From Cornus controversa (taxonomy: Eukaryota > Streptophyta > Magnoliopsida > Cornales > Cornaceae), in NCBI GenBank assembly GCA_026545225.1, contig CM048849.1, positions 28,282,336 through 28,346,335 of the forward strand: DNA of 64,000 bases, given 5' to 3'. Position 1 is the stretch's first letter. Every line of letters starts with the position of its first letter. Shown here one piece after another: positions 1 to 64,000 of this stretch. Both the position numbers and the translations under genes were made by a program. Below the pieces are notes generated by a model. It had not been told where the DNA came from. It saw only the letters and a program-made list of their open reading frames with translations, and made no database searches.

Positions 1-630
1 AGTTGCTCATGGTTGCCTTGCACTCTTCCATTGATGGAGAAGATGAAGCTTCTTGGTCTGGTTCAGCTCCTTCTCCTCTCTCCCGAAAGTCTCTCCTCCC
101 TTTCGTCTGATGTGTGTTGAGAGATATATATGAGATATGTGGCTTTTTGGTGCTTTAAGGCTCCTTTTTCAACCTTGGGGCCCACCATATATATGTATAT
201 ATCAATATATATATCCCTTGTATCAAGAAGGTCCCCACGGGTCTTGTTCAAGTCAGACAATCCCCCTAAGTCGTGCAAAAAGGGAGATTTTGTTGTAAGT
301 GGGAGAGCAGGTGAGCAAGTGGGCAAGTGGCTTCTGCAGAATCTCGATCAATCGAGATTAGATCTCGATTGATCGAGATTTCGATCAATCAAAATAAGAT
401 CTCGATCAATCGAGATCTCGATTGATTGAGATCAACATCTCGATTGATCGAGATGCCTTTGGCTACATTTCTGATTTTTGTTCTTCAGCTGCAAATAACC
501 TCAAACTTTGCTCCTTTCACTACAATACCTGCAAAACATCAAAAACACAAAAATACCGTAAACATATCTTGGTAAACGCAAAAATGGAACTAACATATGC
601 AATAAAGAGGGTTCAAATACATAAATGACA
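1..630 (-). repeat. LTR, partial (cut by window edge)
   Basis: This is the 5' (U3) part of an LTR on the minus strand and is identical in layout to 6009-6638. Its 5' boundary was placed by aligning it with the plus-strand LTR that starts at 60805: both have a TG start, a CCTCTT-like stretch and then a GTGTTTT...GCAGG-like stretch. The exact first base could be at 630 (TGTCATTT) or 621 (TGTATTTG). The outer part of this LTR lies before base 1. Confidence 0.75.
341..454. repeat. Cluster of palindromes ATCTCGATYRATCGAGAT in the LTR
   Basis: About five palindromic units of the type ATCTCGATCAATCGAGAT stand in tandem, separated by short spacers such as TTTCGATCAATCAAAATA. They repeat at 6349-6462 and 12357-12470 with almost no change (one C to T near 12421). 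Each unit can fold into a near-perfect hairpin, and neighbouring units can pair with each other. The cluster lies in the U3 part of the LTR, upstream of the presumed transcription start. A regulatory role is only a guess. Confidence 0.85.
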
Positions 631-1379
631 AAGAGTTGTTCATCCGGGAAGGATTCACAAACTAGAATAGAATTATGGAGGGATTCGACAAGAATTCTAG
701 AAAGGTGGTCAGCTACCACATTTTTAGTTCCCTTTTTATCTCTAATCTCAAAATTGAACTCTTGTAGCAAGAGTATCCATCGGATCAACCTAGGCTTGGT
801 GTCCTTTTTGGCCAAAAGATGCCGGAGGGCAGCATGGTCCGAATAGACAATGACTTTTGAACCTAATAAATAAGCTCAAAACTTGTCTAATGCAAATACT
901 ACCGCAAGCAACTCCTTTTTCGTTGTGGTATAATTGATTTGAGCCTCGGAAAGGGTTTTACTTGCGTAGTAGATGACATATGACAATTTGTCTACTCGTT
1001 GCCCTAAGACCGCACCTATGGCATAATCGGATGCATCACACATGATCTCAAATGGGAGATCCCAATTTGGAGGGATTAGAATTGGAGCGGTTGTGAGCAT
1101 GGTGTGGAGTTTTTCAAAAGCATTAAGGCACGCTTCATCAAAGGTAAAGCAAGACTCTTTTTCAAGAAGGCGACACAAAGGCCGAGAGATCTTGCTAAAG
1201 TCCTTGATGAAACGGCGATAAAAGCCCGCATGCCCAAGTAATGAACGAATCTCTCTCACCGTTGATGGTGGAGGAAGTTTAGAAATGAGTTCAACCTTGG
1301 CTCTGTCAACCTCTATTCCCCTCTTAGACACAATGTGCCCCAGGACAATACCCTCTTGAACCATAAAATGGCTCTTTTC
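631..1379 (-). pseudogene. RNase H domain of pol, unit 1 (truncated, no integrase)
   Basis: On the minus strand this continues pol after RT. It has the RT connection (GHIVSKRGIEVDRAK, LLGHAGFYRRFIKDF) and the RNase H core (MCDASDYAIGAVLGQ, YYASKTLSEAQ, TTTKKELLAVVFA). A stop follows LDKF near 876, and reading then resumes in frame ([25 protein letters not shown]) to about 640. There, just after the DEQLF motif, the LTR begins. The integrase normally expected next is missing, and no purine-rich tract precedes the LTR. The stop at 1380-1382 separates it from RT. It cannot make a working polyprotein. Confidence 0.88.
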
Positions 1380-3926
1380 TTAACTAAGAATTAGGTTGGT
1401 CTCTCGACATCGTTTGAGAACACGGGATAGATTTTGGAGGCATGATTCAAATGAAGGCCCAAAAATAGAAAAATCATCCTTCAACACCTCCAAGAATTTT
1501 TCCACCATGTCCGAGAAGATAGACATCATACACCGTTGAAAAGTAACCGGTGCATTGCACAACCCAAAGGGCATGCGTCTATAAGCAAATGTGCCAAAGG
1601 GACATGTAAAGGTGGTTTTCTCTTGGTCCCTCGGGTCTATAGCAACCTGATTATAGCCAAAATATCCATCTAAAAAGCAATAAAAACTTTTTCCGGCTAA
1701 TCTCTCCAAGATTTGATCAATAAATGGGAGGGGGAAGTGATTTTTTCGAGTGGCTGAATTTAATTTCCTATAATCTATGCACACTCTCCAGCCCGTGGTG
1801 GTGCGTTGGGGAACTAATTCACCCTTATCATTTGGTTGCACCGTAATACCTGACTTCTTTGGAACCACTTGAGTGGGACTAACCCACTTACTATCTGAGA
1901 TGGGGTAAATGATTCCCGCATCTAGTAACTTCACCACCTCCTTCATTACAACGTCCTTCATATTTGGATTCAATAGACGTTGTGCCTCTCTTGAGGTCCT
2001 TGCATCCTCTTCCAAGTGTATGCGGTGCATACAAATAGAAGGGTCTATTCCCTTAAGATCTGCTACACTCCATCCTATTGCTTCCTTGTGCTCTTTTAGC
2101 ACTTTTATGAGTTCCATCTCTTGATCATTGGTAAGATTGGAAGCAATAATGACTGGAAGGGTCTCATTAGCGCCCAAGAAAATATACTTGAGCATTGCCG
2201 GTAGAGGCTTGAGCTCAAGTTGTGGTGGGGAAATTAGAGAAGGAGTTTGGGAAGTTTTGGACAAAGGAGGCAAGGGTTCTCTTGGAACTCTCCATTTAGG
2301 CACATCCATGATAGTATTGACATCGAGCATTGAGTTGACTTCAGTTATGGATTGCTCAATGTCAAAATCGTCACAGTTGAAGTGATTTAGGCATGCCTCT
2401 AGAGGATCCTTGGAAAGAATAGAAGGAAGTGCTTCTTGAACAAGGTCTTCCACTCTATCGACACAAAAGCACTCACTTTCGTCTTCGGATGTGTGGTGGG
2501 AAGCATTGAAGATGTTCAAGCGGACTTTCATATTCCTGAAAGAGATGTCCATCACTCCGGTACGGCAATTAACGCAAGCATTTGCAGTGGCCAAGAATGG
2601 ACGACCTAGAATGATAGGAATATGTCGATTCAGATTTTGGACCGGTTCCGTGTCAAGGACTATGAAGTCTACTGGAAAGTAGAATTTGCCCACTTGGATG
2701 ATTACATCCTCAATTATGCCACGTGTTTGCTTCACCGAACGGTCGGCAAGTTGCAACACAACTGTGGTATGCTTGAGTTCCCCCAAACCTAGTTGTTGGT
2801 AAACTGAGAATGGAAGTAAATTGACACTAGCCCCTAGATCAAGAAGTGCCTTTTCAAAAGATTGATTTCCGATGGTGCACGAAATGGTCGGAGCACCCGG
2901 ATCTTTGAATTTAGGAGGGGCTTGGTGTTGGAAAATGGGGCTTATATGCTCAGTTAAGAGGACTTTCTTAGGAACATTATTCCTAGATTTGCGCTTTTGA
3001 GTACACAAGTCCTTCAGAAATTTAGCATAGGAGGGAATTTGTCGAATAGCATCAAGGAGAGGGAGATTGATCTTTACTTGTTTGAAGATCTCCATCATGT
3101 CTTGGATTTTCTCTCCTTGCTTCCCAAATTGAGAAGGTTCCTTCAGTCATTGAGGAAAAGGAACCGGAGGTTCAAAAGAAGTGTCGAGAATTGGAATTGA
3201 TGACGACACAACTTCACTTGCCTTTCCATTTGGATTTGATGGGATGTTATGCATATTTGGATTCAAAGGAAAAACATTTGGATTTAAATGAGATTCTTTT
3301 GGATTTTTGGGTTGCTCTTGGGATTCCTTTCTCTCTTCCTCCCCTACCTTAGAATTGATGACTTTTCCACTCCTTAAGGTGGTGATTGATTGAACTTGCT
3401 CCGGAGGAGCATTACAAGATGAAGATGATGGATCCTCAATCACATGAATACTTTTAGGATTCGCCATCGCTTGACTCGGTAACTTGCCTTCCTCCCTTCT
3501 ATTCAAGGCATTAGCTAGTTGCCCTATTTGAGCTTCTAACCTAGCCATAGATTGAGCATTTGCTTCAAGCTTAGAGATTGATTGAGAGTGAGTTTGCAAT
3601 AAGCGGGTATTAGCCTCAAGATTGTTTATCACTCTTTCTTCAAAGCCTTGGCTTCTCGGAGGAGGTGGTGATTGTTGGTAATTGGATCTTTGATGGTAAG
3701 GTGGAGGATTTGGCCTATATTGAGGCTGTTGAGATTGAGAATTGAAAGAATTTTGCCCTTGAAAAGAGGGACTTGATTCTTGAGGTTTCCATGAAAAAGC
3801 CGGATGATTTTTGTAACCAAGATTGTACGTGTTTGAATATGGATCATTCATTTGTTTAGAGTACAAAACATTTGCTTGCTCTTGAGCATAATCGGGAGAT
3901 TGCCCGGCAATAGGACAATCTCGCAC
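1380..3926 (-). pseudogene. gag C-terminus, protease and reverse transcriptase, unit 1
   Basis: Minus strand. A Gln/Pro-rich gag tail (3147-3926) ends at a TGA after PFPQ, where unit 3 has an arginine codon. A 572-codon frame (1380-3098) then holds a retropepsin-like protease with DLGAS at residues 87-91, followed by RT with GWRVCIDYRKLNS, CFLDGYFGYNQ and FAYRRMPFGLCNAPVTFQRC. The catalytic box reads LKDD instead of the usual F/Y-x-DD form with Met or Val at x, so a key position is changed. The frame ends at TAA (1380-1382), where related elements have a tryptophan codon. Broken and almost certainly inactive. Confidence 0.9.
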
Positions 3927-4937
3927 GAAATATTAAGTACTATAGCAAAACGAACATCCTTCCTGATTTTGAACAGGTTGGCTTGGAGTAGGCAGCCCAT
4001 TTTTTATGATTAGGTCCATTTTTCGGGATGAGGCTTCTACTTGCATGGCAACCTCATCTACCCGTGAAATTTCATGCAGTCCTCTACAAGGTTGGGTGGC
4101 CTTCCCTTTCCTAGTGGAGGAGCGTTGAGCTGAATTGTTGCTTAGGGTTTGAAAAAGTTTTCATGCCTCATCGGGGCTTTTCAAAAGGTATCCACCTCCA
4201 CACGCGGAGTCTATCATTTGTCTATGTTGCTCACTCACCCCATCGTAAAAACTTTCCACTAGCTGCCATTTTGGGATAGCATGATGAGGACAAGATTTAA
4301 GAAGATCTTTTAACCTCTCCCACGTCTCATAAAATTGTTCTTGGTCAATTTGGGTGAATCCGGTGATTGCTCTCCAAATATCATTCGTCTTTCCCATTAG
4401 GAAGTATTTTTTTAAGAACTCTATTTGCATCTCCGCCCAAGAATGGATTGAGTTAGGTTCTAAGGAATTGAACCAACTTCTAGCTTTATCTTTTAAGGAG
4501 AATGGAAACATACGCAACTTTAGATCATCCTCCGTAAATTGTGGCACACGAATAGTGGAACACACGGAAAGGAAATAGTCTAAGTGCCGGTCTGGATCCT
4601 CATTAGGGAGACCATGGAAGCTATTAAGAAGATTGATGGTGGAGGACTTTATTTCGAATTGATTTGCCGCTACATCCGGAAATTGAATACATGAAGGTAC
4701 TTCAAATGTAGTCGGAAGGTAAAGGTCCATAAGCAACTCTCCTTGAGAAGGTGGAGGTGGAGGTGGTTGTTCATGATTAAAAGGAGGTAGTTCGGGAGGT
4801 TGTCTCTCATTTGGATCCATGTTTTCAGTCCTAGGCAATATAGGGTCCCTAGAGGTTCCTCTACGTTGTCTAAGTGTTCGTTCAAGTTCAATATTACAAG
4901 GAAGCAAATGAAGTGACAATGACCGTCTACCTAGCAT
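3927..4937 (-). pseudogene. gag, unit 1
   Basis: Minus strand, ATG at 4937. The first 258 codons (to 4161) are Pro-rich at the start and then carry the retrotransposon gag (capsid) domain: LNSFHGLPNEDPDRHLDYF, LRMFPFSLKDKARSWFNSL, QIEFLKKYFLMGKTN, QFYETWERLKDLLK. A TGA after SPDEA interrupts the frame; the plus-strand relative at 59260 has Trp there. The frame resumes toward a degraded zinc knuckle (CSFC, then a stop, then VRDCP) near 3930. All three units have both stops, so the parent unit was already dead. Upstream, 4938-5205 is an AT-rich leader without an ORF. Confidence 0.9.
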
Positions 4938-5205
4938 GTATTAATAGTAGAACAACGCCTTAATATGAAAAATAACAATAATATATACAAAAAAAAAAAA
5001 ATTTGAATGAATTCAAACCACCAATTTTAGACTTTATACTCACAAAGGGTTCCAACTTTAATCCTTTTAGATGCCCGCTATGTGGTATACCTAAAATCAA
5101 GAAATTTGAGAGATAAGAACAAGATATATACAAAAAGAATGAAAGAATTTCTAGCCTAAGAATTAAACCAGATTTAATCTTTCAATGGCGACAATTACAC
5201 CGTAG

Positions 5206-5223
5206 TCCCCGGCAACGGCGCTA
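5206..5223 (-). promoter_or_regulatory. Primer-binding site for tRNA-Asp, unit 1
   Basis: The plus strand reads TCCCCGGCAACGGCGCTA, which matches the 3' end of plant tRNA-Asp (CCCCGGCAACGGCGCCA type) at all but one position. It lies 6 nt from the LTR end at 5230, which fixes the minus-strand orientation of the element. tRNA-Asp priming is typical of Athila-like elements. Confidence 0.92.
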
Positions 5224-5229
5224 AAATTT

Positions 5230-6638
5230 TGATGTGCCTAAACTCGGATTATTTTGTAAGCTTAATTTTGCCCTTTTTGTCAAAATATAATTTAACCACT
5301 CGCAAGAGCACGAATCTTTGTAGATAAGGTTCTATATAGAGGTTATCGATCCCACGAGGACTAGTAGCAATTGTCTTAAAGAAAGATTAATTCCACTTTA
5401 ATCCTAAAAACAGGTTTTGAATTTTTGTTTATAAACTATTGCATGAATGAAATGGCAATAAAATTAAAGAGTAAAGGATGGGAGAGAGAACTAGGGTTGG
5501 TTTCCACCACTAGCCGTTCACATGTTCATAAGTGTAGCAAGCATGGGATTCATTAATTAAATGCCTAACAATGTCATTAGGCTTGTGACCTCAATGACAT
5601 ATCAAAAGATCAATGTGTTTGTCCACCTATCATAATCCATCTTCAATAAGCATAGCTCTTCAACCTAACTAACTATCTAATTACCCTACTCTCTAAGTGA
5701 ACCTACATGCATCCAAGCTACCTCATCTTCGCATGGTTTATACAAACAAACACAACACATTCAATTAAACACCATTATCTAGCCATCATTTGCACTTCTT
5801 GTGGAATATGCAAATGTTGTGCATTCAAATGACAAAATCTACTCTAAGACAAGAATAAACTCCATATCAAATGAATATATAGAAGAAATTTATTAGTGTA
5901 CATGATCACTAGGCTAAATAATCAACATTTAATTACAAATCCCAAGAGCTACAAAAATGAACATGTTTACATGGCTAGGGGCTTCAACAACACCCTAGTA
6001 TAGAAGTTAGTTGCTCATGGTTGCCTTGCACTCTTCCATTGATGGAGAAGATGAAGCTTCTTGGTCTGGTTCAGCTCCTTCTCCTCTCTCCCGAAAGTCT
6101 CTCCTCCCTTTCGTCTGATGTGTGTTGAGAGATATATATGAGATATGTGGCTTTTTGGTGCTTTAAGGCTCCTTTTTCAACCTTGGGGCCCACCATATAT
6201 ATGTATATATCAATATATATATCCCTTGTATCAAGAAGGTCCCCACGGGTCTTGTTCAAGTCAGACAATCCCCCTAAGTCGTGCAAAAAGGGAGATTTTG
6301 TTGTAAGTGGGAGAGCAGGTGAGCAAGTGGGCAAGTGGCTTCTGCAGAATCTCGATCAATCGAGATTAGATCTCGATTGATCGAGATTTCGATCAATCAA
6401 AATAAGATCTCGATCAATCGAGATCTCGATTGATTGAGATCAACATCTCGATTGATCGAGATGCCTTTGGCTACATTTCTGATTTTTGTTCTTCAGCTGC
6501 AAATAACCTCAAACTTTGCTCCTTTCACTACAATACCTGCAAAACATCAAAAACACAAAAATACCGTAAACATATCTTGGTAAACGCAAAAATGGAACTA
6601 ACATATGCAATAAAGAGGGTTCAAATACATAAATGACA
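5230..6638 (-). repeat. Complete LTR between units 1 and 2 (about 1.4 kb)
   Basis: The 3' end of the LTR is TGATGTGCC on the plus strand (ATCA on the minus strand) and is well fixed by the primer site. The 5' end at about 6638 (or 6629) is inferred by alignment with the LTR at 60805. The LTR is shared: it is the 5' LTR of unit 1 and abuts the 3' end of unit 2. It contains the palindrome cluster (6349-6462). No ORF in it is convincing. Confidence 0.82.
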
Positions 6639-7387
6639 AAGAGTTGTTCATCCGGGAAGGATTCACAAACTAGAATAGAATTATGGAGGGATTCGACAAG
6701 AATTCTAGAAAGGTGGTCAGCTACCACATTTTTAGTTCCCTTTTTATCTCTAATCTCAAAATTGAACTCTTGTAGCAAGAGTATCCATCGGATCAACCTA
6801 GGCTTGGTGTCCTTTTTGGCCAAAAGATGCCGGAGGGCAGCATGGTCCGAATAGACAATGACTTTTGAACCTAATAAATAAGCTCAAAACTTGTCTAATG
6901 CAAATACTACCGCAAGCAACTCCTTTTTCGTTGTGGTATAATTGATTTGAGCCTCGGAAAGGGTTTTACTTGCGTAGTAGATGACATATGACAATTTGTC
7001 TACTCGTTGCCCTAAGACCGCACCTATGGCATAATCGGATGCATCACACATGATCTCAAATGGGAGATCCCAATTTGGAGGGATTAGAATTGGAGCGGTT
7101 GTGAGCATGGTGTGGAGTTTTTCAAAAGCATTAAGGCACGCTTCATCAAAGGTAAAGCAAGACTCTTTTTCAAGAAGGCGACACAAAGGCCGAGAGATCT
7201 TGCTAAAGTCCTTGATGAAACGGCGATAAAAGCCCGCATGCCCAAGTAATGAACGAATCTCTCTCACCGTTGATGGTGGAGGAAGTTTAGAAATGAGTTC
7301 AACCTTGGCTCTGTCAACCTCTATTCCCCTCTTAGACACAATGTGCCCCAGGACAATACCCTCTTGAACCATAAAATGGCTCTTTTC
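6639..7387 (-). pseudogene. RNase H domain of pol, unit 2
   Basis: At protein level this is identical to unit 1 in the visible frames, with the same in-frame stop after LDKF near 6884, the same TAA separating it from RT (7388-7390) and the same direct join to the LTR. Integrase is absent. Confidence 0.88.
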
Positions 7388-9934
7388 TTAACTAAGAATT
7401 AGGTTGGTCTCTCGACATCGTTTGAGAACACGGGATAGATTTTGGAGGCATGATTCAAATGAAGGCCCAAAAATAGAAAAATCATCCTTCAACACCTCCA
7501 AGAATTTTTCCACCATGTCCGAGAAGATAGACATCATACACCGTTGAAAAGTAACCGGTGCATTGCACAACCCAAAGGGCATGCGTCTATAAGCAAATGT
7601 GCCAAAGGGACATGTAAAGGTGGTTTTCTCTTGGTCCCTCGGGTCTATAGCAACCTGATTATAGCCAAAATATCCATCTAAAAAGCAATAAAAACTTTTT
7701 CCGGCTAATCTCTCCAAGATTTGATCAATAAATGGGAGGGGGAAGTGATTTTTTCGAGTGGCTGAATTTAATTTCCTATAATCTATGCACACTCTCCAGC
7801 CCGTGGTGGTGCGTTGGGGAACTAATTCACCCTTATCATTTGGTTGCACCGTAATACCTGACTTCTTTGGAACCACTTGAGTGGGACTAACCCACTTACT
7901 ATCTGAGATGGGGTAAATGATTCCCGCATCTAGTAACTTCACCACCTCCTTCATTACAACGTCCTTCATATTTGGATTCAATAGACGTTGTGCCTCTCTT
8001 GAGGTCCTTGCATCCTCTTCCAAGTGTATGCGGTGCATACAAATAGAAGGGTCTATTCCCTTAAGATCTGCTACACTCCATCCTATTGCTTCCTTGTGCT
8101 CTTTTAGCACTTTTATGAGTTCCATCTCTTGATCATTGGTAAGATTGGAAGCAATAATGACTGGAAGGGTCTCATTAGCGCCCAAGAAAATATACTTGAG
8201 CATTGCCGGTAGAGGCTTGAGCTCAAGTTGTGGTGGGGAAATTAGAGAAGGAGTTTGGGAAGTTTTGGACAAAGGAGGCAAGGGTTCTCTTGGAACTCTC
8301 CATTTAGGCACATCCATGATAGTATTGACATCGAGCATTGAGTTGACTTCAGTTATGGATTGCTCAATGTCAAAATCGTCACAGTTGAAGTGATTTAGGC
8401 ATGCCTCTAGAGGATCCTTGGAAAGAATAGAAGGAAGTGCTTCTTGAACAAGGTCTTCCACTCTATCGACACAAAAGCACTCACTTTCGTCTTCGGATGT
8501 GTGGTGGGAAGCATTGAAGATGTTCAAGCGGACTTTCATATTCCTGAAAGAGATGTCCATCACTCCGGTACGGCAATTAACGCAAGCATTTGCAGTGGCC
8601 AAGAATGGACGACCTAGAATGATAGGAATATGTCGATTCAGATTTTGGACCGGTTCCGTGTCAAGGACTATGAAGTCTACTGGAAAGTAGAATTTGCCCA
8701 CTTGGATGATTACATCCTCAATTATGCCACGTGTTTGCTTCACCGAACGGTCGGCAAGTTGCAACACAACTGTGGTATGCTTGAGTTCCCCCAAACCTAG
8801 TTGTTGGTAAACTGAGAATGGAAGTAAATTGACACTAGCCCCTAGATCAAGAAGTGCCTTTTCAAAAGATTGATTTCCGATGGTGCACGAAATGGTCGGA
8901 GCACCCGGATCTTTGAATTTAGGAGGGGCTTGGTGTTGGAAAATGGGGCTTATATGCTCAGTTAAGAGGACTTTCTTAGGAACATTATTCCTAGATTTGC
9001 GCTTTTGAGTACACAAGTCCTTCAGAAATTTAGCATAGGAGGGAATTTGTCGAATAGCATCAAGGAGAGGGAGATTGATCTTTACTTGTTTGAAGATCTC
9101 CATCATGTCTTGGATTTTCTCTCCTTGCTTCCCAAATTGAGAAGGTTCCTTCAGTCATTGAGGAAAAGGAACCGGAGGTTCAAAAGAAGTGTCGAGAATT
9201 GGAATTGATGACGACACAACTTCACTTGCCTTTCCATTTGGATTTGATGGGATGTTATGCATATTTGGATTCAAAGGACAAACATTTGGATTTAAATGAG
9301 ATTCTTTTGGATTTTTGGGTTGCTCTTGGGATTCCTTTCTCTCTTCCTCCCCTACCTTGGAATTGATGACTTTACCACTCCTTAAGGTGGTGATTGATTG
9401 AACTTGCTCCGGAGGAGCATTACAAGATGAAGATGATGGATCCTCAATCACATGAATACTTTTAGGATTCGCCATCGCTTGACTCGGTAACTTGCCTTCC
9501 TCCCTTCTATTCAAGGCATTAGCTAGTTGCCCTATTTGAGCTTCTAACCTAGCCATAGATTGAGCATTTGCTTCAAGCTTAGAGATTGATTGAGAGTGAG
9601 TTTGCAATAAGCGGGTATTAGCCTCAAGATTGTTTATCACTCTTTCTTCAAAGCCTTGGCTTCTCGGAGGAGGTGGTGATTGTTGGTAATTGGATCTTTG
9701 ATGGTAAGGTGGAGGATTTGGCCTATATTGAGGCTGTTGAGATTGAGAATTGAAAGAATTTTGCCCTTGAAAAGAGGGACTTGATTCTTGAGGTTTCCAT
9801 GAAAAAGCCGGATGATTTTTGTAACCAAGATTGTACGTGTTTGAATATGGATCATTCATTTGTTTAGAGTACAAAGCATTTGCTTGCTCTTGAGCATAAT
9901 CGGGAGATTGCCCGGCAATAGGACAATCTCGCAC
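7388..9934 (-). pseudogene. gag C-terminus, protease and reverse transcriptase, unit 2
   Basis: The 572-codon protease-RT frame (7388-9106) gives the same protein as unit 1, including DLGAS and the altered LKDD box. The gag tail (9155-9934) ends at the same TGA as unit 1. It differs from unit 1 by Ala for Val in the QEQAN stretch and by Cys for Phe in NPNVCPL. The shared TGA and the near identity make units 1 and 2 sister copies. Confidence 0.9.
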
Positions 9935-10945
9935 GAAATATTAAGTACTATAGCAAAACGAACATCCTTCCTGATTTTGAACAGGTTGGCTTGGAGTAGG
10001 CAGCCCATTTTTTATGATTAGGTCCATTTTTCGGGATGAGGCTTCTACTTGCATGGCAACCTCATCTACCCGTGAAATTTCATGCAGTCCTCTACAAGGT
10101 TGGGTGGCCTTCCCTTTCCTAGTGGAGGAGCGTTGAGCTGAATTGTTGCTTAGGGTTTGAAAAAGTTTTCATGCCTCATCGGGGCTTTTCAAAAGGTATC
10201 CACCTCCACACGCGGAGTCTATCATTTGTCTATGTTGCTCACTCACCCCATCGTAAAAACTTTCCACTAGCTGCCATTTTGGGATAGCATGATGCGGACA
10301 AGATTTAAGAAGATCTTTTAACCTCTCCCACGTCTCATAAAATTGTTCTTGGTCAATTTGGGTGAATCCGGTGATTGCTCTCCAAATATCATTCGTCTTT
10401 CCCATTAGGAAGTATTTTTTTAAGAACTCTATTTGCATCTCCGCCCAAGAATGGATTGAGTTAGGTTCTAAGGAATTGAACCAACTTCTAGCTTTATCTT
10501 TTAAGGAGAATGGAAACATACGCAACTTTAGATCATCCTCCGTAAATTGTGGCACACGAATAGTGGAACACACGGAAAGGAAATAGTCTAAGTGCCGGTC
10601 TGGATCCTCATTAGGGAGACCATGGAAGCTATTAAGAAGATTGATGGTGGAGGACTTTATTTCGAATTGATTTGCCGCTACATCCGGAAATTGAATACAT
10701 GAAGGTACTTCAAATGTAGTCGGAAGGTAAAGGTCCATAAGCAACTCTCCTTGAGAAGGTGGAGGTGGAGGTGGTTGTTCATGATTAAAAGGAGGTAGTT
10801 CGGGAGGTTGTCTCTCATTTGGATCCATGTTTTCAGTCCTAGGCAATATAGGGTCCCTAGAGGTTCCTCTACGTTGTCTAAGTGTTCGTTCAAGTTCAAT
10901 ATTACAAGGAAGCAAATGAAGTGACAATGACCGTCTACCTAGCAT
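9935..10945 (-). pseudogene. gag, unit 2
   Basis: Same 258-codon gag start as unit 1, at 10169-10945, followed by the same TGA and the same stop inside the zinc-knuckle remnant near 9938. The only visible change in this stretch is a silent C for A near 10294 (gcggacaag), which unit 3 shares and unit 1 lacks. Confidence 0.9.
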
Positions 10946-11213
10946 GTATTAATAGTAGAACAACGCCTTAATATGAAAAATAACAATAATATATACAAAA
11001 AAAAAAAAATTTGAATGAATTCAAACCACCAATTTTAGACTTTATACTCACAAAGGGTTCCAACTTTAATCCTTTTAGATGCCCGCTATGTGGTATACCT
11101 AAAATCAAGAAATTTGAGAGATAAGAACAAGATATATACAAAAAGAATGAAAGAATTTCTAGCCTAAGAATTAAACCAGATTTAATCTTTCAATGGCGAC
11201 AATTACACCGTAG

Positions 11214-11231
11214 TCCCCGGCAACGGCGCTA
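11214..11231 (-). promoter_or_regulatory. Primer-binding site for tRNA-Asp, unit 2
   Basis: Same 18 bases as unit 1, 6 nt from the LTR end at 11238. Confidence 0.92.
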
Positions 11232-11237
11232 AAATTT

Positions 11238-12646
11238 TGATGTGCCTAAACTCGGATTATTTTGTAAGCTTAATTTTGCCCTTTTTGTCAAAATATAATT
11301 TAACCACTCGCAAGAGCACGAATCTTTGTAGATAAGGTTCTATATAGAGGTTATCGATCCCACGAGGACTAGTAGCAATTGTCTTAAAGAAAGATTAATT
11401 CCACTTTAATCCTAAAAACAGGTTTTGAATTTTTGTTTATAAACTATTGCATGAATGAAATGGCAATAAAATTAAAGAGTAAAGGATGGGAGAGAGAACT
11501 AGGGTTGGTTTCCACCACTAGCCGTTCACATGTTCATAAGTGTAGCAAGCATGGGATTCATTAATTAAATGCCTAACAATGTCATTAGGCTTGTGACCTC
11601 AATGACATATCAAAAGATCAATGTGTTTGTCCACCTATCATAATCCATCTTCAATAAGCATAGCTCTTCAACCTAACTAACTATCTAATTACCCTACTCT
11701 CTAAGTGAACCTACATGCATCCAAGCTACCTCATCTTCGCATGGTTTATACAAACAAACACAACACATTCAATTAAACACCATTATCTAGCCATCATTTG
11801 CACTTCTTGTGGAATATGCAAATGTTGTGCATTCAAATGACAAAATCTACTCTAAGACAAGAATAAACTCCATATCAAATGAATATATAGAAGAAATTTA
11901 TTAGTGTACATGATCACTAGGCTAAATAATCAACATTTAATTACAAATCCCAAGAGCTACAAAAATGAACATGTTTACATGGCTAGGGGCTTCAACAACA
12001 CCCTAGTATAGAAGTTAGTTGCTCATGGTTGCCTTGCACTCTTCCATTGATGGAGAAGATGAAGCTTCTTGGTCTGGTTCAGCTCCTTCTCCTCTCTCCC
12101 GAAAGTCTCTCCTCCCTTTCGTCTGATGTGTGTTGAGAGATATATATGAGATATGTGGCTTTTTGGTGCTTTAAGGCTCCTTTTTCAACCTTGGGGCCCA
12201 CCATATATATGTATATATCAATATATATATCCCTTGTATCAAGAAGGTCCCCACGGGTCTTGTTCAAGTCAGACAATCCCCCTAAGTCGTGCAAAAAGGG
12301 AGATTTTGTTGCAAGTGGGAGAGCAGGTGAGCAAGTGGGCAAGTGGCTTCTGCAGAATCTCGATCAATCGAGATTAGATCTCGATTGATCGAGATTTCGA
12401 TCAATCAAAATAAGATCTCGATTAATCGAGATCTCGATTGATTGAGATCAACATCTCGATTGATCGAGATGCCTTTGGCTACATTTCTGATTTTTGTTCT
12501 TCAGCTGCAAATAACCTCAAACTTTGCTCCTTTCACTACAATACCTGCAAAACATCAAAAACACAAAAATACCGTAAACATATCTTGGTAAACGCAAAAA
12601 TGGAACTAACATATGCAATAAAGAGGGTTCAAATACATAAATGACA
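11238..12646 (-). repeat. Complete LTR between units 2 and 3
   Basis: Same length and ends as the LTR at 5230-6638. It differs by single bases, for example GTTGCAAG for GTTGTAAG near 12310 and one changed palindrome unit near 12421. Confidence 0.82.
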
Positions 12647-13395
12647 AAGAGTTGTTCATCCGGGAAGGATTCACAAACTAGAATGGAATTATGGAGGGAT
12701 TCGACAAGAATTCTAGAAAGGTGGTCAGCTACCACATTTTTAGTTCCCTTTTTATCTCTAATCTCAAAATTGAACTCTTGTAGCAAGAGTATCCATCGGA
12801 TCAACCTAGGCTTGGTGTCCTTTTTGGCCAAAAGATGCCGGAGGGCAGCATGGTCCGAATAGACAATGACTTTTGAACCTAATAAATAAGCTCAAAACTT
12901 GTCTAATGCAAATACTACCGCAAGCAACTCCTTTTTCGTTGTGGTATAATTGATTTGAGCCTCGGAAAGGGTTTTACTTGCGTAGTAGATGACATATGAC
13001 AATTTGTCTACTCGTTGCCCTAAAACCGCACCTATGGCATAATCGGATGCATCACACATGATCTCAAATGGGAGATCCCAATTTGGAGGGATTAGAATTG
13101 GAGCGGTTGTGAGCATGGTGTGGAGTTTTTCAAAAGCATTAAGGCATGCTTCATCAAAGGTAAAGCAAGACTCTTTTTCAAGAAGGCGACACAAAGGCCG
13201 AGAGATCTTGCTAAAGTCCTTGATGAAACGGCGATAAAAGCCCGCATGCCCAAGTAATGAACGAATCTCTCTCACCGTTGATGGTGGAGGAAGTTTAGAA
13301 ATGAGTTCAACCTTGGCTCTGTCAACCTTTATTCCCCTCTTAGACACAATGTGCCCCAGGACAATACCCTCTTGAACCATAAAATGGCTCTTTTC
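12647..13395 (-). pseudogene. RNase H domain of pol, unit 3
   Basis: Same domain as in unit 1, with one visible residue change (GIKVDRAK for GIEVDRAK). The stop after LDKF near 12892 is present. The codon separating it from RT is TGA here (13396-13398) but TAA in units 1 and 2. No integrase follows. Confidence 0.88.
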
Positions 13396-15942
13396 TCAAC
13401 TAAGAATTAGGTTGGTCTCTCGACATCGTTTGAGAACACGGGATAGATTTTGGAGGCATGATTCAAATGAAGGCCCAAAAATGGAAAAATCATCCTTCAA
13501 CACCTCCAAGAATTTTTCCACCATGTCCGAGAAGATAGACATCATACACCGTTGAAAAGTAACCGGTGCATTGCACAACCCAAAGGGCATGCGTCTATAA
13601 GCAAATGTGCCAAAGGGACATGTAAAGGTGGTTTTCTCTTGGTCCCTCGGGTCTATAGCAACCTGATTATAGCCGAAATATCCATCTAAAAAGCAATAAA
13701 AACTTTTTCCGGCTAATCTCTCCAAGATTTGATCAATAAATGGGAGGGGGAAGTGATTTTTCCGAGTGGCTGAATTTAATTTCCTATAATCTATGCACAC
13801 TCTCCAGCCCGTGGTGGTGCGTTGGGGAACTAATTCACCCTTATCATTTGGTTGCACCGTAATACCTGACTTCTTCGGAACCACTTGAGTGGCACTAACC
13901 CACTTACTATCTGAGATGGGGTAAATGATTCCCGCATCTAGTAACTTCACTACCTCCTTCATTACAACGTCCTTCATATTTGGATTCAATAGACGTTGTG
14001 CCTCTCTTGAGGTCCTTGCATCCTCTTCTAAGTGTATGCGGTGCATACAAATAGAAGGGTCTATTCCCTTAAGATCTGCTACACTCCATCCTATTGCTTC
14101 CTTGTGCTCTTTTAGCACTTTTATGAGTTCCATCTCTTGATCATTGGTAAGATTGGAAGCAATAATGACTGGAAGGGTCTCATTAGCGCCCAAGAAAATA
14201 TACTTGAGCATTGCCGGTAGAGGCTTGAGCTCAAGTTGTGGTGGGGAAATTAGAGAAGGAGTTTGGGAAGTTTTGGACAAAGGAGGCAAGGGTTCTCTTG
14301 GAACTCTCCATTTAGGCACATCCATGATAGTATTGACATCGAGCATTGAGTTGACTTCAGTTATGGATTGCTCAATGTCAAAATCGTCACAGTTGAAGTG
14401 ATTTAGGCATGCCTCTAGAGGATCCTTGGAAAGAATAGAAGGAAGTGCTTCTTGAACAAGGTCTTCCACTCTATCGACACAAAAGCACTCACTTTCATCT
14501 TCGGATGTGTGGTGGGAAGCATTGAAGATGTTCAAGCAGACTTTCATATTCCTGAAAGAGATGTCCATCACTCCGGTACGGCAATTAACGCAAGCATTTG
14601 CAGTGGCCAAGAATGGACGACCTAGAATGATAGGAATATGTCGATTCAGATTTTGGACCGGTTCCGTGTCAAGGACTATGAAGTCTACTGGAAAGTAGAA
14701 TTTGCCCACTTGGATGATTACATCCTCAATTATGCCACGTGGTTGCTTCACCGAACGGTCGGCAAGTTGCAACACAACTGTGGTATGCTTGAGTTCCCCC
14801 AAACCTAGTTGTTGGTAAACTGAGAATGGAAGTAAATTGACACTAGCCCCTAGATCAAGAAGTGCCTTTTCAAAAGATTGATTTCCGATGGTGCACGAAA
14901 TGGTCGGAGCACCCGGATCTTTGAATTTAGGAGGGGCTTGGTGTTGGAAAATGGAGCTTATATGCTCAGTTAAGAGGACTTTCTTAGGAACATTATTCCT
15001 AGATTTGCGCTTTTGAGTACACAAGTCCTTCAGAAATTTAGCATAGGAGGGAATTTGTCGAATAGCATCAAGGAGAGGGAGATTGATCTTTACTTGTTTG
15101 AAGATCTCCATCATGTCTCGGATTTTCTCTCCTTGCTTCCCAAATTGAGAAGGTTCCTTCAGTCTTTGAGGAAACGGAACCGGAGGTTCAAAAGAAGTGT
15201 TGAGAATTGGAATTGATGACGACACAACTTCACTTGCCTTTCCATTTGGATTTGATGGGATGTTATGCATATTTGGATTCAAAGGAAAAACATTTGGATT
15301 TAAATGAGATTCTTTTGGATTTTTGGGTTGCTCTTGGGATTCCTTTCTCTCTTCCTCCCCTACCTTGGAATTGATGACTTTACCACTCCTTAAGGTGGTG
15401 ATTGATTGAACTTGCTCCGGAGGAGCATTACAAGATGAAGATGATGGATCCTCAATCACATGAATACTTTTAGGATTCGCCATCGCTTGACTCGGTAACT
15501 TGCCTTCCTCCCTTCTATTCAAGGCATTAGCTAGTTGCCCTATTTGAGCTTCTAACCTAGCCATAGATTGAGCATTTGCTTCAAGCTTAGAGATTGATTG
15601 AGAGTGAGTTTGCAATAAGCGGGTATTAGCCTCAAGATTGTTTATCACTCTTTCTTCAAAGCCTTGGCTTCTCGGAGGAGGTGGTGATTGTTGGTAATTG
15701 GATCTTTGATGGTAAGGTGGAGGATTTGGCCTATATTGAGGCTGTTGAGATTGAGAATTGAAAGAATTTTGCCCTTGAAAAGAGGGACTTGATTCTTGAG
15801 GTTTCCATGAAAAAGCCGGATGATTTTTGTAACCAAGATTGTACGTGTTTGAATATGGATCATTCATTTGTTTAGAGTACAAAGCATTTGCTTGCTCTTG
15901 AGCATAATCGGGAGATTGCCGGACAATAGGACAATCTCGCAC
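13396..15942 (-). pseudogene. gag C-terminus, protease and reverse transcriptase in one frame, unit 3
   Basis: This is the longest open frame of the array, 848 codons. It is uninterrupted because the codon that is TGA in units 1 and 2 is arginine (AGA) here. In order it holds the Gln/Pro-rich gag tail with a short coiled-coil-like stretch (LEANAQSMARLEAQIGQLAN), the protease (DLGAS) and RT, ending in the LKDD box region and a TGA where relatives have Trp. Small changes from units 1 and 2 include CLNIF for RLNIF, ISSIF for ISPIF and VSATQ for VSPTQ. The start Met is only the first Met of the open stretch; the real frame comes from gag upstream. Confidence 0.9.
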
Positions 15943-16953
15943 GAAATATTAAGTACTATAGCAAAACGAACATCCTTCCTGATTTTGAATAGGTTGGCTT
16001 GGAGTAGGCAGCCCATTTTTTATGATTAGGTCCATTTTTCGGGATGAGGCTTCTACTTGCATGGCAACCTCATCTACCCGTGAAATTTCATGCAGTCCTC
16101 TACAAGGTTGGGTGGCCTTCCCTTTCCTAGTGGAGGAGCGTTGAGCTGAATTGTTGCTTAGGGTTTGAAAAAGTTTTCATGCCTCATCGGGGCTTTTCAA
16201 AAGGTATCCACCTCCACACGCGGAGTCTATCATTTGTCTATGTTGCTCACTCACCCCATCGTAAAAACTTTCCACTAGCTGCCATTTTGGGATAGCATGA
16301 TGCGGACAAGATTTAAGAAGATCTTTTAACCTCTCCCACGTCTCATAAAATTGTTCTTGGTCAATTTGGGTGAATCCGGTGATTGCTCTCCAAATATCAT
16401 TCGTCTTTCCCATTAGGAAGTATTTTTTTAAGAACTCTATTTGCATCTCCGCCCAAGAATGGATTGAGTTAGGTTCTAAGGAATTGAACCAACTTCTAGC
16501 TTTATCTTTTAAGGAGAATGGAAACATACGCAACTTTAGATCATCCTCCGTAAATTGTGGCACACGAATAGTGGAACACACGGAAAGGAAATAGTCTAAG
16601 TGCCGGTCTGGATCCTCATTAGGGAGACCATGGAAGCTATTAAGAAGATTGATGGTGGAGGACTTTATTTCGAGTTGATTTGCCGCTACATCCGGAAATT
16701 GAATACATGAAGGTACTTCAAATGTAGTCGGAAGGTAAAGGTCCATAAGCAACTCTCCTGGAGAAGGTGGAGGTGGAGGTGGTTGTTCATGATTAAAAGG
16801 AGGTAGTTCGGGAGGTTGTCTCTCATTTGGATCCATGTTTTCAGTCCTAGGCAATATAGGGTCCCTAGAGGTTCCTCTACGTTGTCTAAGTGTTCGTTCA
16901 AGTTCAATATTACAAGGAAGCAAATGAAGTGACAATGACCGTCTACCTAGCAT
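15943..16953 (-). pseudogene. gag, unit 3
   Basis: The 258-codon capsid-type frame at 16177-16953 has two changes from unit 1 (PSPGE for PSQGE, QLEIK for QFEIK) and the same TGA after SPDEA. The zinc-knuckle stop near 15946 is also present. Confidence 0.9.
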
Positions 16954-17220
16954 GTATTAATAGTAGAACAACGCCTTAATATGAAAAATAACAATAATAT
17001 ATACAAAAAAAAAAAATTTGAATGAATTCAAACCACCAATTTTAGACTTTATACTCACAAAGGGTTCCAACTTTAATCCTTTTAGATGCCCGCTATGTGG
17101 TATACCTAAAATCAAGAAATTTGAGAGATAAGAACAAGATATATACAAAAAGAATGAAAGAATTTCTAGCCTAAGAATTAAACCAGATTTAATCTTTCAA
17201 TGGCGACAATTACACCGTAG

Positions 17221-17238
17221 TCCCCGGCAACGGCGCTA
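17221..17238 (-). promoter_or_regulatory. Primer-binding site for tRNA-Asp, unit 3
   Basis: Same sequence as in units 1 and 2, 6 nt from the LTR end at 17245. Confidence 0.92.
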
Positions 17239-17244
17239 AAATTT

Positions 17245-18141
17245 TGATGTGCCTAAACTCGGATTATTTTGTAAGCTTAATTTTGCCCTTTTTGTCAAAA
17301 TATAATTTAACCACTCGCAAGAGCACGAATCTTTGTAGATAAGGTTCTATATAGAGGTTATCGATCCCACGAGGACTAGTAGCAATTGTCTTAAAGAAAG
17401 ATTAATTCCACTTTAATCCTAAAAACAGGTTTTGAATTTTTGTTTATAAACTATTGCATGAATGAAATGGCAATAAAATTAAAGAGTAAAGGATGGGAGA
17501 GAGAACTAGGGTTGGTTTCCCCCACTAGCCGTTCACATGTTCATAAGTGTAGCAAGCATAGGATTCATTAATTAAATGCCTAACAATGTCATTAGGCTTG
17601 TGACCTCAATGACATATCAAAAGATCAATGTGTTTGTCCACCTATCATAATCCATCTTCAATAAGCATAGCTCTTCAACCTAACTAACTATCTAATTACC
17701 CTACTCTCTAAGTGAACCTACATGCATCCAAGCTACCTCATCTTCGCATGGTTTATACAAACAAACACAACACATTCAATTAAACACCATTATCTAGCCA
17801 TCATTTGCACTTCTTGTGGAATATGCAAATGTTGTGCATTCAAATAACAAAATCTACTCTAAGACAAGAATAAACTCCATATCAAATGAATATATAGAAG
17901 AAATTTATTAGTGTACATGATCACTAGGCTAAATAATCAACATTTAATTACAAATCCCAAGAGCTACAAAAATGAACATGTTTACATGGCTAGGGGCTTC
18001 AACAACACCCTAGTATAGAAGTTAGTTGCTCATGGTTGCCTTGCACTCTTCCATTGATGGAGAAGATGAAGCTTCTTGGTCTGGTTCAGCTCCTTCTCCT
18101 CTCTCCCGAAAGTCTCTCCTCCCTTTCGTCTGATGTGTGTT
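17245..18141 (-). repeat. Truncated LTR at the right end of the array
   Basis: This matches the first 897 bp of the other LTRs as read on the plus strand, then stops at 18141, about 510 bp short of the full LTR. The palindrome cluster and LTR 5' end are missing. The break is not at an LTR terminus, so it is not a simple insertion boundary. Confidence 0.88.
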
Positions 18142-18925
18142 AGGGCTACATCAAAACCCTAGTGGATGAACTAGCCGCTCATGGTAGAAGAAGAAGCTTC
18201 AACTGTTGAGCGAGAAGGTATAGTCTTCATGAATTATGCGTATGACTTCGTTCTCCAATGGCTCTGCAAAATATGTTTTTGTTCTATCCACAGCCCTCTC
18301 AGACTCTCCAATCTCTGTAATCACTCCCCAACTCAGCCTCTAGTTCTTCACTTTATGCCGTAAGAGAATACAGTAAAGTCCTAATCCAATTAGGAATTAA
18401 TTAGGTATTTCCACAGCACTAATCAGGTGGGTTTTTCCTGCTAACATTCGGCCCAACTTTTGACCCACTAGAATTCTGATTCACGGAATTTTCATGAAAT
18501 ACAAAAGTGTGAAAAATCAAATTTTGTTCAACCTACATGAAAATTAAGTCGATTTGAGGCTCAAAAATAAGACTTCTGGTCTATTTTCCAAAATGAAATT
18601 AAGACTATATTATGCGCAGATTTGGGCTTCAGGCCCGAAACCTTCTTAAGCACCTGTAATTCTCTTGGACCTCCTCCTTCGGCTGATTTGAGTTGAAATA
18701 AATAGTTGAATGAATCTTCTTGAAGTAGGCTTCATCTAACTATCTTGGATGTCTTCTTTAAAAGCCCAAAATTATGATTTTAACTGAAATAATCATTAAG
18801 GCCCTGAAAATACAGAAAACACTAAAATGAAGTAAAATAATAAAATAATCTATTACTAAGAGAATAAAATAACAAAATAAAAAAATAATCTATCACTAAG
18901 AATGCGTAATAGTCAACGCCTATCA
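18142..18925 (-). repeat. Truncated LTR of a related Athila-like family
   Basis: Read on the minus strand this matches the plus-strand LTR at 60805-61497. Shared landmarks include the gggctacatcaaaaccct start, the gcttcaggcccgaaacctt block, the aaaatcatgattttgggctt block (both as reverse complement) and the terminal TGATAGGCGTT. It lacks the last 740 bp toward the primer site. Outside 18925 the flank reads TCTTG. The small plus-strand ORF at 18181 is taken as a chance frame. Confidence 0.8.
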
Positions 18926-18979
18926 TCTTGCGATTGTTGGACAGATAGAGAAACGACTGGCGAGGTATAGTTAGTTTCA

Positions 18980-19942
18980 TCAGCCACGTCCTGACACAAA
19001 TGTGTGATGACGATATCTTGATTGGGCCCCTTGAAGGACTAAATTTGAGGTATTCGCAAGCAGTTGTGTAGACTCATCAAGATTTTGGACTTCAAGCTTA
19101 CTCAATAGCACGACAATCTGCATGTCCTTCTCTTCAATAGCTTTTGTAACGTTCTCGATTGCACGCGCCATCATCACCAGTGGGTCTTCCATAGAGGTTG
19201 TTCCAATCATCATGGTGGCGATAACATTCGAATATGAAAGACCTTGAGAATCAACATTCTTTGAAGTGACTGTTTGTTCTGAAATCTCAGGTAACGAGTC
19301 TAAGAGTGAACCAACGCTAGAGTTAGTGTCAGAGACGTAGTGAGGTGAATTTGGTCGCTGATTTTTCTAGAACAATGTCAAAATTCTTTGGCGCTTGAGG
19401 ATCACAGGTGTTCACATGTTGAATTTTCACACCCATTAGTTTAGTAGGATTGGTTTTCACCGAATCTTGCTGATTCTTGAGTGAAGCAATTGCTTTGGTT
19501 TTGCTATGCATCATTGCACCTGCTGTGGTGTTGTTAGCACTTGATAGGTTCCTGGTGTTTTTGCCACTGCTTGCGGCAGTTTGGATGTTGACCAGTGCAG
19601 TAGTGGTGTCTTTTTTAGTTTTCTTGTTTGTATCAGGAACATTGGAAGGAGCCATAGATTCTGACAAATGAAGTTTGGGAGATATGATGTAGGAGACAGA
19701 GATGAGAGGCAGAGAAGGTCCCATCGGGCATGCCAGAATGATGTGCTTGGTAATCCAGCTTCAAGGGCTGCTAGAGCTTGATCTTGAATTGGATTGAAAC
19801 TTTGGTGAAGAATGACACGTGGATGATGTGCTTGTTGTTGTTCTTCTTCAGGGTTTATATGTTTTGAAGCTTTGGATTTTGAGTGAAGAGTTCTGTCGAG
19901 TTTTAGCTTTTTATGAGAATCTTCTGGTCTTCCTTTCCTCAC
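18980..19942 (-). pseudogene. Decayed gypsy-type gag N-terminus (tentative)
   Basis: Minus-strand open stretches at 19511-19942, 19329-19724 and 18980-19213. The upstream part is Ser/Thr/Asn/Lys-rich (KTKAIASLKN). The downstream part is a probable coiled coil (SMEDPLVMMARAIENVTKAI then EEKDMQIVVLLSKLE). This combination resembles the low-complexity, coiled-coil N-terminus of gag proteins in some dicot gypsy elements. No capsid domain, protease or LTR could be tied to it. It may be an unrelated remnant. Confidence 0.4.
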
Positions 19943-20560
19943 CTCTGGACCTTTTTTTATAGGCTCACCGGAGGGGTAGATTTGTAACTTTCTTTTCTTT
20001 TGATAATTATCCTATAATTATCTTTTACGATAATTTTGATAATTATCCTATATATACATAATAATCATCTTTGTTGATAATTACATATATATATATATAT
20101 ATAATTATCCATTAGACCCATCTTCAAGTTGGCTTGGACTTCTCAAACAATTTAGACCAGCACATAACTCATTTATTTCTAGTAGTTCAGATCTTTAAAT
20201 AATCTGAATCATTGGGCCATATTTTAAAATGGGCTAAATGGAAGAAAAGCCCAAATTATATTTTGGGTTTATCATGTAATTTTTTAATATCTATAGTAAG
20301 ATCTGTTATATTTGGATTTGTCAGATTTATTATCAACGATGAAAATTAGTCAGTACCTTTTGGATATATCTCGGGTTTGTGAGATGAAGTATGGATGTAT
20401 TATACAGTGAGTTAGGAACTGTGTATGAAGTGTATGTTCATAAGACTACATTTGAATGAAAAAATTTTGATTAATTATATGAAATCATTTTATATTTTAG
20501 TCCAATAATTTTTGTTTTATAGTGTCGTAGGCATGGGCAATACCATAGTATATATGTAAG
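19943..20560. other. AT-rich stretch without recognised genes
   Basis: It contains a short AT run (near 20085-20101) and repeats of ataattatcctatatata type. No coding signal was seen. Confidence 0.6.
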
Positions 20561-21345
20561 TATATACATCTACAAAAATTGATCTGAGATTTCATTATTA
20601 AGTATGAAATTGTCTCTACCTTCAATTGATTAATATTTTAAAAGAATTATTACTTTTTTCTTTTTAATTAAGAGATGTTAATATTGTACAGTAGATTTGA
20701 GGACTGATTAGTTAAAAACACAGTTTGTTTATTGAAGATTGATCCTCTTCATGCGAAAACTATCATACACATTAAGCTTCATTGAGATAAATCATTGAAA
20801 GTATTTTAGGATGACCAAAATAGCAGTTAATGATTTTTTTTCCCCGGTAATAACCATTGATGAAAAATGAAAACATATTAGAGTAAAATGCCAAAAAAAA
20901 CTCTATACTTTATCCACAATTGTAGAAAACCCCAGCAATTTTATTTTTGGCAATTAATCCTCCTAAAACTAATTTTCTACACAAAACCTCCCTAAACTAT
21001 CACATTTCTTTACTTATTTTTAATTAAATAGCCACAATGCCCTTTATTATTGAATTATAGTAAGATGTAATGGATGATTCTTTTTTGCGACAGTATACCT
21101 TACGCGAGTAATTATCTTTTGTGAAATAATCCTTTGCGCGGGCAGTCTTTTTTCATGTGAAGCTATTTTATCATGACAACCTCTTTAATTTCTATATGTC
21201 CCCTCTTTAATTGTACATACTAGCATTTGGATCAATAAACCTATATTTGCAATGGATGTGAGAATAATGGATGCTCTCTGTTGTCTCTTCTAAAGCTAGT
21301 GAAGCTAAAACAGTGAAGCGAAGGCAACAAAAAGATGGTTAGAAG
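20561..21345 (+). repeat. Left arm of the long inverted repeat
   Basis: Starts at tatacatctacaaaaattg and ends at aaaagatggttagaag. It matches the reverse complement of 31733-32955 over most of its length, including the block ttaggatgaccaaaatagca and the block agtaaaatgccaaaaaaaac. Confidence 0.85.
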
Positions 21346-21485
21346 CACATAATTATAGTAAGATGTAATGGATAATTATTTCTTGTGTGAGTATATCTTA
21401 CACAGTAAATTATTTCTGGTGAAATAATCCTTTGCGTGGGCAGGAAATAATTATCTGTTACATCTTACTATAATTATGTGCTTCT
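21341..21485. repeat. 145-bp imperfect palindrome (hairpin)
   Basis: The arms at 21341-21382 and 21444-21485 are inverted copies with only one or two mismatches (agaagcacataattatag ... ctataattatgtgcttct). The loop repeats a segment of the adjacent inverted-repeat arm (agtaagatgtaatgga and gaaataatcctttgcg). It looks like a MITE-like or foldback derivative of the same family. Confidence 0.8.
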
Positions 21486-21639
21486 ACTGGCACCCAAATA
21501 TGGCACCATTCGGAAGCCACTTTAGGGGCCGAAATGTGAGCCAAAATTGTCCTAACGGAAGTTATTGACTCCTATTAACATGCATATATCTATTTGATTA
21601 TTCGCACAGTGTATCTATACGTGTGCGTATATATATATA

Positions 21640-21670
21640 CTAGTGTTTTGCCCGTGCGTACGGCACTATA
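21640..21670 (-). terminator. Helitron 3' terminus: GC-rich hairpin and CTAG
   Basis: The plus strand reads CTAGTGTTTTGCCCGTGCG then TACGGCAC. On the minus strand this is a small hairpin (CCGT/ACGG stem) about 10 nt before the terminal CTAG. This is the classic plant Helitron 3' end, where rolling-circle transfer terminates. Confidence 0.85.
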
Positions 21671-22101
21671 AAATAAAAAATTATTGGACTAAAATAAAAG
21701 TTGATTTCATATAATCAATGTGTCAATAAACAAATATTTACAAAACATCATTTACATTAGTTACTGTTTTCAAAAAAAAAAAATGACCACATGTCTCCTT
21801 CTTCTTTACTTTTTCAAAGATGAAGCATAAATATTCTTCACTACCGAGAAGAATATCCTTGCATCAATATGAATGTATTTTGCCTTCAGAAAAGGACTAT
21901 ATACAACAATCTACAAAAGACCCATATAATATTTTATTAATAACAATAAGAAAAAAATAATAATTTAGATTAAACACAAAATTGAATTATCTCATTGCTT
22001 CCCCAATTGCGTAGTGAGGATGAGTTGATATATTGAAACTTTTTTGCAGCAGCATCCCAGTTTTACAAAGTTATATTGGATTACACACTTTGATTAGAAC
22101 A

Positions 22102-23640
22102 CTATAATAGAACTTCTGGGTAGACAATATTTGTTGTAGAATGTAGTTCGTTATCTGGAAGAAGGATACTTATACGTTCAGAACTGGTGCATCTAGACAA
22201 TACAACATATAATTGCCCATGACTAAATATCGGTGTGCGCAAATGAACCCCAACAAATTGAACAGATTGTCGTTGAGCTTTATTCATGGTTATTGCATAG
22301 GCCAATCGAACAGGAAATTGACGTCTTGTCATTTTAATGGGCAATTCTGAAGAGGACTGAGTCAAAGATATTCTTGGAAGAAAGACAAAATTACCACATT
22401 TATCTCCCGTCAAAATCAGTGCTTCAATTACACGATGTGCACACTTGACAACAATCAGTCGTGTGCCATTGCATAGGCCATCCTTGGGCGCAATGTTCCT
22501 CAACAACATAATCGGGCATCCTACTTTCAAATTTAACTTAAAAGGTGGTAACCCTGAAGGATCTAATGAGTTCAAAAATTCATTAGGATATCGATTAGTA
22601 ATGGTTTGATCTACTAACTCATCTTCCAATATTTTGTCAGCTGCAAAGTAAGTAACCATCTCCCCAGGAAATAAATTTAATGCAGCACCATTGATAGTAC
22701 TAATATCATCATTTCAGGCAGAAAGAACTGTACGCTCATTTAAAAAATTTGGTGTAACTGTACCCGCAATACTCAACTCTGGATAAACTGCACATAGTAA
22801 GTCATTTAAATTCTTGCATTTTCGTATTGTCTGCGAAAGTTCTATATTTTCTTGTAGGTTTAATCCAATCTAAAAAATAATAATAATTGTTAAGGGGAAA
22901 TGTCAAAAATAACACGCTAGTAAAATTATTAACAACTTGTAAGTTTGTAGAAATATTACCTCCGTCAAGAAATTTGAAAAGTCCGCATTTGTACTGTCTG
23001 TGTTATTTAGACGCATGTTCAAATTCAAAGTTAGAATGTGTACTTTATTCTAGAGTACAGAGCGTCTCAAAGTTGCGCGCACAATTTCCTCACGGGTGCC
23101 CTTTTGTATAGCTGGTAAGATTTTCCTGAAATCTCCACCAAGAACAATGGTAATACCCCCAAATGGCTTCTCATTATTGCAAATATCTTGAAGAGTTCGA
23201 TCAACAGCTTCCACACAATACCTATGTTGCATAGGGACTTCATCCCAAATTATCAGTCTCGCTTCCCTAAACAACTCTGCATGCAAAGATTGCTTTGTAA
23301 ACCCACAAACTAAATTTTCCAACACATCTAGTGGAATGCAGAACATAGAATGTGCAGTACGACCCCCTACCAATAACAGAGAAGCAATACCAGATGAAGC
23401 CACAGTGATAACAATGAATCCAAGACTACGACATTTTGTTACAATTGTATTATACAAAAAAGTTTTCCCTGTTCCAACACCACCACTTAAGAAAAATGTC
23501 ATCCCATCATTTTCGAGGAATATGAGTAAATACATGTGAGGCAACCCCCGTTTTTGGAATTCAATTGTGAAGACATGCCCAACTTTTTTGCCAAACACCT
23601 TCTTATTATTTAACTCCATCATTAGAGCATGTCGCTTCAA
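22102..23640 (-). pseudogene. Helitron Pif1-like helicase, fused to a remnant of the Rep HUH region
   Basis: Minus strand. The frame at 23050-23640 begins with the end of the Rep core ([19 protein letters not shown]), in which the second His of the HUH motif is Tyr. It passes at once into helicase Walker A ([12 protein letters not shown]), Walker B (LIIWDEVPM) and the [11 protein letters not shown] motif. The part normally lying between, with the catalytic tyrosine region and the helicase start, is deleted. After an interruption at 22870-23050 the C-terminal half follows (22102-22659: [40 protein letters not shown]). An in-frame TGA lies near 22717. It cannot encode an active transposase. Confidence 0.87.
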
Positions 23641-24096
23641 TTCAAAAACACGAGCAACTAAATCAGGATGATCAGTGACCTGTTGATGTGGTAATAAAGC
23701 TGAAGTAATTTCATGCTAGTTAGGATTTGCAGTCTATGTAAGGAAGATATCTGGATGTTGATTGTATCGAGTAATTTCCATTGAATCTTGAAAGATCTCA
23801 AACATATGTCTTGGACTACCCCTGAATGAAGAAGGCAGAACTATTCGTTGCCCAACTTGATGGGGTTCAAATCCATCTGCAGCAATATCTGCCAGACTCT
23901 GGTAAAGTTTGTGATGGAGTTTAGGCTGATTATCTTGTAGTATGTCAGTCAATTTTGCTCAGTAGCAGCCCAAACATCTACAATGAACTCCTGAAATAAT
24001 TTCCCGCCTCTTAAAATGGTTGAGTACTCAGAAGAACGTTCAAACAAACGATAATCATAGAACTGTAACTGGGTAAGTCTATTAGTTGTATGTCTC
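23641..24096 (-). pseudogene. Helitron Rep domain, middle part
   Basis: The minus-strand reading gives RLTQLQFYDYRLFER and LRGGKLFQEFIVDVWAATEQ. After a frameshift near 23950 it gives QRIVLPSSFRGSPRHMFEIF, FQDSMEITRYNQHPDIFLT. These are the conserved blocks of plant Helitron Rep proteins upstream of the HUH motif. The solo LTR at 24097 interrupts the gene on its N-terminal side. Confidence 0.82.
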
Positions 24097-25595
24097 TGAT
24101 AAGTAATGAATATTGCATATTCAATGCCCTTAAAATTATATGAATTAGTGTCTTAGTAATATTTATTTCATATTTTTTATTAATAATTTTAATATTTTTA
24201 TGATTGTAGGTGATTAAGGGTAATTCTGATTAGGAATGGTGAAATCGGGCTACAAATGGTGTTCATTTAGTTATCACTGAAGCTTGGCCCATTAGAGATA
24301 TGTTTATATTGAAGATCCAAACTAAATGGACTAAAGAAATGGGCTGGAAATGAATTTAAATGAAGAAAAGGAGCACGGGCCCATTCGCATAGAAGATTGG
24401 GCCAATTCAGGCCTAAAAAGTCCTGGACCCGTGTTGGTATTCAGACCATAACTCCGTACACGATTGTCAAAACGACCCAAACTCCGCGTGGGTTGAAGGA
24501 AATTCAATTCTGCACAATTTCATATTTCACGAAAATTTCCTAAAACGGACGTTTTCATCAACTTTCTGCCCTATTTGCGCAGCTGCCACTTTTTGGGCGC
24601 AAATGCCACTTTGTGAGGAGCAAGTGCCATTTTATTATGCGCACTTGCCACTTTGGGTAGGCCAGGTGTCCCGTTGGTTTGTTTTCGCAAAGTAAAAAGG
24701 AGGAAACGAAGAAAAACTAGGGTATTCTGGAGGAGGGAAGCAGAGAGAGATATACAGAGGCGATTCGCGACGATACGGGCAAGACGACGACGATTTCATC
24801 ATCGTTCAAGCCTGGACCTCCGATCATGAGCGGCTAAACACCATTCCGGGGAAGTGATGTAACCCTAACCTATCTTTCAATGTATTAGTTTGTATATTAA
24901 TTTGGGAATTATTTATTTTGTGCATTGATTGTATAACCAAGACATAAACAACAGCTGTGCTGTTAGTTTTAATTTTAATGGATTATTTCATTGCATATTT
25001 ACTTTTGTTCTTGTAGAATGAATGCATGTTTGCAGTGACTAGGGTTTAGTTCTTTTCAACTTCTGTGATTTTGTTAAGACAGGTTATACAATAGTTTTCA
25101 CAGATCATTCAATTTAGAGTTTTTATAATTCGTACTAAGCGAAGATGGGTTATCATATCATTAGTTAGTCAGATGTATAGGCCATGCTTAGCGAAGACGA
25201 GTTATGCTTAATTGTATGTTGAATGAATCCTCTTGATAGAACTGAATTTGGCTTGTAGCCATTCTTTTCTAAATGCATAGATTAAACGTCCCAAATTAGT
25301 ACAACTTTCATTGTAAGAAGGTTAGTGGTGAAGTCAATTCCCAGGACCCTCTATCTCCAGTATCAATCATTTATTTATGTTATTTAATTTCAGCAACTTA
25401 ATTTAAAAACAAAACAAATTCTCTTTCAATTAAATTAGACAAGATCTTGATAGCTTAACAACACAACCAATGCAGTCTCTGTGGGTTCGACCCCTGCTCA
25501 CCGCTTTACTAATTTTAGTAGAGTATTTGTAGGGTTTTATAAATTCTTTTTTTTGTCGAGGTGTAAAACAACAACGACATTATTCCATATTATTT
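24097..25595 (+). repeat. Solo LTR inserted in the Helitron Rep gene
   Basis: It starts TGATAAGTAATGAATATTGC, like the other Athila-type LTR starts here (TGATAGACG at 60805). It contains the shared block atgagcggctaaacacc with agtgatgtaaccctaacc and the ggttcgacccctgctcac block near the 3' end. No primer site or internal sequence follows, so it is a solo LTR. The 3' boundary is approximate. Candidate 5-bp flanks are GTCTC (left) and ATCTC (right), one mismatch. Helitron Rep coding continues on both sides (about 24096 and about 25650). Confidence 0.75.
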
Positions 25596-25599
25596 TATC

Positions 25600-26893
25600 T
25601 CGTTTTGCACGTTGAACAGTCTCCCATCTACGATGTTCCACTGTCTTAACTCAGGTTCCCATCCAAGTTCACCGTAAGGAACAACAAAACATAATGTAAA
25701 GGCAAATAAGCTGGGTGACATTCATTAATTCTCATCAGTTCATTATTTCCTCTCAAACGCACAACAATATCTCTCACTCCACTGATTTGAGTTCCATCTC
25801 CTGGTAATATAACTGCAACCTCATTTGCTGTCGGCAGATTATACCTACGTCGATCTACTGTTGAAGATGGAGAATAATAAAGATAGGCAGGTATATTTTG
25901 ATCTGCTGAATTCAATTGCTCTAGTATTGCAAATGCATAGCAAATTTTATTTGAAAATGTGTTATACTGCAACAAAATTTTCTAAATATCTTCCAGAACA
26001 TTCCTCCTCAGATGCGAATTTCTACGACTACGAATGCCTAAAGCCACGTCAGGGTTATAAATATACAGTTGAGCATAACTTACTTCTTGTCCTAATTGGG
26101 GTAAAAGCATCCCTGTACGATGTCGCAGTTCTCCATGAATGGTGAATGATGTTGGACCCCTTCCATTAAGAACTCTATCATCCATTTGAACTCTGAAACT
26201 CGTAAACGCATTTGTTGTATTATATTCTTGAGTATAACGATGAAAGGATTTTGATTTATCATCATCACCGTCGTATAATGATGCAAGTTCTGGAGGGGGT
26301 GTAAGTAGGGCAGGTAATTGAATCTTTTCTTGTAGACAACACGTCCCAAAAAGAGGATACCCGTAAGATGAGTTTTTCAAATTTTCATCCATCCAGTGTA
26401 ACGCTTTACAATAAGGACATGCTACATTCATATTAGCCAACAAATGTTGACCTGGATTATGTTTAGATCGAAAATTGACCGTTACATTGTCACATATGTT
26501 TGATAATTCATCACTCAGATGATCATCTTGAATAACATTTGATTCATTCAATTTCTGATCCAAGAACACATGCCGAGGTCGACGGCGATGCCGAGGCAAA
26601 CCAGGAAAAAATCTTGGTTGTACTAGAGTACGTTCATTTCTCTCCCTTTCTCATCGTAAACGTTGGGCTATTGTAGCTTTTGATGGAGGAGCATGTTCTA
26701 AAATTTGCTGATTTAAATTAGTAAGAAATTCTTGGCTAAGATTTCTAGGAGAAAGATCAAAATGCATTTCTAATTGAGGTGGTGCTTGAATATTAGATGG
26801 CATATTCTCGAAAGTTATCGGAGTTCTTTGTAGAGGAAGAATAGAATGGAACTGATGAGGTGTTGGTATAGTAATTGCAGAAGAGGGCACCAT
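25600..26893 (-). pseudogene. Helitron Rep/helicase protein, N-terminal region
   Basis: Minus-strand frames at 26651-26893, 25982-26599 and 25646-25975. The middle frame has the helitron-like N-terminal zinc-binding block (ACPYCKALHWMDE ... YPLFGTCC) and LTPPPELASLYDG. The last frame has RRYNLPTANEVAVILPGDGT and HPAYLPLHYVLLF, all conserved in plant Helitron proteins. Frameshifts and stops separate the three pieces, near 26600-26650 and 25976. The solo LTR follows downstream. Confidence 0.85.
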
Positions 26894-26970
26894 AGAATGT
26901 GCTAACGCAACTTTTGAGATATTACAATTAAGCTCCTATAAGATGTTAATAAACTCTTAAAATGATTGTA

Positions 26971-27144
26971 AATGTTGGTTTTAGCATTCTATGCTAAATG
27001 TGATAGATAACTACAGAAACTTTTAAAATAATATAAGCAAAAAATCCCTAAATGTTGGTTTTAACATTCTATGCTAAATATTTGTAGAAATGTGACAGAT
27101 AACTACATAAAATTCTAAAATAATATAAGCAAAAGATCCCTAAA
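26971..27144. repeat. Direct tandem duplication, about 80-95 bp unit
   Basis: aatgttggttttagcattctatgctaaat ... ataatataagcaaaaaatccct occurs twice. The second copy has a 10-bp insertion (atttgtagaa). It lies just upstream of the Helitron gene. Confidence 0.8.
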
Positions 27145-29540
27145 TGATGGTAATTGAAAATATGAAAAAAAAGTAATGTTTACATGTGTATAGTAACTGA
27201 AACAAAATTAATGGTAAAAACACACCCCCACTTTTTCCTTTCCCTTGCGCGAAATGCAAGGCTCTGAATGTTTTTTGGCCACCTGAAATTATTAAAAAAA
27301 TGAGTAAAAAATAAACAAAATTAATAAAAATTATAACAAATAAAAAAATGTAATGAGTGGACTCACCTTCCTAGCTCTAATGATATTGAGCTCATGTTCA
27401 TCACGAATAACAATAGAATAATTTCTTTTTTTTAAGAAATTAACCTACATATTAAAGTCAGTCAAATCTTAAAAATAAGGTAAGTAAGCTATAGATGTAA
27501 TAAAAGAATAAAAAATAAATAATAAGCTTACAATGCAATTGACATCATGATTCGCCTGAATAATATGCAAAATGAAAAAGTTTAAAAAATTTAAAAATCA
27601 CACATAGAAATTGATAAGTGTAAAAGGAATATATAAAAAGTTTATAAAGAAACTAACTTACATTCCCAAATATGGTGAAGTTATCCACTTGTGTGCCACT
27701 AATCAAGGGAGATGAAAAACAAAGTCCAATGAATAAAGTCAATTTATTAAATGGAGAACCAAACTTAAAATTGATATTTTTACTACTCAATTGAATAAAA
27801 AGAGATAGAGAAAGTTAATTAAAGCTACAGAGTCAGATTATAAGTATAGATAAATTCATTGAATAAAAAGAAATGGGAAAAGCTAATTAAAAATAGAAGC
27901 ACCATCCACAACCAGAGAAAGAAAGGGGATTATTTAAGATATACTGGTAAAAAACAAACCATTATATTATTAAATTAATATTATATTATAGGTACTGGAC
28001 AATTTTTCTTTAGAAATCTTCTAATTAAAAGTTCATCTATTTGTCATTTAGTTGGTTTTTCCTTTTTTGTACCTATGGTTGGGTTTATGGTAGGTGTCCA
28101 TTGTGTAGTGAAACACTTCTTCAAGTCAAAGTCATATTTGTTTTTCTTTTCATTTTTGACACCAAGGTTAGAATAATCTATAACCTAATTTTCCACTCCT
28201 ACTTTCTAAATATGATTTTATTATTATTTTTTAGCACAACCTCAATGTGGAAATGACTACACCTCAATTAATTTTACTATATCACGGGTTAGAGATATTA
28301 AATTAATTCCCCTCTCCCCAATCCCCTTCCTGAAAGGACAAAATAAAATAACTTCTGAGAAAAAGGATTTAATGAACATACGCATGAAAGGTCAATTTTA
28401 TCTAAATTCTAACTTACACTGATTCTGCTTCTATTTAACTTCAATCCATGCATTTCATGGCATTAAGATGCTAATTGAAGCCTTTGTTCACTATACTTTT
28501 CTTTCAATTAAAATGAAAGGTTCGCAACCATGTAGCTTCTCTCTTCAAATTTCAGCACATTCTGACCAAATAATTTCATCAAACCCAATTTTTTTGAAAA
28601 CTTTAAACAAACAATAAAAAAATACTCTCAAGAATTTCATAATCAATAAAAGACACAATATTCAAGATACTTGAGAATACCTCTCAATTGGTTGAGTTGC
28701 CGTGCACTGAACTATTAGTATTTGAAAACCTTAACTGGCTTTTCCTATCCTACTAAAAATTCTAGTAAAACAGGCGGATAAGCATACACATTGTATAAAG
28801 CAAAGTACTTCCTCTCTAGTAGATATAACTAAGATTCTTTTATATGTAGCTTCAAATATGCCAGAACCATGTTCCTTTATTTGGGTCACAAAATTTAGTA
28901 AAACAACTTGAACAAAATTATACTTGAACAAACTTTTTTTTAAATGGAGCAAATTAAAAAAATTTATATTTTTTCCATGATAACCAAATAGAAAAAAATT
29001 AGCCTTCTAAGTTTCCTCTCTCTCCGGCACACATACGGGTCTAAAGAAGATATCTTTAGTTGTTGGCTTTGTTTCTTCCTCATTCATTCTCAAGAATTAA
29101 ATAGAGCTCAAAAGAGAACCACGAAAAAAATTACATCAATACAATGAATGAAAAGCTAGACATAGTTCATAGAATTTCAATTGTCGTGCACTGAACAAAA
29201 ATTAAAACTTTAACTGTACACATTGTATCAACCAAAGTACTTTGTTATGAGCCTAATATGAGTCTGCCTTAATTCTAGAGGAGATATCAACTAAGATTGT
29301 AAACTGCTAGGAGTTTTTCAAAGAGAGCATTAGAGGCGTGACAATGATCATGGGAGAAATAGATATATACCAAAACAGTAAGAAGTTAACAGGGGTATGG
29401 GGATAACATTTTGATAACAATCACAGACAACACAAATAGATTGCAAAAAAGATGAGTTACCTAGAAATACAATCAAATAGAATGCAATGAATGAAACAAA
29501 TTAAGGAACACCCAAAAAAAACAACACTCAATTGGAAAAG
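27145..29540. other. Helitron non-coding stretch
   Basis: AT-rich sequence with no coding frame of note. Two copies of a gagttgccgtgcactgaac-like block occur near 28693 and 29180, suggesting an old partial duplication. Confidence 0.55.
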
Positions 29541-29559
29541 GTTTTAGAGAGAGAACAAC

Positions 29560-29785
29560 AAAGTCCACCAAGTCCACTTAACACAAAGTCCATTTGCCAT
29601 AAACTCCACCAAAAATAATCCAAACACAACAACACAAAGTTTCACCAAAAATAATCCAAACACAAAAACACAAAGTCTACTTATCACAAAGTCCACCAAA
29701 AATAATCCAATCTCACCACCACAAAAGTTCACCAAAAAAAATCCAATCAGAACAACACAAAGTCCACCAAAATAACATAACATAA
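29560..29785. repeat. Minisatellite built on caaagtccaccaaaaataatcc
   Basis: About five degenerate copies of a 40-60 bp unit with the core cacaaagt(c/t)(c/t)accaaaaataatccaa. Confidence 0.75.
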
Positions 29786-29935
29786 CAAACACAACATAAC
29801 AACCATTTCTACGTACCTTGGGGAAACGACGGTTGGTGGGGGCAAGGGAGTTGAAGCGGCAGTAGATCGCATTACCGTAGTGGTGATCGCAGGTGGTGTG
29901 TGCACCGTGGATAGACCTGATGTGTCCTCAATGGC

Positions 29936-30452
29936 CATGTTTGTGATCGATGGAGAGAGTGAGAGAAGGAATTAACTTGAACAAGTGGAGGGAGCTCACC
30001 TTGGATAAGTAAGGGAGAAGGAACTTGAACGTGAAAGAGACTTTAGAGAGAGAGAGGAAAGAGAGCTTCTTCAATGGCCATGTCTGTGATCGATGGAGAG
30101 AGGGAGAGAAGGAATTAACTTGAACAAGTGGAGGGAGCTCACCATGGATAAGTAAGGGAAAAGGAACTTGAATGCGAAAGAGAGTTTAGAGAGAGAGAGG
30201 AAAGAGAACTTCTTCAGACCCGTTTGTGTACTGAGAGAGAGGAAACTTGAACAGGTTGACTGGTTGAGATAAGAGAAGAAGAGAGATAGAGAGAGGGGGG
30301 GAGTGAGCTTCTGTGAAGAGGAAGGCTTCTGTGATGATGGGACAAAGAGAGATAGCGTGTACACACATAACACAGATCAATATGTAGAGAGAGAGAAGAA
30401 AATGAACTTCTGTGATGATGGGACAAAGAGAGATAGCGTGTACACACACAGC
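29936..30452. repeat. Tandem duplications near the Helitron 5' end
   Basis: A 142-bp unit (starting catgtttgtgatcgatgg) repeats at 29936 and 30078, with a third partial copy near 30187. A second repeat, gatgatgggacaaagagagatag, recurs at about 30332 and about 30413 (81-bp step). GA-rich runs dominate. Confidence 0.8.
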
Positions 30453-30539
30453 ACAGAGTATCTGAGAGCACTATAATCAATGTATATAATAATACTATTA
30501 AATATATAGATAGATAATATAATATAAAATTATAATGGG

Positions 30540-30700
30540 TGAATTGGTACCGTTAGATTAGATTGTAATTTGAAGGAGTTATTTTAGACCGTAGATAGTT
30601 ATAGATATTTTAAATCGTAGGATTGGATTTTTAAGTATTTTTGACCGTTAGATGATGAATATTTTTTGGAGGGAAATTTGAACTCAAAGTTGAAATGTAA
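30540..30700 (-). repeat. Dispersed ctaacggtc-type repeat, copy 1
   Basis: The reverse complement matches 57945-58110 in order: ttcatcatctaacggtc, aaaatatctat(a/g), tatctacggtctaaaat, a second cggt block, and ttcaaattt. It lies just outside the Helitron 5' end. Confidence 0.7.
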
Positions 30701-31732
30701 TATAGATATATACGATTACTCTTACATGTATATCTGTATTTGCATAATTGATTTTACAAATTGGAGGCAAAGAGTCCAAGATGATTTGGACTCCAAGTGA
30801 TTCGATACAGAGTGGAAGACTGGAAAAGAAGCATGAGGTGAAGAGTTAAGCTTGAAAAAGGACTTTGTGAAGGCCGATGACCATGAAGAAAGGGCTGATT
30901 ATGGAAAAACTGCTCGTGGATAAGGAAGCATATAATTAAGTTATAACTGCAAAGTCGGCTATATAGAGGAATATGGTCTGAACACATGCAATGGACAGTT
31001 GGCATCAAACAAGTACACCTATGATTTTTGGCTATATTAGAAGACTTGGTTAAACATGGACTCTATACAAATAAAGGCCACACTGAGGATAAAGTTGAGT
31101 TGGACTTGGACCTTAGAAGGGCTAATGCTAGTACACTACAATCATGGGTTGTTGAAGATACGATGCATTAGGAATACAGTTGATTTATTTCTTTTATTAT
31201 TTTATTTTTTGCATTATTTTGTAATTTAGGATTAAGTGCAAGTGATGTATTTCTTTTCTTCTATAAGTAAAAGTACAGAACTCTGTATTAAGGGTTCCAA
31301 ACAACTATCACAAAATAATTTTATTACGTGAAAATTATCTCTCTCATGATATTCGTTGAGAATATTGCTCTATTTCCTTCATATATTTTTCTCCCTCAAA
31401 TTGCTTACTCTCAGCCTCCTCTAATCTGTCCATTAGTCTACTTTTCCCTCTTTCTACATCCTTCCTTGCTATCCTCCATCTTCTATCTCCTCCCTTTCTA
31501 CAATTCAGTGTTGTAATTCTTTGCACACGGTTAAAAGTCCTCTTAATTGAGCCAGGGAAAGAACTCAATAGGTAGTTTCATATTCTCTCTCCCTAGCCAA
31601 TTACCTGATCCAACAAGACCTCCAACAGAGACGCTTGTGTTCGATTAAATCATTTACATCGAGCCAACAGTACGGCTCTGGCATGCCCACAATCAATCGG
31701 CCTACTTGACTGATCAATTTATAACCGAACAA
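30701..31732. other. LTR-like sequence inside the inverted-repeat element (tentative)
   Basis: Plus-strand features recall a retrotransposon LTR: a T-rich block before ttcttctataagtaaaag, a pyrimidine-rich leader (31330-31510), and ccagggaaagaactcaatag near 31551. No end repeats, primer site or coding domain were found, so this stays a suggestion. Confidence 0.3.
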
Positions 31733-32955
31733 CTTCTAACCATCTTTTTGTTGCCTTCGCTTCACTGCTTTAGCCTCTCTAGCTTTAGCAGAGACAACAT
31801 AGAACATCCATTATTCTCACATCCATTGCAATTACAGGTTTATTGATCCAAATACTAATATATACAATTAAATAGGGGACATATAGAAAGCAAAGAGGTA
31901 GTCATGATAAAATAGCTTCACACAAAAAAAGATTGCCTACGCAAAGGATTATTTCCCCAGAGAGAATTATCCGCGTAAAAGAATCATCCATTAAATCTTA
32001 CTATAATTATGTGTTTTTAGCCATCTTTTTGTTCAAAGACCATCAAGGTCCAATATATGACTTTAGTCTTAAGATTTTTCTCAACACGCTAATTGGTCCA
32101 AGAGTCGTGGTAAGGCTCTAAGTCACTATTGAATTATGTTGGCTTGAATTATGTTTCCTTCTTATGGATGGAGAGGGAAAGTCAACTATGAATCTTGAAA
32201 ACCAGAAGATACAGGGATAGTGAAAAGACAGGGCCAACTAATCATTTGAATTAATTATGGAGTGCAAATGAAGTTGTCACAAATATAGAACAAAGTATTA
32301 TTGCGAGTTGTGTTTGAGTACATGAGTAGTGTGTATTACATTCTTTTTTATGTAGTATATTCATAAAAAATTAAGGAATTACTTAATTTTAAAAAAAATT
32401 TACTTAAGTTTTTACTTATTTTCAATAATTTATTTTAATAAGAAAAAATTGATTAAGCATAATTCAATAATAAAGGGCATTATGGTTATTTAATGAAAAA
32501 TAAGTAACGAAATGTGATAGTTTAGGGAGGTTTTGTGTACAAAATATAGTTTAGGAGGATTAATTGCCAAAAAAAAAAAAAATTATGGGGGTTTTCTCTT
32601 ATTGTGGATAAAGTATAGAGTTTTTTTTTGGCATTTTACTCTAATATGTTAAATTTTTCATCATTGGTTATTACCTGAGAAAAAAAATCATTAATTGTTG
32701 TTTTGGTCATCCTAAAATACTTTCAATGATTTATCTCAATGAAGCTTAATGTGTATGATAGTTTTTGGATGAAGAGGATCAATCGTCAATAAACAAACAG
32801 CGTTTTTAACTAATCAGTCCTTAAATCTATTGTACAATATTAACATCTCTTAATTCGAAAAAAAATTTAATTCTTTTAAAATATTAATCAATTGAATGTA
32901 GAGATAATTTCATACTTAATAATGAAATCTCAGATCAATTTTTGTACATGTATAT
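31733..32955 (-). repeat. Right arm of the long inverted repeat
   Basis: Inverted copy of 20561-21345, starting at cttctaaccatctttttgttg. It contains an extra block of about 450 bp (about 32015-32460) with no match in the left arm. It ends in a TA microsatellite at about 32951-32975. Confidence 0.85.
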
Positions 32956-33229
32956 ATATATATATATATATATGGACATAAAAAGAGTGAGAGAGGAATT
33001 GAACCGAAAAGGTTGTTGAAGAAGCATGCAATTACACGCCTAACATGTGTTTGAAGGTTGGGGTCTTGAGGGGTTTGAAGAAAGAGCATCTTCTTGGCCT
33101 CGTTTCTCCATCGTTTTCATTACCAGTGTGTCATTGCAACCGTCGTCAGAGCCCCTTCACCTATCGTGTTCCATGTTCGGTTACAATTTTGAAAAGACAA
33201 TCAAGGGTTGAAATTTTAATCCATTACCG

Positions 33230-33400
33230 GAATCCCATATATATATATATATTTTTGGATAAATTACACTTACAGAAGTTCCGTAAATATACACCTACCT
33301 TCTGTCTTATATACAAAATTACACTTACCTGTCATGTTAGAGCTAACGAGAGAATGTTGTTAATGATTATTGTATAATTACATTTCTATCCTTACAACAT
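33230..33400. other. Possible single Mutator-like terminus
   Basis: ttttggataaattacacttac ... acctacctt resembles the terminal sequence of Mutator-like elements such as the one at 48314 (GGGTAAATTACC). No partner end was found nearby, so it may be a fragment. Confidence 0.3.
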
Positions 33401-33819
33401 CATACAAATTAATAATTTTTGTATATACATTGATTACATTGACCTTTAATGATCGTTATCAAAAGAAAACATGAAATTACAAAAATACAAATGTCAAACA
33501 TCATAATTCGTCATGCTACGATCGATCAAATTTGATTGCCTTTTCTTTTAATCCATAAAATATCTTAATTCATGCTCCAACAAACATCAACACCAATGTG
33601 TTTCTCAGTTTTCACTAACATGTACCCAGTAACATTGTCTAAAATATTTTTTTATGCAAAACTTTTTTTGTGTAAAGTAATGTTTTTTCTTCATATTTTC
33701 TGTGTTTGGCTTCAATCCTCAAAATGTTTACCAGAGACAAATATAACCTTATTAAGTCAAAATAAATATGACAATCCCATCACATTTTTAAACAAGAAGC
33801 CTCAACATATCACTAAGAC

Positions 33820-33930
33820 AACACGATAGAGAGAGAGAGAGAGTTTGCAGTGTACCCGTGGCAGTAGATTGGCTTGATCAGGTGGAGAGAGAGAGAGAGA
33901 GTTTGTAGTGTACCCATGTAGTAGATGGAC
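33820..33930. repeat. Tandem duplication with GA runs
   Basis: gagagagagagagtttg(c/t)agtgtaccc(g/a)tg occurs twice, at about 33828 and about 33886. The rest of 33400-34740 is AT-rich with no gene signal. Confidence 0.75.
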
Positions 33931-34739
33931 TTGGATCTGGTTGGTGATGATTGATATATAAGTGAAAGAGCTAAGAGAGAAAAGATTAGCAGGAGAATGA
34001 GAACAACCTTTGAATATGCCGTCTTTCAACAGAGAAGGAGTCTCAACGACATTATTTGTGTTGAGAGTGATTTCAGAGTAATGCTATAATGTCCGAATAA
34101 ATTTTTTTGGTGATTTCAAAAAACAGCGATAGTAATCAATAAAATAGAGTGGTTTAATTCGACGATTGTCACATCAATCGATATAAAAATCGATTGAGAC
34201 TTTATCATTTTTCTTTCGTAAGTTAACTTATCCACATTGAATCAGGAAGTCGATTTTGCCAAATAAGTGTAAAAATTTGACCAAGCTTTTTAAGAAACCA
34301 AAAAATGAAAAATATGAAAATTATTTTTTTAAAAAGTTTTACGGCAAAACAAATGGTGCAACATGTTAAAATGTGCTTGCGACTCTGGTAGAGAAGAGTC
34401 ATGATTTTTGAGCGAATGAATGTGCACTAAGCAGAAGGTCGAGTGACGTGAATGCATCCAACGGCCCAGGTGATTTGAATTTATCCAACGGCTACATATC
34501 ATTGAATGCATCCAAGGGCTGTAGTGACTTGAATGCAACAAATGCTAGTCGTCATTGGGCCAGCCTGTTACGTGCATTCATTCGACTCAAACATCATGGG
34601 AGAGAAAGGTGGTTGCCTGCTAAGTTTTGGAAGACTCCAAGAGATTAATTAATATCAGCCTGTTACGTGCAATTCTTTCGGACTTTTTTTAGAGTGGTAA
34701 TATTGGCGTTCGAAAAATAACGTCAGACACTTCATCATA

Positions 34740-35080
34740 TTTTTTAAAAAACCACTACTGCCACCATTACCTTCACTGCCACCACCACCACGACCTCCCC
34801 ATCACGATCGTTACTGATACTTTCGACCACTGCCACCATCATCGCCGTCGCTACCACCACTACTACTACCACTGCCATTGTTGTCACCGCTTTCCACCAC
34901 CACCACCACCACCTTTACCACCACTATCACCGCTACCTCCACTTTCACCTCCACCATCGTTTCCCACCACTTCCACCACCACTACCTCCACCATTGCCAA
35001 CTTCTTACTTCCAATACTGTCTCAACCCCTATTGTCAACTTCGTGCTTTCTGAGGGTCATAATCGTTATTAAGGATAAGA
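34740..35080. repeat. Low-complexity (ACC)n-rich stretch
   Basis: Degenerate accaccact-type trinucleotide repeats. The open frame at 34878-35072 is a product of the repeat and is not called as a gene. 35080-36050 is AT-rich without recognised features. Confidence 0.7.
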
Positions 35081-36059
35081 GATAATATTGTCAACAAAAA
35101 AATAATTTAAAAATTGAACTATATTTAAAAAATGCAATAGCCAAACGCCTTTTTTATCTTAAATTCCTTCAAACAAAATTTCTTTTACAAAGACCTTATC
35201 ACATGAAGTCCTTTCAATATTAGAAAGCTCCTCCAAACGGAACCTTAATCTACTCAAGATTGTTCACACTCCACATTTGGAGCATTATATATGCCAACAA
35301 ATTGTTTTTAGTGTGGCAAAAAAAAAATACGCATGTAAAAGCTGTACATATATATAAATCCATTTATGGATGGTTTCATGGGTTGTTATCCGTGACACGT
35401 GTTTGTATTCCATTCCTCCAATCCCAAAATACAAAAACAATGACGCCTCTATAATCAAATTAAATAATACATAGTTTGTGCGATTTTATTCAGGTTAGGT
35501 GTATATAGCTTTAGTATTTAATACATATACTTTAGTGTATATATATCTAACTGTCTATTAATTAAAAATATTTAACAATTCGAAAAAGGACAATACTTAG
35601 GTAATCAACCACCAGTAACTACCTATCATGTTCTGATCACCAATCACAATTAGACACATCAACTTTACTTGCATATAATGAAATTTCACATTTATTGTTC
35701 TGGTTACTCTATACATTAAAGGTGAAGTGTTACTCTATACCTAACTATTGTCCATTTGAAAAATTCATAAAGTTCATGTGATATGGTGTGAGTTGAATGG
35801 CAATGAATTTATCAGTACTTGAGCTTATTAAGGTTTTAATACATTGAGTGTGGGATGGGTTAGCCCCTGACCTATTCAACAGCCTGAGTCCCACCCATTT
35901 GTTATGCAACAAATTTTTAGAATATATATTTTACTTTTACAAAACATAATCGAAGATATCCCTAGATTTTTATTTGTCATTTTTTAATAATTGAATGCCA
36001 TTGTAGATGCATGGCACGTGGCATTGTGGTTGCTCCTTTGTAGCATTCAAGAAGTCATT

Positions 36060-36600
36060 TTTTATTTTTATTTTTTTGAATGGGAAAGTTAATATAGTAA
36101 GATAATATAATAATAATTATAGACCTGAGATGGAGCAAAGACATCACTCAAAGACATGGCTGCATATACAAGGCAATAAACCCCTATCCCAAACATTTAG
36201 TGGAAACCTAAACAATCATAGCCCAAGCCTAACCATGTATCAACATGTAACAATCGGCCGGGCCTAATAATCAACATAGGTATCAATCCGGTGCAGCAAC
36301 AGTGAAATGCACAGCAATACCTTGCAGTCCTCGTTCAGTTAGTCAGGTGGTCGGGGACAGTATGATGATTGGCCTTTGGAGATCAAAATCAAAGAACGAA
36401 GCCAATTGTCTCGAATACAAAGAAATGATTTTGTTGAGCAGTGAGTTGTTGCTAAAAATTCTCCGATTTCTTTCCCGCCAGATATTGTAAACCAAAACGC
36501 CAAGAGAGATTCAACGGACAATGGAAGAAAGGTTCTTTCTTTTCCAATGATGAGCAACCCACACCACTATGTCTTTCCATGACTATGGAAGGATGTAGAA
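36060..36600 (-). pseudogene. 5'-truncated LINE: 3' end of ORF2 and poly(A) tail
   Basis: The minus-strand reading of 36340-36560 gives VAHHWKRKNLSSIVR, then (after a stop) ISLGVLVYNIWRERNRRIF, followed by NNSLLNKIISLYSRQLASF. The NIWRERNRRIF block is typical of the region after the zinc-binding domain at the end of plant non-LTR ORF2. The T-run at 36057-36078 on the plus strand would be the poly(A) tail. Only about 0.5 kb of the element remains. Confidence 0.7.
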
Positions 36601-37414
36601 ACCACATATTCTAGTTTTAAAATATGAAAATTACATAATAGGAAATTGCGTTTTGAAAATATATTTGTGTATAATTAAAGTCTAAATATTTTAATTCATT
36701 CCCCTTTGAGAAATAAAGTTTTAAATGTGTTAACATATATATAGATATATATGCATATATTTGGATAGTTTATGTATCACCAAAAGAGAGATTTTTTTTA
36801 CATTCATTAATAGTTCATGGATAGTTTATGTATTTGGATAGTTCATGGATATTTTTTGGTATTCTCAATGAATCTATTTGATACATTTAATTTTATGATG
36901 AACCATTTTAAGTTTAGATTTATGAGATACATTTTTTTAGTGTGATACATGAATGAATTTATCCAAATTCATTGCTTTGGAACATGATGTATTTGGAGAT
37001 TGAACATATTCAGGAGACTCATCTTGAGAGGTTTATATAAGGACCACACTTCCTTCATTTAGGTTGGATCAAGTTCAATCTCAACTCATACTAGAGTTTC
37101 TTAACTCAGGTTTAAGAAGTTCTCTTCTATTTTTCATATTTAGGCATTCTGTAAAGAGATTAAGTGTTACACCCAATAGTATATTGTGCAAATACACTGT
37201 GGTTGGATTGAGTCCAGGCTTGCTTAAATTCCAAAGATAGGGCTGCCAAGATCCCTTATACCTTGTGGGAGGCTTCGACTATCTTTAAGAAACGTTTACG
37301 TGCCTCTAAGTTATGGTCCGAGTTTTTTGAAAATTTTATTTCTGTCATATATGTAAGTGCAAGTGATATTTTATGATTTATCGTAATCATTTTTCCCTCA
37401 GAAACAACTTTGTA

Positions 37415-37585
37415 TTGCCTTCGCTTCACTGATTTAGCAGAGACAACATAGAGCATTATTGATTATTCTCACATCCATTGCAAATACAAATTTATTGATC
37501 CAAATACAAGTATATATAATTTAAGAGGGCACATATAGAAAGCAAAAGGGTAGTCAAAATAAAATAACTTCACGCGAAAAATCTT
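37415..37585 (-). repeat. Third fragment of the long-inverted-repeat family
   Basis: gccttcgcttcactgatttag to ataacttcacgcgaaaaa matches 31750-31930 in the same orientation, with gaps and substitutions. It ends 140 bp before the CACTA element. Confidence 0.8.
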
Positions 37586-37726
37586 TCGTGGTTTCCATTT
37601 GTTCCACCACTTTTCTGACCCACAAAATCTTTATGCATCTTGCTATTTTAACTTAACTTGTTCTTCCAGCCTCTCAATAATTGAAAATATATATCAAAAA
37701 AATTTCCCAATCAAAGGAAAAATATA

Positions 37727-37995
37727 CACTACAAGATTTTTGGGTTTTAATGACAGGGCTTTTACGACGGGCACGCATAGCCTATCGTAAAAAGTACATT
37801 TTACGACGGGCCCGTGTAGCCCGTCATAGAAAGGTTATTTTTTAAGGCGGTCATCCATAGCCTGTCATAGAAAATACTTTCCACGACGGGCTATGTGTGC
37901 CCGCCTTAGAAAATAACCTTTCTATGACGGGCCATGCCCGCGTTGGAAAGTTTAATATCTATCACACGCTTGGCCCGTGATAGAAAGCTCTAATT
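37727..37995 (+). repeat. CACTA left terminus and subterminal repeats
   Basis: After the terminal CACTACAAGA come alternating units such as tttacgacgggc and cctatcgtaaaa, partly in opposite orientations, up to about 37990. Such subterminal repeats are where the CACTA accessory protein binds in known systems. Confidence 0.85.
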
Positions 37996-38039
37996 TTTTC
38001 TTCACTTTGGGCGGTGCAATTTTTGATCTCCCGCGCATA

Positions 38040-38480
38040 ACCCAAATCCTCATCATGTCTAACATTAACCCTCTGTAGATGAAAGCTCAAACTAACCTAT
38101 GATCAGCACCGTTCTCTAATTTCTGACTCCCGCACATAACTGAAAACCCCAAAATCTCTAACCCTCTCTAGATCAAAGCTCAATCAAACCCTAACCTCTA
38201 ATCAACGTCGTTCTTCAGCTTAAACAAGCTTGATTGAGGCAAAGTCTGTAATAAAGAACTCCTCTATGATCAAAGCTTATCCTAAAAGGTACTCCTTTAA
38301 AATCCCCTCTGATTTGGTACTCTTTGATTTGGTACTCCTTTTACGTCTTGGGTACATTGATTGGTAATTTAAATATAGATTTTTTGTGTTTCTGATTTGG
38401 AACTCTTTGATTTGGTACTCTTTTTAGGTCTTTGGTACATAGATTGGTAATTTAAATATAGATTTTCTGTGTTTCTCTTT
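38040..38480. repeat. Tandem duplications behind the CACTA left end
   Basis: A unit of about 82 bp, tttggtactctttgatttgg ... attggtaatttaaatatag, occurs at about 38310 and about 38392. A weaker pair of about 100 bp (cccgc(g/a)cataac ... ctctagat(g/c)aaagctca) precedes it. 38480-40450 shows no recognisable gene. Confidence 0.75.
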
Positions 38481-40458
38481 TTTGGTCTGTAATAAAAATT
38501 AAACTCACTACATGGATTTGATGGGCCTTTTTTGTTGTCATTGAAAAGTATTTATTCATTGGTTACAAATTGAAGCTTTTAGTTCAATAAATTCCCTTCC
38601 ATGTTATAATTTAGATTTGATACAGTTCAGACTTCTTTATGCTCCCATAGTAGTTGTTTTTATGCATTCATGTCTTCGGATGAATCTTGTTCATTGATGA
38701 TGTAGTTTTAGTTAGTGAAACTAGGTTAGCAGTATGTTCTAGGAGAGATCCACTGATAGATGGTTTGAAATCTTCAACAACAGAAAAAATAAATAAATAA
38801 ATAAAGAATAAGCAAGAAAACAACACTACAATTGTTGAGTATGATACTTGTCACTATGCACCTAAGTTTATCCATGTAGTATTTTGCTTTTAACTGCATC
38901 AAGACATTACGTTTAATTATCAAATAAAATAGTTATGGTTGCTTGGCTGGACTGGCAAAATGAAATTTCCAGTCTCAGTTTAGAGAACATGCATTTGTTA
39001 AATATATACGAGGACTATTTGCATCATAAAGAATTTCCATTTATTCTTGGATGAGTATAAACAAACCCTATTTGTACAAAGAAGTGATCTGGAATGGTTT
39101 AATATAATAGTAGAATAAATACAAATTCTAAGAATGATCTGCAGATAGATGCTTAAAATCTTTGGAAACTAAAAAGAAATTGAAAAGGAACAAGCAGGAA
39201 ATAGAGGTTAGAACTATTGAGTTGATTGTGTTCATTAGTATTAGTAATGTATAATTATCATCTTGAAGTTCTTCTGTTCTAACTACTTACTGCAAGGAGG
39301 AAAAAAAAAGTTCTTCTAACTTCATCAGGCCACTACATGTGTTTTTCTTTTTAATAATGCAGGTAAGCAAAATATAACCTTTATATTGGGGTTGAATTTA
39401 GGGTGTTAGTAGACTTTGGGGCCACCACTTTCCCTTGGATAAAAACAATGATAAAACCTGCATCAAAATAAATTCATAAAAGATGACCAAAAAATTTATT
39501 TAAGAGCCCTGCTTTGAAACTAGATAGCTGAAGAGAACGTAATAACTCTTCATTTGGTAAAGCAATTAATAATAATGCCTCAACTTCCATCAACGAATTG
39601 ACCTTTGTTAGGACTTAATGTCGTAGGTTGGCAAATTTCGTAACAAAAGCCAAAGTTTGTACTTTTTGTTTTATTTCGAGTCATTTAGATAGAGTTGTTT
39701 ATATCTTAATTGAAATGACTACTCAAAATTTCAATCAAAATTTGTAGCCTTCAGTGCATTCAACTTGTTATACCTTTGGTTCTCATTCTGCAATTATTTT
39801 TATTATTTTTTCAATTGAGTTCCTGAATTAATCCGTGGCTTGTTTGCAGTTCTGCATTGGTACCATAAAATTAGATTCATTGTTTTCCACGTTCATCTAG
39901 AGGATATAAAGAGATTATTGGGTTAAGGTTAGATATTGTCTTCATTTAGTTGTTGTGTATCTCTTTATCTCTCTCTATACACAAAGATCTAATAGTTCTA
40001 TATTTTTGTTTTGTTTTGTTATTTTTAAAACATGTTTGCTTCTTCTTTTTGATATCTAAAATACTCTGACGAAAAAAAAAATTCCCTTTTCCCCCCAAAT
40101 AAGTTGGGGCTTCTGAATATAATTTCCATTTTATGAATCTAGTTCCATTTTCTTGAATATGATTCCCATCTTCTTTCTCAATATCTGATGTCTTAGTTTA
40201 TGGCTGATTTTATTATGGTGTGTTGTGAGCAAATGATTTTGTGATTGATAAGTCTAGGTTATTGATGGGGATGGGGTAATATAGCAGCCCGGGAATTGAT
40301 ATGATGATGGGGTTTATAAGATGGTTATTCTATTGAAAATCTTTTGTGATCAAAATTCTGGACCAATCAGCCATACTTTTCCCAAGACCAAAGTTTGGTA
40401 TTTTAAAATGGGTGATTCTCTTCTAACGGCCCTGTCAATGGACAAATTTTGTCTGTCC

Positions 40459-40521
<63 letters not shown>

Positions 40522-40537
40522 CGTGTGTGTGTGTGTA
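40459..40537. repeat. (TA)n(TG)n microsatellite
   Basis: A TA run of about 18 bp is followed by a TG run of about 60 bp with GC interruptions. A second pure TA run lies at 41102-41135. ORFs over these are artefacts. Confidence 0.95.
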
Positions 40538-41098
40538 TCTCATCATAGTTAATCATTTTTACCTAATTATAATTTGATAGTTGCAGTAAATAGTTTCCAT
40601 GTTGTTCTTTTTGTTGTTAAATTTTACTTTTTAGAAGATAAATGATCTTTTTACATATAAAGTTTGGTATTGTGCTAATATAATTCTATTATTTTGGTAA
40701 TGGGGAACTTTTGATATTCTTGTTGCACTTTAGAAGCTTTGTCAATTGGTAAAATAATCAATCTGGTTGACTTCTGCAGGTTGTTTGTCAGCAACCACCC
40801 TGGTGAACTTGGGTGTTAGTTGGCTAGGAAAGGGCAGGTAATACTTTTTAACCAATGAATTTTTTTCCCTTCATCTGTATGTAAGCATGCTAGCATCATA
40901 TGGAACTCTATACTGATGAGTTCTCAGTTTCCTTTCATGTGCAATGTTAAGAGGAGATGCCTTATAGAAATGTTGAGAAGTGTAAATGAAAAGTACTTAG
41001 CCGCCATGGAGATGCTGTGTTTTCATAAAAAAAAGTGGTCTATGGTGGAGGATATAATATATATGCTTAAAAGAAAATTCAAATCTTCAAAAGAATAA

Positions 41099-41142
<44 letters not shown>

Positions 41143-42099
41143 TGCTTAATTAGGTTGATGTCTTTTCATGGAATTGTCATTCAATGCTATGTGTTCAATG
41201 AAAGTTTAATTTGGTAGATCCTGTGCATTAGCAAGCCCATTATGTTGAGAATTTTGTCACTTTCGGATTGTGATTTTCCAATTTCCTCTTCTTGATTGGA
41301 TCAAATTCTCTACTCTAGTCATAGGCTTCCAACATGTTTGGGACGAAAAAAAGGTTAATGGTTTACATATACTTAGGCTGCCAAGTACAAGTAATTGTGG
41401 CACTTAAATGATTTCTTGATAACATATTTTGTGCTAGATTTGTATCTGCAATTGTTCAACCAGTTCTTGTTGATCTGGTACTTTATTCTAATAAAGTTAA
41501 TTTTTCCCTGTAAAAAGTTAAATGAAAGGAAAGGAAAGAAAATTCATATCCTAGTCATTGCTACTTTAGTTCTTAATTACATAATAGTGCCTCTGGAATG
41601 AATGCTTGGAGCTGCATATATATATATATATATTCCTAAATTGATATTTTGTGCTTTTATTGGAAGAAGATTCAATTAAGCCGCTAGATTGTGCTAAATT
41701 ACTAATGCTTATTCCAACTTTCTTGTGGCATGTGGAAAGATTTAGAATTGGGTGATCAATTTGCCTGCAATGGTGTTGGTTGTTGTTGGGTATATTTCTT
41801 AAGCATAAAGTCAAATTAAGTAACCTCAATATCCATCCCCTAGAAGTGTGATCTTTTATCATACTTGTTGAATAATTACAACTATTTAGGGCTCTTAAAT
41901 TAGTTTTACTTCACCATAAATTGGTAAAACTTACCTTACCTTGCTCTTGCAAATATTGATTTCTTGAGCATATAATTCTATTTTACTATTTTCAGTTTCT
42001 GATATCATCCATATCACTTCAAATCTTCCTCTCTGATTTCATCCATATGATTCTATTATACACAATCATTCTGTGTTTGAAAAATATGGTTGAGACATG

Positions 42100-43000
42100 A
42101 TTTTGTTTGATATATGTATTATGTGTGTGCTGTGTCAACCAAGAAAGTGAAAAAAGAAAAGAAAAAGAAAGAGAGAGATTGGGCATTCGATTAGGAGGAG
42201 AGTGAATCAGTAGAAGAAGATAGAGAAGAGAGGTAAAAGAGAGAAAAGGGGGAAGAGAAAAAGAAGGGAAAAATAATATACATATATCTATTCATATATA
42301 TATTGATGATGAATGAGAAAAGGAAAAAGGTGGGGAATAAAATAATAGAATTGGTGGAGAAAATAGAGAGTGGTCAGTTAAAGAATGAGAAGATTAGCAG
42401 AGAGAGAATAAAAGAAAAATAAAGAGAGAAAAGAAAGAAATAAGAGAAGATGAGAATGAGTGGGTAGAGAATAAGAAAAGAAAAAGAAATGGTGGGAGTG
42501 TGAAGGAAGAGACGAAGAATATGGGTTTGGTCAGCTAACACATTGAAGAGATTAAATGCAAATGAGGTTGCTGACATTGATACCATTGCTATGCATTTTT
42601 ATATGCAAAAGCCATTTCAATGATTTAATAGCATTTGGCTATAAAAGAATTCAAACAGAGGCACAAGAGGATTCATAGAGACATCTAGATGCATATTGAG
42701 AGATAGAGGGAGCTACTGGAATTCAGTAGCTCCGGCACAAAAATGTATTCAGAAGGAGAGAAGCTAAGGAGGGAAGGGAGGTTTCAACCACTCCTATAGG
42801 AAGCTAACTTCACTCCTAGTGGCTTGATGTAACCCTAAGCTATGTAATTTTGTTTTGATTGTATTTATTTTGGGGAAAATTCTTTATGTATAATAATTGT
42901 ATAATATGTGATAAATGCCGAATATTGCACATTCAAGCCTCTTAAGTTGCAAATGTTAATTCCTGAATTATGTGCATAGTATAGTTTTTACATTTATTTT
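42100..43000 (+). repeat. Athila-type LTR remnants
   Basis: ttgatgtaaccctaagctatg (about 42826) matches the block at about 24855 in the solo LTR, and ggctataaaag (about 42639) looks like an LTR TATA box. At 42909 an LTR start follows (TGATAAATGCCGAATATTGC, like 24097). The remnants are therefore the end of one LTR fragment followed by the start of another, inside the CACTA. The AG-rich part at 42120-42520 is low-complexity. Confidence 0.5.
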
Positions 43001-45700
43001 TGTGTTTCTGTTGTTTTTAAGAGTTTCCCCATAAATTTAGTCAATTCGTGTTATTTAGCATTTCAATAATGCCTTCCAGCATTGCTAACACCAAAGAAAG
43101 ATGGGTCATGGAGGATGTGCGTAGAGAGTCGTGCCATTAACACAATTACTAGAACCATAGGGAAAAAAGGACCAAATAATAATATTACACGAGGGAACGA
43201 ATTCAAACACTTGCACAACATTAAATGAATGCTAGAACCATCGAGAAAAACATGGGTTGGTGCAAGTGTATCTATGTGGTACGTTGAGAGATAGAGAGAG
43301 ACGGAATCCTTAAATAAATAGACTAACACGAAGTTCACTTAACAAACTATTAACAAGTTTTATGTATATTTTGCATTGAATCAATTATGCAAGGATGTTG
43401 ATGTAACCATCCCTTAAGTTCTCAAAATCAGGAACAATCCACGCCTAAAAGGGAAATTTCTATTGGTGACTCACCTATACACTGCACTCCACTTGTAATC
43501 AATCCCTTAGGAAAGGTGAGTGGTAAAGAGGAGTTGGAGGGTTTTGAGGAGAAGGGGCAGCAAGTTCCAGAACAGGTTATGAGCAAAATATGTGAGTTTT
43601 CTTTTGTTTTGGGACAAAAGAGTGATTTATACTTAGTAGGAAGGAAAAAGTATTTGGTTCCATTTAAATGTCGAGAATGCATAACATTTGGGTTCTATGA
43701 GCCACTCTAGAGTCAAGACTTTTAAGGAGTGAGAATTAGGATCTACTAGGGTTAACAAGTAAGAGTACGAATCCTTGGTGTACTGGTCGTCACCTTAATG
43801 TCATCCATTGTCTAAAGGAAATATTATGGTGTAGCTGTGAAGGGAGAGTTAGTCACACAAGCTTACAAAGCTCCATACATATATTGTATTTGGCAGTAGA
43901 CACTCAACTTTCTAAAGCAAACTACCATCACTGTTGATAAAAAGTATTTATACATACCTAATATGAATGTTGAATACAATTATGATGGGCACACCAATAA
44001 ATATACATGTATGCAAAAAGATTCTCATGTCAAATAAATGGCGGAATAACACAACTCAAGTAAAACATGCAAAGAAAACTATGATTCAGGTATTCTCACC
44101 CTCAAAGTGGAAGAAAGCTTTAAGGCAATTCACATAACTCAAACCATGGCCATGTACAGTAAAATGTCACATGGCTTCTTTTGTATAAAACTGGTTGGGT
44201 TTTGAGAAAAAATTGTGCATTGGGCTTCTTTCTTTAGGGCATTTCAGTACCCTGTGCTATCATAGGTGACTGTGCACTTAAAGATGTCATCTCATCCTCC
44301 ATAAACTTCAATGTATGTTGTGTAATATTTTGCTTGTTGTGCTTGCAGATTGGATTGCTTAGTGCATACATCATTAAAAAGTTGTACATTGGCAGGTATA
44401 TGAGTGCTAGTTATTCTCATTTTTGTCATTCTATTATATTAACAAAAGTTTTCTTAGTTGCAGCTTTGAGAGTTATATTATTGGTCTCCAGATTAGTGTA
44501 ATTAAATTATTTGAAAGATTCTTTGAAAATGATACAATCATGCACAGAAGACTTAAACGACAAATTATAATATTGGAAAGGTTTGGTGGTAGAATTGTCA
44601 CCAAAAGTATAAAAAAAAACACCAATCATATCATGAAATGTGTCTGTTCATTGGAAATTTAAATTTCTTATATTATAATAATAACTTGGCTATTTTGTTC
44701 AGGGTAAGTGGTTTTTTTTACTGGATTAATTGAATCCCCTATTTTTACTTTTTTATTAGAAAAACTGGTGGTAATTCGCCTAGAAGAACATAACAAAAGA
44801 ACCCACTGTCATGAAGGTTGTCTGCATCTATTATGAATGGTCCATGGGAGCTGCACTTAGTAGGAGCTTAGAACATGCTAGTGTAATTTTGTTTGTAACC
44901 TTTATGGGATTAAAAAAAAATTAATTTTTTTTCTTTTTATGTATGTTATTATAATCACAGAGTGATTTTTCTTGGGGGGCAGCATAGCCCTATGAAATTG
45001 GGTCTATTAGCATGGAATGCCCTATCAAGATTGTGTTAAATTCCTGTCTTCATTCAAAGCATGAAATTGAAGTGCGTGCTCTAAAGTTGCTAACACAATA
45101 GGAGGTAATATTATAGGTTAATTAAGTATTTATCAATAGATAGAAATATCTTTCAGCATGGAGCTATTACTATTAGCAGTCCAGGTCAATTGTCATATCT
45201 CTTAAGGTTGGGGGGTTAGCGGCGGCCTATACAGTACCAGGAGGTTTAGATCAAGTAACAGTTTTCCAATTCTTGTTAACCAACATTGATACTGATGGTT
45301 TATATATATATAGAACTAGGCTTGTGTCAAAATGAAAACCTGATCATTGATACTCGCTCTTCTTTTCTCTTCCTTGTACTGTTGAAGCCATGAAGGAAAG
45401 CTTGAGCTGGTCGAAGTGGTGGTGGATTCATGGTTATGAGTAGTGGTTGGTATGGTTAGAGCTTCTCTCCTAAAATTAGCCGAGCAAGCAAGTCAGCTGC
45501 TGCTCAACTCCAGTTTTAAGAAGTGACCAACTAGATCCATCACTGGAAAGAGTAAAAGAAAAAAGATTAATGTAAAACCAAAATTCAAAAATTAGGAATA
45601 AAATTTCTTAACCTAGCTACATATCTACTTTTAGTAATACACATAAAAAAATTAATAATTTTAGAGACAAACATTCAAAAAGAAAATGGAGATATAAGAA
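43001..45700. other. CACTA interior without recognised genes
   Basis: Several short open stretches occur (for example 43516-43710 and 44423-44662). None matches a family I recognise. A stretch at 44349-44397 is bounded by AG and GT as an exon would be, but the product is unknown. Confidence 0.4.
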
Positions 45701-45721
45701 ATCCAAATATGAAACTTATAG

Positions 45722-46408
45722 ATAATTAAGTTCATAAAAATACCTTCCAAGGTTGAGACTTAGTCCCAAGCTGCCAACAGGAACTGTAAGAGCATGAAGT
45801 TGCCAAAGAGACTCTAGAGAAGGTTGGCCTATTTTACACCTCATGTAAGTCTGAAGAATTGCAATCCCCACTGTCCACAACCTTCCACTCTCTCCAATTG
45901 CACTCAACATTCTACTAAGTTCCATAATCATGAGTTCCACAGGACAGTAGTAGTTTTTCCTTTGCTCACCACAATGACAGTGTTTTTCCTTTTAGTGCTC
46001 ATGAATGTGTTTAAAACACTATTTACATCATCACTCAAAACTTGATTATCGGTACTTGGTTTGCTTAGTTATGATCTAAACTGAGTCATTGGTGGAAAAT
46101 GAGAGAAATTGGTGCCAAAACTTGGTGATTTGGTGCTAATTTTCTTGGACTGGCTATTCACTGGACTTTCAGAACAGATCTCCAAAGAGACAGCTTGTTC
46201 TACATTGGTTTTCACTTGAGGACTAGAAAAACCAGCCTCTCTCATGACTCTACATCCACTTGGTTCATCTAAGATTGAGATTATGAGCTGCTCTATCTCT
46301 ACTTTCAAAGCCAAAATGGGCTGCTGCTGGTTTTCAATGGAGCCACGCCGTTGGTGAGCTTGCGCACGCTTGAAGGCAGCAACCAAGGCATTGGACAGAG
46401 AGAAGGGA
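45722..46408 (-). pseudogene. SMXL / D53-like (double Clp-N) gene fragment
   Basis: The minus-strand reading gives three blocks, in the order they have in SMAX1-LIKE proteins: [20 protein letters not shown] with [20 protein letters not shown] and [20 protein letters not shown] (Clp-N repeat region); then VLSDDVNSVLNTFMSTKRKN with TVIVV; then CPVELMIMELSRMLSAIGES with ILQTYMRCKIGQPSLESLWQ. The strongest likeness is to the SMXL4/SMXL5 type, whose members act in phloem development and are relatives of strigolactone-signalling repressors. Stops and deletions between the blocks, including loss of the segment after TVIVV, mark it as a decayed captured piece. Confidence 0.75.
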
Positions 46409-48313
46409 TTGACAAGAACAGTGCAAATTTATAATATATTTTCACATGAAATATTCCTATTTTCCTTGCCCCCAAAAAAAATTCTTATTCAATCTTGGAA
46501 CAAATATACTAGCTTTAGAATCCAAAAATACACAAAGCAGCAAGCAATTACACTAATAACGATAACCAAACAGAAAAATTACCCTAAATGAAGGTTGGTA
46601 GTCAGCTGGAGCTCCTCCCTAGCTTCTCACCAAACTCACCAGGGAGTCCTCTAGGACCTCCACAGTATCCAATATCCTTCATGATCACCAAACCTTGGCC
46701 TATCTCCTTCAAATCTAGGTGGACCACTGCCAATTTCACACATCAAAAATAAATAAATAAATCTCAATTAATAGAAAATTAAAACGAGCAGTAGGATAAC
46801 CACTAAAAAAAAATGACAAACCACTAAAATGAAATAAACAAATGACATATCAATTAAGGGAACCAGATTCAATTAATGCCCAGTAAACTAAACAACAAAT
46901 GTCAACAAAAAGTATAACTGGTAGAATATAAAAGAAGACCAAGTTCGTATCGCATTTGGCACTCAGATTTGAAGGGCTCGGACGGATGCTAGAGATAAAT
47001 GTATACATAGGAAATTAGGAATCATTGCTCATGCAAAAGAAATATTATTTATGCTCCTTACTTTGACATTTTCAGCAACACAAAGAGGAAGAAAAACAAG
47101 TATACCTGTGTGAGTTCCATTACAGCATTGCATTGACAGATATTATCAGAAGCGACATGGAACTCTATTATTAGTTTTTTGTTATTGTCGTCTAGCTGAG
47201 CATCTATGCAACAGTTTGTGTTCTGTTCTCAAGTATTTTTTTTGGCTTGCTGGGAAGAAAAAAAAAAAAGGAGAGTGGGGATGGAATAAGCCTCATTTTC
47301 ATGTCCTTTTTTGTATACTTTCAGCTTCTTTCACCAGTTGTTTTGTCTGATATCTATAATTTGTGTTTAAATAATGCAGTTAGTGGTCAGTTTGCTTAAA
47401 ATTCTTTGTACAAATGTTGCATGGCAAAGGCGTAAACTTGGAAAAATTTTACAAGATTGGCGTGTCATCTATGTGCAGGTTTGCCCTATTGTATCCAACT
47501 TCATGAAAATTGTTTAATTAATATTTTGTTTCTTCAAATTTCATGACCTCATTATTGATTTGTCTCCTTTTGAGATCCACCTATGATGTTTTATCATGTT
47601 ATCAACTTATTGCCCCGCAATTCATGCTTCTCCTGCTCTTTTGGCATCATTTACCTTATTATTTAGAGTATAAATAAATCAATCAGAGTCTGACTGGTTA
47701 TATAATTCATTTCTTGGCAAGAAAATATTAAAATCTAGTCTTATCAGGGATTTAAATTGTTTTTAGATATCCTTAACCAATTAAGAAAGTTGAAATGTTT
47801 TGGTGCTGTGCGACAAAGCATTTAACGATAAGAATTTTTTAATGCACATCTCTTGCCCTCATTTTCCCCTTATTTTAGGCTTATCTGTTAGATAGGAGTT
47901 CAAATTTATTTTTCTGGGTTGTTACTGTTTTTTGAAATTCATCATGCATGTTCTTCCTCAGTTTTTCCTCTCATTAGATTCAATTTGGGTATTTGTTCTC
48001 AAAAAGGTCACTTGTGGAGAAGTTCTTTGACCTCTGTAATGCTTCTTACAGAACCTATCAAGATCTAGGAATGCATTAATTTCACAGCTTCTTGACACCA
48101 TATCTTCCAATCATGGACTGAGCTCCAACATGTAATATCCTACACCAATCCACTCTCTATAGTAGTCAGCCACTCAGCCACCAATTCTCCCCTAGGAAAA
48201 GCTACTTCTAGAGACTCATCCCTGCCCTAAATTTCATGAGTTTTAATCAAATATCTGTAAATGACTCAAAAAATAGTGCATCAACAAATGTAAATATATG
48301 TAGTTATATTTTT

Positions 48314-49810
48314 GGGTAAATTACCCGAACCTCCCCTGAGGTTTTGCCTTATTACCCGCAACTGAAACTTTTTGAGAAATCTCTCTGACACAGAGCTTAC
48401 CCCGTTAGTACCTTTAACGGCAGCTGTGAAAGTACCATTTTCCCCTTAATTATAAATATACAAAAGTACTTACTTCACTGCGGATGTAATAAAAAATACA
48501 AAATTACCTTTTTACACTTATAACTCTAGAAAGTCCAGATTAACCCCTCTATACATATACAAACCAATCTCTCTCTCTCGATCTCTCTCTCTCCCACACA
48601 CTCACATATATTTATTTATGCACAAACACATACTAACTTCCGTCGCTCTTCTCATTATCTACAATGGGTTTGAGATTAGGTTATGGTTCATCTCATTTCT
48701 TCCATTCACGGCCAAACAATTTACATATACATGGTGCACATGAAGCACAAACAGAAACCCTTATACTGCACCACCCACCGTGACTCGTACAGAGCACAAC
48801 TCCACCTCCGACTCCATCCTCTACAGCTAAGCCACTGCCTACCATGGCTTAACTGCCTTCCTTGGTTCTGACCAAGCCATGTCCATCCCCACTGGCCTTT
48901 TGAGCTCTCTCACGACCGCTGCCGCCTAACGCCCCCACCCCCACCACCAATGCTCTCTTTCCTCTTCACCATCGTGACACCACTGCTGCCGCCGCCACCC
49001 CAAAGTCTCTCTTCTCTCTCTCCTCTCTCTCTCACACACACACACACATATATGTATACTCTGTAAAACATACATACATACATACATATATATATAATGT
49101 GTATTAATGTATTAGATCTACAAGGAATTGTATTGTATATATATAATGTGTATTGTATTACATCTACAAGTAATTGTATTGTATATATATAATGTGTATT
49201 GTATTAGATCTATAAGGAATTGTATTGTATTTATATAATGTGTATTGTAGTGTATAATCTGAGGGATTTGCAGAGGGGTGATGGTGGTGCTCGAATGGTG
49301 GAGGCAGGTTGAGAGAGAGAGAAATAGGGTGGTGTTAATTTGATTGGACAATGAGGGGCAGTTGTGTTGGGAAAGGAATGAGAGGGAGAGGGAAGGGAGA
49401 GAAAGAGGTGGCGGTGGCGGTGGTGGTGGGGGCTATTCAAGGTTTGCGCATATATATACGTATGTGTGTGTTGCATATTCCCTAATTATATGTTTAATAC
49501 TAATTATAACATAATCCCTGATTGAAGAAATTTATATTTAATTTTGTAATTTATGAACTAATTTTGCAAATTTTACGCTTTAGATAGGTTCATCAAAGTT
49601 CAGGGTCATTTAAGTCTTTTTACTTTAGTTAAGGATAGTTTTGGCATTTTCTAAATATCTCACTGACAGACTTAACAGTCAACTAACACCAGGCGTAGTT
49701 GGAGTGATTATGCCAAACTTCAAGGGAGGTTAACTTGACCACACTTTTTCAAATAGTTTCAGCCACAGATAATAAGGCAAAACCTCAAGGGAGGTCCAGG
49801 TAATTTATCC
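48314..49810. mobile_element. Non-autonomous Mutator-like element (1.5 kb)
   Basis: The ends are inverted over about 63 bp: GGGTAAATTACCCGAACCTC on the left and, as reverse complement, GGATAAATTACCTGGACCTC on the right. Both continue with TGAGGTTTTGCCTTATTA. Flanking 9-mers are TATATTTTT and TATATTTTG (8 of 9 the same), fitting the 9-bp target duplication of Mutator elements. The interior has CT runs, a GC-rich stretch at 48740-49010 and a minisatellite, with no transposase. Confidence 0.8.
49091..49255. repeat. Minisatellite, about 46-bp unit, three copies
   Basis: atctacaaggaattgtattg with tatatataatgtgtattgtatta recurs at steps of about 46 bp inside the Mutator-like element. Confidence 0.85.
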
Positions 49811-50084
49811 TATATTTTGTATTCTCCAAGAAATATAATTCAACAAAGCACTTCATAGTATTTTTTGTTTTTCTTTGCAAATACCACTTGCTCACGTGCG
49901 TTATGTAATTACAAGATGGTAGTTTATACCAACACGTCAACCCAAATTTTTGCATGCTCAACATCTCTTGAACAAAAGAGCTTTTGCAATTCTATTTTGA
50001 AAAACTATGAAGACACCACATCCCTATCCCACCCCCAGCACCCTCTCCCCACCCGGTAGGCAAGGTACACACACCCAATCCACA

Positions 50085-50290
50085 CACAAACAAACCCACT
50101 ATTGCCTCAAAAGCGATGAGAACCCTCAACCCCCTATGTTAGAGGAGGATGGTATATCACTTAAGTTTAAGGCCTACAACACTCGATCCACACACACACA
50201 AACCCACTATTGTCCCCAAATGGGCTTGAACCCTCAACCTCCCATGTTGGAGGAGGAGGAGGAGGAGATATCACTTAAGTTAAAGCTCAG
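50085..50290. repeat. Tandem duplication, about 110-bp unit
   Basis: acccactattg(c/t)c(t/c)c, gaaccctcaaccncccatgtt, and ggaggatggtatatcacttaag-like blocks occur twice. The second copy adds GAG triplets. It lies in the long intron of the Naa35-like fragment. Confidence 0.8.
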
Positions 50291-52019
50291 TAAAGGCCTC
50301 ACATATCACTATATGGAAATATATAATATTTTTCTATTTTACAACGAGATTCATAATTAGAATACATTGACTATCAGCTTCAAAGTGAAAAGGAAAAACG
50401 TCAATCCATCTTATATATCCAGCAACAAACTATGGTTAAAACAAATTTCCTCGAAAAAATATGTTCTTACCCCATAGGGTGAGTGTCTTTTATCACAAGG
50501 AGATACGGTGATTATAGAATTTATGCATGTATGGATATGTATAGTGTTTACAGACAATTATATGAAGAAACATTCTGTAAATGTTATTAGGAAATCGCAT
50601 TAGAGATTATCAGTTATGGACCATTGAACGATGTAGTTCCTAGAAAATTATTAAATACTAATTATAGTAGAATACAGCTCTCTTCTTTCTTTGTATGTTT
50701 TTTGGGGAAGGGGATTGACAAACATGGATTGGTTATTGTTAGCACCTATTTAATGTCAAATTTTCTTGGTTTTTAGTCATCTAGTACTCTAATCATTATA
50801 ACATCAATATTGTAATTTTATGTTCATATAAACTTAGTGATGAACTTTTCCTCTTGGTAAAGAAACAACCTATCCTTGAATTATCAAAAAAAGAAAAGAA
50901 AAAGAAAAGAAACAACCTATCCTTGGGACTGATTTAAGCTTTGGTTGTTGTAACTGGTGTTTAACAGCTAGAACTGGCTTTTAGGAAGGAGTTTAGAGAA
51001 ATCTCAAGCACTTTGAATGATGAGGTATGTTTTCCTTCCCTCATTATATCACTATTGCATTTTACCTATATCACAGAAGACCTATCAACCTATCCTTTGC
51101 ATGAAAAGATCACTGTTACGGTGAAATTAACTTTTTCAATCTTTTTAATAACTTCCTGTGATATTCGTGTGACTCCCAAATTATGTTCTCAATTGGAACT
51201 TTAGTTTAATGCCAAAGAGGCGGGATACTAGTGGTGCTTATTATTTTATTTCAATTTCTTATATGCGCTTATATTTCCCCTAATTTGGACTGTGGGGACT
51301 TGAATCCAGTGATCTGCTTTCTCAAATATCGTTGGCATAGCTTTTCATTAGGAATGTTTCTTCAGTCACCTTACTCATTTTACCATTAAGTCTTATAGTT
51401 TGTCGTCTCAAATATCCTTAGAAACCTTTTGATCAGTAGTGCTCCTTAATTTAGAAGTTTAGGTTTCAAGTAATTGATTATATATGCTACATGGCAGGAT
51501 TGGAAGTTAATAGAGAAAATTACATATTTTTGGCTTTTTCTTTGCTTCTTCCTATTTTTCCTTCTTTCGGCAAAAAAAAGAAAAGAAAAAAAGAAGAAAG
51601 AAGAAAAAAGAAAAATAAAAGAATTTGTTTATTTATTTGCTGATAGAATATTGACAACTTTATGTTGTTCACAGCATACAAATAACTGAACCAATTAGAC
51701 AGTAAAAGCTAAAATTTATAAAGGGAATATTTGCCAATTAAACCACTTGCGCTTTTTTACTGCTGAGTGACTCTCCCATTGAGTTTGTCGATTTTCAGAA
51801 AGGGTTTCCTTTTTCTATTTCTTGTCAGAATTTTTTCTCCATGTTCATCAAGCCACGACCGATATATTTTTATCGAGCATCGTACCATTGATATCCTAAT
51901 TTTCAGTTGAATATTTCTACGCCCTACATTTTGTGATTTGTTTCACGATGAACCTTGTTTAGGTTTATTGGTCACTTCTACTAGTAGTTGCCAATTGTTG
52001 AATAAATTAGCAAGGAGAC

Positions 52020-52615
52020 ATGGATAAAGGCTGGATGCACCTTCATAACAGGTTATTATAACCTAAATAACCTTACCCATAACAATTTAGACATTATACC
52101 TGTCATTCTTGTCATAATGAAAATTTTGACTTTCCAATTGTAGAGCTTCAACGGAGTATTTAAATGGAGCACGTAGATTTTCCAATTGGGCCCAACGTAA
52201 TGCAGGGAATCCAGCTAAGATTATATGCCCCTGTAAACATTGTTTAAACTCACAATATCAACATTTTGATACGGTGTACGAGCACTTAGTGATCAATGGA
52301 ATGGATTCTGCTTATACTATATGGGCCTTTCATGGAGAGAATCGGATTACATATGTAGAAAATGAAGGCACTGAAGATGGTGTGGAAATGCCTGAAACGT
52401 ATGAGATGTTTAGAGATGTGTATTTTGATGGTGAAGAAAATGCTACAACAGCTCCCACTTATGGAAGTAGAGAGTTTGAGTTCAGAGAGGCGTTGGAAAA
52501 GGCTGAAACTCCTCTATATCCTAATTGCACGAAGTATACAATTATGTCAGCAACAGTTGCTTTATATAAGCACAAAGGTTTCAGGCTCAACATTAGAGAC
52601 CCAGCCATACCTTGA
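52020..52615 (+). pseudogene. TNP2-like CACTA transposase, N-terminal transposase-associated domain only
   Basis: Exon 1 (52020-52051) starts MDKGWMHLHN and ends at AG/GTTATT. Exon 2 (from 52144, after TTGTAG) continues in frame with RASTEYLNGARRFSNWAQ, then the metal-binding block ICPCKHCLN, YEHLVINGMDSAYTIWAFHG and later EALEKAETPLYPNCTKYTIM with SATVALYKHKG. This is the transposase-associated domain found at the start of plant CACTA transposases. At 167 residues it stops (TGA at 52613-52615) just where the linker to the catalytic part should begin. The catalytic DDE part was not found in the element. Confidence 0.85.
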
Positions 52616-52682
52616 AAAAGAGATCAAGTTAGAAGTTAGGCTAAAACTACTAAATGCCAAAGGCAAAGAATCAACTCACAAA

Positions 52683-53246
52683 CCTTAAGCGAAAAATGAC
52701 GGGACTTTCTATAGCTGCATACACATCTCCTGCACTAATGCCACTGTCATTCAAAGTCCATCTTCTGCAACTAGCTAACTTCTCCAACTGTACATAGTAT
52801 GGGAAAAGCACAGGGTTCCTTGAGCTACACTTGAACTGCCCCATTTGTTATTGAGGTGCTTAAGCATAGAGGATATCTTTTTCCGAGCACTTAAAGTGAG
52901 TTCCAAAAATGGATTATGACCATCCTATAAGAAAGGAAAAATATTATTTTTGTAAACTGATAATTACAGACCTAATCATTTAAGAATTCTGTTTTGCTAA
53001 ATAATTTCAGTTCATAATCTCACTTCTCCAATCCTAAATGAGTGCATTCATCTATTGGGAAAAGCTGCAGCTTAATCTTTAGAGAAGGATGTAGTTGTCC
53101 AGCCTTAAGCTCTAGGGCAGGTACAATTTTAGTTGTTTCCCCAATAGAAGTAACTCTATTTGGAAGCAGCTTACCACCCAACACTTGAGCAGCACTAAAA
53201 GGTAATTTACCTGGATCTTCTCCAGTCAAAACATATCCACAACCCC
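52683..53246 (-). pseudogene. TSL-kinase interacting protein 1-like fragment, two exons
   Basis: Minus strand. Exon A (53246-53024, after TTTCTAG) encodes GCGYVLTGEDPGKLPFSAAQ and, later, LHPSLKIKLQLFPIDECTHL with GLE, ending at a GTGAGA donor. After a 99-bp intron ending TTATAG, exon B (52924-52683) encodes DGHNPFLELTLSARKKISSM, LKHLNNKWGSSS and, after one frameshift, RRWTLNDSGISAGDVYAAIE with SPVIFRLR. The series of blocks resembles the C-terminal region of plant TKI1-like nuclear proteins. The splice phases fit exactly, so this is a genomic copy. It converges with the TNP2-like gene 68 bp away. The frameshift and missing 5' exons make it a fragment. Confidence 0.6.
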
Positions 53247-53319
53247 CTAGAAATAGAAGGTTCTCAACAATGAGTAGAACAAACAAGTTAATTATAAAAA
53301 AACAGATGGAAATTCTTAG

Positions 53320-53730
53320 GGGTGCACAAAAAATGTTAGAACCGGACCAAACCAAATCGTACGGTTTGGTACGATTCCGGTTTGAGGTCGAGAAGGACTG
53401 AACCAAACCATTAATTAGTGATAATATAAATATATGTACATCATATAATATACATGTTATTGGTAGAGAATATAACTTGCCATAATCTTATGTGTATATA
53501 TATCATCTTATGTGTATATATATTTTAGATTTGGTTTTTCATTTGATTAATATGTATATCTATATATGCATATATATATAAGAAAGTCCAAAACCATTGA
53601 ACCAATCATCTACGGTTCGGTTCCACTGATTCTAACAATTCGGTTTGATTCTAATATATCTTGAACTGCTGGGACCGGTTTGGTTCTGTTTTACATCAGA
53701 ACCAGACCGAACCAAACCCAAGACGCATCC
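53320..53730. repeat. MITE-like repeat rich in accgaacc / ggttcggtt
   Basis: It begins taggggtgcacaaaaaatgtt, a start common in plant hAT-type MITEs. It contains inverted accgaaccaaacc/ggtttggttc blocks around an AT-rich centre. A matching right terminus was not found. The open frame at 53020-53406 on the minus strand spans part of it only by chance. Confidence 0.45.
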
Positions 53731-53758
53731 AAAAAGTTGCACTGACACGCTAGATCAA

Positions 53759-53797
<39 letters not shown>

Positions 53798-53994
53798 TAT
53801 ACATATAGGAATGAGATAAAGTTTCTAAGGATAATGGGAAGTTAGACTCTATCTTTAACAAAAAGTATGACATGGATATGTTTATGTACCTATATATTAT
53901 ATATGATTTGAGGCACCAAAATAAATACGTATGGTATTCTAATCATAAATCTATTCAAAAACTATGAATGGATGGAAATCCATAAAGTTGTTAC

Positions 53995-54158
53995 CGTGTG
54001 TGACAAGCATCAAGTTTTTTGAAGGAAATTTATCTGCAAGGGCCTTAATAATTTGCTCATATCTGGTCCTTGTACCAACGACTGTCTCTTCCCATTTTGG
54101 CAACTTGAGTTCCTCGAGCAAACAATCTATGTCAGTACATAGAATAGTTTTTGCAGAC
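53995..54158 (-). pseudogene. Histidine-phosphatase / phosphoglycerate-mutase-like exon fragment
   Basis: The minus-strand reading gives AKTILCTDIDCLLEELKLPK, WEETVVGTRTRYEQIIKALA and DKFPSKNLMLVTH, ending at a GTAACA donor. The ALADKFPxxNLxLVTH pattern is that of plant phosphoglycerate-mutase-family (RHG) proteins, in which the final His is the second catalytic histidine. No other exon could be found, so function cannot be claimed. Confidence 0.5.
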
Positions 54159-54704
54159 TTATAAAGGAAAGTGAAAAGGAATATATATCAAGTATACCTC
54201 TTTATATATATATTCATTGTTTCATTTCATTATATATTGATATTTTTGTCCTTTCTCTGTTGTACTTGCTCCATTGACCCTCTCTCTTTAAATCCCAGGA
54301 TAATGAATCAGAGCAGCAGTAGCAGTAGCCTTCTCTCCTGTTGTACTTGCTCCATTTTGCTTCGATTGCCTCTCAACTACGTCTTCAAGTTCAGTGTTTT
54401 GCTTAAGTTCATTTGTAGCTAGAATATTCGTCTTTTAAATGTTCACTTTATATTTGTTAATGGCTGTAATTTTTAAGCATGCTGAATGTGCTAGCTTTGA
54501 ATCTGCAAATTAGATATGCACATACTTTTGGGTTGGGATGAAAGTTATTCAAACTGTGTTTTTGGCTCGACTTTCATTTGAATGTTTTTTAGCTTCCGAT
54601 ACAAATTGATGTTGGTATTGTATGTATGGTATCACAGGTTTTTAGATTGGGTTTCACAGGTTTTTGGAATGAGAGGTATTAGAAAAAGGAATTTTCAAAA
54701 AAAA

Positions 54705-55380
54705 AAAAAAAAAATTTTATAAGGCGGACGATGGCTGCCCTTAATAGCGTTTTTTAAGGCGGGCAAAGCCCACCCTTAATAATATCATGAGTGTAGCTTC
54801 TAAGGTGGACCAGAAACGCCGTTAATATCTAGATTCTAAGGCGGGCTAACACTGCCCTCAAAAAAATTTGGCTTAGCTTTTAAGGCGGCTAGACTCGGCC
54901 CTGACTATTAGATTTGAAGGCATGCATTGCACGTCGTAAATAAAGATTCTAAGGCAATAACTGACCGTCGTAAATAATGACATTTCTATGACATGCATGG
55001 TCCGCCTTGAATAATTTTGCTTCTACGGCGGTCTCTGAGCGCCGTAAATAATAACAGTTCTATGACATTTAGAGGCCGCCTTGAATAATTAAACTTCTAG
55101 GGCGGGATCGGAGCGCCGTAAATAATGACAGTTCGATGACATGTATGGGCCGCCTTTAATAATTCAATTTCTAAGACACTAAATAACCGCCTTGAAAAAT
55201 TATTTTAAAGGCGTGTGTAGAATTATTAAAGGCAGTTCTCGAATGCCTTTAAAAAGTTTCCGCATGCCTTTAAAAAACTTCGTAATTATAACACCTTAAT
55301 AGAGGGCGGGCGGGTGGCCGCCTTAAAAAGTCATTGATGGCAGTTTTGGCCCGTCGTAAAAGACTAATTTTCTTGTAGTG
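54705..55380 (-). repeat. CACTA right subterminal repeats and terminus
   Basis: About fifteen or more short units of the types ttctaaggcggg, gccgtaaataat and ccgccttgaataatt, in both orientations, run to the terminal tcttgtagtg at 55380. A poly-A run of 17 precedes them at about 54700. Confidence 0.88.
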
Positions 55381-55710
55381 ATATTTTACATTTTAATTAA
55401 AAGATTACACATTTAACATATTCAATAAAAAAAATCATCACCCATTAACCAATGATATATCATCTAAGTTGTGATATTTAAATCCTCAAACACGGCCCTT
55501 CTTCATGGTGGGCTTTTTTTGGTCCAACATTCTGTTAAACCTGCAGTGATACCATGTTAACCACCATCTACTTTAAAATCTTAAGTTATTAGAAATAGTG
55601 CCATTTAAATATTTAAATTCTCAACAATAACAATATCTTTCTTTTTTTCTTACCTATATTTTGTAATAAAATAGATTTAACAAAATAACCCACTTCATTT
55701 TATGTGGTTT

Positions 55711-56150
55711 TGTTGTTAGGAATATATGCGAAAACGCAATCAAAAGATAAAACAAACATACAAAAAACACAAGAGACTTACTCGGTTCACCCTAACAATG
55801 GGTTACGTCAAAAGAGCACACCAAACAATTTCACTATGAAAAATAAGATGGAGGATTACAATCACTCAAACTCTTTTCTCACTTGCTCTCACCAATTTCA
55901 CAAAATTAGATTTCTTCGGCTCACAATTGTTATCACAATTTGATACAAAATTTTAGGGTTACACAAAACCCCTATTTATAAAAAGAGATATCTTGGTCAC
56001 CAAGTTGTCTTAGTCACCAAGTCTTCAATTTCAAAAGGAAAGTTCAATTAGGAATTAAATTCCTAAACAAGTCCAATAATAACAGAAAACAAATCCTCCA
56101 GCAGTCATCCTTCCAAAAAACCATTGTCCTTAGGCTCCACAACCACAACA
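55711..56150 (-). repeat. 3' LTR of a Ty1/copia element (440 bp)
   Basis: On the plus strand it runs from TGTTGTTAGG to CCACAACA, giving matched TGTTGT/ACAACA ends. A purine tract (minus strand AAGTGGGAGA) lies directly next to it at 56151-56160, as for a plus-strand primer site. The 5' LTR is not in place. Confidence 0.8.
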
Positions 56151-57900
56151 ATCTCCCACTTAAAGACTGGAGGACTAATGAATCATCTCCATCAACTCTC
56201 TCTGTGCATCGCAATGCACTTTGATATACTCATCTTCTGTCTTCAAGCTAGAAGACCTACTAAAGCTGCGCAAAGCTTCAGTTTCTCCATTTTCACTGCT
56301 TTGGTTAATATGTCAGCAAGATTCTTGATGTCAAGTATCTTCTTAAGTAACAACACTCCATCTTCTAACAGCGAGCGAATGAAGTGATATCAAAATCTTA
56401 TATGCTTATTCCTTGAACGAAATACAGAATTCTTCACCAATTGTATAACACTCTGACTATCACTATGCAAAACATTATTCACCTGCTTCAATCCTAACTC
56501 AACCAACAAACCTTGTAACCAAATCATCTCTTTACCGGCCTTTGTGACTGCTATGTACTCTGCCTCTATTGTGGACATTGCTACAATATTTTATAATTGT
56601 GAAACCTAACTGACTGCAGTAGTACCAACTATGAACACATACCAAGTCGTACTTCATTTGTCATCAACTTCCCTCAAAAAATCAGTATATACATAACCAT
56701 GTAGTCGTAAGTTGCTTCTTCCGAAGCACAGGCATTTTTTTGTGGTACCACGTGGATTTCGCATGAACCCACTCATAGCTCCCATAGCATAATCAATGTC
56801 TAGTCTCATACACATCATGACATACATTAAGCAAAAGTGGCTCACTAAGGGTGTGCTCATCAGCTTAGCATTGCTTATGCTGAATCTCTTCAAGATGCGT
56901 TCTTTATAGTTGGCTTGAGACAACTACAAAATACCTTTCTACTTATCCCTTTTAAACCTTATCCCAAGTATCTATTTCGCTGCACCAAAATCCTCCATCT
57001 CGAACTCATTTGATAACTAATTCTTCAAGTTATCGATTTCTTTAAAATTAGAACCTGCCACTAACATGTCATCAACATAAAGTAGCAGTGTGATGTAACT
57101 CGTATCAAACCTTTTAAAGTAGTAGCAATGGTTAGTGTTACATTTGTTGTAGCCATATCTCTTCATAAAACTATCAAATTTCTTGTACCACTGCCTCAAG
57201 GCTTGCTTCAAGCTGTACAAACTCTTCAACTACTTACACTCAAGTTTCTCTTTTCCTTTGATTGAGAGACCCTGCAGTTACTGCATGTAAATCTCCTCCT
57301 CTAGGTCTCCATGAAGGAAAGTAGTTTTCATATCTAATTGCTCAAGATGTAACAATGCTCATAACTGAATGAATGGTATTCAGTTTTATAAATGGGGAAA
57401 AGTTGTTAGTGTAATCGATCGATTTATTCTATTGAAAACATTTGACCACCAATCTAGCCTTCTATCTCTTGGAACTATTATGTTCCCTTTAACTCTATAC
57501 ACCCATTTGTTGTGGAGAGCTTCTTCACATTGGGCATGTACGATTAGAGATAAGGGACTTCATCTCATCTCTTATCGTTAGCTCCCATTTGATCGAGTTC
57601 TCTACTTGATATGATTCATCATAGCATTTAGGTTCTTCACCATCTATCAGCAATAGAAAATTTATGTACTTCCGATTTGGTACATGTGGACGAGCCGACC
57701 TTCAATGTCTAGGTGTCAAAGTTGGGCTCTATGGTGCTTGTTGTTCTGTAGGCTCTTCTGAGTGACGACCCTCATCAATCTGCTGCGCCACACTTCTTAC
57801 TGGATCATTATCTAACTCAACATACTCTGCATTTTCTTGTCAAACTCGGTATGTTTCTTCAACAACCTTTTCGGTTCAATTCCTCTTGCAATCTCTTTAT
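56151..57900 (-). pseudogene. Degenerate Ty1/copia pol (RT and RNase H)
   Basis: Minus strand. RT blocks include KSLYSLKQALRQWYKKFDSF and ITLLLYVDDMLVAGS (catalytic YVDD) at 57017-57229, with upstream remnants of the RT start (HNKWVYRVKGN, EEEIYMQ) to about 57600. 56654-56923 holds the MSQANYKERILKRF connection region. RNase H follows at 56390-56578 (STIEAEYIAVTKAGKEMIWL, HSDSQSVIQLVKN, RNKHIRF) and the ADILTKAV end near 56270. Many stops and frameshifts are present. Gag and integrase were not recognised. Confidence 0.85.
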
Positions 57901-57944
57901 GTCTGTTATCTATATTACGTTTAAGGTTAGTGTGTGTCTTTCCC

Positions 57945-58110
57945 ACCCAAAAAAAAATCATCATCTAACAGTCTCAAATGCTTAAAAAATCCATCTAACG
58001 GTTCAAAATATCTATGCCTATCTACGGTCTAAAATTACTCTCCATATCTTCAATCAACGGTCACAATTCACTCCCACCTAAATTCAAATTTAAACTTTTC
58101 CCTAACTCAA
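57945..58110 (+). repeat. Dispersed ctaacggtc-type repeat, copy 2
   Basis: Inverted copy of 30540-30700, truncating the copia remnant on its 5' side. 58110-58600 is pyrimidine-rich or AT-rich without a gene. Confidence 0.7.
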
Positions 58111-58609
58111 TTCAAATTTAAACTTTCACCTACCCTCACTCTATCTCTATATCACTCTCCTACCCATTCATTTTGTTTCTTTTCTCTCTCTTCTCATCTC
58201 TCTCTATTTCATTTGGGGTCTTTCTTCTGCTTTTACTTATGTGGGTGGCTGAAATAAGACCAAACTGAAAGCTAATGCACAAGCTTAATTATGAGCCACC
58301 ACCCAAGACCAAACCACCTACTGTCGGTTACCAGCCGAAACCACCAACCAATCCACTGCCTGTTACTAGCCAAAACCCACAACTACTTCACTATGCATAT
58401 ATATAGTCACCTGAAAGTTAGTTTTTATCATTAAATTTTAGTTTTTGTGTATGCATATATAGGAAGAAGAAGGGCTCAGTTCTAAAGCTGTGATCTATAT
58501 ATATGATGTATCTATCTTTTGGTTTACAATATATAACAATGTACTCAAAATGAGAAAGAAGGAGAGAGAGCCATTGGGTATCCACCGGACCATCTTCGAG
58601 TCGTCTTCC

Positions 58610-60804
58610 CCGTCAAGCAAACACTTGAATTAATTTTAATTTGATTTTTAGTTTAGGAAATTTTTATATTTTGTTTTTTAATTTTGTTTTTGTTTTCTTT
58701 TTAGGTGATTTTTGCTAATATATGCAAGGTCGTCGTTCTGTGGCTGATCCTTTGATACCTCTTAATCCTGAGCCTAAATATACTCTTAAGGAACATCCCT
58801 ATTGATACCATTATTCAGATGCTACCATCCTATTTTGGGCTGACTCAAGAGGACCCTTACAAGCATCTCGATGAATTCATTGAAGTGTGCTCAACTACCA
58901 AAATTTATAACTTCTCTAGAGATGCTTTCAGAATGAGACTTTTTCCATTCTCCCTGAAAGATAAAGCAAAGTATTGGTTCAATTCTCTACCAGCAGGTTC
59001 TATCACGACTTGGACTCAGATGCAGCATGAGTTTCTCAAGAAGTATTTTCTGATAGGGAAGACTAATCAGTTCAGACGTGCTATCACTGGAAAAGATTTA
59101 TGAGGCATGGAAAAGATTCAAGGACCTTCTTAGGAAGTGTCCTCATCAACAAGTTCCTAAGTGGCAACTAGTGCAGCGTTTTCATGAAGGGCTGACAGAA
59201 GCCAACAGACAAATGGTTGATGCGTCTTGTGGAGGTACTTTTATGTTAAAGAGTGAAGAAGAGGCATGGACCTTATTTGAAAATCTTAGTGACAACACTC
59301 TACAACATGTGTCCTCTACTCATTCGAGCAAACTTGCCACTACAAGGAAGACTAATGGGACTTTTGAGGTTGGTGCTTCAGAAGCTATGCCAACCGACAT
59401 TGATTTAATTGCACAAAAAGTAGCAGCAATTATGGCTGCCAATCAAACTCCTTATACTTCAAATCCTTCATTGCTAGGCCCTTGTGCATTTTACTCTAGT
59501 CCTATGCATAATGTGAACAATTGTCCTTCAATGGGGTAATTTTCTGATGTTCAATATGAGCAAGTCCAAGCTGCATTCACTGAATCAATGAATCCTCCAC
59601 AAGGCAATACTTATAATCCTACATGGAGGAATCATCCTAATTTTTCTTACAGTAACCAAGGGGCAGCAATGCAACCATCACATCAACCTAGAAATTTTAT
59701 ACCTCAACAGCAATATCAAATACAAGTTCCTGTGGCACAAAGAATTTTTGCTATTGAAGACAAGCTGACACTCACCTTATCAAAATTTGACAAGCTTGAT
59801 TCCATTATAGAGACAGTGTAAGCTACTGCAACAACAGTACAATCTATAGTTCAGCTAGTGCACTCTCATTCTCAATCTATTGCCAAATTAGAATCTCAGT
59901 TTGGACAGCTTGCTACTTCATTGAGTAGAAGAGAAGAAGGGAAGCTCCCTAGTTAACCAGTTGCTAATCCAAGAGGGATGCAAGCTTCCACAAGAAACCC
60001 ACACCATGAGCAGGTTCAAGCTATTACCACTTTGAGGAGTGGGAAAATAATTGATAACAAGGTGGGGGAAAAGAAAGAAGAAGAAAAAGTGACTACAAGT
60101 CCAAGTGCTGAAAAATCCTATGAGCCCAAGGCTCCTTTCCCATAACGTTTTCTTGAAGCATCTAAATTGGGGAAGCAGGGGGACAAGCTACATGACATGA
60201 TGGAGGTGTTTTGACAAGTGAAGATTAATTTGCCACTCCTTGATGCCATCAAGCAAATTTCTCCTTATGCTAAATTCTTGAAGGACTTGTGCACTCAGAA
60301 GAGGCGTTCTAAAAGTCATGTGCCAAAGAAAGTGTTGCTGCCACAATAAGTGAGTTCTATAATTCAGCAGTACACTCCTCCCAAGTACAAAGATCCTGGT
60401 GCTCCAACTATCTCATGCATCATTGGGGAGCACCATGTTGATAAAGCTCTTCTTGAATTGGGTGCAAGTGTAAATTTGCTACCCTATTCAATGTACTTAC
60501 AATTAGGTTTGGTAGAATTGAAGCCTACCTCGGTGGTATTGCAATTTGTAGATAGATCAACAAAGCAACCCCGTGGGATCATTGAAGATGTGATCATTAA
60601 AGTGGACAAGTTTTACTTTCTTGTTCATTTTATTGTACTTGACACTAAGCCAGTTCATAACCCAAGGAGGCACATTCCAGTGATCCTTGGTCGACCTTTC
60701 TTAGCTACTACTGATGCTTGCATAAATTGTAGGTCAGGGATCATGGATATTTCATTTGGCAACATGAAGGTTAAGCTTAATATTTTCGATGCTGTTGAGA
60801 ATCC
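58610..60804 (+). pseudogene. Athila-like gag-protease remnant, 5'-truncated, ending at the LTR
   Basis: Plus strand, gag ATG at 58722. Capsid blocks DPYKHLDEFIEVCSTTK, LFPFSLKDKAKYWFNSLP and HEFLKKYFLIGKTNQFRRAI lead into a deletion/frameshift near 59085. The frame goes on with KWQLVQRFHEGLTEANRQMV and DASCGGTFMLKSEEEAW. The zinc knuckle is damaged (CAFYSSPMHNVNNC, Tyr for the second Cys). Stops occur at about 59537, 59819 and 59954. The protease frame (60350-60817) has ELGAS where the array has DLGAS, so the catalytic Asp is lost. Coding ends inside the LTR, which supplies the stop. RT, RNase H and integrase are absent. Confidence 0.85.
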
Positions 60805-62237
60805 TGATAGACGTTAAATGTTACGCATTCTAGCCTCTTAACTTATGTATTTTATTCTCTTAGTGACAAATTATTTTATGATTTTACTTTGTTTTAGTGT
60901 TTTCTGTATTTTCAGGACCTTAATGATTATTTCAGTTAAAATCATGATTTTGGGCTTTTAAATATTACATACAAGATGGTTAGATGAAGCCTACATCAAT
61001 GAGAATCATTCAACCATTTATTTTAACTCAAATCAGCCCAAGGAAGAGGTCCAAGAGAATTACAACTGCTTAAGAAGGTTTCGGGCCTGAAGCCCAAATC
61101 TGCGCTTAATACAATCTTAATCCCGTTTTGGAAAATAGACCAGAAGTGTTATTTTTGAGCCATAAATCAACTTAATTTCAAGTAAGGTTAAACGAAATTC
61201 GATTCTGCACACTTTTGTATTTCACGGAAATTCCATGAATCGGACTTCTAGTGGGTCAAAAGTTGGGCGGAACGTCAGTAGGAAAAACCCACCTGATTAG
61301 TGCTGCGGGAAAACCTAATTAATTCCTAATTGGATTAGGACTTTGATGTATTCTCTTGGCTATTAATAGTGACGAATGGGGGCTGTATTGAGGAGGCTTG
61401 GCAGCAGCTTTGAAAAGCTTTTGGAATAGAGAATCATTGGAGAACAAGGCGTATCATGAGCGGCTAGTTCAGCCACCAGGGTTTTGATGTAGCCCTAACT
61501 AAACATCACTGGTTTGATTGTTCCAATTATTGGGGGATTTTTTATTCATTCATAGATTGTGTAATTTAGAAGATTCTTATTATAGAATTGAGCAATAAAA
61601 GTCTTATAAATTCAGTTTCAATGATTTCTTATCTTGTCTTAGATACTTGATTGTTGTTATTGAACTCGTCCCTCTTGTTGTCTGTGATCATGAGAGTAAT
61701 TGTTACACAATGGTTTTCATTGAATATATCATTAAAAGCTTTGATGGATTATGGCTAGAGAAGATGAACCATACTGCACCCTAGATTAGAGTAGTTAGGC
61801 AGATGGCCCATGTCAATCGAAGATAGTCCATAACTTAGCCTTAATCATATGTTATCTTCTTGACGGATGGAGGTGAGCTTGTAGCCACCAACACCACTTA
61901 TGCATGTTATGATGCCCCATATTTAGTTCAATTGGCCATTGATTGTGAAGTTAGTGGTGAAATCAATAACCCTAGATTTATCTTATATTCTCTACACTCC
62001 TTAGTTTTTTCTTGCTTTTGTTCAATTGCTCCATTAGTTAATTTAGATATAAAAATCAGCATCTTATTTCTTTTAAATTTAATTAGAATTAGTCCTAACA
62101 ATTCAACTCAATTAGACCACAGTCCCTGAGGTTCGACACCCCTTTCGATAGCCTTATTCTACAAGGAATTCGTTCTATTGCGAAGTGTGGTAATTTTTAA
62201 TTGATACACTTATTGAGTCACACTCATACACGAATCA
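60805..62237 (+). repeat. Complete Athila-like LTR (1433 bp)
   Basis: Starts TGATAGACGTTAAATG and ends CACGAATCA, giving TGAT/ATCA ends, followed after 5 nt by a perfect primer site. It is shared by the truncated unit before it and the gag unit after it. It is the best reference for the LTR fragment at 18142-18925 and for placing the LTR ends in the left-hand array. The short ORF at 61860 is not considered real. Confidence 0.85.
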
Positions 62238-62242
62238 ATTTT

Positions 62243-62260
62243 TGGCGCCGTTGCCGGGGA
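62243..62260 (+). promoter_or_regulatory. Primer-binding site for tRNA-Asp
   Basis: TGGCGCCGTTGCCGGGGA is fully complementary to the 3' end of plant tRNA-Asp, including the CCA end. Confidence 0.95.
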
Positions 62261-62554
62261 CATTCTATTTGATTGTTTGGATTTTAGAATTAGTTCTAAT
62301 TGGATTTTTAGTTTAGGAATTTTATTTTATGTTATTTTTATTTTATTTGATTATTTTTTTTCTTTTTATTTATTTATTTTTTCTTTTGTAGTACTAATGT
62401 GTTTTGTTTTATTTATTTTTATTTGTTTTTTTTTAGTTTAGATTATTATTATTTTTTATTTTTGTTACTAATCAAATTTATTTTTATTTTTTATTTTCTT
62501 TTCCGGTACTTCAATCACCATACCATTGAGCAAGAGGAAGAGATTATTGACATC

Positions 62555-64000
62555 ATGGATGGTGTGCGTGGTAATAATGAGGACAACAATGTTGTGTCTA
62601 ATGCTGTTATGGAAAAAGCGAGATTGATCAGAGACTACTATGTCCCAGAGACATACAATTCGCCAGCTGATTTCAATTGCCTAATGTCACAGCACAGAAC
62701 TATGAGATCAAGCCCAGTATCATTCAGATGTTGTCATCCTACTTTGGGCTGACTCATGAGGATCTGTACAAGCACTTGAATGAATTTATAGAAGTTTGCT
62801 CATTAACAAAAATTCACAACTTCTCTGAAGATGCTTTTCGGATGCGACTCTTTCCATTCTCTCTCAAGGTTAAGGCCAAGTATTGGTTCAGATCTCTACC
62901 GGCATGTTCTATCACTACATGGACTCAAATGCAAAATGAGTTCTTGAAGAAATATTTTCTGATAGGGAGGACCAATCAATTCAGACGAGCTATCACTAGT
63001 TTCTCTTAATTTGAGGGGAAATAATTCTATGAGACATGGGAGGGATTCAAGGACCATCTTAGGAAGTGTCCTCATCATCAAGTTCCAATGTGGCAGTTAG
63101 TGCAATGTTTCTATGAGGGACTAACTGAAGGTAACAAACAAATGGTGGATGCATCTTGTGGGGGCACTTTTATGTTAAAAAGTGAAGATGAAGCATGGAC
63201 TTTGTTCGAGAATCTCAGTGACAATTCTTTGCAATATGTGTCTTCAACTCATTCGAGCAGACCATTTAATACAAGGAGGATAGATGATATTTTTAAGATT
63301 GGTTCTGCAGATGCTATGTCTACCATTGTGGATGCTGCGTCATAGAGAGTGGTGTAACTCATGGCTGCTAGTCAAGTTCCTAATCCATCTTCATACACTC
63401 CTATATTTGAGCCATGTGCTTTTTGCTCGAGTCTTTTGCATCATGTGAATAATTGCCCTTCAATTGGGCAGTTTGTCGATCTTCCACAAGAGCAAGGGGC
63501 AGCAATTCAGCCCACTTTTCAGCCTCAGAACTATGTGCCTTCACAATTATATCAAGAACAAGTTCCTATGCTACAGAGGTATTCAGCTATTGAGGAAAAG
63601 ATGACGATTGTCCTAGCAAAAATTGAGAAGCTTGACTCTATTGTAGAGATAGTGCAAGCTACTATAGCAATTGTTCAACCACTGCTCAACTGGTACATTC
63701 TCACTCTCAGTCGATTGCCAAACTAGAATCTTAGATTGGACAACTTACCAATGCCTTGAGTAGAAGAGAAGAAGGGAAACTACCAAGCCAACCAGTTGCC
63801 AACCCAAGAGGGGTCATGTCCTTAACAATATTTATTCTTTAAGCAACTCACACCATGAACAATTTCAAGCCATCACCACTCTTAGAAGTGAGAAATAAGT
63901 GACAACAAGGTAAGGAAGAAGAAGCTTGATGAAGAAAAGATGACAAAGAGTCCTAACGCTGAAATTTCTCATGAGCCTAAGGTGAAATTAAATACTTTTA
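62555..64000 (+). pseudogene. Athila-like gag of the next unit (cut by window edge)
   Basis: Plus strand, ATG near 62555 (MDGVRGNNEDNN). A frameshift near 62680 leads into the capsid part (SYFGLTHEDLYKHLNEFIEV, MRLFPFSLKVKAKYWFRSLP). A stop follows AITSFS at about 63007, and reading continues with MWQLVQCFYEGLTEGNKQMV. The zinc knuckle is intact as CAFCSSLLHHVNNC (CX2CX4HX4C). Further stops occur near 63343 and 63724. The 62261-62554 leader is T-rich. Whether pol follows lies outside the window. Confidence 0.85.

Follow-up and report, generated by a model that had tools for sequence, protein, structure and literature searches.

The 17,654-bp element at positions 37727-55380 of the DNA analyzed here (a 64-kb stretch from Cornus controversa, hereafter the window) is very probably a non-autonomous, deleted copy of a recently active and apparently transposase-coding CACTA family into which DNA from unlinked host loci has been copied. 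Multigene capture by CACTA elements is already known, and what is new here is a series of before and after forms; in the literature searched, which included few subscription journals, neither this combination of genes nor such a series for a CACTA element was described. The element and its flanks comprise the following parts.

37724..37726, ATA target-site duplication, left
37727..37736, plus strand, left terminal inverted repeat CACTACAAGA, exact match
37760..38000, left subterminal repeats
39871..40445, possible older capture, 90% to C4:68.09 Mb (40 of 484 candidates scored)
42099..44149, nested repeat; contains a gypsy-like RT fragment, recognized by eye
44439..45200, possible older capture, 86% and 76% to C6:60.90 Mb (40 of 484 candidates scored)
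45301..46407, minus strand, SMXL piece spanning an inferred intron and portions of exons 1 and 2, C8 donor
46408..47147, piece of locus X (no name), 98% to C9:55.65 Mb over 46420-47145
47148..51447, plus strand, NAA35 piece, ~98% to C7:43.58 Mb
52130..52577, plus strand, beginning of TNP2, with a match to the Transposase-associated domain
52573..52577, CAAAG microhomology where 9.4 kb were deleted
52620..53760, minus strand, TKI1-like piece, 96% to C1:109.625 Mb
53769..53971, minus strand, second SMXL piece, derived from DNA preceding the first exon, 92.6% identity
53972..54206, minus strand, piece resembling phosphoglycerate mutase (histidine phosphatase), 97.9% identical to C9:52.6957 Mb
54720..55360, right subterminal repeats
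55371..55380, minus strand, right terminal inverted repeat CACTACAAGA, exact match
55381..55383, ATA target-site duplication, right

The ends are as clear as the initial annotation had claimed, with exact CACTACAAGA occurring only twice in the window, at the two termini, each time next to ATA. The subterminal repeats it had described are likewise evident: GGCGG/GACGG motifs occur 7 times within the 274 bp at the left end and 15 times within the 660 bp at the right end, counts reached by 0 of 624 (left) and 0 of 612 (right) equal-size, overlapping stretches taken at a step of 100 from the rest of the window. Together, the CACTA terminal inverted repeats, 3-bp target-site duplication, and subterminal repeats are those of the CACTA (En/Spm) superfamily, and TNP2 (Transposase_21) and TNP1-type genes, a further hallmark, are present in the sister copy at C3:27.66 Mb, where Transposase_21 (1.9e-88), DUF4218, and DUF4216 mark TNP2 and Transposase_23 is matched at 1.2e-5. 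The window copy itself has a TNP2 5′ part at 52130-52612 (Transposase-associated domain, E=3.5e-18); the gene is truncated, as first proposed, because 9.4 kb are missing at the CAAAG repeat, so that only its start is kept, cut at 52577. This deletion is found in none of the 10 other copies read, and the nested repeat at 42099-44149 is missing in two of them.

Related copies with shared ends, which the initial annotation had suggested looking for, are abundant. A search of the same genome located the same NAA35 piece in 14 copies and at one other locus, with all 15 candidates scored. Of the 14, 13 (among them the window copy) have an exact right end and lie between matching 3-bp flanks; they occupy 12 distinct insertion sites, and the copy at C5:24.79 Mb is without an exact right end. 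Eleven are long (23.7-27.3 kb). TNP2 is encoded in nine of the 10 copies read, and when three parts of the gene were checked in these nine, six were free of stops and three contained them; the copy at C10:8.29 Mb has a stop-free TNP2 but a stop within a TNP1 part. Judged from open frames, and with putative TNP2 introns, the members of 23.7-27.3 kb seem to code for a transposase of their own. Mean divergence between family copies is 0.2-0.4%, and on these sequence comparisons the window element is an internally deleted member of a young, recently active CACTA family. It is itself non-autonomous, with TNP2 cut at 52577; sister copies that are apparently coding also carry the captured pieces.

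All four gene fragments named at the outset are present, although the set is larger, with a fifth piece at ~46408-47147. When searched against their own genome, the pieces match unlinked loci at 92.6-98.7% identity on C8, C7, C1, and C9 (two loci) and, since these donor loci are still present, were copied rather than moved. The SMXL and Naa35/MAK10 identities hold up at the domain level: the SMXL piece at 45301-46407, which joins two C8 donor stretches at ACAAT, contains an NBD_SMAX1 domain (Pfam, E=5e-16), and the NAA35 piece, in which ~100 bp of the donor stretch is absent near 50707, encodes an NAA35 TPR (E=2.6e-11, ~47365-47484, plus strand), with a further NAA35 match in the C7 donor beyond the captured part. 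The phosphoglycerate-mutase-like assignment is borne out by 97.9% DNA identity to a gene-like C9 locus, the Pfam match being weak (E=0.024). This donor was found by a protein search, which also returned a second candidate at C5:20.05 Mb, and its frames are open beyond both edges (by eye); none of the 16 matches in a His_Phos_1 family search falls at the donor, and a PDB search using the piece gave no match. The fragment at 52620-53760, putatively similar to TSL-kinase interacting protein 1, has a separate matching locus, whereas a Pfam search of the piece returned no families to back its name. The C1:109.625 Mb locus, read ~760 bp past the right edge of the captured part, is its probable donor on sequence similarity, and the piece probably starts at the junction of the 9.4-kb deletion. 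Two other candidates were rejected as TKI1 donors: L050 (C7:16.62 Mb), an 81-bp match, is another CACTA derivative, and C8:52797504 shares no more than 39% identity with the TKI1-like frame. For the X piece, the left edge (46408) is inferred and the donor is placed by alignment match; a six-frame Pfam search of L049, a pre-capture element that holds most of this piece, returned no families. The two possible older captures, at 39871-40445 and 44439-45200, are the oldest-looking pieces.

The capture of NAA35 can be followed directly. At the site where the 14 copies hold up to 4,392 bp of NAA35 DNA, a stretch of 413-414 bp persists in six sister elements (40 of 57 candidates scored), and L048 and L049 show the pre- and post-capture joints to the single base. 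Among the same 40 scored candidates of 57, five places, its own included, match the L049 pre-capture query through 1-1301 and a sixth, on C4, crosses the joint (257-1301), and the 14 copies end at base 443, with six of them restarting at 858. The 413-414-bp form is ancestral because the stretch that NAA35 replaced contains a 57-bp SMXL match. Thus, a 413-414-bp interior stretch of the ancestral element has been replaced by DNA of the NAA35 locus, now in 14 copies. The joints share 1 bp and 3 bp with the donor locus, which is retained, and sharing of this extent is close to chance. Over 1,908 sites of the NAA35 part, the distance is 0.0044 between elements and 0.0087 between donor and elements, with 10 fixed differences; trees built from the NAA35 part and from one SMXL part place the donor beside a single element copy (support 0.77 and 0.87), which makes their rooting weak. 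Had a deletion and an insertion occurred separately, they would have left an end state identical to that of the replacement.

This before/after series is consistent with the repair of an internal gap using an unlinked template. In the model that we favor, a break or gap would arise inside a CACTA element, and repair synthesis would jump to an unlinked template gene and then return; DNA of the NAA35 locus would in this way have replaced the 413-414-bp interior, and the resulting version would have spread to 14 copies. Captures may have been layered, SMXL first, then X within the SMXL copy, then NAA35 over the edge of X, and transposase from the long members could mobilize deleted copies, including that in the window, in trans. 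We consider it reasonably likely that a transposase-coding CACTA lineage gains unlinked genes by break repair in layers and keeps the ability to spread.

Three other origins of this structure were considered. Four gene pieces inside 10 kb could hint at an old gene cluster around which CACTA ends fell by chance, the finding that the initial annotation said would overturn its reading; with the matching loci unlinked and spread over C8, C7, C1, and C9, and the same mosaic inserted at 12 distinct sites, each between matching 3-bp flanks, such a cluster is vanishingly improbable, and the reading of a CACTA element carrying unrelated genes stands. Hybridization of two neighboring CACTA elements that catch the DNA between them, described for Arabidopsis Pack-CACTA (PMC13317346), could have contributed to the older pieces, for which no pre-capture forms were found in the same genome. 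As a general explanation this route is unlikely: the NAA35 piece is an interior replacement within one element, its donor region shows no CACTA sequence in alignments of the 10 kb read, and pieces of three loci adjoin at 53760-53972. NAA35 DNA might instead have arrived by a separate insertion, for example by another transposon, beside an independent deletion. That only 1 and 3 bases are common at the joints would suit such a history, which we nonetheless regard as improbable, given that neither a duplication nor known element ends are seen there by eye and that the break base is identical in 14 copies and the restart base in six (40 of 57 candidates scored).

A different question is whether the pieces are kept for what they do, as small-RNA sources against their donors or as coding exons. 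Three of the four originally named pieces lie on the minus strand, antisense to TNP2, as first noted, and the TKI1-like frame is stop-free at 25 of 32 places. However, the open frames are explained by low divergence alone, and deletions that differ between copies erode the pieces; retention for action is very unlikely, and passenger DNA is the likeliest status of the captured pieces.

Tgm-Express1 of soybean, a 5.7-kb CACTA element with reported chimeric splicing (PMC1947982), similarly carries intronic and exonic pieces, there of five unrelated host genes; here, in contrast, the transposase gene persists in the long members of 24-27 kb, and one genome contains both the donors and the pre-capture sisters. 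Chenopodium CACTA-like elements (PMC8978399) also combine a coding region with captured fragments placed upstream of the TNP2-associated domain; one element has two Neprosin fragments, and three have an AP2 fragment of 80 bp. In the present family, about five loci are represented, the pieces are of kilobase size, and a before/after series exists. CACTA ends, a 3-bp duplication, captured genomic DNA, and a donor elsewhere are shared with Pack-TYPE/Pack-CACTA elements, which are non-autonomous by definition, as the window copy is in fact (PMC8903248; PMC13317346); unlike in those elements, apparently transposase-coding members bear the pieces here and NAA35 capture is an interior replacement. 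Animal gap-filled Pack-TIRs (PMC8277862) show comparable copied internal fillers, short microhomology, and persisting parental copies, but their single-copy cases are mostly near the parents, whereas in this plant CACTA family the donors are unlinked and capture was followed by spread.

Donor, pre-capture, and post-capture elements coexist at ~98-100% identity, and therefore the joints are directly readable and capture is datable to just before the copy burst; because some relatives retain pre-capture DNA, gene pick-up can be followed stepwise. A 2026 review leaves room for a possibly undiscovered capture route, and if the repair reading is true, the surviving before and after forms would be a natural record of such a route. 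Captured genes also ride on seemingly self-mobile members of the family, in addition to defective passengers.

DNA of unlinked loci was copied into the interior of an ancestor of the CACTA element at window 37727-55380, a short interior stretch was lost, and the outcome is now found in 14 copies. The captured NAA35 piece occurs in exactly 14 copies and at C7:43.586 Mb (15 of 15 candidates scored; C1-C10 are contigs of the same genome), a locus with a further NAA35 match outside the captured part (8.5e-9); the C1:26.70 and C8:30.83 Mb copies match 4,392 bp of this donor locus with identities of 98.1% and 98.4%. SMXL and the unnamed locus X are also present in two elements, L048 (C4:29.70 Mb) and L049 (C2:95.20 Mb), that gave no match when compared with the NAA35 locus; where the window has the NAA35 piece, they hold 413 and 414 bp, respectively, between the same flanking bases. 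The L049 pre-capture query is matched throughout at at least five places, L049 included (among the matches listed, 40 of 57 candidates), and L048 is a sixth place that spans the joint (among the matches listed); 14 copies break at base 443 of the query, and the 6 that retain the right side restart at base 858 (40 of 57 candidates). The replaced stretch holds 57 bp of SMXL at 96.5% and is therefore not the product of a later NAA35 loss. At the junction of X with this SMXL segment, 7 bases belong to both matches. By eye, a direct repeat of 13 bp, GACAGATATTATC, lies on both sides of this 57-bp SMXL segment beside X (bases 630-720 of the L049 reverse complement), an arrangement like that of a patched templated insertion.

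We infer that the exchange most likely arose by break or gap repair inside an element, with a template switch to the host gene and back. For animal Pack-TIRs, one study describes a gap-filling route with short microhomology (PMC8277862). The element shares one base with the NAA35 donor at the left joint (A) and three at the right (CTT), and so few shared bases count against the template-switch reading. The CACTA capture route described in a review requires two neighboring elements (PMC13317346); capture by that route is unlikely here, the NAA35 case being at odds with it, and the same review leaves open a further route for unlinked genes. Also against the template-switch reading, the NAA35 insertion and the deletion may have happened separately, though this is similarly improbable. 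In two trees the donor is placed beside a single TE copy (support 0.77 and 0.87), and the rooting is therefore weak. Multi-gene capture by CACTA elements, which the initial annotation called known in plants, is indeed documented: Tgm-Express1 has five captured genes (PMC1947982). Chenopodium provides known examples of coding CACTA elements with captured fragments (PMC8978399). In the literature searched, which covered few subscription journals, we found no report of the present gene set, nor of a captured gene in a CACTA element for which the donor and the forms before and after capture are all seen together.

The window, C5:28282336-28346335 in a 771.7-Mb genome of 61 contigs, contains the four-gene element as annotated, with termini, ATA duplication and subterminal repeats all present; six accepted pieces total ~7.7 of its 17.65 kb. 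Searching each piece against the same genome, as had been proposed, returned loci on C8, C7, C1 and C9.

Window pieces and their matches elsewhere in the genome
45301-45975: SMXL, 96.0% to the C8 SMXL gene, spanning an intron inferred from the gene's reading frames
45971-46407: SMXL, 97.5% to the C8 SMXL gene
46420-47145: X, 98% to C9:55654582-55655310
53769-53972: SMXL, 92.6% to sequence upstream of the first exon of the C8 gene
53972-54206: phosphoglycerate-mutase-like (PGM-like), 97.9% to C9:52695744-52695978

The SMXL donor gene (C8:35.843-35.850 Mb) matches NBD_SMAX1 (1.1e-38) and, in PDB, SUPPRESSOR OF MAX2 1 (8.5e-82). Frames at the PGM-like locus are open past both match edges, judged by eye, and an 82% relative of X lies 14 kb from the C9 X locus. 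The TKI1-like piece, a putative TSL-kinase interacting protein 1 fragment, is 96-98% identical to C1:109624031-109626488 over the two stretches searched; the match stops at window 53760, where the locus continues with other sequence, and because it is covered on one side only, this locus is graded a probable donor. Identity in the TKI1-like exon (L029:1249-1660 and relatives) stays at 98-100% also among older copies that reach 93-96% in the right-hand region; gene conversion, constraint or chance could account for this. Window 39871-40445 and 44439-45200 have single distal matches, at 90% and 76-86% (among the matches listed, 40 of 484 candidates), and may be older captures. The nested repeat at window 42099-44149, which includes a gypsy-like RT fragment, is ~90% identical to many other places and occurs in most, not all, element copies.

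Bearing on the order of capture, the PGM-like piece appears in 78 match rows at ~75 places (79 of 79 scored) and the TKI1-like frame at 32 places (34 of 34 scored), donor and probable donor included, the left SMXL stretch near-complete at at least 20 places (among the matches listed, 40 of 53 candidates), and NAA35 at 14. Larger, differently deleted SMXL stretches lie at C4:25.90 Mb, adjoining CACTA gene sequence, and at C5:7.86 Mb, where no CACTA sequence was seen within the 3 kb examined; they suggest, but do not prove, that SMXL was captured as a larger piece and eroded afterwards. SMXL and PGM join at ATGGA; within SMXL, the internal deletion sits at ACAAT. At C6:25.94-26.33 Mb, nine copies of the PGM piece lie at intervals of 31-123 kb, and at least six of them have an SMXL piece of 203 bp ~1 kb away; this arrangement may result from segmental amplification or may be a local group of related elements.

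The window copy is itself a deletion derivative of longer relatives. The C3:27.66 and C2:36.93 Mb copies (24.3 and 23.7 kb) align at 99% through window 49089 and over 51780-52577, lack 49090-51779, and past 52577 carry ~9.4 kb with no window counterpart before the right-hand alignment resumes; the deletion joint shares five bases, CAAAG. In C3:27.66 Mb, the part missing from the window encodes the rest of the transposase gene TNP2 (Transposase_21, 1.9e-88; DUF4218; DUF4216) and gives a Transposase_23 match. TNP2 is present in nine of ten copies examined, and its three tested parts are stop-free in six of these nine, with one or two stops in the other three. Besides C3:27.66 Mb, the C2:36.93 and C2:36.17 Mb copies, which probably represent a single insertion, show no stop in any of the six parts, and in C10:8.29 Mb a TNP1 part is interrupted by a stop; judged from these open frames, some TNP2-bearing copies may retain coding capacity. 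Another short derivative, at C2:18.11 Mb (11.6 kb), lacks TNP2. Elsewhere in the window, positions 1-17000 consist of a 6,008-bp unit repeated head to tail 2.8 times at 99-100% identity. Its gag-pol frames, on the minus strand, are Ty3/gypsy-like (a family assignment made by eye), and the array thus derives from an LTR retrotransposon.

Relatives with shared ends, a check that the initial annotation proposed, exist: at least 14 left ends and 13 copies with exact right ends. The first 301 bp recur at 99-100% identity at at least 14 places, at 94, 92 and 87% at at least one place each, and at 79-82% at at least 23 (among the matches listed, 40 of 393 candidates). Ten of the 13 other 99% copies were covered over 20 kb each, two of them to the right end; for the remainder right ends were covered, three copies by their two ends only. 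Exact right ends with matching 3-bp flanks mark 13 copies, window included, at 12 distinct sites; two C2 copies have the same flank and probably stem from duplication of one segment. An additional right-end motif, not used, lies farther out in C3:27.66 Mb, and a search for an exact right end at C5:24.79 Mb found none. At plant rates of about 7e-9 to 1.3e-8 substitutions per site per year, copy-to-copy mean distances of 0.20-0.44% over four stretches put the family, very roughly, at 0.1-0.3 million years. The element belongs to a young family.
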